A stretch of DNA of 64,000 nucleotides from Mycobacterium branderi (GTDB lineage: Bacteria; Actinomycetota; Actinomycetes; Mycobacteriales; Mycobacteriaceae): assembly GCF_010728725.1 (NCBI RefSeq), contig NZ_AP022607.1, positions 496,001 through 560,000 on the forward strand. The letters run 5' to 3'. Numbering within the stretch: position 1 is the stretch's first letter; every line of letters begins with the position of its first letter. A program made the position numbers and the translations under genes. The notes beneath the pieces were generated by a model that was not told the origin of the DNA, made no database searches, and worked only from the letters and a program-made list of their open reading frames with translations. Below are positions 1 to 64,000 of the stretch, in pieces.

Positions 1-411
1 TCCGCGAGAGACTGGTCTACTACAGGCGATTTCGCTTACGTGCCAGTGCATGACTGGTCAGCAGCGGTTAACGGATATCCGACTGCTAACTGCTTTAGTG
101 ACCGCAGCCGGCATGCACTGGCGCTAGATTGCTTTGCGTCAGGAGCCTCGGCTGCGCCATTGCCGGTGTCGTCGGCGTTGCAGATACGCCTCAATGCCAG
201 GCCGTCGCGTGCGCGCCGTGATCGCCCTGTTTTCCGGCAGGGGCAGGCAGCAATATCCCGACGTCCTTGGGCGCCGTACTTCGGCTGCTACTCCGCGCAC
301 TGCCGCCTCCATGCCTTACCGGTACCCGCATAGCGCTCGGGCGATGACGTACCCGCCGAAGTACCCCGATAAACCGCGCATTTCTGGACATAGGAATCGC
401 CTCGCGGGCAT
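1..411. other. No intact gene; possible degraded SpoIIAA-like fragment
   Basis: No convincing coding frame is seen. Bases about 28-90 share short ordered matches with the SpoIIAA-like gene at about 1907-1965, beginning with the shared string CGCTTACGTGC and continuing with gaps. This could be a decayed partial duplicate of that gene, but the match was aligned by eye and may be chance. The rest is the 3' flank of the leftward monooxygenase. Confidence 0.25.
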
Positions 412-1596
412 CTAGACGGCATATTCGGGCAACTCGATGTCGTCGCGAAACTCGCGTCGGACGGCCCAGTCGGCCACCTGCGGAACGTTCAGCAGTTTGG
501 ACGCCTGATTGCGGACCCATACACCCATCGACGTCTTCGGCGCGAACATCGCAGCGAAGCCCCGAGCCGACCGCTGCCTGGCCTCAACTATCGGCCGCAG
601 CCGGCGTTCATAGCGGCGAAATGCCTCCTGGTGATCGGTGCCTGCGAGATTGAGCTCGCCCGCCAATACGTAGGCCTGCACCATCGCAAGCCCCGCACCC
701 TCGCCCGCAAGCAACGAGACCGCGGCCGCGGCATCGCCGATGAGGGCCACCCGCCCCTGCGACCAGCGGTCCATGACGATTTGGCTAACCCGGTCGAAAT
801 ACACATCGGCGACACCGTCCAGCTCGCGCAAGATCTCGGGGCACTCCCAACCGGCGTCACCGAAGACGTCACGCAGTGTGTTGTTGACCTCAGCCGAGTT
901 TTGCGGATCACGTCCGCTCATGTGATCGGCCGTGAAAACGAACAGAAACAGCGTCCGGTCGTCGCGCATCGCGAACCGCCCCACCATCCGCCCCGGTGCG
1001 TTGTACGCGAGGTAGACGAGTTCGTCGCGCGGCCGATAACCCTCGGCTTCGAACGCGGCGACTCGATAACCGAGATCGGCCTCGAATGCTGCTTTGGCCC
1101 CGAACACCAAATCGCGCACCGGCGAATGGATGCCTCCGGCGCCAACGACCAAGTCGAATATCCGTGGCCGGCCGCGTTCGAAAGTAAGCCGTACCCCCGA
1201 GTCATCTTGAGTGATGGCCGAGACCGATTCACCGAAGTGGGTTTCGACATGACCGTCAATGCAGCGGTAGATCATCGCCGCAAGATCACCACGCGACACA
1301 GTGACGAACCGGCCATCGACGTTGCGCCGAAATGCATCCACCGAGAAGCCCCCCACCTCCCGCGAGTTCCGGTCCACCAGACGCACGTCCTGAACCGCAT
1401 AACCGGTGCGATGCAATTCGGCGGTGAGCCCCATTCGTTCAGCGACGGCATATCCGCCACCCCAACAGTCGACGGCATACCCGCCCGTGCGGAGCCGCGG
1501 CGCCTTCTCGATCAGCGTCGGCTCGTGGCCGTAACGCCATAGCCAGTACGCGAGCGTCGGTCCGGCGATTCCGGCGCCGACAATGGCGACCCTCAT
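412..1596 (-). CDS. FAD-dependent monooxygenase (PHBH/TetX-like)
   Basis: This 394-residue protein is predicted to be a cytosolic class A flavoprotein hydroxylase that uses FAD and NAD(P)H to hydroxylate a small molecule. It begins with a Rossmann dinucleotide-binding motif, GAGIAGP, within the first 12 residues. Mid-protein there is a GAGG-I-HSPVR segment that corresponds to the DG region, and near residue 280 the FAD ribityl-binding GD motif, VALIGDAA. The ATG at 1596 was chosen because GGAGGTTG lies just upstream and the Rossmann strand starts at once; an upstream in-frame extension would read through the promoter. The substrate is unknown. The divergent neighbour is a SpoIIAA-like gene and an operator-like palindrome lies between them. 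Confidence 0.85.
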   Translation of the reverse strand: MRVAIVGAGIAGPTLAYWLWRYGHEPTLIEKAPRLRTGGYAVDCWGGGYAVAERMGLTAELHRTGYAVQDVRLVDRNSREVGGFSVDAFRRNVDGRFVTVSRGDLAAMIYRCIDGHVETHFGESVSAITQDDSGVRLTFERGRPRIFDLVVGAGGIHSPVRDLVFGAKAAFEADLGYRVAAFEAEGYRPRDELVYLAYNAPGRMVGRFAMRDDRTLFLFVFTADHMSGRDPQNSAEVNNTLRDVFGDAGWECPEILRELDGVADVYFDRVSQIVMDRWSQGRVALIGDAAAAVSLLAGEGAGLAMVQAYVLAGELNLAGTDHQEAFRRYERRLRPIVEARQRSARGFAAMFAPKTSMGVWVRNQASKLLNVPQVADWAVRREFRDDIELPEYAV

Positions 1597-1629
1597 AAGC
1601 CAACCTCCAAAGATGGAGTTATCAGCTAT

Positions 1630-1654
1630 AGTAGCACTATGCAATAGTTGCACT
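1630..1654. promoter_or_regulatory. Operator-like inverted repeat upstream of the monooxygenase
   Basis: The pattern AGT-N3-ACTAT-N3-ATAGT-N3-ACT forms a 25-bp two-armed palindrome 34 bp upstream of the monooxygenase start, in the gap between two divergent genes. Size and symmetry fit a TetR- or MarR-type dimer. No such regulator gene is next to it, so the ligand and factor are unknown. Confidence 0.5.
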
Positions 1655-1700
1655 AGTAAGCTGTGTCTCCGCATTAATCCACATTGAAAGAAGAGCCGTT

Positions 1701-2177
1701 GTGCTGAAGGAACTTACGGACATGCCCCACGGCATCCAGGGCCTGGAGGCCGTCGGGACGGTGACGGCCGAAGATTACCGGCGGACCTTTGCACCGATGG
1801 TCGAACGGGCGCGACGAACGGGCAGCCGGTTGCGCCTGCTGTACCAGTTCGGACCGAGCTTCCAGCGCATCACGCCAGGTGCACTGTGGGCGGACGCCCG
1901 GCTGGGATTCGCTTACGTGCAGCTGCTCGACGGCTGCGCGGTTACGAGCGACATCGGCTGGATTCGGACGTCAACGCACGGCATTGGCGCCTGGCTGCCG
2001 TTTCCAGTCCGGGTGTACGCCGACAATGAACGCGACGATGCTCTCGCATGGCTGGCCGCGCTACCGAAAGGCACTGAGGTGTCCGCACGTGACGTGGTCA
2101 AGGCCTACATTGGAGGGGTCTGCGCCGGGGCCGGGAGCCTAGCGAAGGCTGTCGTCTCCGAACGCAGTTGCCAGTAG
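1701..2177 (+). CDS. SpoIIAA-like (STAS/Sec14-type) protein
   Basis: The 158-residue product resembles the SpoIIAA-like family of small alpha/beta STAS-fold proteins found in many actinobacteria and proteobacteria. Seen here are the early TAEDYRRTFAP segment, a central RLLYQFG strand, and the DIGWIR and FPVRVYADNERDDALAWL segments typical of the family C-terminal half. The start is GTG at 1701, with an alternative ATG at 1722. No catalytic residues are known for the family; it is usually described as a soluble regulatory or lipid-binding domain. It is transcribed divergently from the FAD monooxygenase. Confidence 0.7.
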   Translation: MLKELTDMPHGIQGLEAVGTVTAEDYRRTFAPMVERARRTGSRLRLLYQFGPSFQRITPGALWADARLGFAYVQLLDGCAVTSDIGWIRTSTHGIGAWLPFPVRVYADNERDDALAWLAALPKGTEVSARDVVKAYIGGVCAGAGSLAKAVVSERSCQ

Positions 2178-2193
2178 TTGCGATCAACGCCCA

Positions 2194-2852
2194 TCAGGGT
2201 TCGATCAGGCCGGTCCTGATCGCGTATCGGGTGAGTGCCAAGCGGTCGCGCAGGCCGAGCTTTTGCAGGGTATTGGTTCGGTGCCGGTCCACCGTTTTGG
2301 CGCTAATGCCAAGGGTATCGCGATTTCACGGGCCGAGTAGCCCTCGGCGATCAGTTTGAGCACTTCCTCTTCGCGTGACGTGAGAATGGTGTTGGGCAAC
2401 GCGTCTCCGTGCTGTGCCAGCCGGAGATACTCGCGGATCAGCGCTGTCACCGCCCCGGCATATAGGAACGGTTCACCGCGCATGGTCGCCCGGCATGCCT
2501 CAAGCAAATCGCGGTCTGCCACCGATTTGAGAACGTAGCCAGATGCGCCCGCCTTGAGCGCTTCGAAGAAATACTGCTCGTTGTCGTGCATGGACAGAAT
2601 CAGCATCCGCACGAGCGGGTACTTGCGGTTGATCTCCCGCGCAGCCTGCAGCCCGGTCATCCGCGGCATCGCGATGTCGAGGATGGCTAGGTCGACCGGG
2701 GTGCCGTCGAGGGCCGCAAGGGCCTCGCACCCGTCGGCGGCCTCGGCGACGACGCGCAGGTCAGGTTCGGCATCCAGGATCATCCGCAGGCCGCTTCGCA
2801 CCAATGCGTGATCGTCGGCGAGCAGGATGCGCACCGGAGCGGGCACCATCAC
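2194..2852 (-). pseudogene. NarL/LuxR-family response regulator, frameshifted in the HTH
   Basis: The receiver domain is intact, with acidic residues at about 13-14, phospho-acceptor Asp59 in AILDIAMPRM and the conserved Lys of YVLKS. The LuxR helix-turn-helix begins normally (LTSREEEVLKLIAEG-SAREIA), but near 2315-2322 the frame slips. The normal HTH remainder (TLGISAKTVDRHRTNTL and onward to GLIEP) continues in another frame to a stop at 2194-2196, while the uninterrupted frame stops at 2205. One missing base after the GAAATCGCG codons would explain this. The start GTG at 2852 overlaps the kinase stop. This is either a real loss of DNA binding or a sequence error. Confidence 0.8.
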
Positions 2853-3853
2853 TGGCCCTGACCGGTCGTTAGCGGCACCACGAGTCTGACTTCGGTCCCT
2901 TCGTTACTCGGTGAGGTGATTGCCAAGGTCGCATCGACGAGCATGGCGCGCTCGCGCATACCGCGGATTCCTGCCCCGTTGGAGACCGCCCCGCCCTTTC
3001 CGTTGTCGGCGATCCGCAGGGTGAGTTCGTCTGCGGCGGTGTGCAAGTCCAACCAAACCTTGTCGGCGCCGGAATGGCGGGCGATGTTGGTCAAGCTTTC
3101 TTGAGCGACCCGATAGCAGACCAATTCGACATCGGTCCTGAGCCGGTCAGCTTGCGGCGCAATGTGTTTGATGACGCCGACGCCGCTCGCCTGAGTGAAC
3201 TCGTTGCACAGCGCGTGCAACGCGCTCGGCAAGCCAAGATCTTCGAGCGCATCCGGGCGCAGCCGCCGAGCGATGCGACGCATCTCATCGAGGCTGGCCC
3301 GCAACGTTTCCTGCGTGCCCTTGAGCTCCCGGCGTATCTCCGGGGGTGCGCGGTCAACCGCCCGCTTGAGGCTGAGCAGCGCCACGGTGAGGGTCTGGCC
3401 GATCTCGTCGTGTAACTCCCGCGCGATGCGCTGACGCTCGGTCTCCTGCGCGGCCAGCGCCGCTGCGCTTGCGGACGTGCGCTCTGATTCGAGCCTGTCC
3501 AGCATGGCGTTAAACGATGTGATGAGGTGCTGTAGGTCACCCCGGTCGTGTAGGCGGGCGCTGCGCCGGGGCGGATCCACCCGCCACATGGATGCGGCGA
3601 GCCGATCCAGGGGCGCAAGCCTAGACCGCAGCAGCAGCGCGTTGGCGCTCAGCATGACCGCCAACCCCACGCCAAGAACCGGGATCTCGGTGAGCTTGAC
3701 GGGCCACGACACGGTTGCCGGTGACATGACGAGCACCAGCGTGCCGCACGTAAAGATCAGACCGTTGATCAACACGACCCACCGGAACAGGCCACCTGCC
3801 GGGATCCGCGCTCGTCGTCGCGTCGCGTTGATGACCGCTGCTCGACGCGTCAT
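2849..3853 (-). CDS. NarL-type sensor histidine kinase (HAMP-HisKA_3-HATPase)
   Basis: This 334-residue membrane sensor has two predicted transmembrane helices at about residues 22-43 and 56-75, a HAMP-like linker to about 125, and a HisKA_3 dimerisation helix with phospho-acceptor His148 in RIARELHDE. A HATPase_c domain follows, with NIARHSGA (N box) and ADNGKGG and GIRGMRER (G boxes). The periplasmic loop is very short, so it probably senses at or inside the membrane. The start ATG at 3853 precedes the first helix; a longer in-frame extension upstream looks non-coding. It overlaps its response regulator by 4 bp, which indicates translational coupling. Confidence 0.85.
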   Translation of the reverse strand: MTRRAAVINATRRRARIPAGGLFRWVVLINGLIFTCGTLVLVMSPATVSWPVKLTEIPVLGVGLAVMLSANALLLRSRLAPLDRLAASMWRVDPPRRSARLHDRGDLQHLITSFNAMLDRLESERTSASAAALAAQETERQRIARELHDEIGQTLTVALLSLKRAVDRAPPEIRRELKGTQETLRASLDEMRRIARRLRPDALEDLGLPSALHALCNEFTQASGVGVIKHIAPQADRLRTDVELVCYRVAQESLTNIARHSGADKVWLDLHTAADELTLRIADNGKGGAVSNGAGIRGMRERAMLVDATLAITSPSNEGTEVRLVVPLTTGQGQ

Positions 3854-4204
3854 GCCACCAGGGTGATCCGGGCGGTGGAGGTTTGTCCATACGGGTCTGC
3901 TCCCCCGCCGAATGGGTGTCAGACCCAATAGCCGATGGGTCGGTGCGCGACGGAAACTGGAGGTCAGGTGCAAAGGGTGTGGACGCGGCTGGATCGAACA
4001 GACGGTCCGGCAGTGGCATATTGCATCACATCGATACCCGGAACTGCGGCTCGTCGTGTCTGCCTCGCAGCGCAAGACCGCCTATCCGCGGGAGCCCGCT
4101 GTGGGCACATCGGTGTGACGGATGCCCTCGACCGCCCGCTCGGCGAGCCGTTTCGGCGCCATTTGTGTTGGGGGAACGCTATTTCGCCACGTTAGGAGGA
4201 ACAG
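3854..4204. other. Intergenic region between the kinase and PE genes
   Basis: No gene is supported across these 351 bp. The region holds the promoter of the leftward two-component operon and of the rightward PE/PPE pair. An AGGAGG ribosome binding site at about 4194-4199, eight bases before the ATG, fixes the PE start. Confidence 0.6.
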
Positions 4205-4504
4205 ATGTCGTTCGTGACCACGCAGCCGGAGATGCTGGCGGCGGCGGCCGGCGACTTACAGGGCATCGGCTCGGCAGTGAGCGCCGCAAACGCGATCGCG
4301 GCTGCCCCGACAACCGGCGTAATCCCTGCTGCCGCTGATGAGGTGTCGGCGCTGACCGCGGCGCGATTCGCCGCCCAGGCTCAGCTGTATCAGGCGATCG
4401 GCGCCCAGGCCACCGCGATCCACGAACAGTTCGTGGCCACCATGACCGCCAGCGCCGGCTCGTATGCGGCCACCGAGGCGGCCAACGCCATTGCCGCCAG
4501 CTAA
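4205..4504 (+). CDS. PE family protein
   Basis: This is a 99-residue PE domain with no C-terminal extension. It begins [10 protein letters not shown] and has the two-helix layout and the YxxxD/E-like export region ([10 protein letters not shown] near the end) typical of the family. PE proteins pair with PPE partners as helical-bundle heterodimers exported by ESX secretion systems. The PPE gene follows after 14 bp, so this is a classic PE/PPE operon. An AGGAGG ribosome binding site supports the start. Confidence 0.95.
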
Positions 4505-4518
4505 AGGACTGGGCAGCA

Positions 4519-5802
4519 ATGGAATTCGCGATGTTGCCGCCGGAGGTCAACTCCGCCAGAATCTATGCCGGTCCCGGGTCCGGACCGGTGCTGGCCGCCG
4601 CCGCGGCCTGGGACGGGCTCGCTGCGGAGTTGGGCTCGGCAGCCGCCGCATATGAAGCGGTGATCTCCCAGCTGACCGGGGGGTGGTTGGGGCCCGCATC
4701 AACGGCTATGGCGGGTGCGGCCGCTCCGTACGCGGCGTGGATGCACACCGCCGCAACCCAGGCCGAGCAGACCGCTACCCAGGCCAAGGCCGCCGCCGCC
4801 GCTTACGAAACCGCGTTCGCGATGACCGTGCCGCCACCGGTCGTCGCCGCCAACCGGACTCAGTTGGCGACGCTGGTAGCGACCAACTTCCTAGGTCAAA
4901 ACACCCCGGCAATCGCGGCCACGGAGGCGCACTACGCCGAAATGTGGGCCCAAGATGCCGCGGCCATGTATGGCTATGCCGGCAGCGCGGCCACCGCCTC
5001 GCAGCTGACACCGTTCGCCCCGCCGGATCAGGCCACCAACCCGGGCGGCGCGGCCAGTCAGGCCGCCGCCGTGGCCCACGCGACCGGTACTGCCGCCGGT
5101 ACGCGTGTGCCCACCGCTGTCTCGTCAATCTCGGCAGCGCCCCAAGCACTGCAGAGCCTGGCAGCGGCATCGACTCCGGGTGATGCGCTCGCGCCGCTGG
5201 CCGCACCTGCCCTCGATGCCAGCCCCGCGTTGACCATGGCCGCGGCCGGCCTCGGGGCCGACCTCATCGGCTCGTTCGGGATAGATTCGGCCGGCTCGTT
5301 TGGTGTGGATTCGGCTGGCGTAGCTGTTGCTCTGCAGGCCGCGCAGATAGACACCGGAGGCGTCTTCCCGGGTTTTACCCCGTTTCCAGGCTGGGGCTGG
5401 CCACCGGTGTCGGCAGGCATGGGCCAAGCCGCCTCGGTCGGTGCATTGTCGGTCCCGCAGTCATGGGCAACAGCGGCCCCGGCATTCCGTCAAGTCGCCG
5501 CAGCGCTGCCGATGACCACCGCCGCCGCGGCCCCGGAAGTTGCCGCAGCGGGCTCGGGGCAGCTCTTCAGCGAGATGGCCCTGGCGAGCATGGCCGGCCG
5601 CGCCCTCGGCGGCACCGCCGGAATGGGACGTAGGGAAAGGTCCGCGCCGACTCGTGCAAGTGCCAACCCGTCGCGGCGGTCGCCGATCGGACCGGTGACC
5701 GGAATCGCCGCAGAACTGCGCGAACTCGCCGAACTGCGGGACTCCAGGATTCTGACCGAGGAAGAATTCACCGAACAAAAGCGATGCCTTCTCGGTCACT
5801 AA
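4519..5802 (+). CDS. PPE family protein (SVP type) with SHOCT-like tail
   Basis: The 427-residue protein starts with a complete PPE domain ([12 protein letters not shown], then GPGSGP and a WxG-like turn near GGWLGPAS). The middle is an Ala-rich stretch. The [17 protein letters not shown] segment near residue 300 places it in the SVP subfamily. The last 30 or so residues, [20 protein letters not shown] and on to the end, look like a SHOCT module, a short helical oligomerisation unit that is unusual at the end of PPE proteins. It is co-transcribed with the PE gene and probably exported as a PE/PPE pair. Confidence 0.92.
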
Positions 5803-5862
5803 CCGCGCCCCACCGAAGGCGTGTCGATGAACGCGCCTCATCGCCTGGCAGCGGTTTGATGG

Positions 5863-7464
5863 ATGGCATCAGCGGGCAGCCGATGCCAACATCGATCGAA
5901 ATCGAGGGGGACGGTGGGAACGGGCGCGGTGACGCGGTTGGTGTCGAGAGTGTCGTGGCCGGTCTATCGGCTACCCGACGAAGACCGCAATTCGGTCATG
6001 GATGCCCTGATGGTGTCGCCGTCGAGCGCAGCGATAGGGCGATTCGCAGTCCTGATGTTTCTGTCCAGCCTGGTCGCCGCGATCGGGCTGCTGCAGAATT
6101 CGGCCGCGGTTGTGATCGGCGCGATGATGATCGCGCCGCTGATGTCGCCGATCATGGGCATCGCAACCTGTCTGATCATGGGCTGGGGACCGCGACTGGT
6201 GCGCGGCTTGGCGCTGGTGTCGGTTTCCGTGGCGGGTGCCATCGCGGTGGGATGGCTCATGGCGATCTTGTTGCCCCCGGCGGGAACGGGGCTGCCCGCC
6301 CAACTTGTCGCACGATCCAGCCCCGACATTCGAGACCTGCTGGTTGCGTTGGGCGCCGGCGCCGCGGGAGCGATCGCCACCGTGCACAAACAGATTTCCG
6401 TCGCGTTGCCCGGCGTCGCAGTAGCGGTCGCAATAGTGCCGCCACTGGCGGCAATTGGCGTGCTGCTAGGCCGCGGTCAGCCCGACTTGGCACGTGGTGC
6501 GGCGCTGCTGTTTCTGACCAACCTGGTCGGCATTGTGCTGATGGCAGCGGTGGTGTTCCTGCTGACCGGCTTGGTTCCCAGCGAGATGTTCCGCACCCGG
6601 CGCGGCCAGATCCTTACCTCTCTGGCTATCGCCGCCGTCTGCGCGCTGGCTGTCGCGTTGATCCTCACGCCGCGCTTCATCGCCGTCACCCGCCAGGCCC
6701 ACGAACTCAAGGTCGCCACGCAAGCAATCACCGATCTGCTCGACTCGGGCAGCCGACTCAGCCGTATCACGACCTCCGACAACACGATTCGAGCCGACAT
6801 CACCGGCCCCACGGCTCCCCCACCGGTACAGGAGGTGGCAGCCAAGCTCAGCCGGGCGCTGGGCCACCCAGTTACCGTGCAGTTGGGGTGGATACCGATG
6901 CGCGACCCCGAACACGACCAGCCGGACACGCCGCAGCTGCCGCTGAACGAGCTGAGCCCCCTAGTCGAAAAGTGGCTGGCCGCACAATCATTGAGCTTGA
7001 AAGGGCTCAGCTATGAGGCCGCGACGTTGGTTGTCTCCACCGCCGGGCCGCACCCACCCAAGAGTTCCGAGAACCTGGCAGCGTTACTCAATGCGCACTA
7101 CCACCACCGCATCCCGGTCAGCCTGGCCTGGACCCGAACCCCCGGCACCGTCGGATCCAACGGCGCCCAAACAGCACTCGCTACCGCACGCGACACCGCC
7201 GCCAAATGGGCATCGTCCAAACCGGGCACCACAGTCTTGAGTGTCGACGGCTCCGCCACCGCGATCACCGTCACCCTGATCGGCCAAACCCAACCCGACG
7301 TCGCCACCCTGCAAACCGACCTGCAGACCGCACTTCCGCAAGCCACCATCACCATTCAATGGGTATCCGGCGGACTACTGGTCGTCGCACCGCCCACACC
7401 GACGCCCAAACCCACGGGGGCACCCGGGCCGACGACCAGTCCACTAACGCGACCACCGCGATAA
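5863..7464 (+). CDS. DUF389 family membrane protein
   Basis: The 533-residue protein carries the conserved DUF389 core near residues 45-230: SSLVAAIGLLQNSAAVVIGAM, then MIAPLMSPIMG and several hydrophobic helices up to about residue 275. A long soluble C-terminal part with repeated alpha/beta segments (about 280-510) and a Pro/Thr-rich end follows. The family is multi-spanning and its function is not established. The first 25 residues are poorly conserved, and a GTG at about 5929 could be the true start. It follows the PE/PPE pair by 60 bp in the same direction. Confidence 0.8.
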   Translation: MASAGSRCQHRSKSRGTVGTGAVTRLVSRVSWPVYRLPDEDRNSVMDALMVSPSSAAIGRFAVLMFLSSLVAAIGLLQNSAAVVIGAMMIAPLMSPIMGIATCLIMGWGPRLVRGLALVSVSVAGAIAVGWLMAILLPPAGTGLPAQLVARSSPDIRDLLVALGAGAAGAIATVHKQISVALPGVAVAVAIVPPLAAIGVLLGRGQPDLARGAALLFLTNLVGIVLMAAVVFLLTGLVPSEMFRTRRGQILTSLAIAAVCALAVALILTPRFIAVTRQAHELKVATQAITDLLDSGSRLSRITTSDNTIRADITGPTAPPPVQEVAAKLSRALGHPVTVQLGWIPMRDPEHDQPDTPQLPLNELSPLVEKWLAAQSLSLKGLSYEAATLVVSTAGPHPPKSSENLAALLNAHYHHRIPVSLAWTRTPGTVGSNGAQTALATARDTAAKWASSKPGTTVLSVDGSATAITVTLIGQTQPDVATLQTDLQTALPQATITIQWVSGGLLVVAPPTPTPKPTGAPGPTTSPLTRPPR

Positions 7465-7616
7465 CTCCGGGACGCCGACCACCACCACAGTCCCGCCAAG
7501 TGCCTGGATAGGGGCCGCAAAAAGGTGTTCGTCGATCGATACCCGCAAAGGGTGTGCGTTATCAGCGACGCATGGCCTTGTCGGCGCAAATGGCCGCGAT
7601 CCTGGCACTTGCTAGG
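7465..7616. other. Short intergenic stretch between convergent genes
   Basis: Nothing beyond the 3' ends of the DUF389 gene and the mkl remnant was recognised; no clear terminator hairpin was found by eye. Confidence 0.4.
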
Positions 7617-8180
7617 TTAGCTGCGCGCTCCCTCAAGGGAATCGAGGATTGGATCGCGCGCCTTGGGCGGCACCGTGTCCAAGTTCTCCCGCAACCGGGC
7701 CTGATGGCGTGCAAGGGCCTTGCGTTCGGGCATGCCGGGAGTGGGCTGGATCTGCGGCGGCAGCCCTGTGAGCTCTTCGACGCCGCCGCCGTGATGGCCG
7801 GCCTCCACGTGAGCCTGCTCCTCGGCCATGGTGGCCTCGTCCTTTTCCTCCGACGTGCCGATCGGGCCGATCCGGCGGCCGTTGAGGAACTGTTTCACGA
7901 CCGGCTCATCGCTGGTTAACAGCACCTCGCGCGGCCCGAACATGATCAGCTTGCGGCGAAACAGCATGCCGATATTGTCGGGCACCGTGCGCGCGAGCGA
8001 CATTGATGTTGTGCGTGACGATCAGAATCGTGGCGTCGATCTGGGCGTTGATGTCGATCAGCAGCTGGCTCAAATAAGCGGTGCGGACCGGATCCAGACC
8101 GGAGTCAGGCTCATCAACCAGGATGATTTCCGGGTCGAGCACCAGAGCGCGCGCCGGACGGCGCGAGGGTGGCGAGCCTC
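7617..8180 (-). pseudogene. mkl: Remnant of Mce-associated ATPase Mkl (MceG/MlaF-like)
   Basis: Only the 3' part of an ABC ATPase gene remains. The upstream frame reads RALVLDPEIILVDEPDSGLD (Walker B and D-loop), then the H-loop TILIVTHNIN. Near 7995-8005 two extra bases shift the frame, and ARTVPDNIGMLFRRK to the end continues in another frame. The tail, with QFLNGRRIGPIG, EEKDEATMAEEQ and TPGMPERKA, is the hallmark of mycobacterial Mkl, the ATPase that energises Mce lipid importers. The Walker A and signature regions are missing and no mce genes are nearby, so this is a decayed copy; the functional mkl is presumably elsewhere. Confidence 0.85.
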
Positions 8181-8297
8181 ATCGCCAGCCGCGAAACAAG
8201 TTGTCGTGGTTACTTTCCACGTTACAGCGGGGCGGAACGGCAGGCTAGTCACCGAAAGCCAAGGCGCCCGGCTGCGGAACCGCTTGCTCCGCTGGAT

Positions 8298-8909
8298 TTA
8301 GTCGTGCGCCGGCATCGGCGTGAAGAAAATTTCCCTGATCTCACGCAGCGCGTAGAGCACGAGCACGTAGCCGGCGAGCGGGTCAGCCCACCACCAGCCG
8401 ATGACGCTGTTGAGTAGCAGGCCGAGCAGCACAGCGGCGGCCAGCAGGCCGTCGATCAGGGTTACCCGGCCTTCTGCAGCGAGCACCGGGTTACCCAGCA
8501 CGGCGCCGGTTCGCGTCTTGCCGAACGCAAACGCGAACATCGCCACTGCAGTGATCGCGGTCCACCCAATGCCCAGAGACGAGTGATCGGGGTGAAAGCC
8601 AGTGACTAGCACCATCGTTGACTGCACCAGCAGATACGCCGCCAGCGCTCCGAAGCCGGCGCCGATGAGCCGCAACGCGAACCGTTGACGGGCTTCTCCC
8701 GTTCCGGAGAGCTCCCAGATCACCACCAGGGAGGCGCCGATCTCTATCAACGAGTCCAAGCCAAAACCGGCGAGGGCCACCGATTTCGCCTCGATAGCCG
8801 CCACCGCGAGGACCACAACACCGACCACGTTCCAGGCCAGGGTGGCGTATTCAAGGGCAAATCCACGCCACAGCAAGGACCGGCGCGCGGCCTCGTCGGG
8901 GTGAGTCAT
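8298..8909 (-). CDS. Cation diffusion facilitator-like membrane protein
   Basis: This protein of about 203 residues has five to six hydrophobic helices. An early GFGLDSLIEIGAS segment matches TM2 of CDF cation efflux proteins, where Asp is a metal ligand, and IDGLLAAAVLLGLLLN followed by WWWADPLAGYVLV matches TM5, with its second Asp. It lacks the cytosolic C-terminal domain of full-length CDF transporters and the His-rich loop. An ion-transport role is inferred. The ATG at 8909 is preferred; GTG at 8924 is an alternative. Confidence 0.65.
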   Translation of the reverse strand: MTHPDEAARRSLLWRGFALEYATLAWNVVGVVVLAVAAIEAKSVALAGFGLDSLIEIGASLVVIWELSGTGEARQRFALRLIGAGFGALAAYLLVQSTMVLVTGFHPDHSSLGIGWTAITAVAMFAFAFGKTRTGAVLGNPVLAAEGRVTLIDGLLAAAVLLGLLLNSVIGWWWADPLAGYVLVLYALREIREIFFTPMPAHD

Positions 8910-9060
8910 CAGAGCCAGTCTCACATGGAGGCATTGGTTTGACGGAAACTTCGCCGGTTACGAACAGAATAAGATCGCCAGGCTGGGCGCCGAAGCCGGG
9001 CGTCCCTATCGGATGACACACTGCCGGCTCACCCGGGATTAACACAGCGATAGGTTGGTC

Positions 9061-9810
9061 TCAGTAAGGGACACCAATCTTTCGCCACTTCCGCCCGCCG
9101 GTGCCCGGCTCTTGGGGCTGCTTCGCGACGCGGCTGCGGATGACAATATAGGGCCGCCACAAGTACCACAGCGGATAGCTTCACGCATGGACCAGGCGGC
9201 TGAACGGCCACACCAAAAAGATCGCCCACGACGCGACGGCGTGCAGCTGGTAGAGCCACGGGGCGCTGGTGATCGCCTTGACGTTGGGGTGCAAGGCGAA
9301 CAGGCTGCGGAACCAGACGCCGACGGTGTTGCGGTACTCGTAGTGCGAGGTGTCCTCGATGCCGAGGGTCAGGAAGATGCCCAGCAGCACGATGATGCCG
9401 AGCAGGATCAGCGCCAGGTAGTCGACGGCACTGGTGGTGGCGCGCACGCGGGGGATGGCGGTGCGGCGGAACGTCAGGATGCCGGCGCCGATGAGGATGC
9501 CGACGGCGGCGGTCGACCCGGCGACGGCGGAGAAATCCTGGTACCAGGTCTCGGGGATGCCGAGCCAGTCGGTGAACTCCTTGGGCACCAGGATGCCCAG
9601 GACGTGTCCGGCGATCGCGGCGAACGTGGCGTAGTGGAATAGCGGCGAGCCCCATTTGAGTAGCCGGCGCTCCTGCAGCTGGGTCGAGCGGCTGGTCCAG
9701 CCGAACTGGTCGTAGCGCCAGCGCCAGATGTGGCCGACGACGAAGACGACGAGCGCGATGTAGGGCAGGATCACCCACCACCAGATGTTCCAGGTGGTCG
9801 TCGTTTCCAT
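9061..9810 (-). pseudogene. narI: Nitrate reductase gamma subunit NarI, interrupted by an in-frame stop
   Basis: The first 209 residues are a typical NarI, the di-heme b membrane subunit that passes quinol electrons to NarGH. It opens with an N-terminal helix, then GHIWRWRYDQFGWTSR, and four more hydrophobic segments with conserved His residues. At 9181-9183 a TGA sits where family members have Trp. In the same frame the sequence continues SYPLWYLWRPYIVIRSR to a natural stop at 9061-9063, so TGG to TGA is the simplest event. All helices precede the stop; only the cytosolic tail is lost. No narG, narH or narJ is present, so this is an orphan. Confidence 0.85.
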
Positions 9811-9846
9811 TGCTATCGTCTCGGTTTCACCTGTAGCGGGTCCCGA

Positions 9847-10092
9847 TCACGACTCACACTTAATGCGGAACCCATACAGTGGCACCCCGTCACCGTCAAC
9901 GAATACACCGCTGGCGGCGACCACCTCCGCGCCCACCCTTGAACAGCGCCGCGTTTCCACTGTCAGATTGTCGACGGATGCAGTCCCGACGGCAGCGGCA
10001 CGCGCGCTCTCGTAACTTTCGTGGACCGAGGTGGAATCGGAGTGACCCGTGCAAGTATCCGCGAAAGTGGTGACGGTCAGCAGGTAAATCAT
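9847..10092 (-). CDS. Small hypothetical protein
   Basis: The 81-residue frame starts at an ATG preceded by GAGGATTGGG, a good ribosome binding site. It lies 28 bp downstream of a MutS-like gene and 36 bp upstream of narI, all on one strand, so it is probably the third gene of that operon. The product has an N-terminal MIYLLTVTTFAD strand, three Cys and a C-terminal PLYGFRIKC strand, and seems soluble. No family was recognised. Confidence 0.5.
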   Translation of the reverse strand: MIYLLTVTTFADTCTGHSDSTSVHESYESARAAAVGTASVDNLTVETRRCSRVGAEVVAASGVFVDGDGVPLYGFRIKCES

Positions 10093-10120
10093 GATTCCCA
10101 ATCCTCTTGCCTAACAAAGC

Positions 10121-11650
10121 TCAATGGGAGCGCACTGGTTGGGCAGCCGTCTGTGCTGACATGCCGAAGACCCGCCGGAAGGAGTCTTCGCCATAGCTGG
10201 TGGGTTCGGGTTCGGCAGGCGTCAGTCGGAAGGTGCGCGCACCGTTGGGACGCCGCTCGGCCCGCAGGAACAAGTCGGCGGGATTGTGGCGCACATAGAG
10301 GCTGTGGGCGAGGTCGTAAAGGTGAGTGACGTAAACGACTTTGACGCCGCGCTCGGTCATCGCGTGAATGACGCCCCGGGCGATCTGCGACCCTTCGCGT
10401 TCATTGGTCGAGGCGAACGATTCGTTGCACAGGAGCAACGATGTCGAGCCGAGGTGGTCGGCGATCGCGCTCATCCGGGCAAGTTCTTCGTCGAGTTTGC
10501 CGTGTGTGAGGCCGGCGTCTTCTTCCCGCTTGAAATGGGTGAAGACGCCGTTCCGCACGTTGGCCGTCAACGATTGCGCCGTAACGAACATGCCGGCTTG
10601 CATCATCACTTGCGCCGCGCCCAGGCTGCGCAGAAATGTCGACTTACCGCCCTCATTGGCACCCGTGATCACAATCAGCGACTTGCCGTCGGCGTCGATG
10701 TCGTTGCCGATCACCTTCTTTGCGCTGGCCAGACAAAGACCCACGTCCCGCAGGTCACGGCATTCGAACTGTGGTGACTCGATCGGGGTCGGGACGGGAA
10801 AGCACGTCGGGACGCCGAATTCGTTGAGCCACGTGTGCAAATTCAGGCAGCCGAGGTAAAACGCGAGTTCGGTGCGCAGCCGCCCAAAGAAGCCCTGCAC
10901 ATGGTCGGCGGACTGTGCGACGGCGTTGGCGACATCGTTCATGGCACGCCCAGCCAATTCAGTGAGGGCTTGTGCCCCTGCCTCGTCACGGTCTGCGATG
11001 ACAAATCCATAGCTGTCGTTGAGGTTTCCGGTCAGCTTTTCCCACCAGCTTCGCTTGGGCGGCTGGTGCAGGATGTGCCGTTCGCCCTTGTTACCCAGCC
11101 CGAGCTGAGCGCTCAGCAGGACACCACGCGGTAGCTGCAGTTCGCTTAGGTGCTCGTCGAGCTGGCTCCGGTAGTCGTCGGACAGTTGCTCGCCGACCAT
11201 CGCCAGCAACTGGCGAAATCCAGCAGAACGAAACTGATCGCCGTGCTGATCACAGAGGCTGCGCAGTTGTTTGAGATTCTCGGTGAGAAACTCGAGGACG
11301 CGAACCGAGCGACGCAAGATCGCCTCCGGATGCCGGGCCATCAGCCCGCCGAGAAAGACCTTGCGCCGTACTTCGACTCCGTCGACAGCGACGTCGTACA
11401 TCTGTTGGACCACAGCGCGATTCGCCAGGCAATCAGCCAGCACCTGTTGGCGGTAAACGATCACATCGGGATCGGTGACGTTGACCGGCACCACTTTCTT
11501 GGCCGTCTCCAGCAGAAATGGATCACCGGCCGCCATGGCGTCGTAGAGTCGCGAAAGTTCGAGGTCATCGTCGATGAGATCCTGCAGCTGCCACGGGAGC
11601 TGTGGCTCGAAGGTGATGTGGCGATCGGGATGGAGCAAGCGAACTTTCAT
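10121..11650 (-). CDS. MutS-like ATPase (second of a tandem pair)
   Basis: The 509-residue protein carries a MutS-type C-terminal ATPase: Walker A GANEGGKST at 330-338, Walker B LLLCNESFAST near 395 (the Asp-Glu of MutS appears as Asn-Glu), and a VVYVTHLYDLA His switch near 450. The N-terminal 300 residues are helical and match the lever/clamp regions; mismatch-recognition domain I is absent. It is thus not a canonical mismatch-repair MutS. The start overlaps the stop of the upstream paralogue by 4 bp, which implies a stoichiometric pair. An in-frame extension upstream was rejected because it lies inside that gene. Confidence 0.8.
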   Translation of the reverse strand: MKVRLLHPDRHITFEPQLPWQLQDLIDDDLELSRLYDAMAAGDPFLLETAKKVVPVNVTDPDVIVYRQQVLADCLANRAVVQQMYDVAVDGVEVRRKVFLGGLMARHPEAILRRSVRVLEFLTENLKQLRSLCDQHGDQFRSAGFRQLLAMVGEQLSDDYRSQLDEHLSELQLPRGVLLSAQLGLGNKGERHILHQPPKRSWWEKLTGNLNDSYGFVIADRDEAGAQALTELAGRAMNDVANAVAQSADHVQGFFGRLRTELAFYLGCLNLHTWLNEFGVPTCFPVPTPIESPQFECRDLRDVGLCLASAKKVIGNDIDADGKSLIVITGANEGGKSTFLRSLGAAQVMMQAGMFVTAQSLTANVRNGVFTHFKREEDAGLTHGKLDEELARMSAIADHLGSTSLLLCNESFASTNEREGSQIARGVIHAMTERGVKVVYVTHLYDLAHSLYVRHNPADLFLRAERRPNGARTFRLTPAEPEPTSYGEDSFRRVFGMSAQTAAQPVRSH

Positions 11651-13185
11651 CGGCTGATCCTTCGCTGCAGGACGTCGTGATTGAGTCCGTACTTGTCGGC
11701 TAACGCCGCGGCATACGCAAGGCCGTCGGCCCGCCGGCGGGTGAATTTGAATGTTCGTCGTGTCGGGTCGTCTTCCGCTACTCCGCCAACCATGCTTACG
11801 CATGCCGGGGCGAGACTGGCCAATTCGTCGAGGAAGGTGACGTAGACGGCGACGCAACCCAGTCGGATGATGCGCTCGAGCACTTCGGTGCCGATCAGCA
11901 GTGCGTCGTTGGCAGTGGTGGACGAGAAGCTTTCGTTCATGACGATGATGCTGGCGTCGGTAGCGCGGGACAGGATGTCATGAATCCGCACGAGCTCGTC
12001 GTCGAGCTTGCCGTGCAACGTCGCCAGGGTTTCTTGCCGTTCGAAGTGGGTGTAGATCCGGTCGGGAAGCATGAACCGTGCACGGCTGGCGGGGATCGGA
12101 CAGCCTAGTGACGCAAGATATGCGCACTGCCCGATGGTTCGGGCGAATGTGGTTTTGCCGCCCTGGTTAGGGCCTGTGACGACGAATATCCGCTCGCCGT
12201 CCGATAGCCGAAAGTCGTTGCACACGACCGGCTTGCCGTCGTCGATCGACTTGATCGCCAGCGCCAGGTCGAAGGCATCCTCGACGTACACAGCACCGGC
12301 TTCCGAGGTGACATCGGGATAGCTGAAGGCAAGTCCGGCCTTAGTGAAGCGATCGATGAACGAGCGATAGGCCAGGTAGAAGCGAACCTCATGTTCGAAG
12401 CGGGCAAGAGTGCGTTCGACAAAGTGCTCGTTTCGGCGGCAAAAGTCGTCGAGCAGCTTGAAGGTATCCGGATACAACTTGGCCACGCAGTCGAGAATTT
12501 GCTCCTCGACGTGGTTCATATCGGCGAAGTCTTTAAGGGCTACGTGGTAGTCCTTGCGTGCTTCGGTGGCGAAACGTTCGAACACCGCGACAACCCCGCG
12601 ACTGTAATCGGGTTGTCCGTCGAACCTGTCGACATGGACCCGCAAGCCTTGGATATGTACGGTGTAGCGCACCTTGTGCAACTCGGCCTGCACGGCTTCG
12701 GTGTCAGCCACCAATTTTTTGAAGGTGTCGCTGTCGACATAGCGCGCCAGGTAATCGGCGACATCCCGCAACCCGGGCGAAGCCACCTCGATGCGGGCGA
12801 GATCGTCGCGCAGCATTGCCATCGCGGCGCAGTAAGCCTCGACGGCGTAGATAAACCAGCCCTGCTGCTGCAGTGGATGCCACAGTTTCTTGGCCTGCTG
12901 CAGCCGGTTTCGCATCGTCCGCATGCCGTCGACGAAATTGTCGATTGGTCGGCGTATGTGGTCGTGATCGAGGTCGCGGAAGACCTGCTGCCGATACTCG
13001 ACGGTCGCCACGCCGTGCAATGGCGCGTAGAAGAACTGGTCGAGATGCTCCTCGGCGTGCCCGATTGTCGCCGCGCCGATGACTTGATCCAGGAGTAGGT
13101 CGGGAAAGCACTCCGGTGGGTTGTCCGCACCAGTCCGCGCGCCGGAACCCGGGAAGAGGATGCTGGTAAAACCCACTTGCCTCAC
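11647..13185 (-). CDS. MutS-like ATPase (first of a tandem pair)
   Basis: The 512-residue protein has the same layout as its downstream neighbour: a helical N-terminal two-thirds, then Walker A GPNQGGKTT at 338-346, Walker B SIIVMNESFSSTT, and a VYVTFLDELASL switch in which the usual His is Phe. It lacks the MutS mismatch-binding domain. The two differ enough to be old paralogues and may form a heterodimer. The promoter region carries one copy of a 47-bp repeat. The function, DNA remodelling or something else, is unknown. Confidence 0.8.
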   Translation of the reverse strand: MRQVGFTSILFPGSGARTGADNPPECFPDLLLDQVIGAATIGHAEEHLDQFFYAPLHGVATVEYRQQVFRDLDHDHIRRPIDNFVDGMRTMRNRLQQAKKLWHPLQQQGWFIYAVEAYCAAMAMLRDDLARIEVASPGLRDVADYLARYVDSDTFKKLVADTEAVQAELHKVRYTVHIQGLRVHVDRFDGQPDYSRGVVAVFERFATEARKDYHVALKDFADMNHVEEQILDCVAKLYPDTFKLLDDFCRRNEHFVERTLARFEHEVRFYLAYRSFIDRFTKAGLAFSYPDVTSEAGAVYVEDAFDLALAIKSIDDGKPVVCNDFRLSDGERIFVVTGPNQGGKTTFARTIGQCAYLASLGCPIPASRARFMLPDRIYTHFERQETLATLHGKLDDELVRIHDILSRATDASIIVMNESFSSTTANDALLIGTEVLERIIRLGCVAVYVTFLDELASLAPACVSMVGGVAEDDPTRRTFKFTRRRADGLAYAAALADKYGLNHDVLQRRISR

Positions 13186-13213
13186 CTGCTTCCAACCCGC
13201 GGTTCGTTCACGT

Positions 13214-13260
13214 GGTAGAAGCCATCAGCCGGTGCGGCGGTCAAGGCGAGCTTCATCGCC
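13214..13260 (+). repeat. 47-bp direct repeat, left copy
   Basis: This copy matches 17026-17072 at 46 of 47 positions (C for T once). The two bracket the esx/PPE/PE island. It also lies 29-75 bp upstream of the first MutS-like start, so it may be a promoter element, an insertion scar, or both. A weaker relative is at 18538-18566. Confidence 0.85.
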
Positions 13261-13311
13261 TTGCTCTATGGTACGCCGCAACCGACCTGGCTTGCCAATA
13301 CCGCTGGCGCG

Positions 13312-13596
13312 TTAGGCCCAGCTGGAGCCGACGGCGGAGTCGGTGGACGCCATGTTGGAGCCGGCGGTTTGGACTTTTTGGCCGTGGGCATTGGCCTGTT
13401 CGTAGATGACCTGGAAGTTGCGGCCCAACTGGGTGATGAACTCCTGGCAGGCCGTGGAGCCGGCGCCGCCCCAAAAGTCGCCGGCGGCAAGGACATCGCG
13501 GATGATGGCCTGGTGTTCGGCTTCCAACGAGGCGGCCTGGGCGCGGATCAGTGCGCCGTGGGCGTCGACGTCGCCGAATTGGTAGTTGATGGTCAT
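13312..13596 (-). CDS. esxN: ESAT-6-like protein EsxN family
   Basis: The 94-residue WXG100 protein begins MTINYQFGDVDAHGA and carries the WxG turn at DFWGGAGS and the C-terminal DSAVGSSWA. It is nearly identical to the EsxI/L/N/O/V family. Such proteins form 1:1 helical-hairpin dimers with EsxM-type partners and are exported by ESX-5. The partner gene lies 67 bp upstream in the same operon. The symbol marks the family, not strict orthology. Confidence 0.95.
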   Translation of the reverse strand: MTINYQFGDVDAHGALIRAQAASLEAEHQAIIRDVLAAGDFWGGAGSTACQEFITQLGRNFQVIYEQANAHGQKVQTAGSNMASTDSAVGSSWA

Positions 13597-13663
13597 GGTG
13601 GTTTCTCCTCGTTGTCTGGTCGGCGACCCGCCGCGCCCGGCTGCGCCGCGCTTGCGATCGCCT

Positions 13664-13960
13664 CTAGCTGGACAGGATCTGCTGGGACGTTTGTTCTTGG
13701 GCCTCGTAGTTGCCCGCGTCGCGGATCAGTCCGTCGCGCACACCGTGGAGCATGTTGACGATGTTGCGGAATGCGGTGTTCATTTGGCCCATGGTGTCGT
13801 AGGAGGTGGCCTGGGCGGTTCCGCTCCAGCCGGCTCCGGCGATGTTTTGGCTGGAGGCCCACATTTTGCGGGCTTCGTCTTCGACGGTTTGGGCGTGCAC
13901 GTCAAAACGGCCCGCCATGTCCCGCATGGCGTGCGGGTCGGTCATAAACCGGGTAGGCAT
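13664..13960 (-). CDS. esxM: ESAT-6-like protein EsxM family (QILSS)
   Basis: The 98-residue protein begins [19 protein letters not shown], has the WxG turn in GAGWSGTAQ and ends in QTSQQILSS, the signature of the EsxJ/K/M/P/W group. It is the partner of the following EsxN-like protein. The YxxxD/E-type export motif is near YEAQEQ. The genes sit downstream of two PPE genes and a PE gene, the same order of families as ESX-5-associated islands in M. tuberculosis. Confidence 0.95.
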
Positions 13961-14033
13961 GAAATCTCCTTTTACTAGCGGTCATTGGAACTTGGTCGTT
14001 GCGAGATGGTGTGAACGGCTGCCCCCCTTTCTG

Positions 14034-15185
14034 TCATCCAGCCGCTGGCGAGCGTGGCACCACGCTGTTGGTGCGCAGTTTCGCGGCAACGTTGCTGACC
14101 CCCCGTCCGGCCAATGTGCCGAGTAGGGCTTCCCCGAACATGCCGGGTGACATCGTTGTCGAAACCGCCGGAGCGGCTGCGGTACTGGCGACCGGTAATG
14201 CGCTCGCAGAGCTAGTAGGCAGCGTGGCAGTCGCCGCCCAGGTTTGCGGAACCGAGAGCGTACCGACCAGACTGGCGCGGCCCATCCCCGCTGACACCAT
14301 CGAGCCGCCCGCATTCACGGGGACAGCCGGCGCTGATGGCCCGGTCGATCCCGCCAAGAACGGTCCGATTCCCTGAGCTTCGTCACGCATTGCGTTGATG
14401 GCTATGGCACGGTTCGTTGTCGCGATAGATGCTCCCGAGAACGACGAACTCGAGACCGACGCTGTCGCGCTCGTGATGGAGGGGATCTGCAGCAGCAGGT
14501 CTGTCGGCGTCGGTAGGGCGGGTGGCGCGGGGGCCTGCGCCGGCGCGGCCAGTTGCTGCATCGCCATGGGTAGTTGAGCGAGCAACTGCGAGGTTGCAGT
14601 CTGCGACGGGCTGCTCGCGGCCTGCGCAGCCGCAGCCGTTTGCGCGGCCACCCCGGCCGGGTCGGTGGTGCGCGGCGGGTCCGCGAACGGTGCCAGCTTC
14701 GACGCGGTCGCCGACGAAGCGGCATACCCGTACATCGCGCCGGCATCCTGAGCCCACATCCGGTCGTACTCCGCTTCGGTGGCAGCGATCGCCGGACTGT
14801 TCTGGCCGAAGAAATTACCGGAGATCAGCGACATCAGTTGGGTGCGGTTGGCCGCTATCAGCGGCGGCGGCACCGTCATCGCGAACGCCGACTGGTATGC
14901 ACTTGCTGCATTCTGCGCTTGCAGGGATGTCTGCTCGGCCTGAGCGGCAGTGCTGCGCATCCATGTCACGTAGGGAGCGATCGCACTGGCCATCATCGTC
15001 GAAGACGGGCCCTGCCATCCCGAAGTGGTAAGGCCGCTGATCACCGAACCGTAGGCGGCGGCTGATGAGTTGAGTTCATGAGCGAGCTGGCTCCATGCGG
15101 CGGCGGCGGCCAGCATCAAGCCTGAGCCGGGACCGGAATATATTCTGGCGGAATTGATTTCCGGGGGAAGTGCTCCGAAGTCCAT
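14034..15185 (-). CDS. PPE family protein (SVP type)
   Basis: The 383-residue protein starts [16 protein letters not shown] and has a complete PPE domain with GWQGPSS as the WxG turn. A Pro/Ala-rich linker follows and the SVP-class motif [17 protein letters not shown] lies near 305. It ends in the short PRSPAAG tail shared with the neighbouring PPE. The start at 15185 was chosen because the PPE domain begins there; an upstream in-frame extension overlaps the other PPE gene. It probably dimerises with the PE protein of the island and leaves through ESX-5. Confidence 0.93.
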
Positions 15186-15223
15186 GTCTGAAGACCCTTT
15201 CTCAATTGGCGGTCTGAAGTTGG

Positions 15224-16402
15224 TTAGCCGGCGGCCGGTGAGCGCACAATGACGGGTTTGCTCTTTTCGCGAGGACCGTCGAATCCGTGAGGAGAGAGCA
15301 TGCCCAACATCGATTGGCTGAACGTACTCCCCGGGACAGGCGGCATACCGGTGGTTGCAGCCGGCGCGGCAGTGATGCCGGATTCGGGCAATGTCAGTGC
15401 GACAGTTCGGATCTCCGGTGCTGCCGTCGCCCAGGTAGGCGGTGCCGACAAAGACCCGACCATGGTGGCGCGGCCCATACCCGCCGACACTGCGGGCACC
15501 GCTGCCCCACCCAACCGGACTGGGCTGCTCGAGACGAGGCGGGCAGCTGCAGACTTTTCCGCGTCCTGAGCTTCTTGGAATGCAAGGCGCGCGTTGAGGA
15601 TGGAAATACCGCGCGCCGAGGTAGCGGCGTTGGTGAACGAGAGCGCGGTGTTGATGACATTCGGGATGCGCTCCGCCGTGCCCACTAAGAACAGCGGGGA
15701 AATGCCCGTCGGCGGGGCGGGCGCTTGCAGCGGGGCGGGCGCTTGCAGCGGGGCGGGCGCTTGCAGTGGGGCGGCCATCGTGGACAGCAGCTGTGGCACT
15801 GTCGTCGACTGGGTCCCGGCAGCATTGCCCACTGCGTGAGCTACCGCGCCCGATTGTGCGGCCAGCCCGGCCGGATCGGTGGTGGGCTGTGGCGGTGTGA
15901 ATGGAGGCAATTGACTTGCAGCAGCTGATGATCCGGCATATCCGTACATGGCGGCCGCGTCTTGAAGCCACATCTCGGCGTAGTGCGCCTCGGTTGCCGC
16001 AATCGCCGGCGCGTTCTGCCCGAAGAAATTCGTTGCGACCAAAGTCATCAACAGACTGCGGTTGGCGGCAATCACCGGCGGCGGAACCGTCATCGCGAAC
16101 GCGAGTTCATAGGCCGCCGCCGCCGCCATAGCCTGGGCACCGGTCTGCTCGGCTTGCGCAGCGGCGTTGTGCAACCACGCCACATACGGCGCGGCAGCCG
16201 CGGCCATCGCCAATGACGCCGGTCCAGACCACCCCGTGCCGGTCAACTCGGACACAACGGATCCGTATGCCGCCGCGCTCGCCGATAGCTGGGCAGCAAG
16301 CGCGTGCCAGGCCGCCGCAGCTGCCATCATCGGACCCGATCCGGGACCGGAATACATTCTGGCCGAGTTGATCTCCGGCGGTAGAACTCCGAAATCCAGC
16401 AC
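15224..16402 (-). CDS. PPE family protein (SVP-like)
   Basis: The 392-residue protein begins [17 protein letters not shown]. It has the full PPE domain with GWSGPAS, and an SVP-like segment [17 protein letters not shown] in which SVP reads SAP. A linker near residue 210 contains three tandem LQAPAP units. It ends IVRSPAAG, like the next PPE, which suggests duplication within the island. It follows the PE gene by 12 bp. Confidence 0.93.
15714..15774. repeat. Tandem 18-bp repeat within a PPE gene
   Basis: Three in-frame 18-bp units plus a partial fourth encode the LQAPAP repeats. Copy number changes would lengthen or shorten the PPE linker by six residues without a frameshift. Confidence 0.85.
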
Positions 16403-16414
16403 ATACCCTCCGTC

Positions 16415-16714
16415 TCAGCCGGTCGCAATGGCGTTGGCGGCCTCGGTGGCGGCGTACGAGCCGGCACTGGTTCCGAGGGTGCTGACGAACATCTCGTGAA
16501 TGGCGGCGGCCTGGGCGCTGACCGCTTGATAGAGGTGCCCCTGGGCGGCGAACTGCGCCGCCGTCAACGCCGACACCTCGTCGGCGGCCGCAGGTACCAC
16601 TCCGGTCGTGGGAGCGGCCGCGGCACCGTTTTCGGCGCTCATTGCTGAACCGATCCCGGCCAAGCTGCCTGCTGCTGCCGTCAGAGCTTCCGGCTGCGCT
16701 GTTACGAATGACAT
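16415..16714 (-). CDS. PE family protein
   Basis: This 99-residue PE domain starts MSFVTAQPEALTAAAG and ends [12 protein letters not shown]. It is the first gene of the leftward PE-PPE-PPE-esxM-esxN operon and is the likely partner of one or both PPE proteins. An AGAAAGGGA ribosome binding site precedes the ATG. It is similar to the PE at 4205, so the two modules probably share ancestry. Confidence 0.95.
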   Translation of the reverse strand: MSFVTAQPEALTAAAGSLAGIGSAMSAENGAAAAPTTGVVPAAADEVSALTAAQFAAQGHLYQAVSAQAAAIHEMFVSTLGTSAGSYAATEAANAIATG

Positions 16715-17250
16715 GGATTTCCCTTTCTCTACGACATCTCTCTACGAGCGCGATAAACGCTGGATAATTCTGAAGTTAGGCGACCTCCCCTTCGGTTGAT
16801 GATTCCGATCGTCTTCGCTTCGTTAGTCAACGAGAATGCCGTCGCAGCAGCGGCGTTCGGCGCATTCGGGAGTGCTTCGGCGCGCGTCGGTTAATCGACA
16901 GCCGGAATACGTTGCGCTCCTGGCCTGCACACGCGTCGGTATCGGAAATTGCGTGGGGGAGCGAGAATACGCTGTGATTCGGGTTCGCCGCCATCGGCAC
17001 CTGCCTTCACCCTGACTCAGTCACGGGTAGAAGCCATCAGCCGGTGCGGCGGTTAAGGCGAGCTTCATCGCCTGGAGCCGAGGTTACACTTCGGCCGGCG
17101 CGGCTGGCAATCAGTTTGTCGGGATCGATTTGTAGCGGATAATTGGAGACGGCGGTGGGGCTCGCCGCAACCGCGATGTCGCCGACAGTCCCTAGACATC
17201 TACCGGGAATGAATAAGGCGCATGTCTAATAGAGCACCGCAGGAGCCATC
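16715..17250. other. Intergenic region upstream of the PE-PPE-esx operon
   Basis: No gene is supported in this 536-bp gap. It holds the operon promoter near its left end and the right copy of the 47-bp repeat at 17026-17072. An AGTCCCTA string at about 17190 recalls half of a DosR box but no full palindrome is present. Confidence 0.55.
17026..17072 (+). repeat. 47-bp direct repeat, right copy
   Basis: This is the partner of 13214-13260, in the same orientation and with a single mismatch. Unlike the left copy it is not just upstream of a gene, which favours a role as an island boundary or as a promoter relic. Confidence 0.85.
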
Positions 17251-17553
17251 ATGAGTTCGCCGCTGCGACCCATTCCGGACCCGGCGCAATTCGACATCAT
17301 GTTTTCGCTGCCACCCGGGGGCACCGACAACGGGGCGTGGGCCAGCGCATGGGCCGAGCTCGCCGATCTGCAGCCCGGTGATGTCGAGCCAGTGCTCGCA
17401 CTGCTCGCGGAGGCGGACATCGGCGGGTATGTCGCGACGCCCGGTGGCCGCGGGTCGCGCACCGCGAAGCGGATGATCAACCGGCTATGGGTCGACTCGG
17501 TTCAATACCACCACGCCGAAGACGTGCTGATGGCTTACTTCCGGGCCCACTAA
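17251..17553 (+). CDS. Conserved hypothetical protein
   Basis: The 100-residue soluble protein begins MSSPLRPIPDPAQFDI and contains VEPVLALLAEADIGGYVATPGG and RMINRLWVDSVQYHHAEDVLM. A small alpha/beta domain is likely, and the last residues overlap the 3' end of the convergent phosphatase gene by 4 bp. The family was not recognised. Confidence 0.6.
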   Translation: MSSPLRPIPDPAQFDIMFSLPPGGTDNGAWASAWAELADLQPGDVEPVLALLAEADIGGYVATPGGRGSRTAKRMINRLWVDSVQYHHAEDVLMAYFRAH

Positions 17554-18119
17554 TCAGGCGTGCAATCGTAGGCGTCGACGCGCCAGCGGCCGCCGACGAG
17601 GCTGAGCTGATTCCAGCATGCGGTTCGTTGCGGGACATGGTCCAAGGTTGGGTCCAGTTGTGACAGCAGCGCGCGGTTGAACGCGTCATGAGACACCATC
17701 ACAACGGGTCCCGGTCCGTGTTCGGCCACCAGCTCGAAAAACGCCCGTCGCGCGCGATCGGCCAATGCAGTCAGCGGCTCGACACCGGGCGCGGAATCGA
17801 CGCTGCCGTATTGGCATTCGACGGCGTCGCGACGAAGCCCGGTCATCGGCCCGTAGTCGCGGTCGTTGAGCCGTGCGTCGATGGTGACCGGGACACCCGC
17901 AGCGCGGCCGATCGCCTCGGCGGTCGCCACCGCTCGCTGCAACGGACTGGAGACCACCACGGTCGGGCGTTTGCCGGCGAGAACCTCGGCGAGTCGTGCT
18001 ACTTCGGCGATGCCCACTTCGTCCAACGGTGGGTCGCTCAACCCACGCAGTCGCCCCTCGGCGTTAAGCGCAGTACGGCCATGTCGGGCGAGGTAGACCC
18101 GCGTCGCGCCCGTCGTCAC
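17550..18119 (-). CDS. Histidine phosphatase family protein (phosphoglycerate mutase-like)
   Basis: The 189-residue protein has the signature YLARHGRTALN, with catalytic His at about residue 12, followed by SSPLQRAVATAEAI with the conserved Arg, an RDYGPMTG acid/base region, and VVMVSHDAFNRALL with the second His. It probably hydrolyses a phospho-metabolite; the substrate is unknown. The start GTG at 18119 overlaps the stop of the upstream universal stress gene by 4 bp, so the two are translationally coupled. Confidence 0.85.
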   Translation of the reverse strand: MTTGATRVYLARHGRTALNAEGRLRGLSDPPLDEVGIAEVARLAEVLAGKRPTVVVSSPLQRAVATAEAIGRAAGVPVTIDARLNDRDYGPMTGLRRDAVECQYGSVDSAPGVEPLTALADRARRAFFELVAEHGPGPVVMVSHDAFNRALLSQLDPTLDHVPQRTACWNQLSLVGGRWRVDAYDCTPD

Positions 18120-18508
18120 GTCGGACCGCCGTATTCGGGAACCACCACGACAGGGCGGCGGCTGTGCCGCAACACATTTCGCGCGACAGAGCCGGTCACC
18201 ACATGCCCCAGGGCGGCCTCGGGGCCGTGTTGCGGCCGGCCCACCACGAGCATCGACGCCGAATGCTCGTCGGCGACCTGCACAAGCACTTCGGCCGGGT
18301 CGCCGCGAATCTGGTGGTATGTCCACTGCAAGTCCGCCGCGCCGAGAGCATCCGCCACCCGCTGACGCTCTGCGTCGAAGTCTGCACCTCGTCCGTTGAC
18401 GACGTGGACGACATGCAACGGCACATTCAACGCACCTGCTAGTTCGCCGGCAAATACCAGGGCGGCCCGGCCGGCCGGGTGACGGTCGTATCCGACGACC
18501 AAAGCCAC
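18116..18508 (-). CDS. Universal stress protein (single UspA domain)
   Basis: The 130-residue protein begins MALVVGYDRHPAGRAAL and keeps the ATP-binding pattern G-x2-G-x9-GS (GRPQHGPEAALGHVVTGS). Such proteins bind ATP and act in starvation or hypoxia responses in mycobacteria. It starts with GTG after GAGGAGATCACC and is coupled to the phosphatase. A 6-bp-arm inverted repeat and a relative of the 47-bp repeat lie in its promoter. Confidence 0.85.
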   Translation of the reverse strand: MALVVGYDRHPAGRAALVFAGELAGALNVPLHVVHVVNGRGADFDAERQRVADALGAADLQWTYHQIRGDPAEVLVQVADEHSASMLVVGRPQHGPEAALGHVVTGSVARNVLRHSRRPVVVVPEYGGPT

Positions 18509-18521
18509 GGTGATCTCCTCA

Positions 18522-18535
18522 CTGCACCTGTGCAG
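18522..18535. promoter_or_regulatory. Inverted repeat in the universal stress gene leader
   Basis: CTGCAC and GTGCAG arms separated by two bases lie about 14-27 bp upstream of the start, just before the ribosome binding site. It could be an operator or a short leader hairpin. Confidence 0.35.
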
Positions 18536-18537
18536 GA

Positions 18538-18566
18538 ACCATTAGCCTGTTCGGCGGTTCGGGCGC
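18538..18566 (+). repeat. Degenerate relative of the 47-bp repeat
   Basis: The core CCATtAGCCtGTtCGGCGGT differs from the corresponding part of the 47-bp repeat at few positions. It is in the same orientation and at a similar distance (about 30 bp) from its gene start as the copy at the MutS-like promoter. This favours a shared regulatory element over a simple insertion scar. Confidence 0.4.
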
Positions 18567-18785
18567 TCCGGCACCCCGGCGGAGATCCATCGCCACCATC
18601 CACCTTAGGCCATCGACCAACGTGCGTGTTCTGCTTGACCAAGCCGAATTTGCGTTGGTTAACTAGTGGCGGCGATGGTGCCCGCCGGGAAGTCGTCTTC
18701 CAAACCGTCACATGGCTGATGGCGCCTGCGAACGAATGGAGTCGCAGGTGATCTATGCACTTCCCTGTCCGGGCGCGCCGGCACC

Positions 18786-19241
18786 ATGACGTCGGCCGAG
18801 GACTCACTAGTCGAATTACGTTGTGCGGTAGCCGTCGTCCGTGGCGACGCGGTGCTGTTGATAGAGCCTCCCGACCGCGGCGATTGGGTACTGCCCGGCG
18901 GACGCCCACACCCACACGAAGGCATGGTGTCGTGCGCGCGGCGAGAGACCCGTGAAGAGACCGGGCTTGACGTCTTCCCCAATAGGTGTGGCCTTGTGCT
19001 GGAAGTCAACGACCGCCTCAGGGACCGTCGCATCGTCGAGCTGGTGTTCGTCGCCGAGGAGTTCGACGCAGCCTCGCAGGTCGCCGGAGAGGCGGGCCGG
19101 CGGCCGGCGTGGGTGAGTTGGGACGAGTTGAAAACGATTACGCTGCACCCGCCCATCGCCGGATTCCTTCCGGACCTTCGTCGTGGTGGCTACGCCCGCT
19201 ACCTCGGCAATATGTGGCGCCCGGAGCCCGGTGATTCATGA
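18786..19241 (+). CDS. Nudix hydrolase
   Basis: The 151-residue protein carries a Nudix box running from GGRPHPHEG to CARRETREETGLDV, with the REXXEE metal-binding glutamates. Substrate specificity cannot be predicted. Its stop overlaps the start of the next gene (ATGA), so it is the first gene of the hyc-type operon. It is transcribed divergently from the universal stress gene. Confidence 0.85.
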   Translation: MTSAEDSLVELRCAVAVVRGDAVLLIEPPDRGDWVLPGGRPHPHEGMVSCARRETREETGLDVFPNRCGLVLEVNDRLRDRRIVELVFVAEEFDAASQVAGEAGRRPAWVSWDELKTITLHPPIAGFLPDLRRGGYARYLGNMWRPEPGDS

Positions 19242-20197
19242 CAGCACTGCCGCTACCGTTGATTCAAGGTTTGCAGGTGGCCACCGTCGCGGGTGGCGCC
19301 CCAGGTGTCAGCGGGTTCATCGCGTGGTTCGAGGCCCGCCTGCAGGGCCGGCGCGGGCCGCGCATCCTGCAGCCCTATTTCGACCTGGCCAAGCTCTTCG
19401 GCAAGGAGTCGCTCACACCAAACGGCGCCGGCCCGATTTTCCGGCTGGCACCAGTGGTGTCCTTCGCCTGCTATCTCACCGTTCCACTGTTGATCCCGGT
19501 GCTCACCACCTACGCGCTGCCATTGGGATACATGGCCGACGTACTCGGTGGAGGACTGATCCTGGCATTCGCCAGCTTCCTGGTCGCCGTCGGTGCGGCC
19601 GAAACCGGTGACTCCTACGCCCAATTGGCGTCCAGCCGGGCCAAGACCTTTGCCGCGATCACCGAGCCGGTCATGCTGCTGGTCTTCTTCACCGCGGCGA
19701 TGATCAGCACAACCGATTTGCCCTATGTCATCGGAGCCACCGTCCGCAGCGGGCCAGACCAAATCGTCCGTCCCGCACACCTGCTCGCCTCCGCAGCGCT
19801 GTTCATGGTGATCATCTACGAAACCGGGCGCATCCCCATCGAAACCCACACCGGCACCATCGAATTCGGGATGATCGAAACAGGCCGCACCTTCGAATAC
19901 TCAGGACCCGATTTGGCGCTGTTGCACTGGGGCTCGGCGGCCAAACAACTGGTGCTGTACGTCATCCTGCTCAACGTCTTCGTAGCGCCCTGGGGAATGG
20001 CGGCGGGTGCATCGCCGATCGAGGTTGGATTGGCCATCCCCGCGATCTTGGGGAAAGCCGCGCTGCTCGGTGCTGCAATTGCGGTGCTGAACAACAGCTA
20101 TGCCAAGCTGCGGCTCTACAAGATCACCGAATTCGTCTCGGCCGCATTGCTGTTGGCAGTCTTGGCGGTGTTCACGCTCTACCTGGGAGGCGGCTGA
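19238..20197 (+). CDS. hycD: Formate hydrogenlyase-like membrane subunit HycD
   Basis: The 319-residue polytopic protein is a NuoH/HycD-type subunit with the segments GRRGPRILQPYFDLAKLFGKE, then AFASFLVAVGAAETGDSYAQLASSR and IETHTGTIEFGM (conserved glutamates). It forms the membrane anchor that contacts the soluble arm. It is first of the six hyc-type genes, each overlapping or abutting the next. Confidence 0.9.
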   Translation: MTALPLPLIQGLQVATVAGGAPGVSGFIAWFEARLQGRRGPRILQPYFDLAKLFGKESLTPNGAGPIFRLAPVVSFACYLTVPLLIPVLTTYALPLGYMADVLGGGLILAFASFLVAVGAAETGDSYAQLASSRAKTFAAITEPVMLLVFFTAAMISTTDLPYVIGATVRSGPDQIVRPAHLLASAALFMVIIYETGRIPIETHTGTIEFGMIETGRTFEYSGPDLALLHWGSAAKQLVLYVILLNVFVAPWGMAAGASPIEVGLAIPAILGKAALLGAAIAVLNNSYAKLRLYKITEFVSAALLLAVLAVFTLYLGGG

Positions 20198-20877
20198 TGG
20201 CGTTGGCGGGCAACCAGTTCGTTCCCACGGTCTACGACGGAACCGCCAACACCGTGGCGCTGATCGTGCTGCTGCTGGAGTTCGGGATGTTGCGGCAAGC
20301 GATGCTGCGCGGCCAGGTCCGGCTGTACGCAGGGCAGTCATTCGCGGTCAGCGTGCTGGCCGGCGTCGTCGCCTTCCACCATCATGTTCCCGAGCTGTAC
20401 GCGCTTGCCGTGTTGTCGTTCTTGCTCAAAGTGATCGCCGTCCCGCTGCTGGTGTTCGGGCTGCTTCGGGAAGCCCCTGAAGAGATCGCCGGCAGCGGAG
20501 TGCTCGGTGTGGCAACCGAAGTGCTGATCTCGATCGGCATCGGTGCGTTCGGGTTTTTCGCCGTTGGTGTTCTCGGTATCCATTCCGAAATGCTGCCCAC
20601 CACCGCGCTCAGCTTGTCGGTGGCGGTAGTGCTGGTGGCCTTCGTGCTGATGATCGTTCGGCGCGACGTGGTCAGTCAAGCCATCGGCTTCTTCTCGCTG
20701 GAAAACGGCGCGTCCCTGGCGAGCATGGTCGTAGCAGCGGGAATGCCGCTCATCCTCGAGGTCGCGTTCTTGTTCGACCTGCTGGTGGCCGTCGTGGTAT
20801 TCGGGGTGCTGATGCGCACCCACCATCGGCGGACGCGGTCGCTGTCCACGGCATCGCTCGATCGGCTCCGGGGGTAG
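20197..20877 (+). CDS. hycP: HycP/HyfE-like small membrane subunit
   Basis: The 226-residue protein has about seven hydrophobic helices with the conserved GVVAFHHHVPELYALAV segment and IVRRDVVSQAIGFFSLENG. It resembles Rv0085 of M. tuberculosis (HycP) and HyfE-type subunits related to NuoK. It overlaps hycD by one base and ends 3 bp before hycQ. Confidence 0.85.
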   Translation: MALAGNQFVPTVYDGTANTVALIVLLLEFGMLRQAMLRGQVRLYAGQSFAVSVLAGVVAFHHHVPELYALAVLSFLLKVIAVPLLVFGLLREAPEEIAGSGVLGVATEVLISIGIGAFGFFAVGVLGIHSEMLPTTALSLSVAVVLVAFVLMIVRRDVVSQAIGFFSLENGASLASMVVAAGMPLILEVAFLFDLLVAVVVFGVLMRTHHRRTRSLSTASLDRLRG

Positions 20878-20880
20878 CCG

Positions 20881-22392
20881 ATGTCCGCGGTGATGGTGCT
20901 GCTCATTGTCCTGCCGTTGCTCACCATGCTGGTGTGTACCGTTGCGCCACACGGAGTTGCCGCGGCTGCCACCGCAGTTACGGGGATCATCGCCCTCGTG
21001 CTGGCAGCGATACTGGTGCCGGCCAGTCTCAACCACACCCTCACGGCGCTGCGGTACCTGCGCGCCGATGCACTTTCTGTCGTGTTCCTGCTGGGCACCT
21101 GCTTCGTCTATGCGGTCGTCGGGGTGTATTCCATCGGATACCTCGGCGACGAAGCGCGTGCTGTTCGATCCGACACCGCCGAGGAGCAGGCGCTGTTCGC
21201 CCGCTATAGCACCCAGTTCTATTTGGGGGTCAACGCCTTTGCCTGGTCGATGATCTGCGCACCGCTGGTCAACGGTCTGGCCCTGCTGTGGATTGCCGTG
21301 GAAATCACCACCGTCGTCTCGGCGCTGTTGGTGGCGCTGGACAACACCGAAGGCGCAACCGAGGCCGCGTGGAAGTATGTGCTGATCGCGTCGTCCGGGC
21401 TCGGCATCGCGCTGCTGGCCACAATTTTCATGTACTACTCGGGCGCGCAGGTTCTCGGCCAGTCCTATGATCTGGCGTTCGACCCATTGATCACCGCCGG
21501 CAACCAATTGTCCCAGACGCCGGTACGTTTGGCGTTCGTCTTGGCGGTGGTGGGTTTCGGCACCAAGGTGGGACTGTTTCCGGTGCACACGTGGCTGCCG
21601 GATGCGCATGCCGAGGCGCCGACACCGGTGTCGGCGCTGCTGTCGGGGTCACTGCTGGCGGTGAGCTTCTACGCGATCCTGCGCTATTACCAGATCACCG
21701 TCGCGGCCCTCGGGCCGCGGTTTCCGCAGATCGTGCTGTTGGTCTTTGGTGTGCTGTCGTTGCTGCTGGCGGCGCTGTACCTACTCGAGCAGCGTGATAT
21801 CAAGCGGCTGCTCGCTTATTCGAGCGTCGAGCATATGGGCATCATTGCGATCGGTGTCAGCTTCGGCGCGTCGATTGCGTTTTCGGGTGTGCTCTTGCAT
21901 GTTCTCGCGCACGCCGCCGCCAAGGCCAACGCGTTCATGGGGGCCGGTGTGCTGGTGCGCAAGTTCGGGACCAAGGAACTCGCCCGGATGGCACAGGGCA
22001 TCGGGCTGCTTCCGTGGTCGGGTCCGATGTTTTTGGTCGCCGTTTTCGCTTTGTCGGCGATGCCGCCGTTCGCCTTGTTCCGCAGTGAGTTTCAAATTGT
22101 TGCCGGCGGCTTCACCCACGGCCGCAACGTGGCCACCGCGGCGCTCGTCATCCTGGTCAACCTCGCGTTTCTGGGGCTGACGTGGGCGACGACGCGGATA
22201 TTGTTTCGACCGGAGCCAGAAGCGCCGAGCGCGGACGGGTCTACATTGAGTGCCGGCGAGCCGAGCCGCTGGATGGTGGCACCGGTCGCGGTAGGAGTGC
22301 TGGTTCTCGTGGTGTTGGGGGTGGCACCGCCGTCGGATTTGGTCGATCTGCTCCACCACGGTGCGGCCGAGTTGATGGTGGGTACGCGATGA
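20881..22392 (+). CDS. hycQ: Antiporter-like membrane subunit HycQ
   Basis: The 503-residue Mrp/NuoN-type subunit has about 14 helices. It includes a helix with conserved Glu (WIAVEITTVVSALLVALD), the Lys-containing segment FGTKVGLFPVHTWLPDAHAEAP, and LLAYSSVEHMGIIAIG. Such subunits move protons or sodium. It overlaps hycE by 4 bp. Confidence 0.88.
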   Translation: MSAVMVLLIVLPLLTMLVCTVAPHGVAAAATAVTGIIALVLAAILVPASLNHTLTALRYLRADALSVVFLLGTCFVYAVVGVYSIGYLGDEARAVRSDTAEEQALFARYSTQFYLGVNAFAWSMICAPLVNGLALLWIAVEITTVVSALLVALDNTEGATEAAWKYVLIASSGLGIALLATIFMYYSGAQVLGQSYDLAFDPLITAGNQLSQTPVRLAFVLAVVGFGTKVGLFPVHTWLPDAHAEAPTPVSALLSGSLLAVSFYAILRYYQITVAALGPRFPQIVLLVFGVLSLLLAALYLLEQRDIKRLLAYSSVEHMGIIAIGVSFGASIAFSGVLLHVLAHAAAKANAFMGAGVLVRKFGTKELARMAQGIGLLPWSGPMFLVAVFALSAMPPFALFRSEFQIVAGGFTHGRNVATAALVILVNLAFLGLTWATTRILFRPEPEAPSADGSTLSAGEPSRWMVAPVAVGVLVLVVLGVAPPSDLVDLLHHGAAELMVGTR

Positions 22393-23909
22393 GCATCGCG
22401 GTTACGATCACCGTCACCGACCTGGATCTGAATCAGTGGCGCATGCAGATCCGCGACCGTGTCACAGCGGGTGAGCGATTCGCGGGGCTATACAGCACCC
22501 ATCGTGGCGACGCGGCACAACTGCACGCGCTACTCGTCGGCGGCGATTCGGTCAGCTGTCTGCGGGCCGGCCTGTCGCCGCAAACCAACGGCTCGCTGTC
22601 GTATCCGTCGCTGACGCCCGAAGTGCCGGCGGCATTTTGGTACGAACGCGCACTACACGATCTGTCCGGTGTGATACCCCTGGGCCACTCACGGCTGGAT
22701 CCGCTGCTGCTGCCTCGCGAGCCAGGGCAGCCGTCGCCGCGGCCGGGCAACTCGGAGCAGGCCGCACTGGAACGCCACATCCATTCTCGCGCCGCGGAGC
22801 AACATGGGCCCGTCGACGTCAGGGGTGGCGGCGTCTTCACGTTGCCACTCGGACCGGTGCGCTCCGGCGTGTTCGAATCGATCGAATTCCTGATCGAAAC
22901 ACCGGGCGAGGACATTCCGCATCTGAACATCCGGCCGCATTACAAGCATCGCGGAATCGCCAAGCGGTTCGAGACATTGCCAGTAGCCGACGGAATCCTG
23001 GTTGCCGAACGGGTGGAGGGCATCGCCTCGATCGCGCACGCGCTCGCTTTCGCCCACGCTGTCGAAACGCTCGCAGGTGTCAGCCCACCGCCGCGCGCGC
23101 AGATGGTGCGGGTGATCCACGCCGAGCTGGAACGCATCGCGAACCACCTCGACGTGGTCATGCGGCTCTGCGACGCCGCCGGGTTGGCCGTCCCCATCGC
23201 TCGATTCGGGTGGCACAAGGAGTTGGTGTTGCGATTGGTGTCGGCGCTGTGCGGCAACAGATTCGGCCGCTCGGTGGTCTGCCCCGGCGGTGTCAACGCC
23301 GAGCCGCGACTCCCGCCCGCGGGCATTTCCGAACAAGTCGCGGTGATCCTGCGACGCATCCGTGGCGACCGCGACGCACTCATGGTCGACGCGTCGTTCC
23401 TCGACCGGCTGCGAGGAACCGGACATCTCGACCCCGCACTGGCCGCGTCGCATGGCGCACTCGGACCGGTCGGCCGCGGCTCCGGATACGACGATGATGC
23501 TCGTCGCCGCGCCTACGACGGCTACGTCCAACTGCCGGCCGTCGACGGCGCTGTAGTGCAGGACGGTGGTGACGCCTTGGCGCGACTACGGGTGCGGTGG
23601 ACCGAAATCGACATCTCGGCCGAGCTGATCGCCCGTGCCTGCGACCGGCTTGCAACCATGTCCGATACCGCACTCGCAATGCCGATACCCGACGTCGACG
23701 GCTTTGCATTGGGCTGGGCGGAGGCGCCGCAGGGCGAGGTGCTGTACGGGCTGGAGGTCCGCGACGGGGCGATCGTGCGTTGCTTTGCGCGCTCCGCCTC
23801 TCTGCACAACATGTTGCTTTTTCACGACGTCTTCCAGGGCGACGTGTTCACCGACTTCCCGTTCATCGAGGCGAGTTTCGGGCTGTGCTACGCCGGGGTG
23901 GCGATGTAG
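22389..23909 (+). CDS. hycE: HycE-like large subunit lacking NiFe ligands
   Basis: This 506-residue protein combines a NuoC-like N-terminal domain (1-150) with a NuoD/HycE-like large subunit. The site that is RxCGxC in hydrogenases reads RVEGIASIAH at 208-217, so both cysteines are replaced by Glu210 and Ala213. The C-terminal DPCxxC reads GLCYAG at 498-503, with only the first Cys left. It cannot bind a NiFe centre as hydrogenases do, and it resembles energy-converting hydrogenase-related (Ehr) complexes. The start at 22389 is set by the ATGA overlap with hycQ. Confidence 0.88.
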   Translation: MSIAVTITVTDLDLNQWRMQIRDRVTAGERFAGLYSTHRGDAAQLHALLVGGDSVSCLRAGLSPQTNGSLSYPSLTPEVPAAFWYERALHDLSGVIPLGHSRLDPLLLPREPGQPSPRPGNSEQAALERHIHSRAAEQHGPVDVRGGGVFTLPLGPVRSGVFESIEFLIETPGEDIPHLNIRPHYKHRGIAKRFETLPVADGILVAERVEGIASIAHALAFAHAVETLAGVSPPPRAQMVRVIHAELERIANHLDVVMRLCDAAGLAVPIARFGWHKELVLRLVSALCGNRFGRSVVCPGGVNAEPRLPPAGISEQVAVILRRIRGDRDALMVDASFLDRLRGTGHLDPALAASHGALGPVGRGSGYDDDARRRAYDGYVQLPAVDGAVVQDGGDALARLRVRWTEIDISAELIARACDRLATMSDTALAMPIPDVDGFALGWAEAPQGEVLYGLEVRDGAIVRCFARSASLHNMLLFHDVFQGDVFTDFPFIEASFGLCYAGVAM

Positions 23910-24704
23910 ATGGCGTGGGCGTTCAGAGGGCTGCGCAACGGAGTTGTCACGACTGCGTGGCCGAAGGGTGCAGACGAGTACTTCGACGGATTCGCCGCGT
24001 CAGTCCGGGTGCTCGATTCCGGCTCTGCCGTGCCGGATTCGGTTGCCGACGCGGCCGCTGCCTGTCCCACCGATGCTATTTCGGTGGAGCCGAGGCCACA
24101 GCTGGATCGCGGGCGCTGCATTCTGTGCGGGCGGTGCGTTCGCCTGGCCCCAGATTGGTTCGCATGGGAATCGGGGTGTGGCACAGCAGACCTGGCATGC
24201 CGGGCATTGGTGGTTGGTGATGTCGAAGAAACCGACGAGGCGTTGGCGCAGCTGCGAGCCAGCTTGGCCCGGCGGGTGCGGCGGCTGCGCCGTTCGGTGC
24301 ACATTCGTCATGTCGACACCGGATCAAACGGCAGCGACGAGTGGGAGATCCAGGCGCTGACCAATCCGGTCTACGACGTGCACCGGTTGGGCATCTTCTT
24401 TACCGCCAGCCCCCGTCACGCGGACATTTTGCTGGCAACCGGTATCGGCGTTGCCGGGATGGTCGAGCCGCTGCGCCGCACGCTCGAGGCGATGCCGGAG
24501 CCGACCGTCGTGATCGCCGTTGGCACCGACGCCATCAGCGGAGGCATCCTCGGCGGCGGATATATCGGCGGTACCGGGATATCCGAACATGTTCCGGTTG
24601 ATGTGTGGGTGCCGGGCGCGCCGGCCTCGCCGTTCAGCGTGCTGCACGGCATTCTGCTGGCGCTGGATCGCGTGCCCGCGGGAATCACAGGGGGCACGCG
24701 GTGA
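23910..24704 (+). CDS. Ferredoxin plus NuoB/HycG-like small subunit fusion
   Basis: The 264-residue protein joins an N-terminal ferredoxin-like domain to a NuoB/HycG domain, as in M. tuberculosis Rv0082. Cys52 and Cys70, Cys73 and Cys76 could bind one [4Fe-4S] cluster. In the second domain every cluster position is changed: the CNGC region reads SNGS at 139-142, the next Cys site reads GTDAIS at 205-210, and PGCPP reads PGAPA at 235-239. The N2-type cluster therefore seems to be absent. It starts right after hycE and overlaps the next gene by 4 bp. Confidence 0.85.
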   Translation: MAWAFRGLRNGVVTTAWPKGADEYFDGFAASVRVLDSGSAVPDSVADAAAACPTDAISVEPRPQLDRGRCILCGRCVRLAPDWFAWESGCGTADLACRALVVGDVEETDEALAQLRASLARRVRRLRRSVHIRHVDTGSNGSDEWEIQALTNPVYDVHRLGIFFTASPRHADILLATGIGVAGMVEPLRRTLEAMPEPTVVIAVGTDAISGGILGGGYIGGTGISEHVPVDVWVPGAPASPFSVLHGILLALDRVPAGITGGTR

Positions 24705-26716
24705 TCGCCGTCGGGCTGGTGTTGACTGCCGCGGCAGTCGTCCTCAGCTGGTGCGCAGGGCTTGACCGTCGCAGGGGCGCACAGGTAGGGCTGGAGACGA
24801 TGGCGTCCGTCGTGAATTTGACGGCGGCCGTGCTGTTCACAATCGGCGGAGCGTTGGGCTTAGCCGGTCGGTCCGAGCGACTCGAACTCGGCGGCCTGGC
24901 CGGTCTGGGGCCGGCCAACCTGACCATCGACCGGTTGTCGGGCCTGTTCCTGGTCATTTCGTTCGGAGTTGCCGTCCCGGTCCTGATGGCGGCGGCGGCA
25001 CCGGCGAACCGGCCCCGTCCCCGCCTGCCGGCCGCCGCCGCCATCGGGTTGGCGGCCGTCGCGGTCATCGTCACCGCGGACAACTTCTTCGTACTGCTCT
25101 TCGGTTGGGAGACACTGACCGTCGCGTTCTACCTGATGGCCGGCTACGACCGCGATCTACCAGGCCGAGTTGCCGGGTCGGTTATCACAGTCGTTTTCGG
25201 CAAGGCCAGCGGCGCAGCGATACTGCTGGGCGCACTGCTGCTGGTGGGGCGGACGCACACCTTCGTGTTCAGCCCAGAGATGGTGGATTCACGCAGCGCT
25301 GTCGGTCAGGCCGCCTATGCGTTCCTGTTGCTGGGCTTCGGCATCAAAGTCGGCATCGTTCCCGCGCATATCTGGGTGCCTCGCGGCTATGCCGCAGCTC
25401 CCGGGCCGGCACGCGCGGTGATGGCCGGAGTCGCGGTCAACGTCGGCTTCTACGGGATGTGGCGCACGCTGGACGTCCTTGGTGCGCCGCCGGTGTGGCT
25501 AGTATGCACGGTCCTGATCGTTGGGGGGGTGACCGCCATCCTGGGCATCGCCCATGCTGCGGTCAATCCCGATCTGGCCGCGTTGATCTCGTGGTCGAGT
25601 GTGGAAAATGCGGGCGTGATCATCGCCGGGTTCGGCGTGGCGCTGGTTGGCGCTGCTGCGGCCGAGCCGAAATTGATCGCGGCCGGACTGGTGGCCGGCA
25701 CCGCCCAGGTGATGACGCATGCCTTGGGCAAGGCAGCGTTGTTCGTCTCGGCTTCTGCGATCGAGCAGGCGACTGGCACCACCGACCTCGACCGGCTGGG
25801 GGCCGTCGTTCGTCGCCTGCCCTGGGCCGGGACGGGTTTGGTGATCGGGTCGCTGACATTGGCTGGCGTGCCGTTGACCGCTGGCTTTGCGTCGGAGTGG
25901 TTCACGCTGGAGTCGCTGATGCAGCAGTTCCGGGTATCGAGCCTTGCCATGCAGCTTTCTACCGCAGTGAGCGGTGCCTTGGTCGCCTTGACGATCGGTA
26001 TCGCAGCCGTGACGTTCGTGCGGGTGGTCGCGTTGACGGCGTTCGGTCCGGAGCGAATGGGTGAGCCGCCGATGGATCCGGATGGTGCGCGGGTGGATCG
26101 TGAATGGCCGTACCGACTCGGCATAGCCGCCTTGGTGGCCGGCTGCCTGGGCGCCGCGGCCTTCGCGCCGCTGCAGGTGCGGCTCATCGGACGCGGCTTG
26201 ACGCCGATCGTGGGCGATCAGGCGTCGGGCGCCAACGCCAAGCCGTGGGTGCTGCAGCCGGTCTACGCCGACTTCTCCGCGCTGTCCCCCACGTGGCTCT
26301 GGATCGTGTTGCCCGCAATGGCAGTCGTGATTGCCGGCTTTGCGGCGTTGTTCGCCGGACGTAACCCTTTTCGGACACGCCGGGTGGTGCCGTGGTCGTC
26401 CGCATCGCCTGGGGTCGACCGGGGAGTGGGCTACACCTCGTTTGCCTACGCCAACCCGGTCCGCAATGTGCTGAGCACCATGCTGTTGACGACTTCTGGA
26501 TTGGTCACATCCACGGATGAGCCGACCCGAGGCCTGACTTACCGTGTCGACGTCGTCGACCTTGTCGAGCGGTACTTCTATCGGCCGCTGACCGTCGGCA
26601 CGCTCTATGTATCGCGAATTGCCAAGCGGCTGCAGTCGGGTCGGCTCGATGCATACATGGCCTACATGCTGATCGCGGTGCTGGCCGTGCTAGCGGTGGT
26701 GATCGCTACCTCGTGA
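24701..26716 (+). CDS. HyfB/NuoL-like antiporter subunit (Rv0083-like)
   Basis: The 671-residue protein has many transmembrane helices and the core antiporter motifs: FVLLFGWETLTVAFYLMAGYD with the conserved Glu, GFGIKVGIVPAHIWVP with Lys, and LISWSSVENAGVI. A final helix near the C-terminus resembles the anchoring helix of the family. It ends the hyc-type operon and is convergent with enolase, 17 bp apart. The GTG start is set by the GTGA overlap with the previous gene. Confidence 0.88.
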   Translation: MIAVGLVLTAAAVVLSWCAGLDRRRGAQVGLETMASVVNLTAAVLFTIGGALGLAGRSERLELGGLAGLGPANLTIDRLSGLFLVISFGVAVPVLMAAAAPANRPRPRLPAAAAIGLAAVAVIVTADNFFVLLFGWETLTVAFYLMAGYDRDLPGRVAGSVITVVFGKASGAAILLGALLLVGRTHTFVFSPEMVDSRSAVGQAAYAFLLLGFGIKVGIVPAHIWVPRGYAAAPGPARAVMAGVAVNVGFYGMWRTLDVLGAPPVWLVCTVLIVGGVTAILGIAHAAVNPDLAALISWSSVENAGVIIAGFGVALVGAAAAEPKLIAAGLVAGTAQVMTHALGKAALFVSASAIEQATGTTDLDRLGAVVRRLPWAGTGLVIGSLTLAGVPLTAGFASEWFTLESLMQQFRVSSLAMQLSTAVSGALVALTIGIAAVTFVRVVALTAFGPERMGEPPMDPDGARVDREWPYRLGIAALVAGCLGAAAFAPLQVRLIGRGLTPIVGDQASGANAKPWVLQPVYADFSALSPTWLWIVLPAMAVVIAGFAALFAGRNPFRTRRVVPWSSASPGVDRGVGYTSFAYANPVRNVLSTMLLTTSGLVTSTDEPTRGLTYRVDVVDLVERYFYRPLTVGTLYVSRIAKRLQSGRLDAYMAYMLIAVLAVLAVVIATS

Positions 26717-26733
26717 TCACTAACTCTGGGATG

Positions 26734-27999
26734 TCAATGGCGGGGCAATCCGAACGCCAAATCAGCATCGGCGGCTATTTCGAGCAGCCGGTTGTATTTG
26801 GCTACCCGCTCGCCCCGGGCAGGGGCACCCGACTTGAGCTGACCGCACCCCGAACCGACTGCCAGGTCGGCGATGAACGAATCGGACGTCTCGCCGGAGC
26901 GGTGCGAAATCATCGCGCCGTACCCCGAGGCTCGGCAAACCGCCAAGGCGGCAAGGGTTTCCGAAACCGTCCCGATTTGGTTCACCTTGATCAGGGCGGC
27001 GTTGGCGATACCCGCGCTCACCGCGGAGCTGATCAGCTCGGAGTTGGTGACGAAGTTGTCGTCGCCAACCAGCTGCACGCGATCACCGAGCGCGCCAGTC
27101 AGCTTCCGCCAGCCCGCCGTGTCGTGTTCCCCCATCCCGTCTTCGATGCTCCACACCGGATATTTTTCGACAATGCTGATGTAGCGCTCGATCAGCTCGT
27201 CGCTGCTAAGCGATTCAGCGCACAGCCAGTAGCGGCCGTCGCGGTGGAATTCGCTGGCGGCGGGGTCCAGCGCGATGGCGACGCCGCTATGCCCGGCCGT
27301 GTATCCGGCGTCGTCGATGGCCTCGGTCAGAAGCGCCAGAACCTCTTCCGGGGAATCGATTTCCGGTGCGAAGCCGCCCTCATCCCCAAGCCCGGTCGCC
27401 AACCGACGATCGGCCAATGCGGATCGCAGCCGTCGATACACTTCGGCCCCGGCCCGGATCGCTTCGGGCAGCGACGGCGCGCCGACGGGAGCGATCATGA
27501 ACTCCTGGAAGTCGAGTTTGTTCAGCGCATGTGCGCCGCCATTGACGACGTTGAAGTGTGGCACCGGCAGCCGAGGAACCACGCCGGCAGGAGTCAGCCA
27601 CTGCCACAACGGTTGTCCGGACTCTCGCGCGAACGCCCGCGCCGCAGCCATCGACACGCCGACGATCGCGTTGGCACCCAATCGCGATTTGTCGACAGTG
27701 CCGTCCAGTTCCCGCAGAGCTTGATCCAGCTCCTCGAGGGAAGCGAACGAGCGATCGATCAGGGCGTCCGCGATGGGACCGTTGACGTTTTCGACCGCCC
27801 GTCGCACACCCTGCCCGGCGTAGCGCTGGTCGTCGCCGTCGCGCAGCTCGATGGCCTCCCGCGTGCCGGTCGAGGCGCCGGCAGGTACTCCCGAACGCAC
27901 CTGGGTTCCATCGGGCAATGTGGCGGTTACCGACACAGTGGGACGGCCACGCGAGTCGAGGATCTCTATCGCCGATATCGACGAAAACCGTACGGCCAT
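26734..27999 (-). CDS. eno: Enolase (2-phosphoglycerate dehydratase)
   Basis: The 421-residue enzyme is full-length. The sequence shows metal ligands in IALDPAASEF, WSIEDGMGEHD and VGDDNFVTN, the catalytic Lys of ALIKVNQIGT, the SHRSGET phosphate-binding loop, and the GGFAPE Glu. It converts 2-phosphoglycerate to phosphoenolpyruvate. This is likely a second enolase, since it lies outside the usual housekeeping context. The start at 27999 follows GGAAGGAACTC. It is divergent from DUF190. Confidence 0.9.
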   Translation of the reverse strand: MAVRFSSISAIEILDSRGRPTVSVTATLPDGTQVRSGVPAGASTGTREAIELRDGDDQRYAGQGVRRAVENVNGPIADALIDRSFASLEELDQALRELDGTVDKSRLGANAIVGVSMAAARAFARESGQPLWQWLTPAGVVPRLPVPHFNVVNGGAHALNKLDFQEFMIAPVGAPSLPEAIRAGAEVYRRLRSALADRRLATGLGDEGGFAPEIDSPEEVLALLTEAIDDAGYTAGHSGVAIALDPAASEFHRDGRYWLCAESLSSDELIERYISIVEKYPVWSIEDGMGEHDTAGWRKLTGALGDRVQLVGDDNFVTNSELISSAVSAGIANAALIKVNQIGTVSETLAALAVCRASGYGAMISHRSGETSDSFIADLAVGSGCGQLKSGAPARGERVAKYNRLLEIAADADLAFGLPRH

Positions 28000-28059
28000 C
28001 TGAGTTCCTTCCGTCGTGGCCGAGCAGCCACGGACGCTCCCATCAGGGTATCGCACCGG

Positions 28060-28090
28060 GTGACCTTTGGGCACAGCATTTCAGCTGAAA
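28060..28090. promoter_or_regulatory. Two palindromes between enolase and DUF190
   Basis: GTGACC-TTT-GGGCAC (28060-28074, one mismatch) and the perfect 12-bp palindrome TTTCAGCTGAAA (28079-28090) lie in the divergent promoter gap. Both could be operators for the two divergent transcripts. The fluoride riboswitch consensus was not convincingly matched. Confidence 0.45.
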
Positions 28091-28121
28091 GCCCTTGAAT
28101 CGCAACGAAAAGGAGGCGTCC

Positions 28122-29201
28122 ATGGATGAGGATTGTCTCAAGCTCACCGCGTACTTCGACGAGCGCCAGCGCAGTGGGCGTCGCTTCCTGGCCGACGCAA
28201 TCCTCGACCCGTACGGCCAGCGCCAGATCGCGTCGAGCATCGTGCTGCGTGGCATCACCGGCTTCGGTACCGGGCGTCACCTCAGGAGCGATCAGTCGCT
28301 GACCCTGTCCGAGAATCCGCCCATCGCGGTGATCGCCGTGGATACCAAAGCACGGGTTGAAGAAATGCTTGACTCCTTGCTGGCGATCGAGCGATGCGGT
28401 CTGCTGACCATGGAGCGCGCCCGTCTGCTGTACGACGACATCGGGCCGATCGAGTTATCCGACGAACTGCACGAAGCGACGAAGCTGACGATCTACGTCG
28501 GCCGCAAGGAACGCGTCTACGGTGTCCCCGCATATATCGCGCTGTGTGAGCTGATGTACCGGCGAAAGCTCGCCGGCGCCTCGGTGTTTCTCGGCGTGGA
28601 CGGCACCTTTCATGGGAGCCGCCAACGTGCACGCTTCTTCGGCGGCAACGCCGACGTCCCGGTCATGATCATCGCCGTCGGAAGCGGTGAGCACATCGGC
28701 CGGGTACTTCCCGAACTCGGCGGTCTGCTGCGGCGCCCGTTGATCACCGTGGAACGAGTGCGCGTCTGCAAGCGCGACGGAGAACTGCTGGAACGCCCGC
28801 ACGCGCTGCCGGGCACCGACGAACACGGTCTGGCGCTGTGGCAGAAACTGATGGTCTACACATCGGAATCGGCACGCCACGACGGCATGCCGATCCACCG
28901 CGCGTTGGTTCAGCGGCTTCGGCAGCATAAGTCATCCAGTGGTGCAACGGTATTACGCGGAATCTGGGGATTCCACGGTGATCACGAGCCGCACGGCGAC
29001 AAGCTGCTCTCGCTCAGCCGTCATGTCCCGGTCGTCACGATCATCGTCGACACCCCGGCCAACATCGCCGCATCCTTCGACGTGGTGGACGAGCTCACCT
29101 CGGAGCAGGGACTGGTGACCAGCGAAATGGTGCCCGCGCTGCTGACAGCCGCCGACGGTAACGGCAACGGCGGGCCAACAATCGCCCACCACAACTACTA
29201 G
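28122..29201 (+). CDS. DUF190 family protein, double domain
   Basis: The 359-residue cytosolic protein contains two or three DUF190-type units of about 100 residues. The pattern RRFLADAIL-N15-SSIVLRGITGFG recurs as ALVQRLRQH-N7-TVLRGIWGFHG near 275, and a middle copy lies near 145-160. DUF190 is a PII-like fold known near crcB fluoride exporters and enolase in other bacteria. AAAAGGAGG precedes the ATG. It is followed by an MFS gene, and the divergent neighbour is enolase. Confidence 0.8.
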   Translation: MDEDCLKLTAYFDERQRSGRRFLADAILDPYGQRQIASSIVLRGITGFGTGRHLRSDQSLTLSENPPIAVIAVDTKARVEEMLDSLLAIERCGLLTMERARLLYDDIGPIELSDELHEATKLTIYVGRKERVYGVPAYIALCELMYRRKLAGASVFLGVDGTFHGSRQRARFFGGNADVPVMIIAVGSGEHIGRVLPELGGLLRRPLITVERVRVCKRDGELLERPHALPGTDEHGLALWQKLMVYTSESARHDGMPIHRALVQRLRQHKSSSGATVLRGIWGFHGDHEPHGDKLLSLSRHVPVVTIIVDTPANIAASFDVVDELTSEQGLVTSEMVPALLTAADGNGNGGPTIAHHNY

Positions 29202-29207
29202 AGCGCC

Positions 29208-30402
29208 ATGACCCTGCGCCCAGAGGACCGCCGGCGCGTCTCGCCTGCAATGAAATTCGTGTTGATGGTCGGCGTAATGAGTTTCTTCGCCGACTTCACC
29301 TACGAAGCATCCCGCAGCATCGTCGGCCAGTTCTTGGGCTTGCTTGGCGCCGGCGCACTGGCCATCGCGGTGATCACCGGATTCGGCGAACTGCTCGGCT
29401 ACGGATTGCGCCTGTTCTCGGGACGCGGCGCAGACCGCACCGGACTCTATTGGCCAATCACGATCGGCGGCTACATCCTTCAGATGTCGGTGGTGCCACT
29501 GCTGGCCCTGGCCGGAAGTTGGCAAGTCGCCGCCATCCTGGTAGTCGCAGAACGGATCGGTAAAGCCATCCGCAACCCGCCCCGGGACGCGATGCTGTCC
29601 CACGCCGCCAAAGAGACGGGCTACGGCTGGGGCGTCGGCGTCCACGAGGCGCTCGACCAGTTCGGCGCCATGGTCGGCCCCTTGCTCGTCTCGTTCGTCG
29701 TGGCCAGTACCCACGACAACTACCGGATTGCCTTTGCCGCACTTGCCGTTCCGGCGGTGATCATGCTGTCCCTGCTGGCGTTGGCCCGGCTGCTTTACCC
29801 ACGTCCGCAGGACCTCGAACCGATAACCACACAGATGCAAGTGCAGGGGCTGCCCCGAGTGTTTTGGACCTACCTCGTCGCCGCCGCATTGGTGGCCGCC
29901 GGCTTCGCCGACTTCCCGATCATGGCCTTCCACTTCCAGACAGCGGGAACCGTCTCGGCCACCTACACGCCGATCTTTTACGCGGCCGCAATGGCGGTGT
30001 CCGGCACTGGTTCTCTGGTGTTCGGACGACTGTTCGACCGATTCGGAATCGGACTGCTGGTACCGCTAACAGTGATCGCCGCGGCGTACGCGCCGCTGGT
30101 CTTCTTTCGGCGGATTCTGGCCAGCCTTGATCGGCAGCTGTTTGTGGGGACTGGGCATGGGGGTTCACGAATCGATCGTCCCGGCCGCCGTAGCGCCGAT
30201 GGTATCGCCCACCCGGCGCGCCTCCGCCTACGGCCTCTTCACCGGCATCTACGGCATCGCCTGGTTCGCCGGCAGCACAGCCATCGGCGCGCTCTTTAGC
30301 GTCTCGCTCGGCATCGTCGTGGTATTTGCCCTTGTCGCTCAACTGGCTGCAATCCCCTTGATTTTGGTTATCCGCCAACGCAGCTCCGCCGCTATGGACT
30401 GA
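29208..30402 (+). pseudogene. MFS transporter with one-base frameshift
   Basis: Twelve-helix MFS layout is seen across two frames. The first frame encodes the N-terminal half, with GELLGYGLRLFSGRGADRTG as the loop 2-3 motif and RIGKAIRNPPRDAMLS. It runs to about 30105, where a run of three T gives one base too many. The second frame then carries GLGMGVHESIVPAAVAPM and the final helices to the stop at 30402. Restoring the frame gives about 397 residues. It begins 6 bp after DUF190. Confidence 0.75.
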
Positions 30403-30987
30403 CATGCAACCGGGATAACTTGGTGTTTGAAGGCTGGCATGGGCGGTTGACTTATTTCGGCAACTCGGTTCGTAACCGCATCCTCCTCGAAGAAGGACGC
30501 GGCATCAATCCGAGGACGGTTTGGCAGCTCGGCGAAAGGCTTTCCCGTCTGACCATCGCGTTTGGCTTCCGCGCCCGACGCGGCTGTAAGTCTTGGTGAC
30601 GTTTCTTCGGGGTCCGCCTCATGCGCTCTCTTGAGGTCCCGTCGCCGATCGGAGTGGATCTGGGCCGCGCCGCCTACGGGCGCGCCACTCGCGCGTCAAG
30701 GGCGCTGCGAGTGGCCTTCGCGATGTCTCCGGCCACCCTTGACCCGCGAGCCTCTGCACGCCCTCCTGCAGGCGTCGGGGCAGGTCAGTGACCTGCCGGC
30801 GGCACTGGCGCGGCCCAGATGAGGATCCTGGGTGCCGCGGGAATTCGACCTGGAGAGACGTGCGTAGATCGCGAATAACACCCTAAAAATGCATGAGCGA
30901 AGTCTGGTGACCGGCCGGCGGGAAGCGCGGTACGGAATACTTCGAGGGCCCGCGCTTTCAGCCTTCGCCGACGCCGTTACCATGATT

Positions 30988-30996
30988 TTATACACA
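30988..30996 (+). other. DnaA-box match in the AT-rich stretch
   Basis: TTATACACA fits the TTATNCACA DnaA-box consensus exactly and lies in AT-rich sequence close to a DnaB-N-like gene. One match alone is weak; it gains weight from its setting. Confidence 0.4.
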
Positions 30997-31145
30997 TGCC
31001 TTTACCAATTTCATTAATACCACAGCGTCAACACATAATGCGCTTAAGGAAAATGGCGATAAGATGACGAATGCGAGTAAAAAGAACTTGCTAGCACCTG
31101 GCGCTCGATATAAAATCAATACAAGGAACTACCATTTCAGTTCTT

Positions 31146-31179
31146 CGTTATCGCAAGATCAACAATTGATGCGATAACG
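31146..31179. other. Long hairpin, candidate plasmid origin element
   Basis: Arms CGTTATCGC and GCGATAACG (9 bp) and an inner pair ATCAA and TTGAT (5 bp) enclose the loop CAA, with a 3-base bulge in the left arm. The motif GCGATAA occurs again at 31054-31060. It lies about 50 bp upstream of the first small plasmid-like gene. Confidence 0.5.
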
Positions 31180-31224
31180 GTCGCCTGAACCAACATACGG
31201 GTTCTGCAGCAAAAGGAACATCAC

Positions 31225-31494
31225 ATGACCATCAACGCCTATATCGACGACTACCTGGCCGAACTGCTCGGCCAGGCTCGGTCGGAACTTCTCGCGGACC
31301 TCGCCGCCGGCATCAGCGCCATGCAGCGCGCTGCGGCCACCCTTGAACATCTGCGCAGCAACCACCTGCACGACATCGAGCTCATCGAGGGTCGCGACGG
31401 CCGCGACGTCGCATCCTTCCTCGACGACAGCGTCCGCTTTGGTCGAGCTGCCTATGCCGTCGTCCACATGGTCATCGACAAAGAGAAGCACTAA
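31225..31494 (+). CDS. Hypothetical plasmid-type protein
   Basis: The 89-residue, acidic, mostly helical protein begins MTINAYIDDYLAELLGQARSE. AAAAGGAACATCAC gives a ribosome binding site. The stop overlaps the next ATG (TAATG), so the two are coupled. Its MTINAY start recalls WXG100 proteins, but there is no WxG turn, so it is not one. The family was not recognised. Confidence 0.55.
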   Translation: MTINAYIDDYLAELLGQARSELLADLAAGISAMQRAAATLEHLRSNHLHDIELIEGRDGRDVASFLDDSVRFGRAAYAVVHMVIDKEKH

Positions 31495-31802
31495 TGGACG
31501 CACCCGCATGTCGCAGAGATTTTCGCGCTGATCGCAACGAACCGAGCGACGGCACGGTGCCACCGTCTGACTCCGAGCGCAACAGCCACAGAGTTGACAG
31601 GGAAATGCAATGCAAGGCGACCTTCCACGCGCTAGACCGCGAAGGAATCACCTACAGCGCCGTCGACATCAGCGAAAACGCCGACGCGCGCGATTACCTG
31701 CTGAGCCTGGGCTACCTGCAGATTCCCGTCGTCGTCGCGGGCGCCGAGCAGTGGGCCGGATTCAGACCAGACCGCATCCGCGCTCTGACCGGCGCCGCCT
31801 GA
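31494..31802 (+). CDS. NrdH/glutaredoxin-like protein with incomplete CxxC
   Basis: The C-terminal 65 residues match NrdH-redoxin: YSAVDISENADARDYLLSLGYLQIPVVVAG and WAGFRPDRIRAL. The active-site CxxC reads EMQC, so the first Cys is missing, and the N-terminal 38 residues are not redoxin-like. It would not act as a normal dithiol redoxin and may be a degraded or repurposed copy. The start was chosen by overlap with the upstream stop. Confidence 0.65.
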   Translation: MDAPACRRDFRADRNEPSDGTVPPSDSERNSHRVDREMQCKATFHALDREGITYSAVDISENADARDYLLSLGYLQIPVVVAGAEQWAGFRPDRIRALTGAA

Positions 31803-31835
31803 ACACCGCTGTCCGATCACGAACGGAAAACCACC

Positions 31836-32279
31836 GTGTACCAACTCATCGTCGACACCGAAGCCGGCATCACCACCAGCGACCACCCCGATCGCGCACA
31901 CGCCCACGCAGCATTGATGCGTTACATCATCGACCGCGACTACTACCTGCGACTCATCCGAACCAGCCAGCCGCACAGCATCTATGAGCTCCTCCAGTTG
32001 CGAGACCTCGGCGAGTACGGCCAGCTGATAGACCGGCGGCCGCGCAGCGCCGGACACGCCATCATCGAAGAATTTATCCCCGACCCGGGCGTGCCAACCA
32101 AATCCCTCGACAACGCCGCCGCGGAGGCACACCGCTGGCTGGACGACCACCGAGCCCTGCAGGAGCACGGCGCCGAGGATGACCCCGGCGCCGGCTACCC
32201 GCTGGCCACTGCTGCAACGCGAGTCATCCCGCCCAACACCCCGCCAGCCCCGCTCCAGCGGAGAGCCACCGCACCATGA
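31836..32279 (+). CDS. Hypothetical protein
   Basis: The 147-residue protein begins MYQLIVDTEAGITTSD with GTG as start. It has a strand-helix N-terminal half (HAALMRYIIDRDYYLRLIR) and an acidic, Pro-rich C-terminus. The stop overlaps the next start by 4 bp. The family is unknown; the coupled order suggests a plasmid maintenance operon. Confidence 0.5.
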   Translation: MYQLIVDTEAGITTSDHPDRAHAHAALMRYIIDRDYYLRLIRTSQPHSIYELLQLRDLGEYGQLIDRRPRSAGHAIIEEFIPDPGVPTKSLDNAAAEAHRWLDDHRALQEHGAEDDPGAGYPLATAATRVIPPNTPPAPLQRRATAP

Positions 32280-32947
32280 GCGCAGCACCACGACCACCGG
32301 CCCTACAAGTCATCGCCGACACCGAAACCATGCGTTCGGCAGACGAATCGCCCAGCAGGGGCAACACCGACGCCGCCGACGGCATCGGTGACCTGCGCGC
32401 CCAGACCGTCATCACACAGTGGGATCCCGAGCACCAACTCGTCGGCGCGCTGATGCACCTCAGCGCGGTCGAAGCCCAGCCCATCGTCGAGCTTGTCCCC
32501 GCCACCGCCATCCGGCGACCCATGACCCGCTGGGCCTACGAAATCATCAGCGCGCTTGCCATCCAGGGCCGCAACCCCGACCCGGTCATCGTGCTGCGTA
32601 CCGCCGAACACCAATCACCGGCAGACGACTCGACCGAAAGTGCCCTCAGCACAGAAAAATACGCGACCAAAAACCGGGCATGGCGACACCACCAGCTTGC
32701 GATCTACCTTGCCGAGGCCTACACCGAAGTCATCACACCCACCAACGCCCATGCCTACGCCGGCGAGGTCCTCGACACCGCATACCGGCGCGCCTTCAGC
32801 AATTACGGCATGCGGATGCAGCAACTGGCCCAGTGCGGCGCCGAACGTGCCGATCTAACCGAGCAATTCAGCATCATCCGCGACGACCTCGCCGAGCTGT
32901 GGCAACGCGCCGAAGCCGCCGCCACGCCCGAGCCGGATCAGGCATGA
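32276..32947 (+). CDS. DnaB N-terminal domain-like protein
   Basis: The first 110 residues after a variable lead resemble the DnaB helicase N-terminal domain: PEHQLVGALMHLSAVEAQPIV, then AIRRPMTRWAYEIISALAIQG. No RecA-like ATPase domain follows; the rest is helical (QQLAQCGAERADLTEQFSIIRDDL). In plasmids such a protein may load or block the host replicative helicase. The start overlaps the previous stop by 4 bp (ATGA). Confidence 0.6.
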   Translation: MSAAPRPPALQVIADTETMRSADESPSRGNTDAADGIGDLRAQTVITQWDPEHQLVGALMHLSAVEAQPIVELVPATAIRRPMTRWAYEIISALAIQGRNPDPVIVLRTAEHQSPADDSTESALSTEKYATKNRAWRHHQLAIYLAEAYTEVITPTNAHAYAGEVLDTAYRRAFSNYGMRMQQLAQCGAERADLTEQFSIIRDDLAELWQRAEAAATPEPDQA

Positions 32948-33271
32948 GCGGCCGTCGCCCGCATCTGCCGTCGGCCACTGTCGCACAAGACTGAGCGCGC
33001 GCGCCGGCGCGCGCCATGGCCGCCGCCCGGCGGCCAACCAAATCCGTAGCTCCCCAACTTCTTTAGCCGTTAGCGCGCGCCGAGTGCCGACGCCCGCGTC
33101 GGAACCGAGGCCGTTTCCGGCCTCTCAAGCAAGCTCGCTGCGCTCGCGCGCGGCCGAAAATTCCTCCTCCGCCGACGCGGACTCTTCGGGGTTGACCCCG
33201 CCACCCCGCCGGTCCCCCCGCCCCCAGCGCCAACCGGCGCACCAATCACCTTGACCGAACGGAGAACAACA
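32948..33271. other. Intergenic region with hairpins
   Basis: A 16-codon frame begins at 32944, overlapping the upstream stop (ATGA), and is probably not functional. GAGGCCG-TTTC-CGGCCTC at about 33104-33121 can form a 7-bp stem. The region ends with the ribosome binding site CGGAGAACAACA. No gene was recognised. Confidence 0.4.
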
Positions 33272-33811
33272 ATGAGCACGTCCGCACGCGCAACCCACGT
33301 CACCCCGGCAGCCATGATCACCCACAGCGTCGCACTGATCCGCGGCCAGCAGCACGCCGACATCTCCGTCTACCACGCCCGCACCAGCGACGCCCGGATC
33401 TCGCTGACCTTCAGCGGAATTCTATTGGTCATCTACACCTGCCACGCCGCCCAAGGACTACTCGAAGCATTCGCCGCAGCCCGCGGACACATCGCCCGAG
33501 TGCCCCGCGAAATCCCCGCCCCTCGCGCCGATCTCACCGAACCATCAGCCCGAGTAGCACTGTCGATCGAATGGACCCGCCGCCCCGAATACGCGGTCGC
33601 CGCCCAAACCTCGCTGAACAAGCTCAAAACAGCGCGCATCCACTGGATCGACCTCTACACCGGCCCGATCACCTGGCAGATCCGCGACCAAATCGGATTG
33701 CTGTCCACCCTCGAGCTGCTCACCCGCGTGCACCGCACCGCCACCGCGGTATTCCCCGACGGCGACCTCCACAGCGCCGACCCGACCAGCCCCGACTTCC
33801 ACGCGGCCTAG
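33272..33811 (+). CDS. Hypothetical protein of the plasmid-like segment
   Basis: The 179-residue soluble protein begins MSTSARATHVTPAAMITHSV. It has an alternating strand pattern (VHRTATAV) and a helical centre (QGLLEAFAAARGHIARV). GGAGAA lies 8 bases before the ATG. No family was recognised. Confidence 0.5.
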   Translation: MSTSARATHVTPAAMITHSVALIRGQQHADISVYHARTSDARISLTFSGILLVIYTCHAAQGLLEAFAAARGHIARVPREIPAPRADLTEPSARVALSIEWTRRPEYAVAAQTSLNKLKTARIHWIDLYTGPITWQIRDQIGLLSTLELLTRVHRTATAVFPDGDLHSADPTSPDFHAA

Positions 33812-34041
33812 CGCCAGCACCACCAACCCGGCCGGTTCCGCCCCCCGTGGAGCCGGCCGGGGCCTCCATCCGCCGGATGTTTACGGGCGCGGGCATAGCC
33901 GCCACAAGGTCCACGAACTTCTGGCCATTAACTGCGAGCGGCCCCCACCTCCCATCGAAACCGCCACGTCAAGCCTCTCGAAAACTCATGACCCACCGGC
34001 CACACCGACGCTGGCATACTTCATCGAAAAGAGAACCTCAC

Positions 34042-34356
34042 ATGGACATCGACTACGGGCTGGCCTACGACTTCATTGACGACCGCGACGGTCGTCCCCT
34101 GCAATTGCGGTTCCGATGCGACTGGATGCCGGCCGATTCGGCGAACACCGTCGAAGCCACCGGCCAACTCATCGCAATGATCGCCGACCCTCTGCGCACC
34201 GACTATGCGGACATCGTCACGATCAGCCGACCCCACGTGCAATGCGCGGACATCGAGAAGGCCCTCGATGACTGGCAGACCTGGGCGATGCTCACCGACG
34301 AAACCGTCAATCTCGCCGAGATCCGGCGGCGCATCCACGCCGCGGGCCTTGACTAA
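34042..34356 (+). CDS. Hypothetical protein of the plasmid-like segment
   Basis: The 104-residue acidic protein begins MDIDYGLAYDFIDDRDGRPLQ, with GAGAACCTC as the ribosome binding site. The DDRDGRPLQLRFRCDW and ADIEKALDDWQTWAML segments are notable. The family is unknown. Confidence 0.5.
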   Translation: MDIDYGLAYDFIDDRDGRPLQLRFRCDWMPADSANTVEATGQLIAMIADPLRTDYADIVTISRPHVQCADIEKALDDWQTWAMLTDETVNLAEIRRRIHAAGLD

Positions 34357-34881
34357 GCCCCGACGCCCCACCACTTCACTGTGCCGATAGCGCACTGCGC
34401 TAACCGCGCATCAGCGTCAGGCCGCCCGCCCGAAATACGCGCCTGCGCCGAGACCCCATCCGGGTTGTGCGGCCATTAACTATTGGCCAACCAGCCCGTT
34501 ACCTAACCACTGCAGCACATGCGCACCAACCAGCAACGCCAGCACCACGGCCTCGACAGCGACAACCACCAAACCCATCCAAACCTTGTGCATCCGAGCC
34601 TTTCCCGCAACCAGCCCCACGCTCGGCCACCAACGCCCATGGCAGCCCGCGCTTTTCCGAAACTGCGGCGGCGACCGCCGCAGAAAGCTCGCACCGTTAC
34701 CGAAACCCGGCCGGGGGCAGCCCCTCATCTCGCACAGCTCACTCACCTGCACCACTACACAACCACCACGCCTCACGGCCAGCCTAAAACCCCCACACCC
34801 AACCCCCGACACCAAATTCAACCCGACGCCCCAAACCCACCCCACGGATATCCAACACGCCCAAGAGACTTCGGCACATTG

Positions 34882-34894
34882 GCACAAGTTGTGC
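34882..34894. promoter_or_regulatory. 13-bp palindrome upstream of the relaxase
   Basis: GCACAA-G-TTGTGC is a perfect inverted repeat around one base. It may bind a regulator or the relaxase itself. Confidence 0.5.
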
Positions 34895-34900
34895 AATACT

Positions 34901-34931
34901 GCTTTCGGCCGCGCGTTGCGCGGCCGAAAGC
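34901..34931. other. Perfect 14-bp stem with 3-base loop, oriT candidate
   Basis: The arms GCTTTCGGCCGCGC and GCGCGGCCGAAAGC are exact complements around the loop GTT. MobF relaxases bind such hairpins next to their nic site. It has no T-run, so a rho-independent terminator is less likely. Confidence 0.5.
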
Positions 34932-34978
34932 CTGGGCCGTCAGCGACGGCCTGTCCCGCGGTGGTGAGGTGGCAAGGC

Positions 34979-37801
34979 GTGCTGACGATTTCGCGGCTGT
35001 CGCGGTGGAGCATCGACTATTACAACGACACCGCCAACAAAGCCAAGCAGGCCGCGATGGACCGTCACCGCGCCAACGGCGGGCTCGGCGAGTACTACAC
35101 CGAAGGCGATACCCGCGCTCCCACATGGGTAATCACCGGTGATACCGCGGCGGTGGGAAGGCTGACCGGCTTAGACGGCGCCGCACTTGATGGAGGCTTC
35201 GCCGACACCGAGACGGCGGCGCGTTGGCTCGACGACGGGATCGCGCCCAACGGAGCGACGGGGCGGGCGTTCACCGAGAAAAGCGTGCACGGATTCGATT
35301 TGGTTTTCGCCGCGCCCAAGAGTGTGTCGCTGATCCGGGCGTTGACTGATGACGTCGCCGAGAAAGTAGTTGCCAATGCCCACATCAAAGCCGTCCAAGC
35401 CGCCCTGACCTATCTGCACGCCCACGCCGGATACACCCGGGTGCACAACCCGCTGACCGGCACGAAGGACCTCGAGCGGTTGCCCGGCTTGGTGGCCATC
35501 GCATATCAACACGAAACATCACGCTGCGGCGACCCACACCTGCACACCCATGTGATCCTGCCCAACCGCCAACCTCGCGCCGACGGCAAGCTGGTGTCGA
35601 TCGATTCCAAATCCCTGCACCACGAAGCCAAAGCCGCCGGCATCATCTATCAGGCCGTGTTGCGTCACGAACTTCATGCTGAGCGCGGTTTCGAATGGAC
35701 CGGGGTCGAAGCGCATTCCGGCATGGCCGAGATCGCCGGGGTGGACAGGGACTCGATCAAGGTGTGGTCGCAACGCTCGACCCGGCTGCGGGAGTGGGCG
35801 AAGGACAACCTCGTGATCGTCGACGGCCAACCCACCGCCGCTCAGCTTGCGGCGGCGCAAAAGGCCACCCGTCCGGCCAAGCCGGAATCACTGGCGTGGG
35901 AGGAGCTCAAGGAGATGTGGCGCGCAGACGAGCGCGGTCTGACGCTGGTGCGCGATGCGCATTTCGCAGCGCGCGATGAGCGCCGCCGCGCTGCGCGACG
36001 TCCATTGGACCGCGCGCGTGTCGCCCAGATGGCAGCGCACATCGACAAGGCCGCGTTCACGCGCGCCGACATGGTGGAAATCGTTGGCGCGCAGCTGCCG
36101 GTTGACGCGCCCGGTGACCCGCGTGCGCTTATCGAGGCGATCGTCGACGAGGTCAGCGTGCGTGTCAGTGCGAAGCGGGAGGCTCAGCACCGTGAGGGCC
36201 ATGAGAAGTTCACCGTGGACGCGGTCATCGCCGAGGAGGAACGAGTCTTCGAAATGGTCGATGACTCGGATGCGCGGTCCCGGCTGGATGTGCGCGCTGA
36301 GGACCTCGGCGATCTTTCGCCCGACCAGGAGCGCGCCATTCGCAGCATTGCGGTCTCACCGTTTTTGGTGCAGCCGCTGCAAGCCCCGGCCGGTGCGGGT
36401 AAAACGCACTCGCTCAGGGCGCTACGCGCCGCCGCGCGCCGGGCGCGCAAGGAAGTCCTTGTGCTTGCGCCCACCGGCAAGGCCGTCGACGAGGCCATGC
36501 AGGAAGGCGCCGGCGATCGCGGCCTGACCGTCGCCAAAGCGTTGAAACTGATCGAGGACGACGAACTCGATGTGGACCGCTCCACGGTGATCGTCGTCGA
36601 CGAAGCGTCGATGGTCGGGACGCCCGCGTTGAAGAAGCTGCTGTCCTGTGCGGCGATTGGGCGCGCCAAGATGGTGCTGGTCGGCGATGCTTACCAATTG
36701 TCGCCGGTGCGCGCACGTGGCGGCATGTTCGAGCACCTGTGCGCGGATCTGCCGTGGTCCCAGCGCCTCTCCGAGGTGTGGCGGATGAGCAATCCCGAAG
36801 AACGTGACGCCTCCCTGGCACTGCGCTCCGCGCACGGCAACCGGCTCCGTAAAGCGGTCGGCTGGTATCGCACCCACGGTCGCCTGCACACCGGTGACCC
36901 CATCGCGATGGCCGCCGATGCCCGCGACGCCTACCTCGCCGACCGGGCCGCCGGCAAGGACGCACTGCTTATCTGCGATACCTGGGAAATGGCCGATGCG
37001 CTCAACCATCGCCTGCATGACGCACTCACTGGGCCAGGTCCCAGTGTGCGCTGCGCCCGCGACCAAACGATTCGCGTCGGCGACATCATCATGAGCCGCA
37101 ACAACGACGCCACAATCGTGGTGCAGCCCGGTGCGCGGCATCGGCGCGCCGATCGCATCGACCAAGTTCGCAACGGCAACCGCTGGCTGGTAGCGGCCGT
37201 CGACGCCAAAACCAACCGTGTTGCCGCCGAACGCACCTCCGATAAAGCCCGAGTGGTGTTCGAAGGGGACTATCTGCGCGAGCACGTCACTTTGGGTTAT
37301 GCCGCCACCGTGCACTCGGCGCAGGGCGTGACCGCCGACACCGCGTACACCATCCTCGGTGAAGGTTCCACACGTGCGATGCTTTACGTCGCGATGACCC
37401 GCGGCCGCCACAACAACGAGGCCTTCATTTATCAGCGCATCACCGGCGAAGCCGAGCACGAACACTCCACGCCCGTTGCCGGAGCCGACATCCACATCCT
37501 GCGGCGCGGTAACAAATACTCTGCCGCACACTACTTCCGGATGATTCTGGCCAACGACGACCGACCGCGCACCATGCACGCGGAAGCCGATCGCACCGAG
37601 CGAGGCCTGCTGCCCGAGGTTGTCGCGAACCTCCTCAAACGTCAAGACCAACGCAGCGCCGCTCGCACCGCAGTGTGGCGCGAACACACTGCTGCGGAAC
37701 GCGACAGGCAAGCCGCGTACCAGCGGATGGCCGGCACGACTACCCGTGAACAGTCGGCGCGTGACCAGGGTGTCCAGCTTGATGATGGGCTCGAATTGTG
37801 A
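34979..37801 (+). CDS. MobF (TrwC/TraA-type) conjugative relaxase-helicase
   Basis: The 940-residue protein has an N-terminal TrwC relaxase domain (1-320) and a RecD2-like helicase (about 440-830). Relaxase features are paired tyrosines at Tyr14-Tyr15 and Tyr39-Tyr40, and the metal triad at His187, His189 and His191 (DPHLHTH). Helicase features are Walker A APAGAGKT near 470, Walker B VVDEASMVG, GDAYQLSPV, and a C-terminal YVAMTRGRHN. It nicks at oriT and unwinds the transferred strand. The GTG at 34979 was chosen because the relaxase fold begins there. No coupling protein or type IV secretion genes are in the window. Confidence 0.9.
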   Translation: MLTISRLSRWSIDYYNDTANKAKQAAMDRHRANGGLGEYYTEGDTRAPTWVITGDTAAVGRLTGLDGAALDGGFADTETAARWLDDGIAPNGATGRAFTEKSVHGFDLVFAAPKSVSLIRALTDDVAEKVVANAHIKAVQAALTYLHAHAGYTRVHNPLTGTKDLERLPGLVAIAYQHETSRCGDPHLHTHVILPNRQPRADGKLVSIDSKSLHHEAKAAGIIYQAVLRHELHAERGFEWTGVEAHSGMAEIAGVDRDSIKVWSQRSTRLREWAKDNLVIVDGQPTAAQLAAAQKATRPAKPESLAWEELKEMWRADERGLTLVRDAHFAARDERRRAARRPLDRARVAQMAAHIDKAAFTRADMVEIVGAQLPVDAPGDPRALIEAIVDEVSVRVSAKREAQHREGHEKFTVDAVIAEEERVFEMVDDSDARSRLDVRAEDLGDLSPDQERAIRSIAVSPFLVQPLQAPAGAGKTHSLRALRAAARRARKEVLVLAPTGKAVDEAMQEGAGDRGLTVAKALKLIEDDELDVDRSTVIVVDEASMVGTPALKKLLSCAAIGRAKMVLVGDAYQLSPVRARGGMFEHLCADLPWSQRLSEVWRMSNPEERDASLALRSAHGNRLRKAVGWYRTHGRLHTGDPIAMAADARDAYLADRAAGKDALLICDTWEMADALNHRLHDALTGPGPSVRCARDQTIRVGDIIMSRNNDATIVVQPGARHRRADRIDQVRNGNRWLVAAVDAKTNRVAAERTSDKARVVFEGDYLREHVTLGYAATVHSAQGVTADTAYTILGEGSTRAMLYVAMTRGRHNNEAFIYQRITGEAEHEHSTPVAGADIHILRRGNKYSAAHYFRMILANDDRPRTMHAEADRTERGLLPEVVANLLKRQDQRSAARTAVWREHTAAERDRQAAYQRMAGTTTREQSARDQGVQLDDGLEL

Positions 37802-37985
37802 TCGCGTTCGGACGCCACTCGCAGTCAATTACCGTGCGGGTGAGCGCAGTTGATGCAGGCCGGCATGGCTTCCGGCGGTTGTTATGCACCACTCGGGTGC
37901 GACGCAATCCCCGGGCGCAGCGGTCTGGGCCAGCGGGCCGTCGACCGCGACGATAATCGCTGACTCCAGTGGCAAGCTTGAACCC

Positions 37986-38309
37986 ATGAACAACGGCGGT
38001 GTCGGCGGGCCTGCAGTCCGATTGTTCCCGGAGTACAGCAGAGTTTGGCCGCTCTGGTCGCGGAACATGCCAGGTCTTGATTACCCCATCTCCCCCGCCG
38101 ACATCGGGATTTCCGACACGCTTACCACTCGGATCAAAAGGTGGAATGACGAGTGGGAGAAGAACTTTCATCAGGAAGACGGCTGGAAGCATGGCTTCGA
38201 CACCAAAAAGTGGGCTGCCGAGGGCGAAGCCATCGCCGAACTTCTCGAAGACGAGTTGCCCGGCATCTCGGTGGTGCGTGAGTACGGCTGGTGTCTTTCG
38301 GGCGAGTAG
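37986..38309 (+). CDS. Hypothetical protein
   Basis: The 107-residue protein begins MNNGGVGGPAVRLFPEYSRVWPLW and is rich in Trp and acidic residues (WNDEWEKNFHQEDGW). It follows the relaxase by 184 bp. No transmembrane segment is seen and the family was not recognised. An immunity-like or cargo role would be a guess. Confidence 0.5.
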   Translation: MNNGGVGGPAVRLFPEYSRVWPLWSRNMPGLDYPISPADIGISDTLTTRIKRWNDEWEKNFHQEDGWKHGFDTKKWAAEGEAIAELLEDELPGISVVREYGWCLSGE

Positions 38310-38358
38310 TTGGTCGCCGGATCATTAGGCCCGGTGGCCCGCTCCAGACACTGCCGAG

Positions 38359-39132
38359 TTATGGACATTTGCCACCGGTCACAGGGCAAATGGTGGGGTC
38401 GTAGTCGCGCTGCAGCCTGGTCGCGATGAAGTTCGTGGCGATCCCGGTGCGCGGGCTCAGCCAGCGGCCGATGACCATTACGCTGACCGCGCTGGCCCCG
38501 GCGCGGCGGACGGCCAAAGCGGCTGACTGCGCATTGGACCCGGTGGTCCACACGTCATCGAGAATGAGCACGTGCCGGCCCTTGAGGCAGGCGGCGGGCC
38601 GGAGCGCGAACTTGTCGTTGACGGCGCGATCACACACCGCATCCGGTGCCGGCGCCAGCGCGACGGTTGCACTGGCCGCTTTGATCTGCCGCGCGAGGTC
38701 GGCGAAAGGGTGCCGACCGGGCCGTCCGGTCAGCGATGGAATGACCAGGCGCAGTGAGACGGCCAGCCCGGCCGCGCTGGCAATGCAGCGCTCATGCAGC
38801 GCAATGCCAAGCTCCAGAAGCCGTTTGACGATCACGCTGTGTTTCTCGCGAATTGCGCGGACGGGGTTGTCCTTGTAGCGGTGCAACAAATCTGCTGATA
38901 GCGTGCCGGAGACCGCATATGTCAGCGGCGCCACGATGTCGGCCAGCCCGATCCTGCACAGGTGCTGACTGCATCGCCAGCACCGGTCGAACCCGTCCAC
39001 CGGCGCAGCGCAAACCCGGCAAGTGATTCGCGGTTCGCGGATCACATTGCGCAGATAACCAGCGGCGCCCCGCACGCAGGCTGGAATGTCCTGTGGGGTG
39101 TCGTTGAGCTGCAGCGCATCAGGCCCCGACAT
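38359..39132 (-). CDS. comF: ComF-like phosphoribosyltransferase-fold protein
   Basis: The 257-residue protein has an N-terminal zinc-ribbon with CRVC and CWRC cysteine pairs near residues 38-58, and a PRTase fold with the PRPP-binding loop VLILDDVWTTGSN near 195. This is the ComF layout, known from DNA uptake and ssDNA handling. It overlaps dprA by 14 bp, so both are one operon. Its location beside a MobF relaxase is notable. Confidence 0.75.
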   Translation of the reverse strand: MSGPDALQLNDTPQDIPACVRGAAGYLRNVIREPRITCRVCAAPVDGFDRCWRCSQHLCRIGLADIVAPLTYAVSGTLSADLLHRYKDNPVRAIREKHSVIVKRLLELGIALHERCIASAAGLAVSLRLVIPSLTGRPGRHPFADLARQIKAASATVALAPAPDAVCDRAVNDKFALRPAACLKGRHVLILDDVWTTGSNAQSAALAVRRAGASAVSVMVIGRWLSPRTGIATNFIATRLQRDYDPTICPVTGGKCP

Positions 39133-40024
39133 CGATATCACACGCCACCTCCTCGACAATGCGCAGCACCTCCGCGGTTCCGCTCGCCACGTAAACGCCT
39201 GGCTGCTGCAACAATTCGCGGCCCCAGCGGGTGGTTTCGGCAACCGCATCGGCCAAGATCAGCGGTCGCGCTGACTGGGTGGCGTAACGAGCGTGCACAC
39301 GCGACCCGCTGTACTCGGCGGCCTCCACGACCACTGATGCGCAGGAGAGGCCGGCCATCGTCGCGTTGCGAAGCCGCAGGGTGTGCTTAGCCGGCGAACA
39401 ATCCGGCAAGAACTGGGACACCAAGGCGCCCGTGGTCCCGACCTGGTCATGAAGGGCGCGGCCGGCCTTGGGATAGGCGCGGGTGATGCCGGTGCCCAGC
39501 ACTGCGACGGGACGGCCCCCGGCGGACAGGGTGGCTTCGTGCGCTGCGGTGTCGACGCCGGCGGCGAGACCGGAAATAACGGCGATCCCCCGCTTGACGA
39601 GTCCCCGAGCGATGTCTGCGGCCATCCGACGGCCGCGGGACGACACTTCGCGAGACCCGACGATGGACACGCCAACCTCATCGGCAGCCAGTCTGCCTTT
39701 CACAAACAGCAGGGGCGGAATCGGATGAATTCTTCTCAGCTGCAATGGATATCCGCCGTCGAGGACTGTCAGCAGCTCGAAGTCGGCACCTCGCCATTCG
39801 GCCAGCCGATCCCGCGCCCGCGCCAGTGCTGCGTCAGACTCGCGCAAGCCGTCAAGTGTCAGCGGATGCAACTCGTCCCATAGCGTGGTCGCCGACCCAC
39901 GCCGCACAACCTCCGCCGCAATAGTCGACCAGGCCGTGTAAACCTTCGGCGAATCGACTGCTCCTAGTTCTTCGAGGAGCGCGAGAAGCGCTGCACGCTC
40001 GTCCTTCGTGCACGGACCGTCCAT
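39119..40024 (-). CDS. dprA: DNA-processing protein DprA/Smf
   Basis: The 301-residue protein shows the Rossmann-like DprA core: VSIVGSREVSSRG, VISGLAAGVDTAAHEA, AVLGTGITRAYP and VVVEAAEYSGSRVHARYA. An N-terminal helical region is present, while the C-terminal winged helix seems to be short or missing. DprA loads RecA on incoming ssDNA. On a conjugative element it may protect or convert the entering strand. The start was set at 40024; ATG at 40054 is possible. Confidence 0.85.
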   Translation of the reverse strand: MDGPCTKDERAALLALLEELGAVDSPKVYTAWSTIAAEVVRRGSATTLWDELHPLTLDGLRESDAALARARDRLAEWRGADFELLTVLDGGYPLQLRRIHPIPPLLFVKGRLAADEVGVSIVGSREVSSRGRRMAADIARGLVKRGIAVISGLAAGVDTAAHEATLSAGGRPVAVLGTGITRAYPKAGRALHDQVGTTGALVSQFLPDCSPAKHTLRLRNATMAGLSCASVVVEAAEYSGSRVHARYATQSARPLILADAVAETTRWGRELLQQPGVYVASGTAEVLRIVEEVACDIDVGA

Positions 40025-40313
40025 GCCCGGGACCTTAGGACCGCCGACCGACATGCCGGGGCTCGCTTGCGGGTGCCTGAAGCGAGAGCAAAGGTTGCCG
40101 TCGCGCACAGGAGGTTGACGGAAAATCGTTGGCGGCGAGAGGTGCTATATCTTCGGTAACTTTGTCCCGTCGTGGTTGGTCGCCGCGCCGGGGCTTTTCG
40201 AGCAGGTTGGCTGGTATGCCGATTGTTAAGGCCATTATTGTTACGCTTGCACCGATCGAGTTCGTGGGGCAGCGACCGCGTACTCCATCCGTTTGCTGCG
40301 CTGCTGGGACCGC
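40025..40313. other. Divergent promoter region between dprA and gntR
   Basis: No gene is seen. A TTTGTCC half-site at about 40160 resembles half of the GTCCGGAC-type operators found at the catabolic promoters. This may be the right edge of the plasmid-like segment. Confidence 0.4.
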
Positions 40314-41144
40314 ATGACTGCGTTGGGAATTGGCCCTGAGGCACGACGTCGTTTGTCGGCGCCTCGGATCGGCGAGTTGGTTGCCGCCGAGTTGCGGCGT
40401 CAGATCATTGATGGCGAATTGGCCGATGGCGACCTGCTACCCCGCCAAGACGTGCTTGTCGAGCGGTTCAACGTCAGCCTGGTCTCACTGCGTGAGGCGC
40501 TGCAGATTCTGGAGACCGAAGGTCTGGTGTCGGTGCGGCGCGGTAACCGGGGCGGGGCAGTTGTGCACGCGCCGGCCAAGTCCAGCGCCGCCTACATGCT
40601 GGGCCTGGTGCTGCAAAGCGAGTCGGTCGGCATCGCCGATCTGGGTGCGGCATTGCGGGAGGTGGAGCCCGCATGCGCTGCGTTGGCTGCGCAACGGCCC
40701 GATCGCGCCGACAGGTTGGTGCCCGAACTCAAGCAGCTCAACGATGAGATGGCGGAGCATCTGGACAACGGGCCCGGATTCACCGAAATCGGCCGTCGCT
40801 TCCACGATCTCGTTGTGCGTGGCTGCGGAAACCGCACCATCATCGCCGTTGTCGGGACCCTTGAGACGCTGTGGACCAGCCACGAACAGCAATGGGCCGA
40901 CGAGAGCGCGGCGCGCGGCAGCTACCCGTCGCTGGGCAAGCGGCGCGCGGTGCTCAACACTCACCTCAAGCTGGCCGAGATGATCGAGGCCGGCGATGTC
41001 GACCGGGCCCGTCGCATTTCCGCGCGCCACCTCGCCGATAGCCAGACCCACACGCTGACTGGCCGGCCTGATCAGCGCATCCATGCGTTGTCCTCGCAAA
41101 TGCTGTCCCGTCAGTGGGAAAGTCGCGAACTGATGGATCGTTGA
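40314..41144 (+). CDS. GntR family regulator (FadR/FCD type)
   Basis: The 276-residue protein has an N-terminal winged HTH (LAAELRRQIIDGEL-like entry, then LPRQDVLVERFNVSLVSLREALQILETEGLV) and a helical FCD effector domain with the RFHDLV and DRARRISARHLAD helices carrying likely metal-binding His. FCD regulators are usually repressors released by acyl-CoA or organic acids. It lies divergent of the catabolic block, which starts 73 bp past its 3' end on the other strand, and is the best candidate for binding the repeated GTCCGGAC operators. Confidence 0.85.
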   Translation: MTALGIGPEARRRLSAPRIGELVAAELRRQIIDGELADGDLLPRQDVLVERFNVSLVSLREALQILETEGLVSVRRGNRGGAVVHAPAKSSAAYMLGLVLQSESVGIADLGAALREVEPACAALAAQRPDRADRLVPELKQLNDEMAEHLDNGPGFTEIGRRFHDLVVRGCGNRTIIAVVGTLETLWTSHEQQWADESAARGSYPSLGKRRAVLNTHLKLAEMIEAGDVDRARRISARHLADSQTHTLTGRPDQRIHALSSQMLSRQWESRELMDR

Positions 41145-41216
41145 GTCGAGCGTCGTCCAGGCTGATCATTGCGCACCGGGGCCACAGCGCGGAGACCGAT
41201 CTGCATCAACTGTCCT

Positions 41217-42029
41217 CTAACGCTTATTGAGGAACCCCGCATCGACTGGCAGTGTGATGCCGGTGACGTAACGCGCCGCGTCGGACACCAGCCACGCGAC
41301 CGCGTTGGCGACGTCCTCGGGCTGCAGCACCTGTACCGGCAGCGCGTTTTCCAGGCCCATCGGATTGCCGGCGGACATCTTTAGAAGCCATTTTTGGGTG
41401 AACTCGTTGTTGATCATCGGCGTATCGACGCCGGCGGGATTAACAGAATTCACCCGAATGCTGTGCGGGGCAAGCAGGTTGGCATACACCCGCATCAATC
41501 CGACCATGCCGTGCTTGGCCGCGGCATAGCCGATTGCCCCGGCGTCGGGGCTGCCTACCCCGGCCAGTCCGGCGGCCGAACTGATCAAGACGATGGACCC
41601 CCCACGGCCTTGATCGATCATCGTCGGTGCCGTCACCTCGATGGTGTGGTAGGCGCCGGTGAGGTTGACGTCGATCACGTCGCGCCAACCCTCTTCGCCG
41701 GCTTGCATCGGGGCGATCCCGGCGTTGGCAACGACGATGTCCACGCGGCCGAATTGCGCTAAGCCGGTTTCGAGCGTTGCCGTCAGCGAGGCGGGGTCGC
41801 GCACGTCGCCTTTCATGGCGACGATCCGGGCGCCCGTGTCCTCGACGAGCTTGATGGTCTCGGCCAGGTCATCTGCCGTGCTCATGGGGTATTGCACGGA
41901 TGGGATCTGATCGCACAGGTCAACTGCAATGATGCTGGCGCCTTCCGACGCCAGCTTCACCGCATGCGCGCGGCCTTGGCCGCGGGCGGCGCCGGTGATG
42001 AAGGCGACCTTTCCGTCCAGCGATGACAT
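41217..42029 (-). CDS. Mycofactocin-type SDR oxidoreductase
   Basis: The 270-residue SDR begins [27 protein letters not shown] and has the TGxxxGxG motif. The [10 protein letters not shown] form and a longer insert near residue 45 are typical of SDRs with non-exchangeable NAD reduced via mycofactocin. The catalytic set is Ser (LISSAAG), Tyr and Lys (GYAAAKHG). It likely oxidises an alcohol in this pathway. It follows the P450 gene with a one-base gap. Confidence 0.85.
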
Positions 42030-42030
42030 G

Positions 42031-43350
42031 TCAGCCGCCCCTCCCAGTGCGCGTCGGCTTTTGCACCTGGATCATGATCGGCTCCCCTGGTGTGAACTCC
42101 AGGTGCAGGGCTGTCAGTCCGCGAAGGATGTAGTCCGGGGAATAGGCGTAACGGCGGTTGTCGGCTGGCCCGTGATGTGCCTCGCAGATCCGAATGTCGG
42201 CCATCCGGTCGAGAATGCATTCGAGACTTACCCTGGCCTCGATGCGCGCCAGCGGGGCACCCGGACAGCTGTGTACACCCCTTCCGAATGCGAGATGCTG
42301 ACGCACATTGCGGCGATGAGACCGAAACTCTGCCGGGCATTCGAACCGGCCGGGATCCCGATTGGCGGCCCCGGGCAACAGCATCACCGTGGTGCCCGGC
42401 GCAAGCTCGACGCCGCCGATCTCGGTGGCGACGCGGGTGAGCCGGAAGTGGCTTTTGATGGGGCTTTCGATGCGCAACATCTCTTCGACAAAGTTGGGTA
42501 TGCGCTCACGGTGATCACGCAGTGCGGCCTGAAGCTGTGGCTGCTCGGCCAGAACTTGCAGCGAATTGGCCAGCAGACGCGCGGTGGTTTCGTGGCCGGC
42601 GAAGAACAGCGAGGACGCAAGGTGCACGATGTCTGTCACTTCCGGCGACGACCCATCGGCAAACGTCGCCGTCGCCAACTCGGTGAGTATGTCGCATCGC
42701 GGTTCTCGTCGGCGCTCCTCAATATAGGTGGTAAACCACCGGTCGAGTTCCGCCGATGGGTTGATCGTGATCGTGCCGTCGCTTCCCTGTCGTGAGCCCA
42801 TGTCCGCCCCGAACCATCGGCGAAATGTTGCGTGGTCGGCTTCGGGCACGCCGAGAAGGTCGGCGATCACCAGCAGGGGGAATGGGCGGCCGTAGGCCTG
42901 GACGAAATCACAGCGGCCGTCGGCGATGAACTCGTCAAGCAGCCGGTCGGCCAACCCCCACATGAAGTCCTCATTCTCCTTGAGCCGCTTGGGCGTAAAC
43001 ACTCCATTCAGCAGTGCGCGATGCTGGGTGTGCTGCGGGGGGTCGAAGCAGACAAGGTTTTCGGAGCCCCAGGGGAACTGGTGGCGATGGGATTCAATCA
43101 GCGCCGAGATGTTGTCGCCTTCGGGTGCGAACGGCAGCGGCGGGAACGGGCCGACCGCCGCGTTGACTGACGAGAACGTGTCGGTGTCGCGATATACCGC
43201 CAGCACGTCGTCGTATCCGGTCACCGCCACTACCCCGTGGTGTGGTTCGCGAAACGCCGGGCAGCTCGAACGGAGATGTTCGAAGTACGGATAGGGGTTC
43301 TCGACTACGGACGGATCGCTGAAAAAGTCGATGCTATCGAAGTCGGCCAT
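42031..43350 (-). CDS. Cytochrome P450
   Basis: The 439-residue P450 has the I-helix AGHETTARL, the ExxR of EEMLRIESP, and the heme loop [10 protein letters not shown]. It is soluble, as usual in actinobacteria, and needs ferredoxin and reductase from elsewhere. A GGAAGGG ribosome binding site supports the start. It sits in the leftward operon after a CoA-transferase, so its substrate may be a CoA ester or free acid. Confidence 0.92.
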
Positions 43351-43406
43351 CCCACTGCCCTTCCTGGATTCCGGCGGTCACACTTGTGCAGCGCATGACC
43401 TGATCA

Positions 43407-44591
43407 CTACATCGGGCGGCGCACTGGGTTCGCCTCCACCGCCAGACCGAGTTCGTCGAGCACGTCAGCAGTGTCGGCGCCGAGCTGCGGGGCCGGGCCG
43501 GCGACCCGGCCCGGGGTGCGCGAAAACCAGGTCGGCACACCGGGAAACCGCACCGGGCCGTGCGGGCTGTCCACCGTTTCGAAAAACTCCGCGGCGTTCA
43601 AATGCGGGTTGTCGAACAGGTCGGCAGGCGCGCCCAGCGGTGCGGCAGGTATTTCCAGTTCGCGGAACAGCTTCAGCCACTCCTCGGTCGTCCGCTCCTT
43701 CAGCGTCTCGGCCACCAGGGCATAGACGGTGTCGATCCGGCGCGCGCGTTGCTCGAGGGTGGCGTAGAGGTCACTGGCCCACGCCGGCTGCACCGCGTCG
43801 ATGAACGCCGACCACTGTTTATCGTTGTAGATCAGCGCGGCGATGTAGCCGTCGCTGGTGCGATACGGCCGACGATTGGGCGCCACGGTCCGCGGATAGA
43901 CCGCCGGCCCGAGCGGCGGGTCGAACATCGCCCCATTGGCGTGCTCGACCAGCATGAACGACGCCATGGTCTCGAACATGGCGACTTCCACCTCTTGGCC
44001 TTCAAGGCTGCGTTCGCGGTGAAACAGCGCCATCATCGTTGCGTAGAGCGCAGTCAGCCCAGTGACCTTGTCCGCGATGATCGTTCCGACGTAGCTGGCC
44101 TCACCGGTCAGCTGCTCTTGAACGCCCGGCAGCCCGCATTCCGCCTGAATGGTGTCGTCGTAGGCGGGCAGGTCGCGGTCCGGCCCGCGCCGGCCGTACC
44201 CGTAACAGTTGGTGTAGACGATGCCGGGGTTGATGGCCGCGACGTCGGCGTAGCTGAACCCGAGTCGCGTGATCGCTTCGGCGCGCATCGAGTGGATGAA
44301 CACGTCGGCGGTTTCCACCAGCGCCCGCAGCACCGCCGCGCCGGCCTCGGAGCGCAGGTCGAGGACGACGCTGCGCTTGCCGCGGTTGACGTTGACGAAC
44401 ACGCCGCTCATCGACGGCTCGGGTCCCACCGAGATGTAGCGAGTGTCGTCCCCGCCCGGTGGTTCAACCTTGATCACCTCAGCACCCATGTCGGCCATGA
44501 TCTGGGTGCAATAGGGCCCCATCACCATCGCGGTGAGATCGACCACCCGCACCCCGGCAAGTGGGCCGTTGCCGTTACTGCGACTACCCAT
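43407..44591 (-). CDS. Class III CoA-transferase (CaiB/BaiF)
   Basis: The 394-residue enzyme has the N-terminal GVRVVDLTAMVMGPYCTQIMADMGAEVIKVEPP-type Rossmann entry (positions 12-44), the catalytic Asp in the AYDDTIQAECG segment near residue 165, and the GKRSVVLDLRS loop. It transfers CoA to a carboxylate. The start at 44591 overlaps the upstream SDR by 8 bp. Confidence 0.9.
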   Translation of the reverse strand: MGSRSNGNGPLAGVRVVDLTAMVMGPYCTQIMADMGAEVIKVEPPGGDDTRYISVGPEPSMSGVFVNVNRGKRSVVLDLRSEAGAAVLRALVETADVFIHSMRAEAITRLGFSYADVAAINPGIVYTNCYGYGRRGPDRDLPAYDDTIQAECGLPGVQEQLTGEASYVGTIIADKVTGLTALYATMMALFHRERSLEGQEVEVAMFETMASFMLVEHANGAMFDPPLGPAVYPRTVAPNRRPYRTSDGYIAALIYNDKQWSAFIDAVQPAWASDLYATLEQRARRIDTVYALVAETLKERTTEEWLKLFRELEIPAAPLGAPADLFDNPHLNAAEFFETVDSPHGPVRFPGVPTWFSRTPGRVAGPAPQLGADTADVLDELGLAVEANPVRRPM

Positions 44592-45504
44592 GCGGAACCC
44601 CCTTGGCCATCTCGAAGCTGTAGCGAAGATGGTCGCGATGACCGTCTGGCACAACCGGAAACATCACCGGTGCGTCCATATTGCGGATCGCCTCGAGCTG
44701 CTCGCTCACCAGCTCGATCGACCACGACGGGCGATACACGCCGGGGGTTTCACCGATCATCGCTCGCGCCACCCGGCCGGCGACCGCGATCAACATCTCG
44801 CCGGTGACCGCGCACGACTCGTGAGCGAGATAGCCCACCACCGGCGCCACCAGCTCCGGCTCCATCGCCGGGTACGCCGAAATATCCAGGCCCTCAGCCA
44901 TTCTGGTCACCGCCGACGGCACGATGACGTTACAAAGCACGTTGTCGGCCGCACCTTCGAGTGCGACGACATTGGCCAATCCGATGACACCCGTCTTCGC
45001 GGCAGCATAATTGGCCACCCCGCAGTTGCCGTACAACCCGCTGATCGACGACGTCACGACGATGCGACCGTAACGGGCCGCGCGCATGAGCGGGAACGCC
45101 GCACGCACAACATGGAAGGCGCCCCGCAGGTGGACATCGAGCACGGCGTCGAAGTCCTCATAGCTCATCTGCCCCAACGGGGCCCGACGAACATTGCCCG
45201 CGTTGTGGATAAGGATGTCGACGCGCCCGAAATGGTCTATCGCCGCTTCGACGATGCTGGCGCCGCCGGCGGCGGTGGCCACCGATTCGGCACACGAGAT
45301 GGCCTGACCACCGCCTGCCCGTATCTCGGACACCACCTCCTCGGCGGGCCCGGAATCGACACCCTCGCCAGTCAAGGCTGCGCCGATGTCGTTGACGACG
45401 ACCTTCGCACCGCGAGATGCCAGCAGCGATGCGTAGGCGCGCCCCAGCCCACGGCCCGCGCCGGTCACGACCGCGACCCGATCGTCGAATCTGAGTTCAG
45501 ACAT
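44584..45504 (-). CDS. SDR oxidoreductase (17-beta-HSD4/MFE-like)
   Basis: The 306-residue SDR has TGAGRGLGRAYA, then the long VVNDIGAALTGEG loop common in hydroxyacyl-CoA dehydrogenases, the NNAG-equivalent HNAGNVR, and catalytic Ser-Tyr-Lys (SSISGLYG, NYAAAKTG). A C-terminal extension of about 50 residues is typical of the MFE type. It starts the base after the BVMO stop. A beta-oxidation-like role is inferred. Confidence 0.88.
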   Translation of the reverse strand: MSELRFDDRVAVVTGAGRGLGRAYASLLASRGAKVVVNDIGAALTGEGVDSGPAEEVVSEIRAGGGQAISCAESVATAAGGASIVEAAIDHFGRVDILIHNAGNVRRAPLGQMSYEDFDAVLDVHLRGAFHVVRAAFPLMRAARYGRIVVTSSISGLYGNCGVANYAAAKTGVIGLANVVALEGAADNVLCNVIVPSAVTRMAEGLDISAYPAMEPELVAPVVGYLAHESCAVTGEMLIAVAGRVARAMIGETPGVYRPSWSIELVSEQLEAIRNMDAPVMFPVVPDGHRDHLRYSFEMAKGVPHG

Positions 45505-47337
45505 TCATCTTCCAAGCACCAAGCCGTCGAGTTCGCCCTTGGCGCGCCAGTGCTCCAACAGGTCGGTGAACGCGTAAAAGCCGGGCCCGTACTGTTCACC
45601 CAGATACGAGCGAATCCCTTCGCCCCCTCCCCCTCCTTCGTTGTTGAAATACCCGGGGGTGCACTCTATTTCGAACCGGCTGTTGTCGATTGCGGTCTCG
45701 CGCATGGTCGTTATCCACTGGTCCTGGGCCTGGCGGGTGGGCTCGACAGTCGTTGCACCACGTGCCAGGGTCTCGGCGATGATGTAGGCGATGTGCTCAC
45801 CCTGCAGCTCGTAGTTTGCGGTGATATTGGCCGCCACCCCGAGTTGGGTGAAGCCGGTGAAGAACAGGTTGGGAAAACCGCAGCTCGTCATGCCGTGGAA
45901 GGTGCGAAACCCGTCCCGCCAGTTATCGAACAAGGACAAGCCGGCACGGCCCTCGATCGTGTCGATGCTGTAGCGTCGGCTGATTTCAGTGGAGATCTCG
46001 AAGCCGCTCGCATAGATGATGCAGTCCACTTCGTAGTCGACTCCGTTGGCCACCAGGCCCTTTTCCGTTACCCGTTCCACACCCTGCGACGCCGACACGT
46101 CGACCAGCGTGACGTTCGGGCGATTGAACGTCGGCAGGTAATCGTCGTTGGAGCACGGCCGCTTGCAGAAGAATCGGTAGTACGGCTTGAGCGCCTCGGC
46201 GGTCTCGGGATCTTCGACGATGCTGTCGACGCGGCGGCGCAGCCGCTCCATTACCTTGAAGTCCTCCTCCTCCTGCAGTGCCATGAACTCCTCTGCAGTC
46301 AGCTCAGCTGGGTTTCCCCGCGCGATAATCCGCGCGGCCGTATTGCGGCCCAGTTCAGTCCAGAAGTCGCACACGAAGTCCGGCTGGCCCGGCGCGCCGC
46401 CTTCGAAGGTCCAGGCATGAAAGTTTCGCCGGCGCTCCTTCTGCCATCCCGGCTGCAACGTTTTCACCCAGTCGGGATCAGTCGGCCGGTTGTCGCGCTC
46501 GGCAACAGTGGAAGGTGTGCGCTGAAAGACGTACAGGTGCTTGGCGTAGCGGCCCAGGAACGGGATAACTTGAATAGCGGTAGCGCCCGTGCCGACGATC
46601 GCGACCCGCTTGTCGGCGAGCTTGTGCAGTCCTCCGGTGGCATCTCCGCCCGTGTAGTCGTAGTCCCAGCGCGCCGTGTGAAAGCTGTGTCCCTTGAAGT
46701 CGTTGATCCCCGGGATGCCGGGCAGCTTCGGCCGATGGTGGCTACCGGCGCCCAGAACGACAAAGCGTGCCCGGATGTCGTCATTGCGGTTGGTGCTGAT
46801 CCGCCAGCGCTTGACCGATTCGTCCCACTGCAAGGCGCGCACCCGGGTGGAAAATATCGCTGAATCATAGAGGCCGAAATGCTTGCCGATGCGTCGGCAA
46901 TGCTCGTAGATTTCCGTTCCGTCCGGGAACTTCTTGGTCGGGACATAATTCAGCTCTTCGAGAAGCGGTATGTAGCAATATGATTCGTTATCGCACTGGA
47001 TACCGGGAAAGCGGTTCCAGTACCACACGCCGCCGAAATCTCCACCGAATTCGATAATTCGGACGTCCTCGACACCGGCCTTCTTCAGATCGGCAGCGCA
47101 CAACAGGCCGGCGAAGCCTCCGCCCAGGACGGCGACGTCGATGTCCTCCGAGATCGGGTCGCGGGCCACCACTGCCGTGTACGGGTCGATCTCGTAGTAA
47201 TCCTCATAGTCGCCCGAGAGCTCGATGTACTGCTTCGAACCGTCTGTGCGCAGCCGCTTGTCACGCTCCTGACGGTACTTCTCTCGCAGCGCCGAGAAAT
47301 CGAGGTCTTGTGGCGTCTGGGTGGGCCGGCACGTCAT
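45505..47337 (-). CDS. Baeyer-Villiger-type flavin monooxygenase
   Basis: The 610-residue enzyme has the two dinucleotide-binding motifs GGGFAG near 70 and GTGATA near 250, and the type I BVMO fingerprint FKGHSFHTARWD near 215. It would insert oxygen next to a ketone to give an ester or lactone with NADPH. It begins 66 bp after the Rieske gene stop, with a 14-bp palindrome between. Confidence 0.92.
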   Translation of the reverse strand: MTCRPTQTPQDLDFSALREKYRQERDKRLRTDGSKQYIELSGDYEDYYEIDPYTAVVARDPISEDIDVAVLGGGFAGLLCAADLKKAGVEDVRIIEFGGDFGGVWYWNRFPGIQCDNESYCYIPLLEELNYVPTKKFPDGTEIYEHCRRIGKHFGLYDSAIFSTRVRALQWDESVKRWRISTNRNDDIRARFVVLGAGSHHRPKLPGIPGINDFKGHSFHTARWDYDYTGGDATGGLHKLADKRVAIVGTGATAIQVIPFLGRYAKHLYVFQRTPSTVAERDNRPTDPDWVKTLQPGWQKERRRNFHAWTFEGGAPGQPDFVCDFWTELGRNTAARIIARGNPAELTAEEFMALQEEEDFKVMERLRRRVDSIVEDPETAEALKPYYRFFCKRPCSNDDYLPTFNRPNVTLVDVSASQGVERVTEKGLVANGVDYEVDCIIYASGFEISTEISRRYSIDTIEGRAGLSLFDNWRDGFRTFHGMTSCGFPNLFFTGFTQLGVAANITANYELQGEHIAYIIAETLARGATTVEPTRQAQDQWITTMRETAIDNSRFEIECTPGYFNNEGGGGGEGIRSYLGEQYGPGFYAFTDLLEHWRAKGELDGLVLGR

Positions 47338-47380
47338 ACGTATGCCTTGGAAACTGCGACGGCGTGCAGCGCCGGATCCA

Positions 47381-47394
47381 TACTGTGCACAGTA
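47381..47394. promoter_or_regulatory. 14-bp palindrome upstream of the BVMO gene
   Basis: TACTGTGCACAGTA is a perfect palindrome about 45 bp upstream of the BVMO start, inside an otherwise continuous operon. It suggests an internal promoter with its own regulator, unlike the GTCCGGAC sites. Confidence 0.5.
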
Positions 47395-47403
47395 AACAGG
47401 GTT

Positions 47404-48810
47404 CTAACTCTCACGATCGTTCTCCCCTGCAAGGGTTCGTGGCTCGCCAGTACCCATGTACTTCGCGAGCTGGCGGTGGAGATTGGCCGTGCTGCGCTCG
47501 CGATACGGATTGGGCTTCGTGCCGGGAAAACCCAGAGATTTCATACCCTGCTGTACGGCAGCCATGTTAGAGAAGTCCTGCGGTAAGACGCTGAGCCATC
47601 TCGGGTCACCTGCCGGTGTGTACTCCCACTGCGTTTGTGGCTCTTCGCCTTTCGGGAAAAGCTCGTACACCGAGACCTCGAAGGTGCACTTGTCGGGGTT
47701 ATAGCCGCACGGGCGGGCGCTGTAGCACAGCGCGCTCGTCAGACCTTGCCCGATCTGGAAATTCGGGAAAATCTGCCACGCGGTGCCGCTCTTGCCGAGC
47801 ACTTCGGGATCAATCGTCGGCCATATGACTCCGCGTGCGGCGTCGTCGCGGCGCGCCGAATTCAGCCAGTGTTCGAGCACCTGATCGGGCGGCGTGCCTT
47901 CCGGCAGCTCGTCTACCAGACGGAGTGCGGCATCGACCAGCGTCTTTGTCGTGGTGGCGTTGGTTTCTTGCAGGGTGTAGAGCTGCATCTCGGCGGTTGA
48001 CACCCGGGCGTCGCCACCCGTACCGAGCCGGATCTTCGACTTGGTCTTCTCCAGATCTTTGGGCGCCTCATAGCCGATGTTGCTGTGCTTGCCCTGTGCT
48101 TTAGCCCAGCCGCGGAAGTCGCCGAACTTGTTGAACTGTGGATGTGTGGTGGCGACATGGTAGGTCTCGTTGAAGGCTTCCATGGCGACCTTCCAATTGC
48201 AGTCGAAATGCAGCCATTTGCGCCATTTGCACCGCATGTTCTGCAGCTCAAAGGGATCCAACATGCCGGCCGCCGGCTCCAGGTAGTCGCGCAGCGGCTC
48301 ACAGTCCGGATCCATGTTGATCCAGACCCACCCGCCCCAAGTGTCGACGTTGACGGCGCGCAGCCGGGTGTTCCCGGGCGTCAGCGCGCCCTGCCAGTCC
48401 TGCTGCTCGGGTATGTGGATGCATGCCCCATCGAGCCCGTAGGTCCAGCCGTGGAATCCGCAGACGAAGGACTTTCTTGCCCGCCCGCAGGCATTCTTGG
48501 CACCTTCGGGGGTATCCACCAGCCGACGGCCGCGATGCATGCAGACGTTGTGGTGTGCGGTGTATTCGTCGGCGCCGGTACGCACCACGATGATCGAATC
48601 GTCGAGGATGTCGTAGGTGAGGTAACTGCCGATCTCGGGAAGGTCTTCGACGCGGCCCACCTGCTGCCAAACCTTGCGCCACAGTCTGTCTCGTTCGGCG
48701 CGGGCGTATTCGGGTGAGATGTAGGCTTCGACGCCGATCGTCACCGGCGCGGACAGCTCCTCAACGGCGTTCTTGTCGCGATCGGTGATGTTCATGGTTG
48801 ATTCAGTCAC
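47404..48810 (-). CDS. Rieske non-heme iron oxygenase alpha subunit
   Basis: The 468-residue protein has a Rieske [2Fe-2S] domain (CMHRGRR, then CGFHGWTY) near 85-110 and the mononuclear iron site in NETYHVATTHP near 205. It would dihydroxylate or monooxygenate a ring or alkyl carbon with electrons from an unlinked reductase. The GTG at 48810 has GAGG 6-9 bases upstream; ATG at 48795 is an alternative. Confidence 0.9.
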   Translation of the reverse strand: MTESTMNITDRDKNAVEELSAPVTIGVEAYISPEYARAERDRLWRKVWQQVGRVEDLPEIGSYLTYDILDDSIIVVRTGADEYTAHHNVCMHRGRRLVDTPEGAKNACGRARKSFVCGFHGWTYGLDGACIHIPEQQDWQGALTPGNTRLRAVNVDTWGGWVWINMDPDCEPLRDYLEPAAGMLDPFELQNMRCKWRKWLHFDCNWKVAMEAFNETYHVATTHPQFNKFGDFRGWAKAQGKHSNIGYEAPKDLEKTKSKIRLGTGGDARVSTAEMQLYTLQETNATTTKTLVDAALRLVDELPEGTPPDQVLEHWLNSARRDDAARGVIWPTIDPEVLGKSGTAWQIFPNFQIGQGLTSALCYSARPCGYNPDKCTFEVSVYELFPKGEEPQTQWEYTPAGDPRWLSVLPQDFSNMAAVQQGMKSLGFPGTKPNPYRERSTANLHRQLAKYMGTGEPRTLAGENDRES

Positions 48811-48906
48811 GGTGACCTCGCTTCCTGAACCGGATCGTGCGCGGCGGTGTGGCGGCACGAAAGGAACATTTTTGAAAGAACGGAGCAGACTCGTCGGCCG
48901 CGAGGC

Positions 48907-48943
48907 GCGGTGGGGGGGCTCAGTCGACCGCCCCCGGCACCGC
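48907..48943. terminator. Strong hairpin between ALDH and Rieske genes
   Basis: GCGGTG and GGGGG pair with CCCCC and CACCGC across a 12-16-base loop, with a 2-base bulge in one arm. No T-run follows in either direction. It could attenuate transcription from the upstream ALDH gene or stabilise the Rieske mRNA 5' end. Confidence 0.4.
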
Positions 48944-48995
48944 ACACCACAACGAGCCGGCCGTCGAGCTTCAAGACATCGGCCATGCCCTTTGG

Positions 48996-50432
48996 TCAGC
49001 CTGCGCTTTCCGGCGCGTAGCCGAGAATTGCCTTGGTTTCAAGGTATTCGTGGAAGCCGAACTCGCCCCATTCGCGGCCGTTGCCGCTGCGCTTGTAACC
49101 GCCGAATCCGGCGTGGAAGTCGAATCCGTCGTTGATCACCACCCATCCCGACCGCAGCCGGCGGGCGACCGCCTGAGCCTTCTCCAGGTCGTTGGCCGCG
49201 ACGTAGCCGGCCAGGCCGTAATCTGTGTCGTTGGCGATCTCGACGGCATCGTCGACGTTGTCGTAACCGAGGATGGCCAGCACCGGACCGAAGATTTCCT
49301 CGCGCGCAATGGTCATCTCGTTGCTGACGTTGGCGAAAACGGTGGGTTTTATGTAATAGCCCGTTTCCAGCCCATCGGGACGGCCGGTCCCGCCGGTAAC
49401 CAGCGTGGCGCCCTCGTCGATGCCCTTCTGGATCAGCGACTGGATCTTGTCGAACTGCGCGCGGGAAACCACCGGGCCCAGCGCGACATCCCCGGTGGGG
49501 TCGCCCACCGTGAGCTTTTCGGTAGCCTCTCGGGCGACGTCGGCGGCTTCGTCCATGCGCGCGCTGGGTACCAGCATGCGCGAAGGCGCACTGCACGATT
49601 GCCCGGAATTGCTCATCAGGTTGGCGACGCCGCTGCCGACATTGGCGGCGAATGCCGCGTCGTCGAGGATGATGTTGGGGCCTTTACCGCCCAGCTCCTG
49701 GGTGACCCGCGTGACCGTCGGTGCGGCGTTACGGGCGATTTCGACACCGGCGCGGGTCGAGCCGGTGAACGACACCATGTCCACGTCCGGATGCCCGGCC
49801 AGCGCCACCCCGACGCCCGGACCATCACCCTGCACGAGATTGAACACCCCGGCGGGAACACCGGCGGCATGCAGGACCTCGGTGAAGATGTGCGCCGAAA
49901 ACGGCGCTACCTCTGAAGGTTTGAGAACCATTGTGCAACCGGTCGCCAGGGCCGGGAAAACCTTGACGGCAACCTGGTTCATCGGCCAGTTCCACGGTGT
50001 GATCAGTCCGCAGACCCCGATCGGCTCCTTCACGAAAAGGGTTGCGCCGCGTTGCTGCTCGAACGGGTAAGACTTGAGAACTTCGATGGCAGTGTTCAAA
50101 TGCCCGAGCCCGAGTCCGACCTGCGGACCGGCGGCAAGTGTGACGGGCGCACCCATCTCCTCGGTGATCGCCTCGGCAAGATCATCGGCACGCTGCTGAT
50201 ATTCGGTGAGGATCCGCTGCAGGATATCGAGTCGTTGCTCGCGGGTGGTCAGCGACCAATCAGCGAAGGCTCGGCGGGCGGCGGCGACGGCCCGATCGAC
50301 ATCAGCGGCCGAACCGAGCGCGACCCTCCCGCAGACCTGCTCGGTGGCCGGATTTTCGACACCCAGTGTCTTGGGTTCGGCCGGATCCACCCACTGCCCG
50401 TCGATGTAGAGCTTGAGGTATTGACGCATCAT
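48996..50432 (-). CDS. Aldehyde dehydrogenase family protein
   Basis: The 478-residue enzyme has the NAD-binding FTGSTRAG, the catalytic Glu of QELGGKGP near 250 and the catalytic Cys in NSGQSCSAPSR near 285. It oxidises an aldehyde to an acid, fitting before the CoA-transferase. It overlaps the upstream ThDP enzyme gene by 4 bp. Confidence 0.92.
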   Translation of the reverse strand: MMRQYLKLYIDGQWVDPAEPKTLGVENPATEQVCGRVALGSAADVDRAVAAARRAFADWSLTTREQRLDILQRILTEYQQRADDLAEAITEEMGAPVTLAAGPQVGLGLGHLNTAIEVLKSYPFEQQRGATLFVKEPIGVCGLITPWNWPMNQVAVKVFPALATGCTMVLKPSEVAPFSAHIFTEVLHAAGVPAGVFNLVQGDGPGVGVALAGHPDVDMVSFTGSTRAGVEIARNAAPTVTRVTQELGGKGPNIILDDAAFAANVGSGVANLMSNSGQSCSAPSRMLVPSARMDEAADVAREATEKLTVGDPTGDVALGPVVSRAQFDKIQSLIQKGIDEGATLVTGGTGRPDGLETGYYIKPTVFANVSNEMTIAREEIFGPVLAILGYDNVDDAVEIANDTDYGLAGYVAANDLEKAQAVARRLRSGWVVINDGFDFHAGFGGYKRSGNGREWGEFGFHEYLETKAILGYAPESAG

Positions 50433-52132
50433 TGGGTTCCTTCCGCGTACCAGGTTCGAAATTCGTCGTAGCTTGGCATCTCCTCAGAATTCACCTTCGG
50501 GTCGATCGGCACATGGATGACGCCGACTTTGCCGCTGGCATAAGCTCGTTCGATCGCCGGGCCGATGTCCTGGCCGTGCTCGATGTATTCGCCGCGGCAG
50601 CCGAAGCCCTCGGCGACCTTGTCGAAGCGCACATCTCTGCTCCAGTGCACGCCGGTCTCCAACGACCCCTGACCGAAAGTGCGTTTATACACGCCAACCT
50701 CCAGGCCCCACTGGTGGTCGACGCCCACCACGCACACCAGCGGAAGATTCAGGCGCGCAGCGGTTTCCAGTTCGGCGATGTGGAACATGAATGACGAGTC
50801 GCTGGTCAGCAGCATCACCGGCCGCTTGCGGCCGTCCGCCACCGACGCACCGATGGCGTAGGGCAGACCGGTCCCGATGTGGCCGAAGTTCTGGTTCCAG
50901 ATCACATCGTGCGGCTTTGCCTGCGAGTAGGTCCAGCCGAATATGACCGTCGCGCCGCCGTCGCGCACCATGATCCCATCGGCGGGGAACGCTTTTGTCG
51001 CCTCGACGACGAAACGCGCTGTGTGCACGGGTGTTCCGGACGGAGCGGTTTTCGCCAGTTCGGCCAGCCGCGCCGCATCCTGCTTGACCCATCCCTCGAG
51101 CTGTGGGGAGGCCGCGCGTGGCGAATCCTTGAGCGCGTCGACCAGCTGCGGCACGATCGCCCGCAGATCACCCACCAGCGGAACATCGATACGCCTGTTC
51201 ACGCCGATCGCCGCCGGATCAAGTTCGACGCCGATCCATTTGCGGTGGGCATCGTTGGCGGCCCAGTGACGCCCCTTGCCGTAATGGACCGGCTCGCCGA
51301 GCTCGGTGCCAATGGCGATACATAGATCGGACTTCACCACCGCCTCGACGGCCGAGGGAGAAAATCCGTAGGGAAAAGTACGGTCCTCGAGGCCCTTGAT
51401 GAACGCGGTCCCCCCGGACGTCTGGATCACCGGGCAATTCACCAGTTTCGCGAGCGCCTCGACCGATTCTCCGGCGCGTGCGCACTGCACAGCGTGACCG
51501 ACCAACAGAATCGGTTGGTTCGCCTTTTTGATCAGCTCCAGCGCCTTATCGACCATCTGCGCGCTGGCACCCTGGTTCACCAAGCGGTAGGCGTCGGGTG
51601 CCAGCGGTTGGGCCACGTCGAGTTCTGCAGTGATCACGTGTGCCGGGTATTCGATGTAAGCCGGTCCGGGTGTATCCGTCTGCGTGCGTCGCAGCGCTTC
51701 GCGGACGATCTCATCGGTCTGGTCTGCGTATTCGATGCTGGCTGCATACTTGACCGACGGCGCGAGAAGCGGTGTCTGCGACACGAATTGAATGCGGCCG
51801 CGTCGCACACGCTGTTCGGTGATCCGGGCCCGCTGACCGCCGAGAAAGATGACCGGTGAGTTCTCGACTTTCGCGCACATCATGGCGCCGGCGAGATTGG
51901 CAAGCCCCGGCCCGAGCGTGCCGATACACAGACCAGGCCTGCCCGTCATGCGCGAGACGGCCTCGGCCATGAACCCAGCGCATTCTTCGTGGTGCGGGGC
52001 GACGACATCCCACCCCCGTTGCTCGGCCGCGTGGAACATGTGCACAAAATTCGGGTCCGGGATGCCGAAGAGGGTTTTGATGCCCTCCGCCTCGAACAGC
52101 TCCAGGATGCGCTCGTAGACCTTGACAGTCAT
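50429..52132 (-). CDS. ThDP-dependent enzyme (acetolactate synthase-like)
   Basis: The 567-residue protein has the ThDP enzyme layout of PYR, central and PP domains. Glu49 of HHEECAGF would activate the cofactor. The PP-domain motif GDG-N(24-30)-NN reads SDS with VD at the far end, so it is degenerate, but the central Asp stays. It might be an acyloin lyase, 2-hydroxyacyl-CoA lyase-type or a decarboxylase. The ATG at 52132 is chosen; an operator lies 128 bp upstream. Confidence 0.8.
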   Translation of the reverse strand: MTVKVYERILELFEAEGIKTLFGIPDPNFVHMFHAAEQRGWDVVAPHHEECAGFMAEAVSRMTGRPGLCIGTLGPGLANLAGAMMCAKVENSPVIFLGGQRARITEQRVRRGRIQFVSQTPLLAPSVKYAASIEYADQTDEIVREALRRTQTDTPGPAYIEYPAHVITAELDVAQPLAPDAYRLVNQGASAQMVDKALELIKKANQPILLVGHAVQCARAGESVEALAKLVNCPVIQTSGGTAFIKGLEDRTFPYGFSPSAVEAVVKSDLCIAIGTELGEPVHYGKGRHWAANDAHRKWIGVELDPAAIGVNRRIDVPLVGDLRAIVPQLVDALKDSPRAASPQLEGWVKQDAARLAELAKTAPSGTPVHTARFVVEATKAFPADGIMVRDGGATVIFGWTYSQAKPHDVIWNQNFGHIGTGLPYAIGASVADGRKRPVMLLTSDSSFMFHIAELETAARLNLPLVCVVGVDHQWGLEVGVYKRTFGQGSLETGVHWSRDVRFDKVAEGFGCRGEYIEHGQDIGPAIERAYASGKVGVIHVPIDPKVNSEEMPSYDEFRTWYAEGTQ

Positions 52133-52259
52133 GATCGGATTTCCCCAGCTCCTTCTGCAGGGCGGATTCTGCACGTCTTGAAAGCCGGCCGCCATCCATC
52201 GCCACGTGCCCTTGCCGACGCCACATGACGTTGGTGGCTGGTCGATGTTGAAGCAACTA

Positions 52260-52273
52260 ATTGTCCGGACAAT
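52260..52273. promoter_or_regulatory. Operator, perfect 14-bp palindrome
   Basis: ATTGTCCGGACAAT lies upstream of the leftward ThDP operon and overlaps a likely CATATT -10 box on the minus strand. Related sites occur at 55547, 55696 and 61361. The FadR-type regulator at 40314 is a natural candidate. Confidence 0.65.
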
Positions 52274-52819
52274 ATGTCATTCCTTAATAACCTGGTGCTG
52301 ATCGTTGCGGGCAGCCCTTCGGCCATAATTCACCCTCCCGATACCCTGGTCAAGGGTGTGATGCCAGGCTGAAGTGCTCATAGCGGATGAGTCGGGATGT
52401 CCACGCCCCAAGGCACGGCGACAACTCTCTGGTGTGGGCATTATTGTATGGACCAGCTCCGGCTACTAGGCGTCCGGGCCAACACCTCGGGCCGGCTCGC
52501 AGATACGAATGCTGTGCGTCATGGCAGCTTTGTATACTACTTGACAGTATCAGAGATTGCAGTCGACTGCAAAGGTTTTCTACCGGCATGCGAAGCCGAC
52601 GCTTGAGGCACAGCAGGGCCCAGTGTCAGGCCCCCTGTTTGGTTTTGTGCCGCTCAGAGATCGTCCGATGCGGGCTGGTCAGCGTGGTCCTCCCACAGCG
52701 GGGCCCAGTCAAAGGTCCAGATCCGCGAATAGCCCAAATCTTCGGCCAGAACGGCAAGTTCGCTGAATGCGGGTCCGGGCGGCGGCCCGCATGAGACCTC
52801 GATAGTCACTGACGCGGCA
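52274..52819. other. Intergenic region, ThDP operon upstream and VOC gene 3' side
   Basis: No gene is supported in 546 bp. Short frames here lack ribosome binding sites and matches to known families. The leftmost part likely holds the -35 region of the ThDP operon. Confidence 0.5.
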
Positions 52820-53281
52820 TCAGGTGTTGATAGGAGTGGGGTTGTTCCACTCCAGGAGTTCGATGCGGTTACCGTCGGGATCGGTCAGAAAGACCAGGTC
52901 GTAGCCGACGTCATCGTTTCTGACCGATGTGCGGGTCGATTCAATGACCGTTGCGCCGTGGGCGACCAGTCGGGCTTCGGCACTGGGGAGATCGTCGACT
53001 TCGAACGACAGGTGCGTCAGACCCACCTGGTTGCGCGTGCCCGGCGGAGCGCCGACACAGCCGGGCTCAGCCCACCACAGTAGCTCCAGCCGAAAACCGT
53101 CCTTGGTGATCATCTGCGAGGTTAGCTGCGTGCTGCCCGTGATTTCGGCGGCCCCCGCCACTTCTGCTCCGGCGTCGTAGGTTTCGGCAACCTCAAAGCC
53201 GAGGCCTTCGGTGTAGAAGCGCAGCGATGTCCTCAGGTCCGCAACGCATAAGCCAACATGGGAAACACTGAGCTCTGTCAT
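52820..53281 (-). CDS. VOC (glyoxalase/bleomycin-resistance) family protein
   Basis: The 153-residue protein has the paired beta-alpha-beta-beta-beta units of the VOC fold, with metal ligands likely in SVSHVGLCV (His), LELLWW (Glu), LTHLSFEV (His) and RIELLEW (Glu). It could be a dioxygenase, isomerase or epimerase such as methylmalonyl-CoA epimerase-like. It ends the leftward operon after TauD. Confidence 0.8.
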   Translation of the reverse strand: MTELSVSHVGLCVADLRTSLRFYTEGLGFEVAETYDAGAEVAGAAEITGSTQLTSQMITKDGFRLELLWWAEPGCVGAPPGTRNQVGLTHLSFEVDDLPSAEARLVAHGATVIESTRTSVRNDDVGYDLVFLTDPDGNRIELLEWNNPTPINT

Positions 53282-53437
53282 CGATTCATCCCGAAGTCTG
53301 TGCCCGACAACGATACGAACGGACTCTCGCATCGCGTCTGTCTTCGGCGATGCATGCCGGCAGGCTCCGGGCGGATGGCCTGCGCGATCGCCGCATCGTC
53401 GAAGCGGTTCATGGTTGCGAACTCCCGTATCCACCCA

Positions 53438-54289
53438 TCAGGCGAAGGGTTCCTCACCTTGCAGTTTGGTCCGGTGCAATAGCCGCCCGGACTTCGCATC
53501 GTAGGGCGTGGCGCGGTGCATTGTGCCGGTGTTGTCCCAGATCACCAGGTCGCCAACGGTCCATTTATGGCGGTAGACAAACTGTGGCTGGGTCGCCCAA
53601 TCACGAAGCTGCACAAGCAGTTCAGCGCTCTTTTTGAAATCCATGTCGATGATGTGGCGGGCGGTGGCGCCGAGGATAAGAGACTTGCGACCCGAGCGGT
53701 GAGTCCATACCAACGGCAACTCCTGGTCGCCGATCGCCATCATGCGACGCAGCATCTCGATGCGCGGTTCGGGGTCGTAGTAAAACAATGTGTTCCACGC
53801 CGAATGCATCACGCGCAAGGATTCGATCTCCCGTTTTTCGCGGTCCGGTAGATTCTCATATGCGGCATAGGTGTTGCAGAACTCGGTGTCGCCGCCAGCT
53901 TCAGGCGCTACCTTGCTGGACAAGAGGGAGGCGAGGATGGGCACTTCGCTCATCGTGCCGTCGATGTGCCAGTACAGCGATCCCTTGAGATAGTCGGCGG
54001 TTTGGCTGACCTTGGGATCCAAGGTGACGTTGTAAACCTCCTCCCCACTTACTTCACGGGCGATGGTCCCCAGCGTCTGGGTAAAGGCGACCTGTTCATC
54101 GTCGGTGAAGCCGATCTGAGGAAACACCAGCACGCCCCTTTGCTCGAGCAACTCGCGGATCCGGCCGGCGTGCGCACCGCTCAAAAGTGTCTGCTTGTCC
54201 GCCCGGATCTCGGTGGCGATACGGGGCGTGATGTCTTTGGTCACCAGTCCGCTTGCCGGCCGCCCATCATGCGTCACAGACGTGGTCAT
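53438..54289 (-). CDS. TauD/TfdA-family 2-oxoglutarate-dependent dioxygenase
   Basis: The 283-residue enzyme carries the Fe(II) facial triad in WHIDGT (His and Asp) near 110 and MHRATPY (His) near 260, with an Arg for 2-oxoglutarate near RLLHRT. It would hydroxylate an unactivated carbon. The start at 54289 was set by the family N-terminus. Confidence 0.9.
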   Translation of the reverse strand: MTTSVTHDGRPASGLVTKDITPRIATEIRADKQTLLSGAHAGRIRELLEQRGVLVFPQIGFTDDEQVAFTQTLGTIAREVSGEEVYNVTLDPKVSQTADYLKGSLYWHIDGTMSEVPILASLLSSKVAPEAGGDTEFCNTYAAYENLPDREKREIESLRVMHSAWNTLFYYDPEPRIEMLRRMMAIGDQELPLVWTHRSGRKSLILGATARHIIDMDFKKSAELLVQLRDWATQPQFVYRHKWTVGDLVIWDNTGTMHRATPYDAKSGRLLHRTKLQGEEPFA

Positions 54290-54308
54290 CCGTGCTTCCC
54301 TTCTCGCG

Positions 54309-55499
54309 CTACTGGGCCGTCGCCGGAACTCCGACGTCGATGACACCCTGCACGGGTCCGCGCGCGAAAAAGGCGTCTCCGTAGTCGATATCGTGCAGCT
54401 GGTAGTCGGGAGCGGTGGCCAGCAGTGCCTCAAGCGCTACCCGAGCTTCCAGCCGCGCGAGCGCGGCGCCGATGCAGACATGCCTGCCCGTCGTGAAGGC
54501 CAGGTGGGCTTTGAGCTCACGGCCGATGTCAAAACGCTGTGGGTCAGGCCAGCGTCGTGGGTCGCGGTTGGCCGCACCCAGCATCGCGTAGATCACGTCG
54601 CCCTTTTCGAAGTGAGTCCCTGCCAGCTCGGTGTCGCGGACGACGACGCGCACGATCGCTTGCGTTGGGCTTTGCCAGCGCAGCACCTCCTCGACTGCAT
54701 TGGGGATCAACGACAAATCCTCCACGAGTTGGTGGCGCTGCTCGGGATGCTGCTCAAGGGCGACCAGCGTCAGCCCCAAAAGCTTGGCGGTCGTGTCATA
54801 ACCCGCGAGCAGGAGGTTCAAAGCCACCGCCCGGATCTCGGCGTCACTCCAATCGGCAACGTCGATCATCACGGTGAGGAGGTCCTCAGGTCGCTCGCGC
54901 CGATGGCGCTCAATCTCTTCGCTCAGGTATGTCTTCGCTTCGGCGACAACAGCTTCCATCGCGCGGCGGGCCTCGGGCCCTTCGTTTCCGAATGCGACGT
55001 TCCCGACAAGGACGTTCGACCAGCGCCGGAAGTCGTCGTGCCGTTCCTCGGGCACTCCCAGCAACTCGGCGACGACGATCACGGGGATCCTGGTGAAGTC
55101 ATCGATGTCGAAGTGGTCATGACCGTCGACCAGTGGCGTGAGCAGCTGGCCGACGATGTTGCGGACGCGAGGCTCCCAGGTGCGCTGCATCGACGTGGCG
55201 GCGAAGTGGCGGGCCATCGGGCCGCGGAGCCGACGGTGGTCTGCTCCTTCGGTGATGCTGATCGCCGGCGCCTCAAACCAGAAATAGACGTCGGGTCGCA
55301 GCGCACCGGGCACACTGAATTGGACTGTGTTGCTGTCGGTTAGCACAGCCGTACAGTCGTCATATCCGGGAACCATCCAGGCGTGGGCTGCTCCGTTCCA
55401 CACGACACGACCCGCGGCGCGGATCTCCTCGAGCAACGGGAACGGGTCGACCGCCAGTGCTGGATCACGAAAATCAATATCGAGCTGCGGGGTCGACAC
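54309..55499 (-). CDS. Cytochrome P450
   Basis: The 396-residue P450 has the I-helix AGYDTTAK, ExxR in EEVLRWQSP and the heme loop FTTGRHVCIGAALAR. The GTG at 55499 is preferred, with AAGGGAG nearby as the ribosome binding site. It is first of the TauD-VOC group; two operator-like sites lie upstream. Confidence 0.92.
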   Translation of the reverse strand: MSTPQLDIDFRDPALAVDPFPLLEEIRAAGRVVWNGAAHAWMVPGYDDCTAVLTDSNTVQFSVPGALRPDVYFWFEAPAISITEGADHRRLRGPMARHFAATSMQRTWEPRVRNIVGQLLTPLVDGHDHFDIDDFTRIPVIVVAELLGVPEERHDDFRRWSNVLVGNVAFGNEGPEARRAMEAVVAEAKTYLSEEIERHRRERPEDLLTVMIDVADWSDAEIRAVALNLLLAGYDTTAKLLGLTLVALEQHPEQRHQLVEDLSLIPNAVEEVLRWQSPTQAIVRVVVRDTELAGTHFEKGDVIYAMLGAANRDPRRWPDPQRFDIGRELKAHLAFTTGRHVCIGAALARLEARVALEALLATAPDYQLHDIDYGDAFFARGPVQGVIDVGVPATAQ

Positions 55500-55546
55500 C
55501 GCCAACTCCCTTCTAACGCCCACTCGACAAGCAACGCTGCCTAGTT

Positions 55547-55562
55547 ATGGTCCGGACAAATA
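55547..55562. promoter_or_regulatory. Operator-like GTCCGGAC palindrome upstream of a P450
   Basis: ATGGTCCGGACAAAT is the 52260 operator with a change in the left arm. On the minus strand CATATTTG adjoins it just as at 52260, which suggests the same promoter architecture. Confidence 0.55.
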
Positions 55563-55695
55563 TGCAATTGTTGGATGCAGCCCACGTTCGGGCGCGAGGC
55601 AGGTTATGCCAGTTAACTATTCACACCGGAGCGTACATTGGGAATTCCGCCGTGGCCAGTGATCGCGGCGCATACCTCAGATCGCGTTGAACCTA

Positions 55696-55710
55696 TTTGT
55701 CTGGACCAAA
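55696..55710. promoter_or_regulatory. Weaker operator-like site
   Basis: TTTGTCTGGACCAAA is a related half-conserved palindrome with two mismatched pairs, about 200 bp upstream of the P450. It could be an auxiliary site. Confidence 0.4.
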
Positions 55711-55781
55711 TGCGTGGATATTCTCAATTGCCCCAAATGAGCCCCACAATGACCGACCCGCGCAAACTTCCGCCCGGCCCT

Positions 55782-56495
55782 TCAGGTCGCGCGTCCCCCG
55801 TTGACGCCGATGATCTGTCCGGTGATATAGCCGGCGTCCTCGGAAACGAGGAAGCCGCAGACGGCGGCGATGTCTTCCGGCCGCCCAATTCGTCTCACGG
55901 GGGTAGCCGCGATCAGATCGTCGATGCTGAGGTGCCCGAAATCGCCGCGCCGTTCAGCGTTTCGCAACATCGGCGTGTCGATGAAGCCGGGCGGGACGGC
56001 GTTAACGGTGATGCCGTGCGGGCCGTATTCCAGGGCGAGTACTTTGGTCAGGCCGTTGACGGCAGATTTCGCGGCCACATAGTGGGCCCTCATCGGGGTG
56101 CCCGAATGGGTGCTCGATGACGAGATGTTGACGATCCGCCCCCACCCGGCGGTCAGCATGTCCGGCAGCACCGCTTGCACACAGTGGAACACGCCGTTGA
56201 GGTTGACGTCGACAACCCGCTGCCATTCCGCGAAGTCAAGGTCGTGGAAGGCGACATACCCCTCGGTGCCGGCCGCGTTGACCAAAACGGTAACGGGACC
56301 CAGTTGCGCGCGTACCTGGGCCAGCGCCGCATCGACCTGGGACCGGTCGGTAACGTCTACGGCGTAGCAGAGTTCGGCGCATGCCGGCTTCATATCGAAG
56401 GTCGCAACGTCATATCCATCGCTGCGTAGCCGCGCTGCGATGGCCGCGCCGATGCCCGACGCGCCCCCGGTGACCACCGCAGTCCGTGAGGTCAT
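55782..56495 (-). CDS. SDR oxidoreductase
   Basis: The 237-residue SDR has TGGASGIGAAIA, VLVNAAG, and catalytic Ser and Tyr-Lys (ISSSSTHSG, HYVAAKSA). It begins at 56495; upstream frame is non-coding. The gene ends 282 bp before the P450 start, with operator-like sites between them. Confidence 0.88.
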   Translation of the reverse strand: MTSRTAVVTGGASGIGAAIAARLRSDGYDVATFDMKPACAELCYAVDVTDRSQVDAALAQVRAQLGPVTVLVNAAGTEGYVAFHDLDFAEWQRVVDVNLNGVFHCVQAVLPDMLTAGWGRIVNISSSSTHSGTPMRAHYVAAKSAVNGLTKVLALEYGPHGITVNAVPPGFIDTPMLRNAERRGDFGHLSIDDLIAATPVRRIGRPEDIAAVCGFLVSEDAGYITGQIIGVNGGRAT

Positions 56496-56603
56496 TTTGC
56501 ATCCCTTCGCTCTGCTGATCTCCAAACTACTTGTTACACAACATGTTTGTCATTCGTCACATTGCACACTGTGTGCTGGGCGGCCGCTTCGCAAGCCATG
56601 CTG
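56496..56603. promoter_or_regulatory. SDR promoter region with palindromes
   Basis: TTGT-TAC-ACAA at about 56531-56541 and GCACAC-T-GTGTGC at 56564-56576 are short inverted repeats in the SDR upstream region. Neither matches the GTCCGGAC site. Confidence 0.35.
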
Positions 56604-57233
56604 TCAAGTTCCGTTATTCCCTTGTGGCGGCTGAGCGTCACGGCAAGCGCCTTCGTGTGGAGAGCGGCCCTGGCTTTCGTCAAGGCCATGGGCAGCGTCG
56701 CGCCAGTGCTGGTCTTCGGGTTGGACTCCGAAGGTGTTTATTCCTGCCGCCAGAAGCAGATAGCCACCGATTGTGAAAACGAGATCCATGCATTGGCGCT
56801 CATCGAGGTACTCGGCTAGCGCTGTCCAGGTAGCGTCTGATACGCGAAATCCGGTCAGGAGCTCATCAACTGCGCGCAGTGCCGGAGCCGCTCGGCCGTC
56901 GTCGCCATAATCTGCGGTGGCCGCCGCGATGTCCGCATCAGATAGCCCGACCTGGCGGCCCAGCCCCACATGATGAGCCCATTCGTACTCACAGTGCGTA
57001 TGGTGCGCCACGCGCAGGATCACCATCTCGCGCAATCTCGGCGGCAGAGTCGAATCCCGCTGTAGGTAGAAACCGAATGGCAGGTAGGCCCGCGTCAACA
57101 TCGGATGCCGAACCAGTGTCGCCACCAGATTACCAACGCCTACCCCCGAAATCCGTTCGGCGGGAACCGCGCTGGCCAACGCCTCACGCTCCCGGTCATC
57201 CCACTGATCCGGCGGTAACGGGGTCAACCGCAT
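56604..57233 (-). CDS. Carboxymuconolactone decarboxylase family protein
   Basis: The 209-residue AhpD/CMD-fold protein has the REMVILRVAHHTHCEYEW segment near 67-84, with one Cys where AhpD has CxxC, plus His residues. A role as a decarboxylase or peroxidase-like enzyme cannot be set. It is third of three CMD-fold genes in line. Confidence 0.8.
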   Translation of the reverse strand: MRLTPLPPDQWDDREREALASAVPAERISGVGVGNLVATLVRHPMLTRAYLPFGFYLQRDSTLPPRLREMVILRVAHHTHCEYEWAHHVGLGRQVGLSDADIAAATADYGDDGRAAPALRAVDELLTGFRVSDATWTALAEYLDERQCMDLVFTIGGYLLLAAGINTFGVQPEDQHWRDAAHGLDESQGRSPHEGACRDAQPPQGNNGT

Positions 57234-57349
57234 GCGCCGACACCTCCCCTCATCCTCGGCTGTGGTGCCAACTCCACCACGAGCCGCCGGGTCACACGAG
57301 CAGCCGGTTGATTTCCGGCCAGCCCAGCGCGTGCGTCCAGCAGACTCAT
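57224..57349 (-). CDS. Possible small protein between CMD genes
   Basis: A 41-codon frame starts in ATGA overlap with the upstream CMD stop and ends inside the start of the next. It contains RVTRRLVVELAP and is basic. Third-position GC is lower than in neighbours, so it may be only a coupling device or chance. Confidence 0.25.
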   Translation of the reverse strand: MSLLDARAGLAGNQPAARVTRRLVVELAPQPRMRGGVGACG

Positions 57350-57894
57350 CGCCCGCCCGGCTGGTTGTGCGGCATGAACTTGTCGATGTCCCCAGAGCCG
57401 ATCGTGGTCAGCTGGTGGGTGTCAAGGGCGCCGTCGATTCCTAGCGCCGCACGTGGCTTGTTGACCAAGAACGACGTGAGCCTGAGCATGAGGCCCACGA
57501 TCTCCTCGGGAGAGAAATACTTGAGCGCTTCGTCGCGCGCCTCTTGCGTGAGCTCCGAAGGCATTTCGAGGAACGCCGCGGTGAGTCGCAGCGCGGCTTT
57601 CTGCCGCTCGGGCAGGGCGCTATGCTCGAACCTCACCACGGTGTGCGTCATGTCCGCACCGAAATGGCTGGCGGTCTGCATCCGTATGCTCAAGCAGTAT
57701 TGGCAGGACTGTGCGACCCCATTGCGGATCCTGATGAGCTCGACCAGCTCGGGGTCGTCGGGAGGGAGTCCCAGCGCGGCGACGTAGAAATCCATGTAGG
57801 AGCCGACGAGATGCTGGTCGGTGAGCGAGTTGAGGTACATGGCCGCGTCCTGGCCCGCCGTGACCGGCGCGACGTTGATCTTCGGAGTCGTCAT
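57346..57894 (-). CDS. AhpD-like CMD family protein with CxxC
   Basis: The 182-residue protein contains the redox CQYC near 67-70, followed by LSIRMQTA, as in AhpD alkylhydroperoxidases. It may act in peroxide defence or in the pathway. It overlaps the upstream CMD-like gene by 4 bp, which supports a heteromer. Confidence 0.85.
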   Translation of the reverse strand: MTTPKINVAPVTAGQDAAMYLNSLTDQHLVGSYMDFYVAALGLPPDDPELVELIRIRNGVAQSCQYCLSIRMQTASHFGADMTHTVVRFEHSALPERQKAALRLTAAFLEMPSELTQEARDEALKYFSPEEIVGLMLRLTSFLVNKPRAALGIDGALDTHQLTTIGSGDIDKFMPHNQPGGR

Positions 57895-58328
57895 GGCGCG
57901 GGCTCCAGGTCGAGCAGCGTCGATAACCTGAGCGAGGCCTCATATGCCGCGATCACGGTGGTGAAATTGATGACCCCGGATGTTCCGAGCTCGCGCTCGA
58001 GGCCGCCGACCAGCTCGCGGCTCACCACTGACGGGTCGATGACGACCTGCTCGACGAACTCGAGCGTGTTGCGCTGCAGCTCGGTGAACGACGACGACCG
58101 TTCCCACGACGTGAGCTCGGCGAGCAGATCAGGGCTGTGCAAGGCGAGTTCCTCGCGGCAATGCAACATTTGAGCGATTCGTGCCTTACACAACGTGAGC
58201 AGGTCCGGATCGGTTGCCGCCGCGCACGTTTCGAGGAATGTCCGGTGCCGCGCATAAACTTCCGGATGCATCCCGAGTACGGCATCTCGCTCGCTTTGCC
58301 CATCAGCGGTGATCGGCAGCCACGTCAT
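57891..58328 (-). CDS. CMD-like AhpD-fold protein
   Basis: The 145-residue protein shows the helical AhpD-like pattern (LCKARIAQMLHCREEL) with Cys spaced unlike CxxC. It is coupled to both a 25-codon ORF upstream and the CxxC protein downstream. It may be a structural partner. Confidence 0.7.
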   Translation of the reverse strand: MTWLPITADGQSERDAVLGMHPEVYARHRTFLETCAAATDPDLLTLCKARIAQMLHCREELALHSPDLLAELTSWERSSSFTELQRNTLEFVEQVVIDPSVVSRELVGGLERELGTSGVINFTTVIAAYEASLRLSTLLDLEPAP

Positions 58329-58402
58329 GACGGTTCACCCGCGGTCGTCTCACCGCCGCGATCGTGAGTCAGCTGCGGATCATCGATCAGCTCTAAATCC
58401 AT
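58325..58402 (-). CDS. 25-residue micropeptide ORF
   Basis: A 26-codon frame, MDLELIDDPQLTHDR and ten more residues to Ser, has a strong AGGAGG ribosome binding site spaced six bases before its ATG. Its stop overlaps the next ATG (TCATGA). The peptide is acidic and lacks Cys and a C-terminal Tyr, so it is unlike MftA. It may act as a leader peptide or as a real small protein. Confidence 0.55.
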   Translation of the reverse strand: MDLELIDDPQLTHDRGGETTAGEPS

Positions 58403-58419
58403 TCCGACCTCCTGCCGAA

Positions 58420-59226
58420 TCAGCTATTCATGGCTTGAATTGGCTTGCCCGCCACCAGTCCACCGTCGACGGGCAATACCGTCCCGGTGACGTAGCGCGA
58501 ACGGTTGCCGGCGAAATACAGGGCAGCGCCCGCGACGTCTTCGGGTGTGCCCTCGCGCTTTAGCGGACGGTCGGCGCGCATCGCCTCGCGTAGCGACTGC
58601 TCGAAATGCCGGATCTCATCCGCGGACTTTCCGGACGCCGCGGACGCAAGCATCGGCGTGGGGATGTTGCCCGGTGCGATGGCGTTGACTCGAATGTCGT
58701 GGCAGGCCAACTCGATAGCGGCGCACTTGGTGAATTGGATGACCGCCGCCTTGGATGCGCGATACGTGACCACACCGGCGCCGGCCTGGATGCCGCCAAT
58801 CGACGTCAGATTGATGATGGATCCGCCGCCGTGATCAGCCATGTGCCGGGCAGCATCGCGGGTACCAGCCATCACCCCGAGCACATTGATCGCCATGATG
58901 CGTTGGAAGTCGTCTAGGTCGTCCTCCAAGAAGCTTTCGTGCATCGTGCCGGAAACGCCGGCGTTGTTCACCATGATGTGCAGTCCGCCGAAACTCTCGA
59001 CGGCGACAGCGACAAGTCGGCCGAGCTGGTGCGGGTCGGCCACATCGGTGCAGTGGAAGAGCGTGTTCTCTCCCAGCGCGGCGGCAACATCCTCGCCGCG
59101 TTGCCGGTCGAGGTCTGCGATCACCACCCGCGCACCTTCGGCAACGAATCTTTCCGCCACGCCCCGACCGATACCGGACGCGCCGCCGGTGATGATGGCG
59201 ACCCTGCCCGTTAGTTCGTTGACCAC
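58420..59226 (-). CDS. SDR oxidoreductase
   Basis: The 268-residue SDR has TGGASGIGRGVA, VNNAGVSG and the catalytic Ser-Tyr-Lys (LTSIGGIQ, TYRASKAA). A 20-residue insert near 200 is also seen. It is first of the leftward operon with the micropeptide and CMD genes, 17 bp upstream of the micropeptide. Confidence 0.88.
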   Translation of the reverse strand: MVNELTGRVAIITGGASGIGRGVAERFVAEGARVVIADLDRQRGEDVAAALGENTLFHCTDVADPHQLGRLVAVAVESFGGLHIMVNNAGVSGTMHESFLEDDLDDFQRIMAINVLGVMAGTRDAARHMADHGGGSIINLTSIGGIQAGAGVVTYRASKAAVIQFTKCAAIELACHDIRVNAIAPGNIPTPMLASAASGKSADEIRHFEQSLREAMRADRPLKREGTPEDVAGAALYFAGNRSRYVTGTVLPVDGGLVAGKPIQAMNS

Positions 59227-59399
59227 GGCTGCCGACTCCCTTTTCCTCGACCGAGTTTCTTGCCTACAAGCGCATGCCGTCGTTGCTTTCGGCCTTGGCC
59301 ACCAACAATTTTCACAGGCAAGGCGACTGTCCGATTGTCATTCGATTGCACCGACGACTTCTTCATGCAGGACAGGTCATTTCGCCATTTCGGCCCAGA

Positions 59400-60119
59400 T
59401 CAGCCGGACGTTGTCATCGAATGCGTATCTGCGGTGGGTACCCACCTACGGTCAAGCTTGCGGGCGAGCGAGGCAAGCGCTGTTCCGGGACCCTTGCTCA
59501 ACCGGGCCATGATTGCCTTTGCCACTTCGGGCGGCGACAAGGCGCCGGTGTCCAAAACGAGATCGAACTCATCATGGCAAAAGATCTCGTTCGCCATGGA
59601 TTCAGACCAGCTCTTCGTCGCTGCATTCACCTTTCGGCCTTGCTCATCACCGAGAATATTTATCACCTCGGGCAGGCGATCGTCGATGCGTTTGCGCAAT
59701 AGGTCGGTAGAGGGCTTGAGCGCGACGAAAAGCGTTGGCAACTCGTGCAATTGGGCTACGCACTGCTGAAGAATCGGCGGACGCGCCGTAGTGATGTGAT
59801 CCATTACGACGTTCTGGCCCATGCGCACCGCCGCCGAGGCCATCTCATTCAGTGTGCGGATCATCGTAGGCCCGTGTCTGCCCAATGCCAGGTGTGCTGG
59901 ACCGTCGGGTGCGGCGCTGTCATCGGGCCTCATGTACAGCCCTTCGGTACAGCGGCTGCCACCATCGACGAACTTGGCGGGCGTCATTGTGCCGAGGAAG
60001 ATGTCGGCGCCGAAGTGCAGCCACAAATCGTCGGCCTGTGCGATGAACTCACGGCACGTCGTGGTCTTGCCGCTGCCGCTCGTGCCGGTAATGACGACGA
60101 GTCGCCCGGTCATCGCCAC
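59400..60119 (-). CDS. P-loop small-molecule kinase (CPT-like)
   Basis: The 239-residue protein has Walker A GTSGSGKTT near 11-19 and a Walker-B-like NVVMDH near 105. It resembles chloramphenicol phosphotransferase-like kinases, but the true substrate could be a small alcohol. GTG at 60119 or ATG at 60113 are both possible. Confidence 0.65.
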   Translation of the reverse strand: MAMTGRLVVITGTSGSGKTTTCREFIAQADDLWLHFGADIFLGTMTPAKFVDGGSRCTEGLYMRPDDSAAPDGPAHLALGRHGPTMIRTLNEMASAAVRMGQNVVMDHITTARPPILQQCVAQLHELPTLFVALKPSTDLLRKRIDDRLPEVINILGDEQGRKVNAATKSWSESMANEIFCHDEFDLVLDTGALSPPEVAKAIMARLSKGPGTALASLARKLDRRWVPTADTHSMTTSG

Positions 60120-60177
60120 GCCAATTCGTGAGTCGACCCCACGGCGTCGACGCAGTCAGCCGACCGTCCTAGCGCCG

Positions 60178-61260
60178 TCATCGTGTTTTCCAGCTGGCCG
60201 GGCCGGCACGGTGCCAGCGACGAAATGTGTCGAGGCTGTAGTACTCCTGGTCTTCGCCGACCGCGTCGGTGAAGCCGTCGTAGTCCCATTTGTACAAGGT
60301 CCACCACTGCCCGTGGTCGGGGAAGAGGATGACCTCCGCAGGTGTCTGCTCTCGCCCCAGGGCATGCAGCGTCCGGCCGTCGGCGTCTTCGGCCACGACC
60401 TCAACCACGCTGGGTCGCGGCCCGGTGCGCTCGAGCACCCGCCGCACGCCCTTGGTGATCGGGGCCATGTGACCGTCTCGCAGCAGGTAACCGTAGCCGG
60501 CAACGACTTGGGTATCGCGGCTGTTGTCCTTATCAACAGCGAGGACGTGCCATCCGGTCTTGTCGTCGGCCGTCGACCACGTGTAACCACCAGTCATGAC
60601 TGTTTCCAGGTGCCGGCGCCCGTGAGAGCCATCGCGGATGGAGTAGCAGTCGACCCGGTAGGTTTCGCCGTCCAATTCGACGGTGCCGGTGATGTGTCCA
60701 GGCTGCTCGAAATGGAGCCGGAACGCGTGCTCGAGACCGCCTTCGCTGCGCTCACCGACCGGGTGGGGTGCAGCGACAGCTTCGAAGACCAGATCTAGCT
60801 TGAAGTTGTTTCTGTTGTACCCGAGGCGGTAGCGCTTCAGTGGCTCGAGCATTCGTACCGACGTCGTACACGGCGCCTCGAAATCGTACTTGTTGTAGTC
60901 GATTCCGTACTTTCCCGACGGCAGGGGTTTCATCAGCTGCCAGTCGTAGTACAGGAACTCCCAGGCATGCTGGCCTGAGGGGTCCCACATGGCGGGGCCG
61001 CTGAGTAGACAATTCATGTTCGGCCGGAAATGGGTATAGAAGAAGCCGTTTATGTTCCTCTCGGGTATCGCCCAGGAGAACCACGAACTGTCACTCCAAT
61101 AGGGGTCATCACCCATGTTCATATTGAAGTAGTCGGCAACTTCTGAGGTGAGCATCTTCGCTTGATCACCCTTCGTCCGCATGCTTTCCGGGGAGCCAAC
61201 TGCTTCTCGGACGCTAATTTCGTAAGACGATTTCTCCACGGCCAGGCTAGATTCGGCCAC
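60178..61260 (-). CDS. AttH/hydroxyneurosporene-synthase-like (DUF7064-type) protein
   Basis: The 360-residue protein is Trp- and Tyr-rich with predicted beta-strands, including a WSWF-like DSSWFSWAIPE and SIRDGSHGRRH near 235. This fits the lipocalin-like two-domain family that occurs in terpenoid and steroid clusters. The assignment is tentative. It is divergent from the P450 at 61547, with an operator between. Confidence 0.55.
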   Translation of the reverse strand: MAESSLAVEKSSYEISVREAVGSPESMRTKGDQAKMLTSEVADYFNMNMGDDPYWSDSSWFSWAIPERNINGFFYTHFRPNMNCLLSGPAMWDPSGQHAWEFLYYDWQLMKPLPSGKYGIDYNKYDFEAPCTTSVRMLEPLKRYRLGYNRNNFKLDLVFEAVAAPHPVGERSEGGLEHAFRLHFEQPGHITGTVELDGETYRVDCYSIRDGSHGRRHLETVMTGGYTWSTADDKTGWHVLAVDKDNSRDTQVVAGYGYLLRDGHMAPITKGVRRVLERTGPRPSVVEVVAEDADGRTLHALGREQTPAEVILFPDHGQWWTLYKWDYDGFTDAVGEDQEYYSLDTFRRWHRAGPASWKTR

Positions 61261-61360
61261 AATGCAGTGTCAATGGCTCGCGCCGGCCGCCCGTCGAGGT
61301 CGCCTGACTGACTTGAGGATGTGCGTGTATCGCACGCTATTCCGGCGGCGGCTACGACGC

Positions 61361-61378
61361 GATCGGTCCGGACAAATC
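61361..61378. promoter_or_regulatory. Operator-like GTCCGGAC palindrome
   Basis: GATcgGTCCGGACaaATC pairs at all but two positions. It lies between the divergent DUF7064-like gene and a P450 and is the fourth member of the site family. Confidence 0.55.
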
Positions 61379-61445
61379 GTTCGAATATCGCACATTTTCG
61401 GCATCGCTGGACCGCCCCGTATTGCATAGAGTGACAAGAGATCTC

Positions 61446-61459
61446 ACAAACGAATTTGT
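61446..61459. promoter_or_regulatory. Inverted repeat and -35-like element of the P450 promoter
   Basis: ACAAA-N4-TTTGT lies next to a TTGACA at 61462-61467, which would be a -35 box for the rightward P450. No strong -10 box was found at 17 bp. Confidence 0.35.
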
Positions 61460-61546
61460 CGTTGACAGTTGGTGATCGCTGGTGACAGAGTGTGCAGCAC
61501 GATCGGCGATTCCCTGGCGAATGCGGTCCTTACGGGAGGCGATATC

Positions 61547-62749
61547 GTGACAGTCAGCGCCACCAGCGATGTCTTTTACGACCCGTACAACGTTGAGCTC
61601 AACGCCAATCCCTATCCGATGTTTCACCGGCTCCGGGAAGAGGCGCCCCTCTACTACAACCGGGAACACGACTTCTACGCGCTGAGTCGATTCGCCGATG
61701 TCGACGGGGCACTCGTTGATCACGAAACCTTCAGCTCGGCGCGTGGCGCGATCTTGGAGACGATCAGAGCCAACATCGAAATCCCCGCCGGTTTCCTTCT
61801 TTACGAGGATCCGCCGCTACATGACGTCCATCGCAAGTTGCTTGGGCGGATGTTCACGCCGCGCAAAATCAGTGACCTGGAACCCAAGATCCGCGAATTC
61901 TGCGCTCAGTGCCTGGATCCGCGGATCGGCACCGACCGGTTCGACTTCGTCACCGACCTCGGTACACAGATGCCCATGCGGGTGATCGGCATGCTGTTGG
62001 GCATGCCCGAAGCTGACCAGCAAGCCGTCCGGGATCGCTGGGACGACAACCTGCGCACGGAGGCCGGCCAACCCATGGACGTCGCCGCAGAGGGCATTGA
62101 CGCCGGCGAAGTCTTCGCCAGGTACATCGACTGGCGAGCCGACCACCCGTCGGATGACATCATGACCGAGCTGCTCAACGTCGAGTTCGAGGATGAAACC
62201 GGCACCATACGCCGATTGACGCGCAATGAACTGCTCGCCTATGCGGGCCTGGTCGCCGGCGCAGGCAACGAGACGACCGGTCGGCTGATCGGCTGGATGG
62301 GCAAGGTGCTGGCCGAGCATCCAGAGCAGCGTCGCCAACTCGCCGAAGACAAGTCGTTGATCCCGCAAGCCATTGAAGAACTTTTACGCTACGAGCCACC
62401 GGCGCCGCACCTGGCCCGGTACGTCACTCGCGACGTCGACCTCCACGGCCAGACAGTGCCCGCGGGCAGCATCATGATGTTGCTGGTCGGTGCGGCCAAC
62501 CGTGACCATCGCCAATTCCCTCCGGGCGGAGATGTTTTCGACATCCACCGGGAAACCCGCCAGCACCTGACGTTCAGTGTCGGCATTCACTTCTGCCTGG
62601 GTGCGGCGTTGGCCCGGCTGGAGGGACGGATCGCGCTCGAGGAAGTCTTGAAACGGTTCCCGGAGTGGGACGTGGACCTGACCAACGCCAAGCTCTCACC
62701 GACGTCAACGGTGCGAGGCTGGGAATCGATGCCGGCTGTTCTCCGCTGA
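61547..62749 (+). CDS. Cytochrome P450
   Basis: The 400-residue P450 has the I-helix AGNETTGRL, ExxR in EELLRYEPP, and the heme loop FSVGIHFCLGAALAR. GGAGGCGATATC precedes the GTG at 61547. It is followed 43 bp later by a mycofactocin-type SDR in the same direction, so hydroxylation and alcohol oxidation may be linked. Confidence 0.92.
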   Translation: MTVSATSDVFYDPYNVELNANPYPMFHRLREEAPLYYNREHDFYALSRFADVDGALVDHETFSSARGAILETIRANIEIPAGFLLYEDPPLHDVHRKLLGRMFTPRKISDLEPKIREFCAQCLDPRIGTDRFDFVTDLGTQMPMRVIGMLLGMPEADQQAVRDRWDDNLRTEAGQPMDVAAEGIDAGEVFARYIDWRADHPSDDIMTELLNVEFEDETGTIRRLTRNELLAYAGLVAGAGNETTGRLIGWMGKVLAEHPEQRRQLAEDKSLIPQAIEELLRYEPPAPHLARYVTRDVDLHGQTVPAGSIMMLLVGAANRDHRQFPPGGDVFDIHRETRQHLTFSVGIHFCLGAALARLEGRIALEEVLKRFPEWDVDLTNAKLSPTSTVRGWESMPAVLR

Positions 62750-62792
62750 GCGGCAGCGGTCCGAAGTTCAACGTTGCACAAGTGAGGTATTG

Positions 62793-63629
62793 ATGGCGGG
62801 ACGGGTCGACGGAAAGGTCGCGTTCATCACCGGCGCGGCGCGTGGTCAGGGCCGTAGTCACGCGGTGCGGCTGGCGCAGGAGGGCGCCGACATCATCGCG
62901 ATCGATATCTGCAAGCCGATCGATAGCGTGTCGACTCCGCCATCGACGCCGGAGGATCTTGCCGAGACCGCGGATCTGGTCAAGGGCCATAACCGCCGTA
63001 TTTTCACCGCCGAGGTGGATGTGCGTGACTTCGACGCGCTCAAAGCCGCAGTGGACACCGGCGTCGAGCAGCTCGGCAGACTGGACATCATTGTTGCCAA
63101 TGCGGGCATCGGCAGCGGCGGAGATACCCTCGACCAGACCAGCGAGCGGGACTGGCGGGACATGATCGACGTGAATTTGTCCGGGGTGTGGAAGACGGTG
63201 AAAGTCGGTGTGCCGCATCTATTGTCGGCCGGGCGCGGCGGCTCGATCATCCTGACCAGCTCGATCGGCGGGCTGAAGGCCTACGCGAACTTCGGCCACT
63301 ACGTGGCCGCCAAACATGGCGTAGTAGGCCTGATGCGATCCTTCGCCGTCGAGCTTGGCCAGCACATGATCCGTGTGAACTCAGTGCATCCTACGCATGT
63401 GAACACGCCGATGGTGATGAACGAGAGTAATTACCGGTTGTTTCGGCCGGACCTGGACAACCCGGGCCCCGACGACATCGCGCCGATCTGCCAGGCATTC
63501 CATACCCTGCCGATCCCGTGGGTCGAACCCGAGGACATCAGCAACGCGGTGCTGTTCCTCGCCTCCGACGAGTCCCGCTACGTCACCGGCATCACGCTTT
63601 CCGTCGACGCGGGCAGCGGCCTGAAGTAA
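62793..63629 (+). CDS. Mycofactocin-type SDR oxidoreductase
   Basis: The 278-residue SDR starts [28 protein letters not shown]. It has the ARGQGRSHAV form, the long SVSTPPSTPEDLAET insert, IVANAGIG, and catalytic Ser and Tyr-Lys (LTSSIGG, HYVAAKHG). It resembles the SDR at 41217 across its length, so the two may act on related alcohols. Confidence 0.88.
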   Translation: MAGRVDGKVAFITGAARGQGRSHAVRLAQEGADIIAIDICKPIDSVSTPPSTPEDLAETADLVKGHNRRIFTAEVDVRDFDALKAAVDTGVEQLGRLDIIVANAGIGSGGDTLDQTSERDWRDMIDVNLSGVWKTVKVGVPHLLSAGRGGSIILTSSIGGLKAYANFGHYVAAKHGVVGLMRSFAVELGQHMIRVNSVHPTHVNTPMVMNESNYRLFRPDLDNPGPDDIAPICQAFHTLPIPWVEPEDISNAVLFLASDESRYVTGITLSVDAGSGLK

Positions 63630-63708
63630 CAGGAAATAAAACGGGCCTAAGACCTAGAGGGTGACCTTGTCCGGCTACGGCGGACAGCACAGCTCAACCG
63701 TAAAATTC

Positions 63709-64000
63709 TCAAACCGCCGCACTGGCAAACGGACTCGAGGTGAGAACTTGCGGCCCCTCGGCGGCGATCAGCACCGCCTCCCGGCCGAACACCGCGCCGA
63801 CGCCCCGCTCCCAGACATAGCCCGTTACCGCGAGCACCATGCCCGGTTCCAGCCGTTCCCCGGCCGCCGTGGCAGGTAGCTGCGCTGACACGACCGGCGG
63901 GTCGAAGCCCATGCCTAACCCGCACGCCACCGGCATCGGCGGCAGTGGCTCCCCCGCCGCGTCGTACGCGGACAATAGATCCGCAGCGGCCGCACCAGGC
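63709..64000 (-). CDS. M24 family (Xaa-Pro-type) peptidase, C-terminal part
   Basis: The frame is open to the right edge of the window. The sequence CGLGMGFDPPVV, then LEPGMVLAVTGYVWERGVGAVFGREAVLI, matches the end of M24 pita-bread-fold enzymes, which include a final metal-binding Glu. Only 97 residues are visible. Confidence 0.65.
   Translation of the reverse strand, partial: PGAAAADLLSAYDAAGEPLPPMPVACGLGMGFDPPVVSAQLPATAAGERLEPGMVLAVTGYVWERGVGAVFGREAVLIAAEGPQVLTSSPFASAAV

Follow-up and report, generated by a model that had tools for sequence, protein, structure and literature searches.

A fluoride-riboswitch-led operon of Mycobacterium branderi encodes a hydrogenlyase-like complex that lacks the full NiFe ligand set and is probably an ion-translocating machine

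An operon behind a fluoride riboswitch

The window, that is the whole 64,000-nucleotide stretch of M. branderi DNA analysed here, carries an operon of the order nudix-HycD-HyfE-HyfF-HycE-FdNuoB-HyfB, with a crcB-motif aptamer in its 5′ leader (Table 1). The coordinates given for the HycE-like and ferredoxin-NuoB-like genes in an earlier note, made from the letters of this DNA, proved correct. All four fluoride riboswitches found in the genome with RF01734 fall within this window, where they accompany genes for MutS-like proteins, a DUF190 protein and enolase, an enzyme that is inhibited by fluoride. The leading Nudix hydrolase has a homologue in 12 of the 79 related loci, though not in every case at the same position. 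Profile searches of the genes of the window's operon revealed neither a formate dehydrogenase nor a redox-partner gene, and an NADH module is also absent from this operon.

Table 1 Features of the operon and its surroundings, in window positions
Feature	Position	Strand	Match or remark
MutS-like protein 2	10121..11857	-	PF00488 E 2.1e-16
MutS-like protein 1	11647..13185	-	PF00488 E 3.9e-20
Fluoride riboswitch, upstream of two MutS-like genes	13209..13269	-	RF01734 46.7 bits
Fluoride riboswitch, upstream of PE gene and PPE genes	17021..17081	-	RF01734 53.6 bits
Histidine phosphatase (phosphoglycerate-mutase-like), scanned stretch	17550..18200	-	PF00300 E 1e-40
Universal stress protein	18116..18508	-	PF00582 E 2.5e-20
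Divergent fluoride riboswitch, upstream of universal stress protein and histidine-phosphatase genes	18526..18603	-	RF01734 40.4 bits
Fluoride riboswitch aptamer in front of the operon	18662..18735	+	RF01734 40.9 bits, E 6.7e-8; model R1 50.8 bits
Nudix hydrolase, operon gene 1	18786..19241	+	PF00293 E 4.5e-14
HycD/HyfC/NuoH-like membrane subunit	19238..20197	+	PF00146 E 1.1e-29
HyfE-like membrane subunit	20197..20877	+	NF008556 E 7.4e-22 (under its cut-off); no Pfam match
HyfF-like antiporter-like subunit (E141, K229, E403)	20881..22392	+	PF00361 E 6.9e-51
HycE/NuoCD-like subunit, one of four NiFe ligands left (C500)	22389..23909	+	
Former RxCGxC motif of HycE-like subunit, RVEGIA, residues 208-213	23010..23027	+	
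Former DPCxxC motif of HycE-like subunit, GLCYAG, residues 498-503	23880..23897	+	
Single-cluster ferredoxin domain fused to HycG/NuoB-like domain	23910..24704	+	
Four ferredoxin Cys codons (C52, C70, C73, C76), one [4Fe-4S] cluster expected	24063..24137	+	
Span with former N2 ligand positions N140, D143, D207, A237	24327..24620	+	
HyfB-like antiporter-like subunit (E137, K216, E399)	24701..26716	+	PF00361 E 4.9e-35
Enolase, convergent with operon	26734..28074	-	TIGR01060 E 2e-155
DUF190 protein, matches in three stretches	28119..29201	+	PF02641 E 3.3e-72

A sense fluoride riboswitch lies 3.1-4.1 kb before hycE in 63 of the 65 relatives with enough upstream DNA, scoring at least 20 bits in 59 of them and weakly (15-19 bits) in the other four; part of the training set of model R1 came from 11 of the 79 loci, and of 14 loci scanned with the Rfam model at its own cut-off, 8 yielded the operon switch. 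Both exceptions were counted as misses: L097 has a weak candidate (12.2 bits) at the expected place, while L060 has no HycD- or HyfE-like match upstream, so that the DNA there is not that of the operon and allows no verdict. The five Mycobacterium genomes with the operon all have a riboswitch, compared with 20 of the 143 without it that have any riboswitch match (hypergeometric p about 1e-4, computed by hand and ignoring relatedness). The link spans two phyla, with a fluoride riboswitch at both Burkholderiales plasmid loci whose HycE joins the riboswitch-linked clade described below.

In the flanks of the 79 loci, tblastn detected MutS-like proteins (36), histidine phosphatases (22), enolase (20) and DUF190 (16), as well as Fluc/CrcB in 20. 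Fluc/CrcB is encoded in 27 of the 31 genomes with the complex and gave no match in the other four, three of which are metagenome-assembled (L039, L071, L097). The riboswitch-led operon, together with this conserved fluoride-response set, argues for a physiological role of the complex; neither had been noticed in the earlier note. Masking of the start codon was rejected as a general expression platform, the longest complement averaging 5.83 bases over 69 operon switches and 5.74 bases in shuffled downstream DNA; in the window, 8 bases of the 5′ part of the aptamer are complementary to the nudix start region.

Loss of the metal sites from the soluble arm

The earlier note had read RVEGIAS in HycE in place of RxCGxC, and GLCYAG in place of DPCxxC. 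Both readings (residues 208-214 and 498-503) are borne out by the alignment with E. coli HycE, whose C241, C244, C531 and C534 correspond to E210, A213, C500 and G503, and no cysteine stands at a ligand position save C500, which that note had already printed. Among 80 HycE sequences (the window and 79 related loci), none has cysteine in two or more of the four NiFe ligand columns; a single one is left in 6, the window included, and none in 74, with four rows stopping before the second motif, at a contig end (L038, L103) or at a frame broken in the record (L033, L106). The two broken frames, in 79 records, count against the ion-homeostasis role proposed below. The family lacks the four cysteines, in two CxxC-type motifs, of a group 4 [NiFe] hydrogenase, and E210 of the former RxCGxC motif is kept in 80 of 80. 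Also missing is the quinone-site pair of complex I NuoD, which we take to be His38 and Tyr87 (Thermus Nqo4 numbering): the H38 equivalent is F in the window and in 59 of the 80 rows, and the Y87 equivalent is G in all 80. The nickel chaperone HypA was not found in 17 of the 31 genomes that encode the complex, and record titles mark 12 of these as isolates. HypA is present in the other 14, where it may serve other hydrogenases; its occurrence in the window's own genome is a further point against an ion-homeostasis role.

The NuoB/HycG-type partner has likewise lost its cysteines, as claimed from the first reading. C48, C51, C115 and C145 of HycG, the ligands of the proximal N2-type [4Fe-4S] cluster in the hydrogenase small subunit, align with N140, D143, D207 and A237 of the window, and none of the 74 family members has a cysteine at these positions, L056, L059 and L101 being gapped at some or all of them. 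Acidic residues occupy the first three former N2 positions in 68 of 74 members, and D140 and D207 are conserved at 90% or above in 35 sequences, the window itself having N140. The single-cluster ferredoxin domain was rightly recognised as kept: its four cysteines are present in 74 of 74, and this strictly conserved cluster sits in a protein without its usual electron acceptor. A purely secondary transporter would not need it, which speaks against the ion-homeostasis role. Structure prediction, suggested as a check in the earlier note, gave models with intact folds; parts of the ferredoxin domain are modelled with low confidence and hardly probed by the fold list.

The riboswitch-linked HycEs form a single clade (support 99/97), the sister of which consists of cofactor-less Ehr complexes without the switch. 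Inside this clade the N2 ligands go from CCCC to CCCN and CCPS, and then to mostly acidic residues, while two Burkholderiales members keep a two-cluster ferredoxin and N2. This stepwise loss in one clade suggests that the redox wire is dispensable. Among the 13 switch-less Ehr relatives examined, N2 is CCCC in 11 and TCDD in two (L120, L121), and in the nine of them scanned with Rfam no fluoride riboswitch reaches the cut-off. Of 84 plasmid records containing a relative, eight were examined: two are riboswitch-linked and six are switch-less Ehr loci. The window's genome encodes a second Cys-less HycE with intact N2 (L108, at C1:2417017); a riboswitch candidate there (16.4 bits with R1) was rejected, since the alignment does not show its conserved middle as matched and no match there reaches the Rfam cut-off.

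Membrane arm and comparison with known systems

The TM5 Glu and TM7 Lys of Mrp-type and complex I antiporter-like subunits are invariant in the HyfF-like (75 of 75) and HyfB-like (64 of 64) subunits, and the TM12 Glu is kept in 74 of 75 and 64 of 64, respectively. In contrast, the central Lys of the horizontal channel (equivalent to NuoM K265) is A in 66 of 75 HyfF-like and N in 63 of 64 HyfB-like subunits, E. coli HyfF likewise having N at this position, and the equivalents of NuoH E216 and E218 are mostly T or S and T, respectively (T205 and T207 in the window). The earlier statement that the charged antiporter residues are retained thus holds for the TM5 Glu, TM7 Lys and TM12 Glu, but not for the central Lys or the two NuoH acids. 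With the central Lys of both antiporter-like subunits and the two NuoH acids gone, the proton path is, on the evidence of the sequences, unlike that of complex I.

Ehr complexes, reportedly the subject of a study by Marreiros et al., are suspected to couple a cytoplasmic redox reaction to ion translocation; in the acidic-N2 sub-clade, the loss of N2 argues against such coupling. In the available part of PMC6349859 they are defined as group-4-like complexes without Ni/Fe-coordinating residues. The complex described here shares with them, L108 included, a group-4-like subunit set, antiporter-like membrane subunits and a large subunit deprived of Ni/Fe-coordinating residues. The likening to Ehr complexes in the earlier note stands as regards the kept membrane arm and the missing NiFe and N2 sites, but the N2 loss is atypical, since the switch-less Ehr relatives examined mostly keep these ligands; the fluoride-linked HycEs form a clade of their own.

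E. coli formate hydrogenlyase and hydrogenase-4 (Hyc, Hyf) differ from the complex, which has neither the full NiFe set nor N2 ligands, has one ferredoxin cluster fused to its HycG-like subunit, and is encoded under fluoride-riboswitch control without a formate dehydrogenase in the window's operon. Compared with respiratory complex I (mycobacterial Nuo), it lacks the NADH module in the operon and N2, and has the quinone-site His and Tyr replaced. It resembles Mrp antiporters, compared through family matches, in the TM5 Glu and TM7 Lys of its antiporter-like subunits, to which it adds the HycE/NuoB/ferredoxin soluble arm.

Very probably, these genes correspond to the formate hydrogenlyase genes known from the crcB riboswitch regulon (Weinberg 2010; Baker 2012), with which they are compared here by description. 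In the available portions of the sources, a fluoride riboswitch fronts formate hydrogenlyase-like genes, the regulon also including mutS, enolase and exporters (PMC2864571, PMC11139923, PMC8752731), and formate hydrogenlyase ranks with the genes most often found behind fluoride riboswitches. The accessible text of the 2024 review (PMC11139923) names Na+/H+ antiporters as the next commonest class after exporters, links fluoride to acidification, and explains the formate hydrogenlyase by formate oxidation. That literature, as far as its available text goes, speaks of formate hydrogenlyase, and the database label is that of a hydrogen-making enzyme, whereas the members examined here have lost the metal sites needed for it. 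For the actinobacterial loci and both Burkholderiales cases examined here, a hydrogenase is out of the question, and the formate-oxidation explanation should therefore give way to another. No paper joining a fluoride riboswitch to a cofactor-less Ehr complex was found in the open-licence literature.

Proposed function and alternatives

Both the connection with fluoride and the absence of hydrogenase chemistry have good support, and the complex is probably an ion-moving machine that aids survival of fluoride, not a hydrogen enzyme. The reading that we favour, and consider reasonably likely, is a fluoride-inducible Ehr-type complex, translocating ions in the manner of Mrp and complex I for pH and ion homeostasis. 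In the transport mechanism that we infer, rising cytoplasmic fluoride would, judging by the switch family, bind the riboswitch and turn the operon on. Protons would then be moved by the NuoH-like, HyfE-like and two antiporter-like subunits of the membrane arm, probably against a cation in the Mrp manner. Such transport may offset the acid load, and the drop in proton-motive force, that HF entry and the export of fluoride bring about. Deprived of the NiFe site, of quinone ligands and, in the acidic-N2 sub-clade, also of N2, the soluble arm would keep its HycE-HycG fold as a structural or gating domain. In the weakest step, the single conserved [4Fe-4S] cluster may set the gate through its redox state. 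An Ehr complex would thereby acquire a signal that induces it and a phenotype that can be tested. The clade also forms a natural series of complex-I relatives that lose their electron wire by degrees but retain the arm that moves ions, a series relevant to an old problem, the coupling between redox chemistry and ion transport in complex I and related complexes.

A possible, though clearly less likely, alternative is a redox-driven pump, in which electrons would enter the single [4Fe-4S] cluster and pass to an unnamed acceptor, possibly a mononuclear metal held by the acidic residues of the former N2 site, with the NuoH/HycE interface coupling this to ion pumping. The invariant ferredoxin cysteines, the conserved acidic positions and the N2 and two-cluster ferredoxin of both Burkholderiales members are in its favour, but the NiFe set and quinone ligands are gone, N2 has been stripped stepwise while the fluoride link persists, and the window's operon has no gene for a redox partner.

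Rather doubtfully, carboxylates might have turned the former N2 site into a pocket (D140, D/E143, D207 and S/A237, with N140 in the window) for a hard metal, Mg2+ for example, and with this metal also for fluoride, which the complex would then sense or carry directly. If true, an iron-sulfur electron wire would have been turned into a metal-fluoride switch gating a complex-I-type ion channel. It is also unlikely that the complex itself exports fluoride, as an F−/H+ antiporter built on the Mrp-like arm: the riboswitch, the neighbourhood and the four genomes without a Fluc/CrcB match would fit, but Fluc is encoded in the other 27, three of the four are metagenome-assembled, and we know of no fluoride-selective motif in the antiporter-like superfamily.

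That this is an Ehr complex of general use in energy or dormancy metabolism, linked to the riboswitch by local accident, is very improbable, as the link recurs in 63 of 65 loci, across two phyla and within a single clade, even though L108 lacks a riboswitch at the Rfam cut-off. That the annotation is right and this is a true formate hydrogenlyase with unusual ligands is scarcely credible in view of the 80 HycEs without a second NiFe cysteine, the 17 genomes without detected HypA and the lack of a formate dehydrogenase gene in the window's operon. Hardly any weight attaches to a decaying, non-functional remnant either: the stepwise loss of metal ligands and the two broken hycE frames would agree with decay, but the gene order is kept, the open frames are long, and the ion-path and ferredoxin residues are strictly conserved across Actinomycetota.

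Fluoride riboswitches before the operon

The main set of 79 loci holds the best 80 of 95 relatives detected by a scan of the genome_contigs collection. The architecture of the complex is conserved in these loci; tblastn with the window's subunits found HyfF and HycE in 79 each, HyfB in 78, the fusion subunit in 75, HyfE in 71 and HycD in 70, counts in which many contigs are cut and some HyfF and HyfB matches land on each other's gene. A covariance model (R1) was built from 24 Rfam-found fluoride riboswitches, from the window and 11 of the 14 loci submitted to Rfam. Of the 65 loci whose upstream DNA extends 4.2 kb or more, R1 gives 63 a sense riboswitch 3.1-4.1 kb before hycE; 59 of these 63 score at least 20 bits, and the other four, at 15-19 bits, are individually weak. 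Rfam's own model, at its cut-off, gives an operon-position switch in 8/14 loci and one anywhere in the locus in 11/14. Within the genus, the operon is present in 5 of 148 genomes, all five with the riboswitch in sense 3.2-3.7 kb before hycE, and any fluoride riboswitch match occurs in 20 of the 143 operon-less genomes, counts over related genomes that are not independent of one another. For 20 of the 79 loci the retrieved flanking DNA encodes the fluoride exporter Fluc/CrcB, which occurs somewhere in 27 of the 31 genomes searched.

Among 19 extra HycE-like loci of the same phylum (L109-L127), chosen on HycE score irrespective of any riboswitch, R1 finds a sense riboswitch ~3.5 kb upstream of hycE in L109-L112 and L114, with HycD as the next mapped gene in L109, L112 and L114, and one 5.2-5.4 kb upstream in L115-L117, where an unmapped stretch of ~1.9 kb precedes HycD. 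L126, apparently the same contig as L094, has one 3.2 kb upstream; the upstream match of L127 reaches only 13 bits, the only match of L125 (10.9 bits) is at chance level, and R1 detects no upstream riboswitch in L113 and L118-L124. Rfam confirms the riboswitch in L109, L112, L114 and L115, and finds no fluoride riboswitch at its cut-off in L118, L122, L123 or L108, an extra HycE-like locus from M. branderi's own genome, whose R1 candidate was rejected. In Pseudomonadota, sampled as 8 plasmid loci out of 84 plasmid records, Rfam places a fluoride riboswitch directly before HycD in two Burkholderiales loci (L130, L131) and none in the other six, where the R1 maximum is 13.5 bits.

Metal-site loss and the HycE tree

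The earlier note held that HycE has no NiFe ligands, and that its NuoB/HycG-type partner carries a single-cluster ferredoxin domain and no cluster cysteines; both metal sites are indeed lost, and the main actinobacterial group of the riboswitch-linked clade has mostly acidic residues at the N2 positions. A maximum-likelihood tree was computed for 52 HycE-like proteins, including 22 of the 79 loci and leaving out L124 (a long branch in a first tree) and L111 (a near-copy). In it, 34 riboswitch-type rows form one clade (support 99/97), three of them (L060, L097, L127) typed by family because they themselves have no switch or only a weak one. Its sister comprises 13 switch-less, cysteine-less rows (96/89), and the NiFe enzymes fall outside (100/98). 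The earlier note proposed an Ehr-like pump; we read the riboswitch-linked rows as a cofactor-less Ehr clade, with pumping as the part that we infer.

Among riboswitch-linked loci, the four N2 ligands read CCCC in L130, L131, L114 and L117, CCCN in L115 and L116, and CCPS in L109-L112. The ferredoxin carries the motifs of two clusters in L130 and L131, and of a single cluster in the other loci inspected; in L109 and L112 it is encoded by a frame of its own. The electron wire is thus stripped in steps inside the clade, with fluoride control persisting.

The HycE-like protein of L124 (ERACGADAVA, ELCYACAD) has Cys at three of the four NiFe positions (CDCC), with N2 as CCCC, and is a possible intermediate in ligand loss. 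Elsewhere in the M. branderi genome, L108 (C1:2408000-2424000) encodes another Cys-less HycE-like complex. Its N2 cysteines are intact, and it is probably the counterpart of M. tuberculosis Rv0082-Rv0087.

Proposed role of the complex

The part of the complex that would move ions is kept. Both antiporter-like subunits have an invariant TM5 Glu and TM7 Lys and an almost invariant TM12 Glu, but have lost the central Lys; in the NuoH-like loop, two acids are mostly replaced by Thr or Ser / Thr. A search for HypA in 31 complex-carrying genomes found none in 17, of which 12 are isolates according to their titles; this may count against a hydrogenase, though the window's own genome has HypA.

Passages of PMC11139923 describe that fluoride enters as HF, acidifying the cytoplasm and burdening the proton-motive force, and count Na+/H+ antiporters among the common classes linked to the riboswitch. 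From sequence and predicted fold, the basis of all our conclusions, we favour with some confidence a fluoride-induced complex that would move protons, probably against a cation, restoring pH and membrane energy, and whose soluble arm would be structural or a gate, possibly set by the single cluster. We hold two of its elements, a role connected with fluoride and the lost hydrogenase chemistry, to be much surer than the proposal as a whole. Its main rival, in which a redox pump would use a new acceptor, seems unlikely to us and owes its weight to the single cluster being so well conserved.

Weinberg et al. 2010 (PMC2864571, passages) already listed genes for formate hydrogen lyase as preceded by the crcB motif, passages of later texts repeat this and treat the product as an enzyme (PMC8752731, PMC11139923), and Ehr complexes without NiFe ligands are already described in part of PMC6349859. 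In the open-licence literature searched we found neither the identification of the fluoride-regulon 'formate hydrogenlyase' as a cofactor-less Ehr clade, nor the acidic replacement of N2, nor its stepwise loss. The cofactor-less status is claimed for the examined sets, and not for every fluoride-linked formate hydrogenlyase elsewhere.

Other features of the window

By Rfam the whole genome has four fluoride riboswitches, and all four lie in the window.

Fluoride riboswitches of the window and features around them
Feature	Position	Strand	Remarks
Fluoride riboswitch (Rfam)	18662-18735		Before nudix, first operon gene
Operon			Order: nudix, HycD-, HyfE-, HyfF-, HycE-, ferredoxin+NuoB-, HyfB-like
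Fluoride riboswitch (Rfam)			Precedes universal stress protein and histidine phosphatase genes
Fluoride riboswitch (Rfam)			Precedes two MutS-like genes
Fluoride riboswitch	17021-17081	-	Strong match (53.6 bits); same sense as PE gene and ~300 bases before it
PE gene	16415-16714	-	Two PPE-like frames also downstream of the riboswitch; whole stretch 14034-17081
Weaker riboswitch-like match	17142-17201	+	22 bits (Rfam), 32.7 bits (R1)
100-aa frame	17251-17553	+	After the weaker match; no Pfam match
Enolase and DUF190 protein genes			After operon
MFS-type gene	29208-30402	+	After DUF190; apparently frame-shifted
MFS-type first frame	29208-30299	+	363 aa
MFS-type second frame	30127-30402	+	Resembles transporter C-terminal part
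TrwC-type relaxase	34586-37801	+	With helicase domains; on 864-kb second contig
Dense cluster of frames	40293-63629		P450, short-chain dehydrogenase, Rieske-type, CoA-transferase-like (ORF list, by eye)

A passage of PMC11139923 names enolase as an enzyme that fluoride inhibits and as an established fluoride-regulon member. The riboswitch-PE-PPE order of the window is also seen in L028, L029 and L038, which suggests that PE/PPE proteins are part of the mycobacterial fluoride regulon. Of these loci, L028 and L038 have a frame similar to the 100-aa one behind a similar weak match.

With the relaxase nearby, the fluoride island may sit on or beside a conjugative element, an idea beside which the patchy occurrence of the operon in the genus (5/148) is noted. 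The dense frames at the end of the window look like a catabolic island.
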